Below, one piece after another: positions 1 to 25,961 of a stretch of 25,961 bases of DNA (positions are counted from its first letter, which is position 1; the number at the start of each line of letters is the position of its first letter). The DNA lies in the IMG/VR virus record IMGVR_UViG_3300018420_000095, positions 1-25,961 of that record; one strand, 5' to 3'. This DNA is from a virus. A program made the translations under genes and the position numbers. Below the pieces are notes generated by a model. The model ran no database searches. It was not told the origin of the DNA and saw only the letters and a program-made list of their open reading frames with translations.

Positions 1-3000
1 ATCCCACTTGCCGGCATCGTATGCTTCTTCCATTGCGGCATACAAATCACCTGTCTGCCAGTCAGCGGCTAAGAACTGATATAGTTTTATATCGTCTGCA
101 GGTAACCCGTGCATGTGTAGTGTGTGGAATACGTGTTCAATAACTTCTTGTGCGTCTGTATCACCGTCGCCATACCCATCACCAGTTGAGTTCAAATACC
201 AAACCATATCGTTTTGAACGGTATTATCAAACAAGTCTGTTAAATTCCAACTAGCAACACCTTCGTCAGTTAAGAAGTTTGGAGAGTAATCTGCTCCTGC
301 ACCTCTTGCTACTCTTTGTATAGTCGGTAAGCCTTCGTGATAAGTTCCTGCATCACCACTCAGTGTTTTAATTAAGTTTCTTTGATATTCTTCATTAATG
401 CCTGAGCCATTTGGATCTGTAAATAGTTCAAACATACGTGCAACTTTTTCTGTAAACGCATCTGGAACTGCTGTTTGTCCGCCCACTGTGCCAGCCGCCA
501 TAATTCTTACACCGTTAACAGTAACTTCACGTTTGAAGAAGTCACTACCATTACCAGTGACATTACTAATTGCACCGTTGTTGTATTCTGAATCTGCTAC
601 GCCTCCGCCAACTGCTGAGCTAACAACCTGGTCTACATCTGGAGCACCGTCACCAGTTAAGTCTCTATTACCAATACCTAATTTAGTATGATATGTTTCA
701 TATGTTTCTAGTGTCCAGTTAGTAATTTTTTCACCATTGACTAAAACTTCTAAGTTTTTAATTTGCTCATGATCTACTGGTAAAATGATTTCTGCATGTC
801 CGTCTGTTGTTAGGTAGTCGCCTGCTACATAGTCTTCAACTAACAGTTGATTACCGCCACCAACACCGTGTGCTGTTACACCAATGATATCACCTGTTGA
901 GAATCTTCCATCTGTTAGTGTAATTGTTTTAGCGTTCCAATCGATTGTGTAGTCAACTGTGTCAACTGGTGTATCACCATATTCAAACACTAGTTGTTTA
1001 CCAGTTGATACTTCGTATGCTAATACAGCAAACGGTACATCAATTAATCCATCAAAACTGATTGTTCTGTCTGTGCCATTGAATTCAACAAACTTAGTTT
1101 GACTCTGTCCTGACCAGCCTTGGTTTGTGTAGTCCTCACCTGGTCTTGTAGTAACTTGAATATTAAGTGTATCAAATACTGCACCTGGTACTAATTCTTG
1201 CGGAGCATGACTATTGTAACTATCAACAAAGGCGCCACCAACAACATCAATGTCTGTTGGTCTTGATGTATCATTAGTAATAATCTCGCCTGCTATTTTA
1301 AGAGTGTCTTCCATACCATATTGGCTGTGTTGAATCACAACAGTATCGTGCGGATAGTCTAAAGGAACAGTCCAGGTAACAGTAACTGGTGTTTTATCTT
1401 CAACTGTTGCTCTTTTAGCACCGTTGTTAATAACGCCGTCATCTTCACCTAGCTTGTATAAATCTGTATTGCCTGCTAAAAATTCTTCCTCACTAAGTGC
1501 TTGTGTCTTAATGAATAAACTATGACCATATGAGAAGTTTCTAAATTTATATGTTGATCCTCGCTGTAGAGTAATGTTAGGGTCTTGTTCAAGTGTTCCG
1601 CCTGTTGGTCTATAAAAATCTGAATCCCATGACCATAGCCACGGATCATCTTGTTCAAAGTTATCATTCATATGAGCCGCGTCTGGCTGTGAAACTGTTA
1701 AATCAAACACTTTAGTTTCAGTTACTACATCATATTGCGTTGTTGCTGATCCTGAGTAATCACCGCCTTGGTATTTGGCATCAAGAATAGTTTCTGAATA
1801 ACTTGGTTTACCATTTTCGTCAAAGTCAATGTTGTCCCACGGATTAGTATCAAAGTTACCTACATCATAGCCTGTGTTAGAACTAAAGTCCGGACCAATC
1901 ATATTAACACCAGGATACTCAGTACCGTACACTAATAATGATAAGTCTAATCCAGGATAGTTAGCGCCTGGCTGGTATAAGCCCATTGTACGATCTACAC
2001 CTGATAAATCTGTAACATCAACTAATTCATAGTCCAATGGATCGAATGTTGCTTTTGTTAGTGTTGACCCATCACCCCAGGTTACCTTATAAACTTTATT
2101 ATTGAAACGTACTAGTTGATCTTGATCATACGCTGTTTCGGCTGTCCAATCAACTACGTTAGTTGAATGTTGATATCGGTCAAACTTGATTGTTGTTTTA
2201 TAACTTCTTACATCACCAGGCGCGGTAACAGCAACTAATTTGGCTCCTTCACCGTTACCACCTTTGAGTGTAATAACTGGGGTTGACGTATATCCTGCAC
2301 CTGGATAATCAACAACTACAGCAATTACTTCACCTGCCGTAGAAACCTTTGCTGTCATTTCAGCAGGTATATCGCACTCACCTGTGATGATTAATTCTGG
2401 AGGTTCTGTATAACCACTACCTCCTTCAATCACTGTTACACTTTCAATTGATAGTGCAAAGTTTTGTCTCCACATTGAATATTTGCCAGTAGACCAAATT
2501 ACATTGTCTAGCTGATAAACACCTTCGCCTGTAATGTCTTCTTGATCTAATACATGTCTTGGAGATATGTACTTGTTTAATGTTGTATTAAATTCAGCAG
2601 GTAAATCAAAGTCAGTTGCATCACCTGAATACACATCATCGCCTTTATACACTAGATTAAATTCTTTGATCTGTGTTCTATATGGCTTAACTTCTTTAAT
2701 GTATTGTTGTAGGAAGTCTTGATTATCACGTCTTAATATATCAAACTGTTTAAGTTCACGCAGATTATGCTGAACATCAATTAAACTTGTTTTTACTAAC
2801 CAGTCAGTTGATTTTTGTTCACTTAAAACATAGTTAAACATTAATGTAATTAAATCAATTCTATGTTTTGCTAGATCATCAACAAATATTTCTTCATTTA
2901 ATGATTTAATAATTTGTCTTAATTCAATAACTGCTTCTTGGTCAAAGTATTGAGCATCAAACACTTCGTTGTCAAATCCGTTGCGTTCTTGATCGTAATC

Positions 3001-6000
3001 ATACACACTCTTTTTAATCTGTATTGTACCTTTTTCTAGACCAACACGCTCCCATCCTGCATTAGTTAATCTGTAAATTTCAAATTTATTCTGTGCGTTT
3101 GAACGTACTTTAACAACTGTGCCTAAAATTGCATCTGTTAATGTGCCTAAGTCTGCATATTGATTAACTTCTTTACTTGGTTTATCTAAAATGTTATAAT
3201 CTTCTGCGTACCAATCAACTAAATCCCAATAGCGTGTTGTTTTATAATTTTGTACACGTGTTAATAATAATGTTCTATTCGACTGTAATGTATAGATAGT
3301 CCAAAGACCACTATTATTCTCGTCTGATTTAACAAGATACTTACGTCCAATTGGATCAATATTAATTGTTTGATAGCTCAATTCAGCAATATCATTTAAC
3401 TCAATATCCCATGCACCTGTTGGCTTACCAGGAATCTCTTCTTTGCTTTCAAGTAAAGGATATGATCTAATTTCAGTTACTGGTATTTGTTTAAGTATTC
3501 TATTTGTTGCTGTAATATAATTCTCTAAGGCTTTAAATCTATCAACAAACATTGTTTGTCTTGGACGGAATTCTACACCACGCCTATCTGTTATTGATAG
3601 ATTAGAGTCAGGAACTTTGTTACCTGCAGTATCTGTGCCACAGAATGAATCTAGGAACTTACGATATAAACCATCACTTAAGAACTGCGTTGGATCATTA
3701 TCTCTAATTAATTCAAATTCAATGTGAACATTGTTATCTGTTTTAATTTTATCAAATTCAATATGTAATACCGAGTCAGTATCTAATACATAACCTTGGC
3801 TATTAAATAATGCAAATGTACCTGTGTCAACCATTGCTATATAAGGAATCCCACTTGACTTAGGTGTTTCAATATATTGCTGTATTGTTAATGGACTTAG
3901 AGTTTTGCCAGAATTTCTATCAACTGATGTTAGCCCTTTGACCCAATAATAGTACTTGACTACAACTTCGCCACCTTGTCTGACATCACTAAGTGTCGAG
4001 AATGATTCTGTTGAATAAACTGTACCTTCACCTTCGTACTCGCTTGGCGGTACATCACTTGATATCCATTGATAAATGTCGATACTTGAACCAGGGAATA
4101 AGTTACCTATACGTTTAGCACGATAGTCTGCTGTTGATTGATTGTAGTTAATAAACTTAGCAGTAGAAACGTCCCACCATACTGTGCCTAAGTGTTCGTT
4201 ACCCCAGGCCATGCCAAAGTTATTTTCAGTACCATTGTTATAGTTTGCTGGATCATTTGGTATAGTTAGGTCAATGTTTTGTTGGGCCGCACCTAATATT
4301 TTTCCTTGTAGAGGATCAATATAATCTAAGTAAGTTAAGACTTTTTCAGTTGTTTTATTGTATATAAATGCTGAGTTGATTAATTCAGTGTTAACTACAT
4401 CAGTTTCTTTTTCAACTTCTTGCCATACTGGTGTAAATGTTTCGTTATTAAATCTAACAATTCTGCCGTTAACATTATCGTTAGTTAGGTGTTTAGGTGA
4501 ACCAATTAGTAGTTTAGCATTACAGTAATCAACACTGGTACCAAACTCACTAAGTGGATGTACTAAACTGTCTGTAATCTGTTGCCCAAATACAAACTTA
4601 CCTGGATTAGAATAAGTGTCTACATCACTTTCCAAATAGTCGTATGTATAAACAGCACCACTTTGTGTTTGTATATCTTTAATTTTAGTAGCACCTGCAT
4701 CAATTAATGTTGTACTTGCATCTAGTGTGACTTCTAAATTGGTAGCACCATTAGGTGACCCAATGATAATACTTAACGCATCACTCGAAATATCTAAACT
4801 ATGTCCAAATCTTGCATTAACAATTGGATATGGATTATGAATTGTTTGCATTCTTGGGAATATATCTATACCAAGATCTTCATGTATTACTCCAGTGCCT
4901 GGATAGATAAACAATTTGTTAGCCGCAGGTGCCGCGTTTACATTGATCAACTCAATTTTAATTTTGCCATCAACAACACTTGCTTTAACGTTTGGAAGGC
5001 CAGCATTATTAATATCATCTACATAACTTTCTACTGTTGTACCTGTTGCTCTAACATAATAGTTGTTAATTCTTAGTGCATCACCTACTGTAATAGTTGG
5101 GTTTGCTGTTGAACCCATTGTTGATCCATATAATCTTGATCTGTTAACAAAGCGTGTTACTGATCCTGCTGAGTCAGCAGTTTTGCTATCTTGCGGAGCA
5201 CCTACATACATTGAACAGTTAGTTGGACATACTCTTACTGCATAACCAAACTGTGAGTTTTCCATAGCTTCTTCTTGATGTAACTCACCTGCTAATACAA
5301 AGTTGTTAGTTTCAACTTCAACAATGTCACCTAGATCAACTGAGGCATCATCTATTGTTACTGTATTACCTGCAACCGTATATGTTCCTGCATACAAGTA
5401 ATCGTCATCATTGACTTGTACTTGATCATTAATTAATACTGTTGGTTGACCTTGTATGTCTTTTGTAGTTGTGAATGCTAGTGTTGTATTATCTTTAACT
5501 TGGAAACGCTCTGTGTCTCTGTCGTACACAAACACTCTGCCTACGTTGTCACTTGAGTCAATTCCTTCGCCCTTAGGAGCACCAATGATTAGTTGTCTGC
5601 CATCTCTTGTTGTGGCTAAACTTGATCCAAATCCATTCCCTAACACACCAGGATTACTAATAGAGTTAACATATTCATAATATGACTCTGCAAATACCTG
5701 TATTAATAAATTAGCTGGAGGCGCAATACTTGCACCGGATTTGTTTGTTAGTGTAAATGTAATTTCTTGTGTTAACTCGTTGAATGTATAATCATAGTTA
5801 GGTCTTAATAATTCTTCATCAATCAATACTCTAAATTTGTCAATTGATGTAGCATGATAAATTGAGCTAATATCATATGTTGTAGTTACACCATCACCTT
5901 CTTCTTGCCAGGTATACTTGCGTACCATTTCAACTCTGGCTCCATCCTTAGGTGCTTCTGTAAATGTAATCTGGCTACCAGACACTGTAAAGTCAGTTAC

Positions 6001-9000
6001 TGGTACTTGAATAATATTATCGATGTTAACAGCAACCTGTGTTTCGTCGTCTACAGTAATGTATTCATCAATATTAAATACTATCGTTGACCCGTCTCCT
6101 AAGAATTCATATTCTTGCTGTTCATAATCTCTACGTTGATATGTGTAGACTTTTTCGTTACCTGGTGCACCTACATAAATCCATTTTGAATTAGGACTAA
6201 TTGCAACTGCTTGACTAAATCGGCTAGTTGTTGAATCACCGGATTCGTTACCTGGTACTGTTAAAAATTGTGATTCACGAATAACGCCACTAGTTGTTTG
6301 GTCAATGACTACTGCGAGTCCTTCGTCATCTTTAGATCCTGGTGCACCTACAATGCTCCAGCCGCCATCGGCTGAATCAATTGCACTACCGTATTCTAAA
6401 ATTTCTTTTTCAATTACACTAGAAGTTTTGCCTAGATGTAATTGTGTGCCTTCCTGAATATCTCCAGTACCAATTTGACCAAATACATAAACACTACCTC
6501 TACCACTTTCCCAACCTGGTGCACCAATTAAACTTGTTAGCCCATCTGGTGTTTGTGATACAACTTGACCAAAGTTTGAATCTGCTTGAGGTGCTTTAAG
6601 TGTTTTACTCCAGGTATTGTTTCTATCGTTAAACGGATTAAATTTCTCTAGCACTTTCCAGCGTGTGCCGTCTACCCAGATCTTTTCACCTGTGTCAACT
6701 GAATGAATGTATGATAAGTCTGCAATATCGCTACCTTGTGTAACTTTGCTCGACTGTAATACAAACGCTACGCCAAGATCGTCAAGTGCTGTTATTTCAT
6801 CAGGCAATGATAAGTCAATTACAATTTTATTTAACTGTGGTGTCGACTTAACTCTAAATGCGCCTGTTAATCTATCAAAGAATCTAAACACAACAATATC
6901 ATCTTTTACTAATGTATGATGACCGTTAAATGTTACTGTTGATGTTTCGTCTAGGTTATCAACTATTCTAATAGGTTCATTACGTAGCAGTGTTGATCTA
7001 TAAACATTCCAAGAATAGTTGTTATCTTTTGCTACCCAAATCTTAGTGCCTTCAGTAATTTTGTTAATATTTTCTTCAATTGCTGTTAGATCTGCTAGTT
7101 CATAAACTTTGATATCAACATCTTCAACATTTACAAATCCTGCTGATGGTAGTGAGTTTTCAACATTCTGATAGTCAACAGTTGGTAATATATTACCATT
7201 GTTTACTTTATAGCTTGACTTATAAATGTCATCTACTCTTACTGTCTGGTTAACTGTAGATCCGTTTGTTTCGTTTGTGATCTTAAGTGTTGCTGGGTTA
7301 CCTGTTAGTTTGTCGCTGATTAATTGTGCTTCGACATAACTTCTGTTAGATGTAGCACCATATAAGCCTGAACGCACAGCCCAGTTTTCAAATATGTTAT
7401 AGTCTGCTAGTTCTTTATCAAGTTTAGCAGATTTAAATAAATCCGTTGCTTGTTTACTACCTTTATTACCAATAAAGTTTTTGTAAACATTTGTCTGACT
7501 CACATCATCTAGTGTAAGTCCTTGCATATAATCTCTTGGGCGGAAGCCAATTAACCCAAAGCCTAATAAATCAGCATCTGATTCTAAGTTAGCCGCCGAT
7601 AAATCATAATAGTCTTCACTTTGTTGTGCTTTTAATGCTATGTTTGGAATCAGACCAGTTTTGATTGATTCGTATTCTGTTTCTGTCCAATCTGCAAAGT
7701 CAAATAGTTCGGCGGGATTAATTCGTGTACGTGCAGAGTAATATTTGTTTTTATACTTAACAATGTCTCCTTTTGAATACTCTGTATTATCTTGCCAGAC
7801 TTCAACGTTAGGTTGATTCATAATAAAGCCAGGAGCGTTAACTGTTCCGTCCCAGTTATCTGACACAGTTCCTACTAATCTTAATCGGTGTTGTCTTGCA
7901 CCAGTTGCTGGATCATACATTAAGTCATTGAAGATTGATGTATTATCAAATACTAGTGCATGTTCGTAGCTTGTGAACTTAACTTTAATGTAATTAATTG
8001 AATCATCTTCAGATGTTTTAATAATCAGATCATTGTCAAGTCTATGCCATACTAAATTATCTTTATGTATAGGTTGAAGATTTTGGTTCAATACAAACTC
8101 ATCAGCACGTCTACCTAGAATAGGTGTTGCTACTGCACCCGGTTTTGATATTTTAAGTTCGTTGGCCGCAGGATTTAAATTAACTATCGCACCTTCTTGC
8201 CATCCTTGTTGATTCCAGTACAGGAACTCGTTGACCATTTGCCCCCAATTTAAAATATAATCATTTTCTTTGTCTTCAAATATAAAGCCTTTTGATTCTA
8301 GCCATTGTCCGTAACTTACTAAGAAGTCAACTAATGCACCTTTGTTAGTAAATGTATAACCATATGGTATTAGTACTTCTTTGTTAGAAAAGTCTAAGCT
8401 CATTCTAACAGTGTCATTACCTACTTGAACATTTTTGTAGTTACCGTTTGGTATTGATTGGAATATTCTAAAGTATAACTGTTCTTTTGAGTTGCCGTAG
8501 ACTGCATAGCCACCTGCAACTTTTTGCACGATAACTGAACTATAAGTTACTTCATCAAAAGGTTCATTATTGTATAATAATACTTCATAACTTTCGTCTG
8601 GTAATAATAAGCTAGAGTTCAATGAGTTAGGTGATGTTTTTTCAGTAAACACTTTTAAGTATTGTTTGTCTGTAAAGCCGCCTGCTCTATAAACTAATTG
8701 TATTTTTGTATTACGGAAAGTATCAACGATTGCTTGTTTGTCAGCAATACCTTGTCTACGTGCAAAGTCAACACACCAGTTAATGTATGAGTGTTTGATA
8801 GTGCCTTGACCATATATTTCAATATTGTTTGAAGTTAATCTATATCTTGAATCATAAACATATTGATCTAACTCTGTTGAGTATTTGTATCTATCTCTGT
8901 CTGCCATTAGGCTAAAGAACTGTGCAGGTTTAGTTTTTGCTAGTAGTTTCATAACAGCAAATGGATATGCTGAACTACGTCTCCACGCAGTTTCTGTAGG

Positions 9001-12000
9001 TCCCATGTCACCTACTTGCCATGATTTTTCTGTACTTTTCAAATCGTAATTATTAACTAATACATCAAAACTTGCTTCTAATTGTCCTTCATCGCCTGTT
9101 GGAATAATTGATTGTAAGCCTGGGCGTTTAAATTCTTCAATGACATAGTCACCATCCGGATGTGCTACAACACCATTGGCCATGTCGTCCCATAATACTA
9201 GGTTATCGCCTGTGTATGGTGCTGGACCATATTGACGTTGCCACCATGTTGGTTCTTCTGAGAAGCCAAACATTTCCCAAGGACGCAAATGAGGAACATC
9301 TGTGTCGTAGAATTTATATAGGTTGCCTCTCCAGCCACCTTTAAGTAGTTCACCGTCTACTCTGTCCGTTGCTGTTGAGTAGTTCCAAGTTTTCTTATTG
9401 TCTTTATCGTACTCTTGTTCTTTGTAGTCTAACTTGTTCCATGCTACCCATGACAAGAAACTTTCTCCCATTAGCTCTGTAACTTCAGCATCAGTGTAGT
9501 CTGTAGTTCTAAACTTACCTGGAATAACATCATACCAACGTAGAGGTATTTTACTGTCTAGTGGAACTTTGATGTTGTTGTAGATTCTACGTTCAAATTC
9601 TAATAACACTTCATCACGGTTATCACCAAACGCAATCATTCTAGAACCATCATGGCCTTGTAAGATTGTCTGCGATGTTGTATATGAATCGTCTGTAAAG
9701 AACTCAGGTTTAAATCTATCAAACAATCCTAATTTAGTTGGTGTAGGCGGAACAAAACTTCCTTGAGTTGATTCGTATTCTCTAATCTTAACAACGTCAC
9801 CCACAGTCAGTGTTTTACTAATTGTTAGTCTAGGTCCATCTGTTGCCACTGTGTAGTCTGTGTTGATTAATAATTGTTCATCATTTAAGTAAACTACCAG
9901 ACCTTGATAGTTTGCTTTTGTAAAGTCATATGTGTATAACAAGTCAAATACATTATCATCAATTGGTGTGATTGTTATTTTAGTTTCTTCATAGACTTCA
10001 CCGCATGGTATTGTATCTGCCCAGTAAAATGGCATATCTGGATTACGTCCTCTATTCAGACTCTGAAATGCTTGATCTAATCTTTCAGCGGCTGTACCTT
10101 GATAATCATTTTTTGTTAAGGCATCAATTAATCTATTTTTAAATTTTTCGTATTCGTTTGATGCATATTCAACTGAATCAAAGAAGTTGATGTTTGAATC
10201 TTTTGCAAATGTTGCTGTAAACTGCATCGGTGCCGACTGTTCAACAATTTGTCTTCCGTATGTTGCGACGTCGCCCAGATCTCTTAAATTATTTTCGCCT
10301 AGTACTGTACCAACAAGGTCAGGATGACTTTGACCAAGTCCAACAAAATGATTTCTAATTGTACCTAATGTAACTGTAGGGAACGAATCGTTAACAGAAT
10401 TATCACTAAGATTTGCAGGCATTTCATAATATGCAATATCACTCTTTTGATCACTGATAACATGAATGTGTACTAGTTCTTTTGTTTCGTTAAATGTAAC
10501 TGTAGTTGATGTTGCTGTTCTAGTAACAGTATAATCGCTAGGTAACACAAACTGATTATCGGCATAAACAACCACAGCATTGTCACCATTGTTGTGTCTA
10601 ATATCACATATACATGTTGCTGTGTCTGTAAATGTGAATATCTGTGCTTGTCGTGTTGTTTCGGAGCTCTTAACCCAACCAGTTCTAAGATTGTAATTTG
10701 TTCTATCTCTGTATTTTCTAACAAATCCGGTACCAACATCAGTTGTTGTTGACACATTATTAATCGTGTAAACAAAAGTGTCACTGTATAAGTTGTTGTC
10801 AAATACAATATCACCAACATTGTTGATATTTAAGTAGCTTAATCTTAACCCAACTTCTTGATCAATTGGTCCTGTACCTTCTTTGTATGAAAATAGTTTA
10901 GTTCCTCTAAAGTTTGTTGATGGATAAACAGCAGTGTTACTAATCGAATATCCGTCAGCATCAAATATATCAAACAATGGTTGTTGATTAATTTTTGTTT
11001 TTTGCTGTGTTTCTAACCACTCTGTCCCTGTATATCTGTAGCTCTTGCCTTTTAAAGTTGTACCACTCTGTAAGTAAACAACTTGATCAGCATTTACTTC
11101 TGCATCATCTGCTTCAACTAGCTGAATAATTTTTTCACTTGTTTGTTCTGGATCTTCTGTTATGCCTATAGGATCAACTAGTTTAACTTCATAAATCTTA
11201 TTACGTACCACAGGATCTAAGTCAGCGGCAAAAATAATTCTGGCACCATCATATAAACCAAAGTTGTCAATATTGTACCCTATTTTGCCTGCTACATTAC
11301 TCAGTGCGTCTTTTTGTTTAAGATCGATAATATCAATTGCACGTTTGCCTTCAGTACCAAAGTTATATAAACGAAGACCGTCATTAAATTCTAAGATAGG
11401 ACGTTTAGCACGTGCTGTTTGATCTAAGTTAGCAACTGTTTTGTTATACTCTGCACTTGCTTTAATAACTGAAACATGGAACCAACGATTACTGCGTGTC
11501 CATGGATTTTTATCTTCAGAGGCTCTGTTGATAGTAAAGTAATCTTTATTGACCGGAGCATTTAAACTTGAGTCCCACGGTGCTTCGTCATATCCCTTAA
11601 CATCAAATGGTTCGCTGTCTGAAATTGTATAGTCTTCAGGTGTTTTAAAATCTTCCACTGCTAGTAATTTAATTGCAGTACCAACACCTTCAACATAGTA
11701 TTCTTTATCTTGATAACTTTCAGGTAGTGTTCCGCCACGGAATTGTACTTTTAATCCATTGGTAAATTTAACACCTGTTGGTGATGTATATTCTTTAGCG
11801 CCTATGATATCATCTTGTATGTTTAAAGTTAATTGATCAACAGCATCAACTACTCGAATAATACCAAATCTATTTTCATCATTTTGATCTTGATAGTATA
11901 AAGTATTGCTGATTGCTGTAATGTGTGGTTGTTCTTCAAAGAATCCTTCTGCTGTTTTCCAAAAATATTGATTGTTATATTTTGTGCCGTATTGTACATG

Positions 12001-13137
12001 TACTTTTTTCAAGTTAGGAACTTCTTTAACTTTGTTAAGTACCATAATTGGATTTGCACCACTAGGATCAAATTGAGGTGAATTTTCATCTTCCTCGTAA
12101 CGATATTCGATACGATAAACAGAATAACGATCTGTTTTAGTTGCTATGTCTTGTGATTCAGCAAAAGGTGTATCATTATCATCATATGGTGCAGTGTCAA
12201 ATAAGTCATCTCTTTTCCAACCTGAGTCTTCACCGTCACCTGGGTTTCTATTAGTAAAGATAATTGTTCTGTTACGTAGATCAGTAACTTCATCAATACC
12301 ATCATACTTGTCTAAGAATGGTCTTACCTGTTGATTGTTAACTTCATCAAATCTTAACTCTGTAACTAAATCAACTTTAGCCACAGTGTCCATGTTTAAG
12401 AAAAAGTTTTGTTCAGTATCTAGTGGAACATTAAATTGAATAACACCATTGTCCTCACCGTTGTTAGTAACACCTAGTACTTCGCGGCTTGATTGGTTTG
12501 GCTGACCTGGAACAAGACCATTTGCGCCTGGGTTTGTTTGAATCCAAAATGGATTACCTGTTTGTTCTACATTAAATTTATAATTGCCGCCTCGAACAAC
12601 TGTGATAGTTGGGTTTGTTCCTTCTACACCACTAAGATTATAGTCAAATTCATTTCTAGTAACATCATATTCGTCACTAGTAGATATTTCAGTAGCACCT
12701 ACATCAACCGAGTCAGGACCTTGTGGTAGCCAATAATATTGTGAGAAGTTAACAAATTTATCGTAGTCTACAAACGGATCCCATGAATAGTATTCTGAAT
12801 CAAATAATCTATCATGTCTATTAACATTAGCACCTGCTACCTGTAGAGCATCCACTATGCCTGGATATGTTAAAAAGTCTTTAGTTTCAGATGAGTCTTT
12901 CTTTTTATATGTAACTGCTGGCTCTAATTGATATGATGCCCGTTCTTGGTCTTGTTCTAATATATAACTATCAAGACCTTTGACACCTAATCCAGTTCTA
13001 CGACCAACATATCCCTCAACACGTCTTAGTTGGGGACGCTGTACAATTTGATCAAGAGTGGCATTTAGAAACTTCTGATTGGTTTCTGTTTGAAATATTT
13101 CAGGTAATAGGTCTAATGTTCTAGTAAATCTTGCCAT
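1..13137 (-). CDS. Giant virion structural protein downstream of gp6, 3'-partial (at least 4,379 aa)
   Basis: I checked the frame starting at ATG 13137-13135 codon by codon to base 1 and found no stop, so the gene continues past the left edge. The start is supported by an AGGA ribosome site overlapping the gp6 stop, 6 bases upstream, and an 8-base gap to gp6. Visible modules are: an N-terminus beginning MARFTRTLDLLPEIFQ; a cupredoxin-like domain (about 175-245); beta-rich tail-fibre-like repeats; a carbohydrate-binding-like motif (1781-1802); FG-GAP repeats (about 2188-2980); an alpha-helical stretch (about 3340-3480); a tandem GxGYTxxP pair (3570-3632); a second carbohydrate-binding-like motif (3664-3685); a second cupredoxin-like domain (3852-3951); and calcium-loop-like segments near 4159 and 4320. 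In T4, gp7 (about 1,030 aa) follows gp6, so this may occupy the gp7 place as a wedge or peripheral baseplate/fibre protein. That is positional inference only. A virion structural role is likely; the exact function is unknown. Confidence 0.85.
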   Translation of the reverse strand, partial: MARFTRTLDLLPEIFQTETNQKFLNATLDQIVQRPQLRRVEGYVGRRTGLGVKGLDSYILEQDQERASYQLEPAVTYKKKDSSETKDFLTYPGIVDALQVAGANVNRHDRLFDSEYYSWDPFVDYDKFVNFSQYYWLPQGPDSVDVGATEISTSDEYDVTRNEFDYNLSGVEGTNPTITVVRGGNYKFNVEQTGNPFWIQTNPGANGLVPGQPNQSSREVLGVTNNGEDNGVIQFNVPLDTEQNFFLNMDTVAKVDLVTELRFDEVNNQQVRPFLDKYDGIDEVTDLRNRTIIFTNRNPGDGEDSGWKRDDLFDTAPYDDNDTPFAESQDIATKTDRYSVYRIEYRYEEDENSPQFDPSGANPIMVLNKVKEVPNLKKVHVQYGTKYNNQYFWKTAEGFFEEQPHITAISNTLYYQDQNDENRFGIIRVVDAVDQLTLNIQDDIIGAKEYTSPTGVKFTNGLKVQFRGGTLPESYQDKEYYVEGVGTAIKLLAVEDFKTPEDYTISDSEPFDVKGYDEAPWDSSLNAPVNKDYFTINRASEDKNPWTRSNRWFHVSVIKASAEYNKTVANLDQTARAKRPILEFNDGLRLYNFGTEGKRAIDIIDLKQKDALSNVAGKIGYNIDNFGLYDGARIIFAADLDPVVRNKIYEVKLVDPIGITEDPEQTSEKIIQLVEADDAEVNADQVVYLQSGTTLKGKSYRYTGTEWLETQQKTKINQQPLFDIFDADGYSISNTAVYPSTNFRGTKLFSYKEGTGPIDQEVGLRLSYLNINNVGDIVFDNNLYSDTFVYTINNVSTTTDVGTGFVRKYRDRTNYNLRTGWVKSSETTRQAQIFTFTDTATCICDIRHNNGDNAVVVYADNQFVLPSDYTVTRTATSTTVTFNETKELVHIHVISDQKSDIAYYEMPANLSDNSVNDSFPTVTLGTIRNHFVGLGQSHPDLVGTVLGENNLRDLGDVATYGRQIVEQSAPMQFTATFAKDSNINFFDSVEYASNEYEKFKNRLIDALTKNDYQGTAAERLDQAFQSLNRGRNPDMPFYWADTIPCGEVYEETKITITPIDDNVFDLLYTYDFTKANYQGLVVYLNDEQLLINTDYTVATDGPRLTISKTLTVGDVVKIREYESTQGSFVPPTPTKLGLFDRFKPEFFTDDSYTTSQTILQGHDGSRMIAFGDNRDEVLLEFERRIYNNIKVPLDSKIPLRWYDVIPGKFRTTDYTDAEVTELMGESFLSWVAWNKLDYKEQEYDKDNKKTWNYSTATDRVDGELLKGGWRGNLYKFYDTDVPHLRPWEMFGFSEEPTWWQRQYGPAPYTGDNLVLWDDMANGVVAHPDGDYVIEEFKRPGLQSIIPTGDEGQLEASFDVLVNNYDLKSTEKSWQVGDMGPTETAWRRSSAYPFAVMKLLAKTKPAQFFSLMADRDRYKYSTELDQYVYDSRYRLTSNNIEIYGQGTIKHSYINWCVDFARRQGIADKQAIVDTFRNTKIQLVYRAGGFTDKQYLKVFTEKTSPNSLNSSLLLPDESYEVLLYNNEPFDEVTYSSVIVQKVAGGYAVYGNSKEQLYFRIFQSIPNGNYKNVQVGNDTVRMSLDFSNKEVLIPYGYTFTNKGALVDFLVSYGQWLESKGFIFEDKENDYILNWGQMVNEFLYWNQQGWQEGAIVNLNPAANELKISKPGAVATPILGRRADEFVLNQNLQPIHKDNLVWHRLDNDLIIKTSEDDSINYIKVKFTSYEHALVFDNTSIFNDLMYDPATGARQHRLRLVGTVSDNWDGTVNAPGFIMNQPNVEVWQDNTEYSKGDIVKYKNKYYSARTRINPAELFDFADWTETEYESIKTGLIPNIALKAQQSEDYYDLSAANLESDADLLGFGLIGFRPRDYMQGLTLDDVSQTNVYKNFIGNKGSKQATDLFKSAKLDKELADYNIFENWAVRSGLYGATSNRSYVEAQLISDKLTGNPATLKITNETNGSTVNQTVRVDDIYKSSYKVNNGNILPTVDYQNVENSLPSAGFVNVEDVDIKVYELADLTAIEENINKITEGTKIWVAKDNNYSWNVYRSTLLRNEPIRIVDNLDETSTVTFNGHHTLVKDDIVVFRFFDRLTGAFRVKSTPQLNKIVIDLSLPDEITALDDLGVAFVLQSSKVTQGSDIADLSYIHSVDTGEKIWVDGTRWKVLEKFNPFNDRNNTWSKTLKAPQADSNFGQVVSQTPDGLTSLIGAPGWESGRGSVYVFGQIGTGDIQEGTQLHLGKTSSVIEKEILEYGSAIDSADGGWSIVGAPGSKDDEGLAVVIDQTTSGVIRESQFLTVPGNESGDSTTSRFSQAVAISPNSKWIYVGAPGNEKVYTYQRRDYEQQEYEFLGDGSTIVFNIDEYITVDDETQVAVNIDNIIQVPVTDFTVSGSQITFTEAPKDGARVEMVRKYTWQEEGDGVTTTYDISSIYHATSIDKFRVLIDEELLRPNYDYTFNELTQEITFTLTNKSGASIAPPANLLIQVFAESYYEYVNSISNPGVLGNGFGSSLATTRDGRQLIIGAPKGEGIDSSDNVGRVFVYDRDTERFQVKDNTTLAFTTTKDIQGQPTVLINDQVQVNDDDYLYAGTYTVAGNTVTIDDASVDLGDIVEVETNNFVLAGELHQEEAMENSQFGYAVRVCPTNCSMYVGAPQDSKTADSAGSVTRFVNRSRLYGSTMGSTANPTITVGDALRINNYYVRATGTTVESYVDDINNAGLPNVKASVVDGKIKIELINVNAAPAANKLFIYPGTGVIHEDLGIDIFPRMQTIHNPYPIVNARFGHSLDISSDALSIIIGSPNGATNLEVTLDASTTLIDAGATKIKDIQTQSGAVYTYDYLESDVDTYSNPGKFVFGQQITDSLVHPLSEFGTSVDYCNAKLLIGSPKHLTNDNVNGRIVRFNNETFTPVWQEVEKETDVVNTELINSAFIYNKTTEKVLTYLDYIDPLQGKILGAAQQNIDLTIPNDPANYNNGTENNFGMAWGNEHLGTVWWDVSTAKFINYNQSTADYRAKRIGNLFPGSSIDIYQWISSDVPPSEYEGEGTVYSTESFSTLSDVRQGGEVVVKYYYWVKGLTSVDRNSGKTLSPLTIQQYIETPKSSGIPYIAMVDTGTFALFNSQGYVLDTDSVLHIEFDKIKTDNNVHIEFELIRDNDPTQFLSDGLYRKFLDSFCGTDTAGNKVPDSNLSITDRRGVEFRPRQTMFVDRFKALENYITATNRILKQIPVTEIRSYPLLESKEEIPGKPTGAWDIELNDIAELSYQTINIDPIGRKYLVKSDENNSGLWTIYTLQSNRTLLLTRVQNYKTTRYWDLVDWYAEDYNILDKPSKEVNQYADLGTLTDAILGTVVKVRSNAQNKFEIYRLTNAGWERVGLEKGTIQIKKSVYDYDQERNGFDNEVFDAQYFDQEAVIELRQIIKSLNEEIFVDDLAKHRIDLITLMFNYVLSEQKSTDWLVKTSLIDVQHNLRELKQFDILRRDNQDFLQQYIKEVKPYRTQIKEFNLVYKGDDVYSGDATDFDLPAEFNTTLNKYISPRHVLDQEDITGEGVYQLDNVIWSTGKYSMWRQNFALSIESVTVIEGGSGYTEPPELIITGECDIPAEMTAKVSTAGEVIAVVVDYPGAGYTSTPVITLKGGNGEGAKLVAVTAPGDVRSYKTTIKFDRYQHSTNVVDWTAETAYDQDQLVRFNNKVYKVTWGDGSTLTKATFDPLDYELVDVTDLSGVDRTMGLYQPGANYPGLDLSLLVYGTEYPGVNMIGPDFSSNTGYDVGNFDTNPWDNIDFDENGKPSYSETILDAKYQGGDYSGSATTQYDVVTETKVFDLTVSQPDAAHMNDNFEQDDPWLWSWDSDFYRPTGGTLEQDPNITLQRGSTYKFRNFSYGHSLFIKTQALSEEEFLAGNTDLYKLGEDDGVINNGAKRATVEDKTPVTVTWTVPLDYPHDTVVIQHSQYGMEDTLKIAGEIITNDTSRPTDIDVVGGAFVDSYNSHAPQELVPGAVFDTLNIQVTTRPGEDYTNQGWSGQSQTKFVEFNGTDRTISFDGLIDVPFAVLAYEVSTGKQLVFEYGDTPVDTVDYTIDWNAKTITLTDGRFSTGDIIGVTAHGVGGGNQLLVEDYVAGDYLTTDGHAEIILPVDHEQIKNLEVLVNGEKITNWTLETYETYHTKLGIGNRDLTGDGAPDVDQVVSSAVGGGVADSEYNNGAISNVTGNGSDFFKREVTVNGVRIMAAGTVGGQTAVPDAFTEKVARMFELFTDPNGSGINEEYQRNLIKTLSGDAGTYHEGLPTIQRVARGAGADYSPNFLTDEGVASWNLTDLFDNTVQNDMVWYLNSTGDGYGDGDTDAQEVIEHVFHTLHMHGLPADDIKLYQFLAADWQTGDLYAAMEEAYDAGKWD
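1285..1584 (-). other. Cupredoxin-like module, copy 2 (giant protein residues about 3852-3951)
   Basis: A second copy of the same module has DPNITLQRGSTYKFRN, then YGHSLFIKT, then VTWTVPLD, then VVIQHSQYGMEDTLKI. This copy keeps a His in the first box and a His...Met pair in the last loop, as blue-copper proteins do, but the Cys ligand position is not obvious. It carries an insertion of about 30 residues relative to copy 1. Metal binding is possible but unproven. Confidence 0.5.
2077..2148 (-). other. Carbohydrate-binding-like aromatic motif, copy 2 (residues 3664-3687)
   Basis: W3664, Y3670, V3676 and Y3683 have exactly the same spacing as the W, Y, V and Y of copy 1 (6, 6 and 7 residues). 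The GD turn is replaced by DQ, and the final Ala by Val, so this copy is more degenerate than the first. Confidence 0.4.
2242..2430 (-). repeat. Tandem GxGYTxxP repeat pair (residues about 3570-3632)
   Basis: Two units, GGSGYTEPPELIITG and GAGYTSTPVITLKGG, sit exactly 40 residues apart and are joined by a strand-rich stretch (AEMTAKVS...GEVIAVVV). This GxGYT-x-P-x-(I/V) pattern is familiar from repetitive phage tail and surface proteins. I cannot assign a function. Confidence 0.55.
4170..6600 (-). repeat. FG-GAP (integrin-alpha-like) repeats inside the giant protein
   Basis: Seven clear repeats fit the pattern aromatic-Gly, about 16 residues, hydrophobic-Gly-(Ala/Ser)-Pro, then a Gly-rich turn and a V(Y/F)V(F/Y) strand. 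The aromatic and GAP/GSP glycine residues are F2189/G2205, Y2249/G2264, F2307/G2323, F2503/G2519, F2630/G2646, F2777/G2793 and F2865/G2879, so the spacing is 14 to 16 residues throughout. A weaker eighth unit (N-F-G at 2973-2975) lacks the GAP. The best unit reads LIGAPGWESGRGSVYVF. The first three units are 58-60 residues apart, as in a continuous propeller; units 3 to 6 are separated by 127-196 residues holding beta-rich inserts. In known proteins this motif forms blades of a calcium-binding beta-propeller used in adhesion; that role here is inferred. Confidence 0.8.
7726..7797 (-). other. Carbohydrate-binding-like aromatic motif, copy 1 (residues 1781-1804)
   Basis: The motif runs W1781-x5-Y1787-xxGD-x-V1793-x6-Y1800-x-A1802. 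It resembles the short W...Y..GD.V.....Y.A signature of CBM5/12 chitin-binding modules, which are common in phage and chitinase sequences. Sugar binding is an inference from this short pattern. Confidence 0.45.
12403..12615 (-). other. Cupredoxin-like module, copy 1 (giant protein residues about 175-245)
   Basis: The segment has the pattern NPTITVVRGGNYKFNV, then GNPFWIQT, then GVTNNGEDNGVIQFNVP. I recognise this order as the small cupredoxin-like beta-sandwich that recurs in marine phage structural proteins (ThxxRGxxYxFN, GHPFWIKT, GVTNNG, ITFxVP). The usual His of the GHPF box is Asn here, and the His/Met loop at the end of the domain is not evident, so copper binding is doubtful. It is probably a structural or adhesion domain. 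Confidence 0.55.
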
Positions 13138-13145
13138 TCTTTATC

Positions 13146-16100
13146 CTAGTTCTTTTTAAGAGCGCCTGCTGTTAATGCATCTATAACTTCAATGTCATTA
13201 ACTGTGGCCGCGTTAACAAAAATTTCGTTCGGTGCACAACGAACTTCGTATAAATCACCAAATGTTTTAGTTGGGTCTGTTGGTACAATAACTACTGAAC
13301 TAACAATATCACCTAGTTCTTCGTGCAGGTATGCTGATAATTCAGAGAAGTAAAATGTATCACCAAAGTCCCATTTATCAATAGTAAAGTATTCGTTCAT
13401 TGCTTGTACAACACGTGATTTAATTTCGCCTGTTGACACTACTACTCCGCTTTGTCTAATAACTTTAATTTTACCTTGTAATTCTAAACTTGCTTTTTCA
13501 CCAAATAATGGTTTAAATGTCACAGAGTTTAGAATTAGACCATCACTGGCCATTTTATAATCTTCCAATGAGTTATAAGCCAATGTTAATTCATCAATGG
13601 TGGGTTGGTTTGGTTTAGTAACTTTACCAGTTGAGTCTTTAATCCAGCTTAAATATGTTGAATAGTATGTGTTAGTTACAAGGTATAGATCAATAATATT
13701 TGTCAGTGCTGGATCAATTCTGCGTGTGTTTGGTGAATTGTGTATGTATCTAAAGAACATATCCTGTCTACCCACTGACACGCGATAATCCTTAGTTTCG
13801 GTAATCGTAAACTCACTGCCTGTAATTGATAATTGATAAAATTTCTTATCTGTATAAGCATAGAATACTTGACCTTGCAGATATTCTTTTTTCTTAAGCT
13901 CAATACTTTTTAGGTCAGCATACATCATATTGATAGTACCACTAGCAATTGGCACCCATCTTTCTAAGTTGTCAAAGTCTGTTTGTCGCTCAAAGAATAC
14001 ATATTTTGTATTTGGACTCACTGTTGGTGCTACTATGTCTTTAAAGATATCTGGATTGTCAGCAATCCCGTCTGAATCTTTATCTGAGAAACTTACTAAT
14101 ACTTTAAAGTTATCTACAAATCCGTCTGTTTCAACTTCTTGTCCAATAATATCTAGTCTAATGTCACTTGTTAAACTTTCGTTTGCGTCTGGCTTAGTAT
14201 TTGTTTTTAATACTACAACATTGTCATTGACTGTTTTACCTGTTTTAGGATCATACACTTTTGCATTTGAATCAAAAATAAATCTATTTTCCAATACTGA
14301 TGCAAAGAAGTAACTTAGGTCACGGTATTTGATTGTATAAATCTCACCATCTGTAGTAAATTGTATTAACCATGATGCGTCACGATTTAATCCGTCTTTA
14401 TTTTTAGCATAGTTAGTGTTGTATTCTGCGTTTTCATCAATGTTATCTGTTGAAATAATATACCATTCTCCAGCTTCTTCATCGTATCCAATACCAAAGT
14501 CTCGATATACTTCAATTTGATCAATCATTTGATTTTCAAATGCCACTGTTAAATCTGTAGTGAACTTAGGAATAACTTCAACTGGTACACATCCTGTAGG
14601 TAGGTATTCATTAAATGTTACAGGACCAGATCCATCTGCTAAGTTGCCTTTACCAAAATTAGTACCATCAAGATATAGATCAGTAACTGTTGCCCATATC
14701 TCTAATCTCTCATTTGGTTTAGTTGGTACTCCTGACTGTAGTCTATTATTAGCATCAAAATATTGATTGGTTGGTGGTACAAACTTAACTAGAGCACCTT
14801 CCTCAATATATTTTGTATTATTTGATGTTAAATTAATTGGTGTTGCTCCACCCGACACATCATCTTTAAAGTAGCCTGTTGTTTGATTAACAATAGCAGT
14901 TGATTGATTCCAAGAAATTCCTGATAAACTAATACGTTCATATTTGTCATAGTAGAAATGTTTAAATCCTCTAGACTTAAGAATTGGTTCTACTGTATTC
15001 TGAATAACATCAGCAATATCATTTGTGTCTACAAAACTAAATGTTTTTGTAGGATCTGTAAATGATCTGTACAACATGCCATCACTAGCAAAAGACGTAG
15101 TTGATGAGTACTTACCTGTTGGGTCTAGCAAGTCTAACTGTCTGTTAATGCCAACACCTGTTCTAGACAGTGCTTTTGATTTTAAAATACTTGTAAATCT
15201 AGTAAATGGGAAGTTGTTATAGTCTTCACCGTTGACCATTCTGTTCTGTGTGTAAAATGTCGCTGGCGCTCTTTCTTTAATTTCATTAATAGATTCTCTT
15301 GCTTTAGAATTTGAAACAGGGCTTTGTAATGATACTGTCAACGTTAATGTTTCTGTTCTACCGTTACGGCTTACATAATTAATAGGTACTTCGACATTTT
15401 GAATTTCTTCAGGATTAATAATATATTCTAACCCGTTTGATGTTCTTACATAACTTCTATAATCCCCTAATGGTATTTTAGAGAATGTACCATCGCCAAA
15501 TTGTAATTGTATTTGATCATTTGTTCTTGAGTTAGTTTGGTAAACTTCACGCTCTCCTGTACCACCGGTTTTATCAATAGCAAAAATGTTATCAACCTCT
15601 CTCCATTCTGTTAATGTATTTCCTTGTTGGTTCAGCTCAAATAACCAAACGTCATTGTTGTTGACTCCTTCAACATTAATATTAACTGTTCTGTTGGATA
15701 TACGATCTACTAGAGTAAAGTCTTGGTTTGTTAATGTTCCTTGTTTGAACATAAAGAAAAAGCCGGTGTTTTCTGAACCGTATCCTAATTTGTCATTTTT
15801 ATAAAGTATATTAAATGCTCCACCTGGCTGTGGACTTTGTTCGTATATATAAGTTTTATCTACTGATGTGCCTGACACAATTTCAAAATCCATCGACACT
15901 CCGTCAACGTCACTTTGGAAACTAGCAATAGGCATAGTGTTTGGCGTTGTATTAATCTGATATTCGTCTGTGTTAACACCAAGTATTTGTTTTGAATTAG
16001 CAGGACGACCAAAACGCTGACTGTCAATCATTGCCGCATTCATAATTGCGTTGAACTGTTCTAACCAATCTGGATTAGTTACTGAATTCCAGTTAACTGT

Positions 16101-16520
16101 AATACCTGATAGATTAAAGTTGTTGTAATCTAAGACTGATTCTGTTGTTTGAACTGCTGTGACTTTTAAGAATCCATGGCTGTTAAGATTTCGTTTAGGT
16201 TGATACCCTACAAGTTTAGCAAGTTTAACTACAGAGTCTCTACGCTCTGCTGTATCTAAAAAGTTTTCTCTGGTGTTTAAGTCGTTACGGAAAGCAAGAC
16301 CTTGGCCCATAAATGCCATTAAGTCTAGCAGTGCAATAAATTCACTTGATTCTGTATAATCGTTAAATGTTTCTGGATAGTACAGACGTAAGTAGTCAAC
16401 CATTGACTTACGTAGAGTTTCAAAGTCGTAACTTTGGAAGTCAGCCTCTTTGTAAGTGCGGTATAACTTCTTCCAATCTTCCGCCCCAAAAATAGCGGTT
16501 TGTCTTGTAGTCTTAGCCAT
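13146..16520 (-). CDS. 6: Baseplate wedge protein gp6
   Basis: gp6 is the wedge subunit whose dimers form the inner ring of the T4 baseplate, around the hub, and link neighbouring wedges. This 1,124-residue protein has the gp6/J-like signatures. The N-terminal region has SYDFETLRKSMVDYLRLYYP and a FIALLDLMAFMGQGLAFRND block. The middle has FGDGTFSKIPLGDYRSYVRT and the helical NEIKERAPATFYTQNRMV segment with GEDYNNFPF. The C-terminal domain carries FYFSELSAYLHEELGDIVSS. T4 gp6 is about 660 residues, so this form is about 1.7 times longer. The extra length is mostly in the second half and includes a DKDSDGIADNPD calcium-loop-like stretch at 813-824. The start is set by an AGG site 6-8 bases upstream. 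The gene lies 56 bases after gp25 and 8 bases before the giant gene. Confidence 0.9.
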   Translation of the reverse strand: MAKTTRQTAIFGAEDWKKLYRTYKEADFQSYDFETLRKSMVDYLRLYYPETFNDYTESSEFIALLDLMAFMGQGLAFRNDLNTRENFLDTAERRDSVVKLAKLVGYQPKRNLNSHGFLKVTAVQTTESVLDYNNFNLSGITVNWNSVTNPDWLEQFNAIMNAAMIDSQRFGRPANSKQILGVNTDEYQINTTPNTMPIASFQSDVDGVSMDFEIVSGTSVDKTYIYEQSPQPGGAFNILYKNDKLGYGSENTGFFFMFKQGTLTNQDFTLVDRISNRTVNINVEGVNNNDVWLFELNQQGNTLTEWREVDNIFAIDKTGGTGEREVYQTNSRTNDQIQLQFGDGTFSKIPLGDYRSYVRTSNGLEYIINPEEIQNVEVPINYVSRNGRTETLTLTVSLQSPVSNSKARESINEIKERAPATFYTQNRMVNGEDYNNFPFTRFTSILKSKALSRTGVGINRQLDLLDPTGKYSSTTSFASDGMLYRSFTDPTKTFSFVDTNDIADVIQNTVEPILKSRGFKHFYYDKYERISLSGISWNQSTAIVNQTTGYFKDDVSGGATPINLTSNNTKYIEEGALVKFVPPTNQYFDANNRLQSGVPTKPNERLEIWATVTDLYLDGTNFGKGNLADGSGPVTFNEYLPTGCVPVEVIPKFTTDLTVAFENQMIDQIEVYRDFGIGYDEEAGEWYIISTDNIDENAEYNTNYAKNKDGLNRDASWLIQFTTDGEIYTIKYRDLSYFFASVLENRFIFDSNAKVYDPKTGKTVNDNVVVLKTNTKPDANESLTSDIRLDIIGQEVETDGFVDNFKVLVSFSDKDSDGIADNPDIFKDIVAPTVSPNTKYVFFERQTDFDNLERWVPIASGTINMMYADLKSIELKKKEYLQGQVFYAYTDKKFYQLSITGSEFTITETKDYRVSVGRQDMFFRYIHNSPNTRRIDPALTNIIDLYLVTNTYYSTYLSWIKDSTGKVTKPNQPTIDELTLAYNSLEDYKMASDGLILNSVTFKPLFGEKASLELQGKIKVIRQSGVVVSTGEIKSRVVQAMNEYFTIDKWDFGDTFYFSELSAYLHEELGDIVSSVVIVPTDPTKTFGDLYEVRCAPNEIFVNAATVNDIEVIDALTAGALKKN

Positions 16521-16548
16521 AGAATACCTATAATCCTTTTGTTATAAG

Positions 16549-16556
16549 TATTTATC
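16549..16556 (-). promoter_or_regulatory. Possible internal late promoter before gp6
   Basis: The minus strand reads GATAAATA in the 56-base gap between gp25 and gp6, which is the longest gap in the operon. It differs from TATAAATA at one base and lies 28 bases before ATG 16520. That leaves room for a start site and a leader containing the gp6 ribosome site. It could boost gp6 and the giant gene. Confidence 0.45.
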
Positions 16557-16576
16557 ACTTTAATTAAGTGGGTATA

Positions 16577-16951
16577 TTATACGTAGTTGGCTGTGAGGTT
16601 TTCTGTATTGAGGAATAGTTTAAGCATCTGTGCTTCGCTTGACATTACAGTCTTAACTGAAATTTCACAGAGTAAACCATTGTTTTGTGTATAGAATAAT
16701 ATATTTTCAACTTTAACTCTTGGGTCACGCTCTATAGATTTACGCATTTCGTTATCAAGTTGATTTAACGTTGCGTCGTCAATTACTTCATATAGATAGT
16801 CCCACAGAGAAGTACCAACATTTGGTCTTCCTGGTATAGTACCTTGTCTAATTAAAAGATTGTTTAGTAAGTCTCTTTTAACTAATTCAAAGTCTTCCAA
16901 GCGAAACTTTTTGTTTCTATCAATTGAACTGTATCCGTAGAATCTTGCCAT
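16577..16951 (-). CDS. 25: Baseplate wedge protein gp25 (GPW/gp25 family)
   Basis: This is a 124-residue protein of the GPW/gp25 family, whose T4 member (132 residues) sits in the wedge core and joins gp6 and gp53 to the start of the sheath. Family features are the helical FELVKRDLLNNLLIRQGTIP segment followed by GRPNVGTSLWDYLYE, then a C-terminal strand-rich half with ERDPRVKVENI and CEISVKTVM. It lies 10 bases after the gp5 stop. No strong ribosome site precedes the ATG, which suggests translational coupling to gp5. Confidence 0.9.
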   Translation of the reverse strand: MARFYGYSSIDRNKKFRLEDFELVKRDLLNNLLIRQGTIPGRPNVGTSLWDYLYEVIDDATLNQLDNEMRKSIERDPRVKVENILFYTQNNGLLCEISVKTVMSSEAQMLKLFLNTENLTANYV

Positions 16952-16961
16952 AGTGTATTAT

Positions 16962-19205
16962 TTATCTTGTATGTTTTGGGGGTATTGCACGTTGGTCACT
17001 AATAATTTGACTAACATTATTGTCTAGTGTTTCTCTGTCTGTAGTACCTGCATAAGCACCCGGATTACTATAACTCTTGTTTAAACTTGTTAATTTTGTA
17101 TCAACCATATTAACCGAATATTTGCCGTTACGTGCAGTTTGTTCAATACCGTTATTAATCATAGCATTGCCACCTGTGCCTTTTGCCCAATCAGCAACAT
17201 TGTCGGCACCATATGCTGAACTTGCATTTAATATTCCACCTAAGTCTTCTGCAGACTCTGTGCCTGTTACTACACCCTTGGCTTTTAATGAACTTAAATT
17301 ATTTGATAAAATATCTTGCTGTGCCAGTGTTTGTGCATTCTTATCATTTAGGAATCCAGTTAAGTTATTAGCACTGCCTTTGCCAGTCCACACATTTGGA
17401 TTTTTAAGCACTGACTCTAACTGTGTAGATTGATTACCAAAGCCGTCTGTAACTGTTGATGCAGGATCTTTAATATATTTGCTGACTGTTCCTGGTTTCA
17501 AGTATCCTGATGATTCTAATTGTTCTGGTGAAATACCATACTTGCCAATACCTTTGTCTACAGATACATCAGTAAAGTTTTGACCAACATCGTTAGCACG
17601 TTGTGCTATTAAGCCTGTAACTTGATCTTGATCTAAACTACCGATAGATTTTGTTGCAGGTATCTGTTTAGCAAAGTCACTGGATGTAATTTCGTTAGTA
17701 GGTAACTTACCAGCAATATTTGATGCTTTACTTGCCAATGCAGGACTTAGTGTTGACGTTGCTGTTTTACCTAACTGTACAGAATTTTCAACACCTAGGT
17801 TATGGAATGGCCATGGCTCGTGACTTGGTACTCTAGTAGCAATAGTTTCTAGTTCTCCATACTCTACTTCCCAACCGTTAGCACCTAGTTTTGTGTCACT
17901 AACTTTGTTTTTCTTAAGCAACTGATTAGCTGATACAGGAACCCCACCGCCATTGTTAAGATTAATTGTACCAGCCTTGGCATCTAATCTATCTCCGCCA
18001 CTAATGCTTGATAGTTTACCTGCGTCTGTGGCCACAGTGTTATCACTGCGTAATCCAACAAATTGTTTACTGTACATTGTAGCAGACGCAATACCTGTAG
18101 CCGCCCAATCTGTTTTGGCTTCCATTCTAGTTGATAGTTCTGAATATGTTGATATGTGTCCGCCAGCATACATGTTAATGTCTTTGTCTGCGTGTAGGTT
18201 AATAGTACCCTGTGTTCTTACGTTAACTGAGTTTGTAGCAAATACATCAACAGTTCCTTCTTGACCGAACTCTAACCATGTCTGTCCGTTGGCGTGAATA
18301 ATGTGAAAACAGTTACCGTCATCACTCATAATAATCTGATGACCTTTAGCAGTTCTAATTCTTACTAGTTGATCTTTACCTTCAATATCACCATCATCAA
18401 GCACAATCGAATGACCGCCATTACGACCTACAACTTTAACATCCTCAGGTTTGAGTTCACCACTCTGTAGTTTTGATCTAATTTCTGTTTGTTCAACACC
18501 TTTAACACCTGAGTATATAGGTTTACCTGGAGTTGAGAATCCAAACACGTTACTAGGTGATTCACGCTGTGCTGTTGAAGTAATAGGACCACGTATATTG
18601 TCTTTTAATAGACCTTGTCCAAACAGTGTACCTGCTACAACATTGTGTACAGGTTTAGGTTGTTTAAAGAACTGTGGGTTTTCGTTGATTGTAGGATCTT
18701 CATTGTTAATTTCTGTTACAGGAACTTGACTAGCACCTGACACAAATGATTTACCTTCTGAGCCTACTTCGTATTCTTTTGCTGAACCAATAGCAGGTAC
18801 CATGTGATTTAAACTGTCTTCAGGAATACATCCTACATAGTAACCGTTGTTTGGGTCACCTGCTACAAAGAAACACAATACTTTGGTGCCAATGTCTGGT
18901 GGTGTAAACCACATACCGTAACTGTGTTTATTGCCTACAAAGTTTCCTGATCCTACTGCTGAACCAGAATGTTCTGTTGAGCCAAAGAAAGGTGGAAGAT
19001 AACTTACAGTTCTCCAGTTTGATTCATCTTTTTCATCAGGTCCAGCAAACTGTTCAATATAAACTTGTAGTCTAGCCGCACGTGTAGGATCAATGTTATT
19101 TTTAACAATGCCTATATAAGGACCCGATTCCGCAGGTATCTGATTACCTGCACCAAATTTATAACCCTTAGGGGTTCCTCTTCCTCTTATGTGATTCTCT
19201 GCCAT
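16962..19205 (-). CDS. 5: Baseplate hub/needle protein gp5, without a recognisable lysozyme domain
   Basis: T4 gp5 trimers form the central membrane-puncturing device: an N-terminal OB-fold, a lysozyme domain and a C-terminal beta-helix needle. This 747-residue protein has the OB-fold (about 25-137: PYIGIVKNNIDPTRAARLQV, then MWFTPPDIGTKVLCFF and NNGYYVGCIP). It also has a VgrG-like beta-helix stretch with short repeats (about 262-420, for example GTVDVFATNSVNVRTQGTIN). The 130 residues between them look like linker, and I find no lysozyme-like catalytic region. After a THEPW-like box (SHEPWPFHNLG, 461-471) comes a C-terminal extension of about 270 residues. It contains GIGKYGISPEQLESSGYLKP (552-571) and NPNVWTGKG (602-610), a module I cannot assign. 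The gene lies 6 bases after the hub-like gene. Confidence 0.85.
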   Translation of the reverse strand: MAENHIRGRGTPKGYKFGAGNQIPAESGPYIGIVKNNIDPTRAARLQVYIEQFAGPDEKDESNWRTVSYLPPFFGSTEHSGSAVGSGNFVGNKHSYGMWFTPPDIGTKVLCFFVAGDPNNGYYVGCIPEDSLNHMVPAIGSAKEYEVGSEGKSFVSGASQVPVTEINNEDPTINENPQFFKQPKPVHNVVAGTLFGQGLLKDNIRGPITSTAQRESPSNVFGFSTPGKPIYSGVKGVEQTEIRSKLQSGELKPEDVKVVGRNGGHSIVLDDGDIEGKDQLVRIRTAKGHQIIMSDDGNCFHIIHANGQTWLEFGQEGTVDVFATNSVNVRTQGTINLHADKDINMYAGGHISTYSELSTRMEAKTDWAATGIASATMYSKQFVGLRSDNTVATDAGKLSSISGGDRLDAKAGTINLNNGGGVPVSANQLLKKNKVSDTKLGANGWEVEYGELETIATRVPSHEPWPFHNLGVENSVQLGKTATSTLSPALASKASNIAGKLPTNEITSSDFAKQIPATKSIGSLDQDQVTGLIAQRANDVGQNFTDVSVDKGIGKYGISPEQLESSGYLKPGTVSKYIKDPASTVTDGFGNQSTQLESVLKNPNVWTGKGSANNLTGFLNDKNAQTLAQQDILSNNLSSLKAKGVVTGTESAEDLGGILNASSAYGADNVADWAKGTGGNAMINNGIEQTARNGKYSVNMVDTKLTSLNKSYSNPGAYAGTTDRETLDNNVSQIISDQRAIPPKHTR

Positions 19206-19211
19206 ACTTTA

Positions 19212-22142
19212 TTAATTACCTTGTGTTTCACCCCTGACTGGTAAAAAGTTAGGTGCTGTTTGGTTATTTGATACTGCTCGTTGGCCTGGTACTGAGTTAC
19301 CATTGTCATTTACTTGTCCCAGGTTAGGTCCTATAGGTCCTGCTGTGTCATATTGACCTTGTCCGTTTTGTGCTGTGCTAATTGGTGTGAAGTTAGGTGC
19401 TATGTCCGAGTCAGACGTTATTGCCGCATCACCCGGAACTTTATTTCCTTTAACACTTACCGGAGTAAAGTCTGGAGCATAATTGTTAGCACCATAGGTA
19501 ACTGCTTTGTATCCAGGCATGTTCATACCGCCTCTAGTAGGTCCTACAAATGGTTGTTCTTCTTGTTCTCTCTGAACAGGTTCTTGAGTTGCTGTTTCAG
19601 GAAATTCTCTTAGTATTCCTCGTAGACTCTGTGTCATTACACCTTTTTTAAAATTACTAGTAACATGTGTAAGTTTGTAAATTAATCCTTTGGCTGTTTT
19701 AGTACCGTCAGTGAATAGTGGATCTTTGAGATCAGCACTGCCATCTTCTTTATAATCTTCCATGGTTCTAAATTTAACTTCGACTAAAACTTCTTGGCTG
19801 TCATAATTAATTGAGCCATCTGGCATAAACGGTTCAAATGTATCACCACTGGTGTATAGTACATCATTCTGTTGAACATAGTCTGGATCACCAATGATAT
19901 CCATATTAAACGTAGCAAAGTCTACAGTTGAATAAATCACATCAGCGGCCTGTTCTGCAGGACTAGCAGTGTCTCCTGGTTGTCCTAGTCCACTGGCTCC
20001 AGACTTATTAACGTATGCTTTAGATGTAATACGTTGACTGTCTTCTGTTGATTCTTGATCTTCTTGTGGTATTCTACCATCCATGGCAACAAAAAATGTT
20101 GTATTTAGATCTTGTTCGTAGTTAAGTACTTCTGTGTTTTCTCCAGTAAACCAATAGCTATAACTTTTGTGTACTCCTCTAAATGGGGCTTTAGGAAAAA
20201 ATGGAGAGTAAGTATCTGCTATCTGTTTAGGTGATATAATATATTCTATTTCGTAGGCATAGTCACCACGCTTGTCGTCCCAGGCAATAGGAAGAACTCT
20301 AACACCAATGTGATACCATTGTAAGAACTTATTCTGTGACGGATTAGGTTTTACTTTTTTTGTTTTTGGATCAATGATATGTGTTTGCTGTTTTGAAATA
20401 TATTCGCTAGACCTAATCATGATGTCAAGAAACTGATGTATCTGTTGACCAGCTGGCACAGCATAAATCTGTCTTGACTTATCATAACTTGTACTATTTA
20501 AAATACTATTGGCCGCGGCCTGTGCCGACGCAGACATAGGTTTAGATTTTTTAACTGTTAACAGTGCTTCACTGGAAATAATTTTTTGTTTTCCTATGTC
20601 ACCTTTAAATGTAACTTTATATTTGTCAGCATATTTGTAGCCTTGTTCTCTAGCCAACTTTTTCTGCTGTTCATTTAGCTCTTCTACAATACCTTTGTTT
20701 TGCTGAGTTGTACCAGCTTGGCTTTTAAGTATACCAGGAGTAACTGTTGTTTCAGTTGTACCCCATGGTGATGTTGCTGTAGTTTGACTAGTAGACGTTG
20801 CTGGCAGTTGTTCAACATTACTAGTAGCATTAAATAGATCACCTAGAGTTTGTCCTAGTAGTTCAACATTAAAAGGAATGGTAGCACGTTTTGAACTCAG
20901 TGCTACTTCGTGATTAATTGCCACAGCTTGGCATTCATAAGTGATAGCACCTGTAGCAACTCTTGTTCTAATATTTGAAAACACAAATGGAATAAATTTA
21001 CTTAATCTATCATCATCTGCTTCGCTCAATTGTTTACCGTTTTCATCAAACCCTTTATATCTAATGACCAAGAGATAATGTTGTTTTGAAAACTCTTTCA
21101 TTCCTGCTGACGCACATAGTTCTTTTAGTTTTTTAAAAAACGTGTAGCCCATTGGCTCGATGATGTTAAAGTTCATTCTTGTAACATTATGTGGACTAGA
21201 ATTTGCTTCAGCAAATAGTCCTTGTACTTCTAGATCATCTATATACAGGTCCGGAAATATAACATCTTCATTAGCAGAATTACCACCACTCTGTAATATC
21301 TTTTTGAGACCTTGTGTTGTTTTATTTTGTGTGACTAATAATTGTTTATACTGTTCTGGTGTCTGTAGATATAATTCAATATTATAAGTTAACTGTGCGT
21401 ACTTGTTTGTTGGATTTTCTGAAGCATTAAAATTCTCGTAGAATGCTGATGCTGTTTTTATTCCACCGTTAGCTGATGTTATAAAAGTGTTATCTTGTAT
21501 ATCTTGTGCGTCATCTGCAGATACAGGTTGGCCAATTAATATGTCCGGAGTTACAGGCGCATCAGCAAATGTTCCGTATGGTGATGTTGGAATACGATCT
21601 GCGTTTGACTGAACAACAGGCTCTCCTGCTGAGTTTGTTAAATGACTTGGATAAGGTGTTTGTGTTCCTGCCCCATCAGCACGTGCCTGTGCATCATTGT
21701 CTACTATTGCACCCGATGATGTGGCGCCTTGTGTTTCGCCTCTAACAGGTGTAAAGTCAGGTGCTGTGTTTTCATCTGTTCCTGTAACAGCAGTGGTTCC
21801 ACCTACTCCGTCTTGTTCAACTACTGGAGTAAAGTCTGGACCTATCTGTTGATTAATCTGATTAACTGTTTGAAAACTTTGTTGTCGTCTTTGTTGTATT
21901 AATTCGTTATTAGTTGTTATTTGCCCGTCATATTCGCTAGGGTTTTGGCTTTTGTAAACAGTGGCTTCGTATCTAGCATTGGCACCTTCTTGACTAGCAA
22001 TACGCACATCATTTTTTGCATCATATAATTGTTGCTTACTTGAATTTGAATTACTTAAACGAGTCTGTGCATCAGCATTGGCACGATCCATGCCCTGTAT
22101 TGCTCCTGACTGCCTCTGTAATACTTCAGTTATTGTAGGCAT
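19212..22142 (-). CDS. Large baseplate hub-like structural protein (possible gp27 analogue) with terminal PxFxPV repeats
   Basis: This 976-residue protein is encoded directly upstream of gp5, where contractile systems often encode the tube-like hub partner (gp27 in T4). Its N-terminus (about 19-100) is Gln/Ala/Asn-rich and probably coiled coil. Two repeat units follow (101-139), then a Pro-rich linker, a structured region (about 245-440), a second structured region (about 530-870) with PAGQQIHQFLDIMIRSSEYI, and four repeat units at the C-terminus (872-975). The strand-rich core with EYIISPKQIADTYSPFFP would suit a tail-tube-like hub. At 976 residues it is about 2.5 times T4 gp27 (about 390), and I see no diagnostic gp27 motif, so that assignment is mainly positional. 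The ribosome site AGGA sits about 8 bases before ATG 22142, overlapping the end of gp53. Confidence 0.6.
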   Translation of the reverse strand: MPTITEVLQRQSGAIQGMDRANADAQTRLSNSNSSKQQLYDAKNDVRIASQEGANARYEATVYKSQNPSEYDGQITTNNELIQQRRQQSFQTVNQINQQIGPDFTPVVEQDGVGGTTAVTGTDENTAPDFTPVRGETQGATSSGAIVDNDAQARADGAGTQTPYPSHLTNSAGEPVVQSNADRIPTSPYGTFADAPVTPDILIGQPVSADDAQDIQDNTFITSANGGIKTASAFYENFNASENPTNKYAQLTYNIELYLQTPEQYKQLLVTQNKTTQGLKKILQSGGNSANEDVIFPDLYIDDLEVQGLFAEANSSPHNVTRMNFNIIEPMGYTFFKKLKELCASAGMKEFSKQHYLLVIRYKGFDENGKQLSEADDDRLSKFIPFVFSNIRTRVATGAITYECQAVAINHEVALSSKRATIPFNVELLGQTLGDLFNATSNVEQLPATSTSQTTATSPWGTTETTVTPGILKSQAGTTQQNKGIVEELNEQQKKLAREQGYKYADKYKVTFKGDIGKQKIISSEALLTVKKSKPMSASAQAAANSILNSTSYDKSRQIYAVPAGQQIHQFLDIMIRSSEYISKQQTHIIDPKTKKVKPNPSQNKFLQWYHIGVRVLPIAWDDKRGDYAYEIEYIISPKQIADTYSPFFPKAPFRGVHKSYSYWFTGENTEVLNYEQDLNTTFFVAMDGRIPQEDQESTEDSQRITSKAYVNKSGASGLGQPGDTASPAEQAADVIYSTVDFATFNMDIIGDPDYVQQNDVLYTSGDTFEPFMPDGSINYDSQEVLVEVKFRTMEDYKEDGSADLKDPLFTDGTKTAKGLIYKLTHVTSNFKKGVMTQSLRGILREFPETATQEPVQREQEEQPFVGPTRGGMNMPGYKAVTYGANNYAPDFTPVSVKGNKVPGDAAITSDSDIAPNFTPISTAQNGQGQYDTAGPIGPNLGQVNDNGNSVPGQRAVSNNQTAPNFLPVRGETQGN
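19215..19529 (-). repeat. C-terminal PG..AI...APxFxPV repeat array in the hub-like protein
   Basis: Four units lie at residues about 872-975: MPGYKAVT...APDFTPV, VPGDAAITSDSDIAPNFTPI, a degenerate IGPNLGQV unit, and VPGQRAVS...APNFLPV. The key aromatic positions are F892, F918, L941 (substituted) and F966, a period of 23-26 residues. The last unit ends VRGETQG, identical to the end of the N-terminal array of the same protein. Confidence 0.8.
21726..21848 (-). repeat. N-terminal PxFTPV repeat pair in the hub-like protein
   Basis: Two units, IGPDFTPVVEQDG and TAPDFTPVRGETQG, occupy residues 100-139 with aromatic positions F104 and F130, 26 residues apart. The DNA coding for the second unit (21726-21767) matches that of the last C-terminal unit (19218-19259) at 34 of 42 bases, counted by hand, which points to duplication or gene conversion. 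Confidence 0.8.
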
Positions 22143-22143
22143 A

Positions 22144-22446
22144 CTAGATTCCTAGTGCTTGTTTAAGTGTTGATTGTTTAGGTAAGTAAATTTTTAATCC
22201 GACTTTAAAATCCCAGATTGGATCTTTAATTGAGTTTGGATTACGCTGTGCAAATACCCACCATAGACCAGGATCACCATACAAGTCATTGGCTAATAAA
22301 TCTGGTCGATGTTGATATGTTTGATTAATTTCAATAACCTGATCATCTACCTGTTTAGGTATAGGTCTATCTTTCATTATATCTAGATAGCCTGCAGTTT
22401 TTGCTGTTTCAAAATAAGGTGATGTCTGTGTGTATTTTGTAGCCAT
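22144..22446 (-). CDS. 53: Baseplate wedge protein gp53, short form
   Basis: gp53 is the LysM-like wedge protein that locks neighbouring T4 wedges together around the hub. The 100-residue product has the family pattern: YQHRPDLLANDLYGDPGLWW, then VFAQRNPNSIKDP and KVGLKIYLP at the C-terminus. T4 gp53 is about 196 residues, so this is roughly the conserved half only. Two in-frame ATGs exist (22452 and 22446). I chose 22446 because the AGAGGA site at 22455-22460 is 8 bases away from it, against only 2 from the first ATG. It also gives a TAATG stop-start overlap with the upstream gene. The stop lies 1 base before the hub-like gene. Confidence 0.85.
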   Translation of the reverse strand: MATKYTQTSPYFETAKTAGYLDIMKDRPIPKQVDDQVIEINQTYQHRPDLLANDLYGDPGLWWVFAQRNPNSIKDPIWDFKVGLKIYLPKQSTLKQALGI

Positions 22447-23789
22447 TACCATTGTCCTCTTGTTGATAGTCCAGCACCGTCGGCATAATTTTTAAGACTA
22501 AACTGTTTACTTTGTTCTGCTCTTGTTACTACTGGTAATAGAATTAAACTAACTTCAATTTTAGTTGGAACGTATGTTGATCCTGCTCTAGCCAAATTAG
22601 TTCCTTCGTTGGCCGCTTGAAATTGCTGTTCAGCACCAACGTCAGCACCAATGCCAAATAATCTACCAATACGACTAGCAATACCAAATATACCAAAGTT
22701 ACCCGATCCACCACTTAAATTTGCTCTAGTTGACTGAGCTTTGATACTTCCTACTCCGCCTTCTGATGTTCTAATGTAGTCAACATTATCTGGTAAAGAA
22801 TAGTTAAATTGGCTTACTACCGCTTTGTGAAAGTTAAACTGATTAGGCCCAAGACCTGTTACACTGACTAATGGTGGCGGCGTTCCTTTGTTAGCATCTT
22901 GTCCGTAAAACATTTTAGTTGCTGAACGGAAGAAGTGTATCATAGCCATCATATAGTCTGCTTCGTCTGTTGATTGTGCTGTAAATGTAGCATTAATCTG
23001 TACATCACTTACTTCTGAACTTTGATAGAAGTATGTTGGATAGTTTGAATGTGTTGGTGATATTTTGTCATAGTTAGCACGATAGTTAACCATTACGTTT
23101 GGTGTATATGGAAATACAACACCATCTGTTTTTAATAATGGCGATAATATACTGTAAGCATTTCCGTCTCTGTATAATACATCACTGCCTGGCATAAGAC
23201 CAATTCTTAAACGCCAATCTTCTGTTCCAGCCTTGGCTGATACTGTAACTGGACCAGTTTCAATTTTTTGTACATCTTGAGGAACATATCCACCACCGCC
23301 AGGTGTTTCTGGGCCTGTGCCTGTTGGGTTACTAAAATTTGGTCCAATTTGATCGCCTTCTGTGATAGCGGCATCACCACCAATTGTTCCTGTGCCTCTG
23401 GTTTCGCCTGATCCAAATTGAGGACCTATCTGTTCTCCAGGACCAGTAATGGCACGTTCACCTGGTACTTGACTGCCTGTACCAACACCTGTAAAATCTG
23501 GTTGAGGAGTAGCACCGGTATAGGTAATAGCCGAATCGTTAGTTTCGATAGGAGCAAAGTTAGGTGCGTTCTGAGGGGCAGGACTATTATAATTTACATT
23601 ATTACTGCCCTGTCCTAGACCTCTGTCTACCTGAAAGTTAGGTGCTAGTTGTGACTCATTACGCAACATTGAGTATTCTTCAGCAGTAAAACTTGTACCC
23701 GCAGGTTGGTTAGTAGGTAAGTCTTGTTCTACACCTACTTGTATTGCTGGAGTAACTAACTTTCTATTATTAATTGGATCTTGTGCCAT
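22446..23789 (-). CDS. Tail-tube-like baseplate protein (possible gp48/tube-cap analogue) with N-terminal PxFxPV repeats
   Basis: This 447-residue protein is the first gene of the leftward late operon. Residues 1-47 are a short unique leader, 48-167 a Pro/Gly-rich repeat array, and 170-447 the folded part. The folded part contains SAKAGTEDWRLRIGLMPGSD, VFPYTPNVMVNYRANYDKIS, SNYPTYFYQSS and DEADYMMAMIHFFRSATKMF. That order (TP-strand, NYP-Y-Y, then a helix ending FxRxxxKMFxG) looks like tail-tube or tube-junction proteins, and I associate it with gp48/gp54-type components of marine T4-like phages. The assignment is tentative because T4 gp48 lacks such a repeat region. The start has AGAGGA at 23796-23801, 6 bases upstream, and a late-type box about 22 bases upstream. 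Confidence 0.65.
   Translation of the reverse strand: MAQDPINNRKLVTPAIQVGVEQDLPTNQPAGTSFTAEEYSMLRNESQLAPNFQVDRGLGQGSNNVNYNSPAPQNAPNFAPIETNDSAITYTGATPQPDFTGVGTGSQVPGERAITGPGEQIGPQFGSGETRGTGTIGGDAAITEGDQIGPNFSNPTGTGPETPGGGGYVPQDVQKIETGPVTVSAKAGTEDWRLRIGLMPGSDVLYRDGNAYSILSPLLKTDGVVFPYTPNVMVNYRANYDKISPTHSNYPTYFYQSSEVSDVQINATFTAQSTDEADYMMAMIHFFRSATKMFYGQDANKGTPPPLVSVTGLGPNQFNFHKAVVSQFNYSLPDNVDYIRTSEGGVGSIKAQSTRANLSGGSGNFGIFGIASRIGRLFGIGADVGAEQQFQAANEGTNLARAGSTYVPTKIEVSLILLPVVTRAEQSKQFSLKNYADGAGLSTRGQW
22455..22460 (-). promoter_or_regulatory. Ribosome binding site deciding the gp53 start
   Basis: AGAGGA on the minus strand lies 8 bases upstream of ATG 22446 and 2 bases upstream of ATG 22452. The spacing favours the inner ATG, which overlaps the upstream stop codon as TAATG and suggests coupled translation. 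Confidence 0.6.
23289..23648 (-). repeat. PG..AI...(A/G)PxFxPV repeat array in the tail-tube-like protein
   Basis: Five units span residues about 48-167: LAPNFQVDRGLGQG, APNFAPIETNDSAI, PDFTGVGTGSQVPGERAIT, IGPQFGSGETRGTGTIGGD and IGPNFSNPTGTGPETPGG. The aromatic positions are F52, F78, F99, F125 and F152, spaced 26, 21, 26 and 27. The consensus matches the arrays of the hub-like protein two genes downstream. Confidence 0.8.
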
Positions 23790-23795
23790 TCTTAT

Positions 23796-23801
23796 TCCTC
23801 T
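23796..23801 (-). promoter_or_regulatory. Ribosome binding site of the first late-operon gene
   Basis: AGAGGA on the minus strand lies 6 bases upstream of ATG 23789. It fixes the start of the tail-tube-like protein. Confidence 0.6.
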
Positions 23802-23811
23802 TTATACATAC

Positions 23812-23819
23812 TATTTATT
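23812..23819 (-). promoter_or_regulatory. T4-type late promoter box upstream of the structural operon
   Basis: The minus strand reads AATAAATA, one base from the T4 late consensus TATAAATA recognised by RNA polymerase carrying gp55. The box would start transcription near 23806, leaving a short leader that contains the AGAGGA ribosome site. It is the only such box correctly placed for the operon's first gene. The surroundings are very AT-rich, so a chance match is possible. Confidence 0.55.
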
Positions 23820-23860
23820 TAAATAATAATAACCCAATATAATAGCTAAACCAAAAAAGG

Positions 23861-23888
23861 TTGACAGGGGTTGTTTTACATGTATAAT
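23861..23888 (+). promoter_or_regulatory. Consensus sigma-70 promoter driving gp55
   Basis: The sequence has a perfect -35 box TTGACA (23861-23866), a 16-base spacer and a perfect -10 box TATAAT (23883-23888). This is the signature of a strong early promoter served by unmodified host RNA polymerase. Transcription would start near 23895, about 23 bases before the preferred GTG start of gp55. Confidence 0.85.
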
Positions 23889-23904
23889 TAATAGTAACTT
23901 ATAT

Positions 23905-23908
23905 GGAG
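23905..23908 (+). promoter_or_regulatory. Ribosome binding site deciding the gp55 start
   Basis: GGAG lies 9 bases upstream of GTG 23918. The alternative ATG at 23903 overlaps this site. It would have only an approximately 8-base leader from the promoter and no ribosome site of its own. Confidence 0.6.
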
Positions 23909-23917
23909 ATAGCAACT

Positions 23918-24817
23918 GTGGCAGAACAAAAAATTATGAGAGGTGGACGTAGAGTCAACTATCTTAACAACAGAGACATTCTCGCAGAAATACACAAAAG
24001 TAAAAAAACATACTGCAAATATCTAAACAAAGAAACAGATTCAGATTTTGATATTATTGTAGATAGTGTTAGTAAGATTAATAAAACACGCATTAAAGAA
24101 GCTCGTGCTAATAAAATTGCTCGTGCTAAAAAGATTGACGGTGTTATTCTAGAACCTAAAGACGTAGCAGATACTGAATTAGTATTCCGTGTTATGACTT
24201 GGGATCATATCCCAATGGTGGATAAAAAGCCTACTAAAGCACAGTTAAAGAAACGTGCTAAGATTGAAGAAATGTTTGACGACATTGACGAAGCAAGAGA
24301 TCAAGAGGACTATGGTATTGACGATCAAGTACATGCCAAAGTTAACTTTCCGCCATTTCAACACTACAAAGTTGACGAAGAGGGTAATCCATACTTAGTT
24401 GGTAAAAGTCATTGGAAAGGTGATTTGGAAACAGGTAAGTTTTCAAAAGACCACGGTGAAATGACTATGAAGTTAGCCAACATGTTTATTAAACTATGTG
24501 AGCGTTATGCTACACGTAGTAACTGGCGTGGTTATACCTACAACGAAGAAATGCGTGGACAGGCGCTACTTCAACTATCACAAATTGGTCTACAGTTTGA
24601 TGAGTCAAAATCAGACAATCCATTTGCTTATTACACTGCGGCCATTACCAATTCATTTACTCGTGTGCTTAACATTGAAAAGAAAAATCAAAGCATTAGA
24701 GATGATATCTTAGAAATGAATGGACTTAATCCAAGTTGGACAAGACAGAACGAAGGTGTTACTGACTCAGATCCACAAGGTCCAGGCAAAGTAACAACTA
24801 TCAAGCCAAAAAAGTAG
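23918..24817 (+). CDS. 55: Late-transcription sigma factor gp55, enlarged
   Basis: gp55 is the phage sigma factor that directs host RNA polymerase to TATAAATA late promoters. From the GTG start the protein is 299 residues; T4 gp55 is 185. The N-terminal VNYLNNRDILAEI (13-25) matches the T4 segment YNYVNNKELLQAI. The sigma region-2-like core (about 185-262) matches T4 well: SNWRGYTYNEEMRGQALL against FNFSGYTQSWKQEMIADG, then FDESKSDNPFAYYTAAITNS and a KKNQSIRDD helix. Between these lie about 125 extra, highly charged residues with no motif I recognise. The C-terminus (TDSDPQGPG...IKPKK) lacks the hydrophobic clamp-binding tail of T4 gp55. I preferred GTG 23918 over ATG 23903 because of the GGAG spacing and leader length. 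Confidence 0.85.
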   Translation: MAEQKIMRGGRRVNYLNNRDILAEIHKSKKTYCKYLNKETDSDFDIIVDSVSKINKTRIKEARANKIARAKKIDGVILEPKDVADTELVFRVMTWDHIPMVDKKPTKAQLKKRAKIEEMFDDIDEARDQEDYGIDDQVHAKVNFPPFQHYKVDEEGNPYLVGKSHWKGDLETGKFSKDHGEMTMKLANMFIKLCERYATRSNWRGYTYNEEMRGQALLQLSQIGLQFDESKSDNPFAYYTAAITNSFTRVLNIEKKNQSIRDDILEMNGLNPSWTRQNEGVTDSDPQGPGKVTTIKPKK

Positions 24818-24824
24818 ACAACAG

Positions 24825-24849
24825 CAGACTAGTCCTGTAAACTAGTCTG
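24825..24849 (+). terminator. Perfect inverted repeat between gp55 and gp47, possible terminator
   Basis: CAGACTAGT (24825-24833) and ACTAGTCTG (24841-24849) form a perfect 9-bp stem around a 7-base loop CCTGTAA, 8 bases after the gp55 stop. The tract that follows (TATTAGTTTTATT) is T-rich but interrupted and the stem is only moderately GC-rich. It may be a weak terminator that partly insulates gp47, or an mRNA-stabilising hairpin. Confidence 0.5.
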
Positions 24850-24876
24850 TATTAGTTTTATTCATTCAAGGAAGGT

Positions 24877-25893
24877 ATGAGTAATTTATTTAAAAAGGCG
24901 GCTGTCCTTACAGATATACATTTTGGATTAAAATCCAATTCAACTACACACAACGAAGACTGTTTAAATTTTGTAAAATGGTTTATTGAAAAAGCCAAGG
25001 CAGAAGGTTGCGAAACCTGTATCATGATGGGTGATTGGCACAACAACCGTGCGGCAATCAACATTGTTACATTAAACTATAGTCTTACAGCATTAGAATT
25101 ATTAGGCGATGCTTTTGATCGTGTGTTCTTCATTCCAGGTAATCACGACTTATACTACAGAGACAAACGCGACATACAGTCAGCGTCATGGGCTAAACAT
25201 ATCAAAAACGTACACATTATGAATGACTTTTATTCTGAAGGTGATGTACAGTTTATACCTTGGCTAGTAGGTGACGAAGCAAAGAAAGTTAAAAAGATGG
25301 AAGGACGTTATGCGTTTGGACATCTAGAGTTACCTCACTTCTTTATGAATGCTATGGTGCAGATGCCTGACACAGGCGAGATACAGCGTGAAGACTTTCG
25401 TGGCTTAGAACAGGTTTATACAGGACACTTCCATAAACGTCAAAGCCATAACAACATTATCTATACTGGTAATTGCTTTCCTCACAACTATGCTGACGCA
25501 GGTGATGATGACAGAGGTATGACCATTATTGAATGGGGTAAAGATCCTGTGTATCATTCTTGGCCTCAACAGCCTAGATATCGTGTTTACAACTTAGATG
25601 AAATGTTAAACAATCCTGATGAATTATTAAAAGAAAAAATGCACATTCGTGTAAACTTGAATATTGATATATCATATGAAGAAGCAAGTTTTATTCGTGA
25701 AACATTTGTAGGCAAGTATAATCTTAGAGAACTTACACTGATACCAGTTAAAAAAGATATTATGGAATCGGTGGCAGAACCTGGGGAGTTGAAGTTCGAA
25801 TCAGTTGACACAATAGTGACAAATCAGTTAACATCAATAGAAAGTGATCATTACGATCCTAAACTATTACTAGAAATTTACAGAGATTTATAA
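24877..25893 (+). CDS. 47: Recombination endonuclease subunit gp47 (Mre11/SbcD-like)
   Basis: gp47 is the nuclease half of the gp46-gp47 complex, which resects DNA ends for phage recombination and recombination-dependent replication and helps degrade host DNA. At 338 residues it is nearly the T4 length (339). The metallophosphoesterase motifs are all present: D13-I-H15, G52-D53-W-H55, G88-N-H90-D91, G148-H149 and G183-H184-F-H186. These supply the two-metal site expected of an active enzyme. The start is supported by AAGGA 4 bases upstream. The stop TAA is followed immediately by the first codon of gp46, so the two subunits are produced together. Confidence 0.95.
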   Translation: MSNLFKKAAVLTDIHFGLKSNSTTHNEDCLNFVKWFIEKAKAEGCETCIMMGDWHNNRAAINIVTLNYSLTALELLGDAFDRVFFIPGNHDLYYRDKRDIQSASWAKHIKNVHIMNDFYSEGDVQFIPWLVGDEAKKVKKMEGRYAFGHLELPHFFMNAMVQMPDTGEIQREDFRGLEQVYTGHFHKRQSHNNIIYTGNCFPHNYADAGDDDRGMTIIEWGKDPVYHSWPQQPRYRVYNLDEMLNNPDELLKEKMHIRVNLNIDISYEEASFIRETFVGKYNLRELTLIPVKKDIMESVAEPGELKFESVDTIVTNQLTSIESDHYDPKLLLEIYRDL

Positions 25894-25961
25894 TTGTTCA
25901 AACTAAAAACACTAACAGTTAAAAACTTTATGAGTGTGGGTAATGCCACACAAGCAGTTAA
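25894..25961 (+). CDS. 46: Recombination endonuclease subunit gp46 (Rad50/SbcC-like), 5' end only
   Basis: The first 22 codons read LFKLKTLTVKNFMSVG...TQAV and align with the start of T4 gp46 (FKLNRVKYKNIMSVG), the ABC-ATPase partner of gp47. The frame is the same as gp47's, so the upstream limit is the gp47 stop, and the first possible start is TTG 25894, directly abutting it. The next ATG (25930) would remove the conserved first beta-strand. The Walker A motif lies beyond the window. A weak AGAGA ribosome site lies within the end of gp47. Confidence 0.8.
   Translation, partial: MFKLKTLTVKNFMSVGNATQAV

Follow-up and report, generated by a model that had tools for sequence, protein, structure and literature searches.

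The LysM (gp53-type) protein of the cyanophage A-1(L) inserts one of its tails into the baseplate hub and pairs another with the tube initiator, and the tape measure has its C-terminus on the spike, within the hub (PMC10966104). Among solved structures this phage (8kea) provides the fold closest to the hub described here (8kea_A, VIA Z 13.6, followed by Mu gp44, 1wru, Z 11.7, and T4 gp27, 1k28_D, Z 11.6) and one of the best for our tube initiator (Z 10.3). By fold and position, gp27, gp48 and gp54 of T4 correspond to these proteins in role, as the hub trimer and the tube-initiator hexamers, although no PDB chain, these three included, matched our hub or tube initiator at the level of sequence. 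Jumbo phages of the RaK2/PA5oct/121Q type have the same gene order (phrog_12050, phrog_7145, phrog_11190, phrog_13211, gp55 and gp47 being encoded on the opposite strand), and their tube-initiator and hub cores are homologous to those of the window, by which we mean the whole 25,961-nucleotide stretch of viral DNA that was analysed. They differ from it in that their tube proteins (211-243 aa) are devoid of an arm, their hubs have 607-749 aa and the repeats described below are absent. The tube proteins of Atu_ph07 and Phosso do have an arm, but it is unrelated to that of the window and has no repeats. A long glycine/serine-rich stretch is found in the spike-like protein of Phosso (L017:9916-13050).

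The minus strand of the window carries, as read from the ORFs, the baseplate operon of a contractile tail (Table 1), and the plus strand encodes the late sigma factor gp55 and an SbcD-like gp47. One PG...IGPDFS stretch, which may be due to chance, is located near residue 3748 of the giant ORF at the window edge. The protein that a preliminary description of this DNA had called tail-tube-like is identified by sequence and model as a tail-tube initiator of the gp54/gp48 type rather than as the tube polymer. AlphaFold models of the tube initiator and the hub were built on 49 and 37 family members, respectively. Residues 191-343 plus 404-447 of the former make up a predicted core that matches the tube initiators of PVC/AFP and A-1(L) (VIA Z 10.3-11.2 over ~150 residues), Foldseek points to the same fold (6j0n_b, E=8.4e-6; 8kea_P, 9e-5), and the gene order around it is that of PA5oct, SCTP-2 and 121Q. 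The second protein is, on the same grounds, identified as a gp27-type hub, with a core also similar in fold to VgrG. For the gp53-like protein between them, the profile match to T4 gp53 (5hx2, E=0.0016) is limited to the central part of the latter. Neither of the whole proteins matches a Pfam family.

Table 1. Predicted features of the baseplate operon in the window (residue numbers are those of the respective protein)
Feature	Position	Strand	Evidence
Tail-tube initiator (gp54/gp48-type, phrog_12050), 447 aa	22446..23789	-	PHROG E=5.5e-38; AlphaFold core; gene order
N-terminal disordered arm of tube initiator (residues 1-190)	23220..23789	-	pLDDT
Five repeat units in tube arm (residues 49-165)	23295..23645	-	anchors 49 APNF, 75 APNF, 96 QPDF, 122 GPQF, 149 GPNF
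gp53-like baseplate wedge protein, about 100 aa, without repeat	22144..22452	-	phrog_7145 E=5e-27
Baseplate hub (gp27/VgrG-type, phrog_11190), 976 aa	19212..22142	-	PHROG E=4e-13; fold match
Hub N-terminal three-helix bundle (residues 1-105)	21828..22142	-	pLDDT mostly 83-97; helices 2-30, 36-66, 73-100
Two repeat units, hub N-terminal linker (residues 98-137)	21732..21851	-	anchors 101 GPDF, 127 APDF
Second shared module SPYGT..APVTPDIL, hub N-linker (residues 187-202)	21537..21584	-	matches tube arm of relative L029, E=2e-4
Stretch SPWGTTETTVTPGILK resembling SPYGT..APVTPDIL module, low-confidence hub core loop (residues 458-473)	20724..20771	-	read from sequence
Hub folded core (residues 221-850)	19593..21482	-	AlphaFold; VIA matches span 247-848
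Hub C-terminal disordered arm (residues 851-976), four repeat units	19215..19592	-	pLDDT 27-34; anchors 889 APDF, 915 APNF, 938 GPNL, 963 APNF
Best-matching full unit APDFTPVSVKGNKVPGDAAIT (hub residues 889-909)	19416..19478	-	17/21 residues (81%) identical to L144 hub C-terminal peptide
OB/spike gene, after hub gene	16962-19205	-	phrog_13211 E=2e-33
gp25	16577-16951	-	
gp6	13146-16520	-	
Giant ORF, 4379 aa, open at window edge	1-13137	-	

Apart from the three-helix bundle of the hub, the regions outside the cores are predicted to be largely disordered, with pLDDT values mostly of 27-53 in the arms of both proteins. For the greater part of the tube arm they stay at 38-53, with a rise to 63 in residues 31-40, and the low-confidence segments of the hub are residues 110-217, where values drop to about 30-35 from residue 110 on, and 851-976, besides a core loop (442-481, pLDDT 33-40). 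The length of the tube arm is highly variable across the family, in which the core motif is located anywhere from residue 56 to residue 915. Hub architecture varies too. Some 18 lineages split the gp27-like hub into two consecutive ORFs of about 300-530 and 540-630 aa (L040, L045, L047, L051, L061, L062, L068, L069, L074, L075, L078, L080, L084, L087, L089, L094, L095, L101), and a group of hubs typified by L120 (e.g., L120:554-3400) has an N-terminal Phage_lysozyme2 domain (PF18013, E=7e-32) where the window hub has the helical bundle.

Translation of the two genes shows eleven anchors of the P[DN]F type. The tube initiator has five and the hub two plus four, exactly at the protein ends where the preliminary description had placed its repeats; gp53, encoded between both genes, has none, as it had also stated. 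The anchors are separated by 21-27 residues in the tube initiator, 26 at the N-terminal end of the hub and 23-26 at its C-terminal end. The count of eleven units is valid for this half of the repeat only. The other half, VPGxxA[IV][TS], is clear in six of the eleven units (at tube residues 108 and 136 and hub residues 113, 875, 902 and 951) and degenerate in the remaining ones, which leaves about six whole units. The motif that emerges comprises about 21 residues, A-P-[ND]-F-T-P-[IV]-S-[VI]-x-G-N-x-V-P-G-x-x-A-[IV]-[TSQ], and will be referred to as the PG motif. A unit HMM whose seed included one hub unit of the window and none of its tube units recovered the window hub (E=3e-18) and tube initiator (6e-8) among 9,850 ORFs. 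A consensus of three units gave a single sub-threshold chance match in Pfam (E=0.18), and the PG motif was found in no PDB sequence. Isolated phage records searched by sequence did not contain it either, a weak negative since tblastn filters low complexity, and no description of such repeats was found in a literature search from which subscription papers were mostly missing. A low-complexity artefact was ruled out by shuffles, ORF-wide controls and the selection analysis.

The repeats are kept, with turnover, in four close relatives (L002, L003, L005 and L022) at 63-77% overall tube identity to the window. In L005 the N-terminal units of the hub are absent and the C-terminal ones degraded, and in L022 the tube initiator bears three units in tandem and the hub 0. 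When the window is compared with L002 and L003, amino-acid identity is 68-84% in the repeat regions and 72-83% in the cores, the sole region clearly below its core being the tube arm against L003 (68 versus 82%). At fourfold sites of identical residues, 39-59% of positions are identical in the repeats and 51-63% in the cores. Since amino-acid identity is near or equal to that of the cores while fourfold sites have diverged, the repeats are maintained by purifying selection. Units within one gene differ in their codons, indicating that they are not recent copies of each other, and recent tandem duplication was ruled out as a full explanation on this account.

In order to see where else the motif occurs, we have scanned 2.9 million viral contigs with two degenerate DNA patterns. 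The pattern VPGxxA[IV][TS]-x5-[AG]P[DN]F matched 24 contigs and P[DN]FxP[IV]-x3-GNx[VI]PG matched 34, about 45 in all given the overlap, and a spacer one residue longer yielded one contig only. Run at its one spacing against 257 Gb of genomes from bacteria and archaea, the first of these patterns had 0 exact matches (few are expected by chance, by our own estimate), which rules out a general bacterial or host protein motif of this form. The ORFs behind the new contigs, checked singly, were all hub, tube initiator or gp48 (tube cap), the hubs being recognised by a hub-core HMM or as hub C-terminal fragments. The gp48 carriers belong to phrog_230 and come from a group of T4-like phages akin to HTVC008M and cyanophages; a scan of viral contigs for gp48 relatives gave 0 carriers beyond those known, and gp48, gp53, gp54, the hub and gp5 of HTVC008M, read by eye, do not contain the motif. 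Among the 9,850 ORFs, from 237 loci, the unit HMM matched 48 hub, 19 tube and 5 gp48 ORFs (classes assigned with HMMs made here, and with PHROGs for representatives) plus 2 fragments that resemble truncated hub C-ends. Many unrelated low-complexity proteins could have been expected among the matches if the profile were unspecific, and there were none. The preliminary description had named such matches, and a lack of conservation in close relatives, as outcomes that would refute it, and neither was observed. Most loci had been picked by tube or hub homology, so that this control covers flanking genes, and it is the pattern scans that are free of this bias. Every carrier comes from a metagenomic fragment. 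Longer records, fragments as well, were searched up to 72 kb with the PG motif and up to 331 kb with another module, DPYYGL, and no genes outside hub/tube-like long ORFs, assigned by length and place, were found to be involved.

The hubs from the second scan bear the motif mostly in single copy and ending at the last or next-to-last residue, a position that the pattern does not impose. Examples are ...VAPNFTPVSVRGNQVPGDRAIT in L136, ...IVPNFTPISIKGNQVPGQAAVTG in L137 and ...SPNFTPISVRGNQVPGQNAVQ in L141, all three followed by the stop codon, and in the gp48 of L150 the motif is the N-terminus itself, MAEAPDFTPISIAGNRVPGERAI.... L120-type hubs have an extra unit within the core loop that corresponds to residues 442-481 of the window hub. 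The terminal 21-mer is kept across hubs with 31-59% core identity, although its own identity is inflated by the search pattern, which fixes 10 of the 21 positions (the free positions are 27-73% identical), and it is therefore not put forward as better conserved than the core. Strong conservation nonetheless extends to positions that the pattern leaves free: across 11 peptides of different clades and proteins (hubs, a tube, gp48), S8 is present in 11/11, A19 in 10/11, T5 in 9/11 and A1 in 8/11. In the hub tree the carriers fall into two groups with well-supported branches between them, and three changes are needed, of which at least two are forced. The motif thus recurs in different contexts, i.e., in two hub clades and in the gp48 of a separate PHROG (phrog_230). 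Judged by sequence, the window harbours an expanded array of a motif that is mostly single-copy at the hub end elsewhere. The multivalency suggested earlier is therefore restricted to the window's clade, most of the carriers found having one copy, and the repeats do not always occur on both adjacent proteins: L022 has them only on the tube, and the L120 and L136 types only on the hub. The L022 hub and the L120-type tubes without units indicate that the motif is dispensable on either protein, and its presence on both is not obligatory. Another conserved peptide, [TPS]PQx(I/M)x(K/R)(D/E)x, terminates some of the hubs that lack the PG motif, in 14 cases exactly at the stop (L036, L040, L041, L052, L054, L056, L060, L063, L069, L075, L081, L082, L087, L088).

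The PG motif is not the only sequence that the two arms have in common. In a set of 76 non-redundant family members, at least eight further modules, unrelated to it, occur in both tube and hub arms. For example, DPYYGL..ADPTDPYIRARLGIPQ is found in the tube of L091 and L055 and in the hub of L033 and L085, GTGFGDD..FTTDSxGN..LYRAAEV in tube and hub of L089, and FVQSSTGLNVLPED in tube and hub of both L094 and L087. Among about 70 non-redundant genomes, 33 tube-arm/hub-arm pairs were obtained at E<1e-3, and 12 local shuffles gave 0 each. Eight pairs came from the same genome against 0.46 expected, and without the window's PG clade 5 against 0.24; neither figure was reached in 20,000 permutations. 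The arm modules had no genuine match in other flanking ORFs, where two strong matches are likely truncated hub N-termini and five weak ones derive from the odd start extension of a single hub ORF. Neither modules nor motif leak into gp53, gp5, gp25, gp6 or thousands of other sampled ORFs. In L140 the tube initiator and the hub are homologous over their N-terminal 50 or so residues, with a local score of 274 against 72 at most after shuffling, so copying from gene to gene does happen, and recombination between adjacent genes could explain part of the module sharing; the ORFs concerned are L140:4400-7267 and L140:7579-9012. WADNGPGTGGW is common to the L141 tube arm and the L150 gp48 (137 versus 60).

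These observations taken together suggest that the repeat is a short linear docking motif at the hub/tube-initiator junction, binding a common phage-encoded partner, most likely the gp53/inner-wedge ring, a reading to which we would give a probability of about 0.55. The motif would sit on the disordered arms of two stacked rings at the base of the tail, a hub trimer and a tube-initiator hexamer (stoichiometries taken from T4 and A-1(L)), and each unit would bind a pocket on the partner, which as the gp53/inner-wedge ring would surround both. Docking may recruit or lock the two rings during baseplate assembly, and the amplification into arrays (11 anchors) in the window's clade would provide avidity. 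The docking to a common partner proposed in the preliminary description fits the predicted disorder of the arms, the purifying selection, the confinement to hub, tube initiator and gp48 and the recurrence at extreme termini; the partner is the conjectural part of it. The alternative proposed with it, a flexible tether linking hub and tube, is not required in the form of direct contacts of repeat with repeat, since units are on only one protein in the L022, L120 and L136 types. Peptide tails crossing this junction have a precedent in A-1(L) that supports docking (PMC10966104). There, the bridging tails belong to the LysM protein gp16, whereas in the window the arms are on the hub and the tube initiator and bear a repeated motif; they could supply the hub/tube connections from the side opposite to the LysM tails. 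As in short linear motifs on disordered arms in general, the sequences are short, conserved by selection, located in segments predicted to be disordered, recurrent in different contexts and exchangeable between carriers. The difference is that here one vocabulary is used on two adjacent rings and has been amplified into arrays in one clade.

As for the identity of the partner, gp53 or the inner wedge is our guess. Unusual residues common to PG carriers are found in 4/98 columns of gp53, 3/122 of gp25, 1/231 of the tube and 1/419 of gp5, but gp53 residues D77 and I79 are also present in most or all aligned RaK2-like gp53 proteins without the motif, and hence such residues do not single out gp53.

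The same distribution could be read in other ways. The motif may be a tag for assembly only, to which the tape measure, or a hub chaperone nucleating the hub and the tube initiator, binds transiently, and it would then have no function once the virion is mature. Its terminal placement would suit a chaperone tag, it is found on both rings from which tube and tape measure start, and the tape-measure C-terminus of A-1(L) lies in the appropriate place, on the spike inside the hub (PMC10966104); yet arms of up to several hundred residues are more than a tag needs, and we consider this unlikely. That the arms are passive spacers, i.e., flexible linkers without a ligand whose similarity stems from tandem duplication and recombination between neighbouring genes, seems similarly unlikely. 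The strong turnover in arm length and copy number, the same-genome enrichment of common modules and the similar N-termini of the L140 proteins would all be natural for such linkers. They would hardly account for purifying selection on the repeat sequence, for the persistence of the terminal 21-mer across divergent hubs, for its recurrence in the gp48 of another phage group or for the lack of leakage into neighbouring genes and the other ORFs sampled.

Finally, the peptides might contact a host factor of the envelope or the cytoplasm at injection and have spread among phages with common hosts. The same peptide in distant phage groups does suggest horizontal exchange, and the tail-lysozyme domain of L120-type hubs would be compatible with a role facing the host. 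In known structures, tube-initiator and gp48 rings lie inside the baseplate. This is a poor place for host contact and the motif is not found in other sampled ORFs, so that a host-facing function appears very improbable.

Going beyond the docking reading, the hub and tube initiator of this uncultivated phage family might draw on a common stock of exchangeable docking peptides (at least nine types including PG), each with its own site on the same partner, and the choice of type might act as an assembly specificity code that separates the parts of co-infecting relatives. We regard this as possible but doubtful. What is new here is the selection on the repeats, their restricted distribution, the terminal single-copy form and the sharing of other modules between tube and hub. 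As a practical consequence, the 21-residue signature offers an annotation handle for hub and gp48 ends in metagenomes. Cryo-EM maps usually fail to show the disordered arms of baseplate proteins, and annotation ignores them. In many uncultivated phages such arms appear to carry conserved and specific peptides, only on the rings where the tail tube starts, turning the organisation of the hub/tube-initiator junction, including its three-to-six-fold mismatch, into a testable question of peptide and partner.
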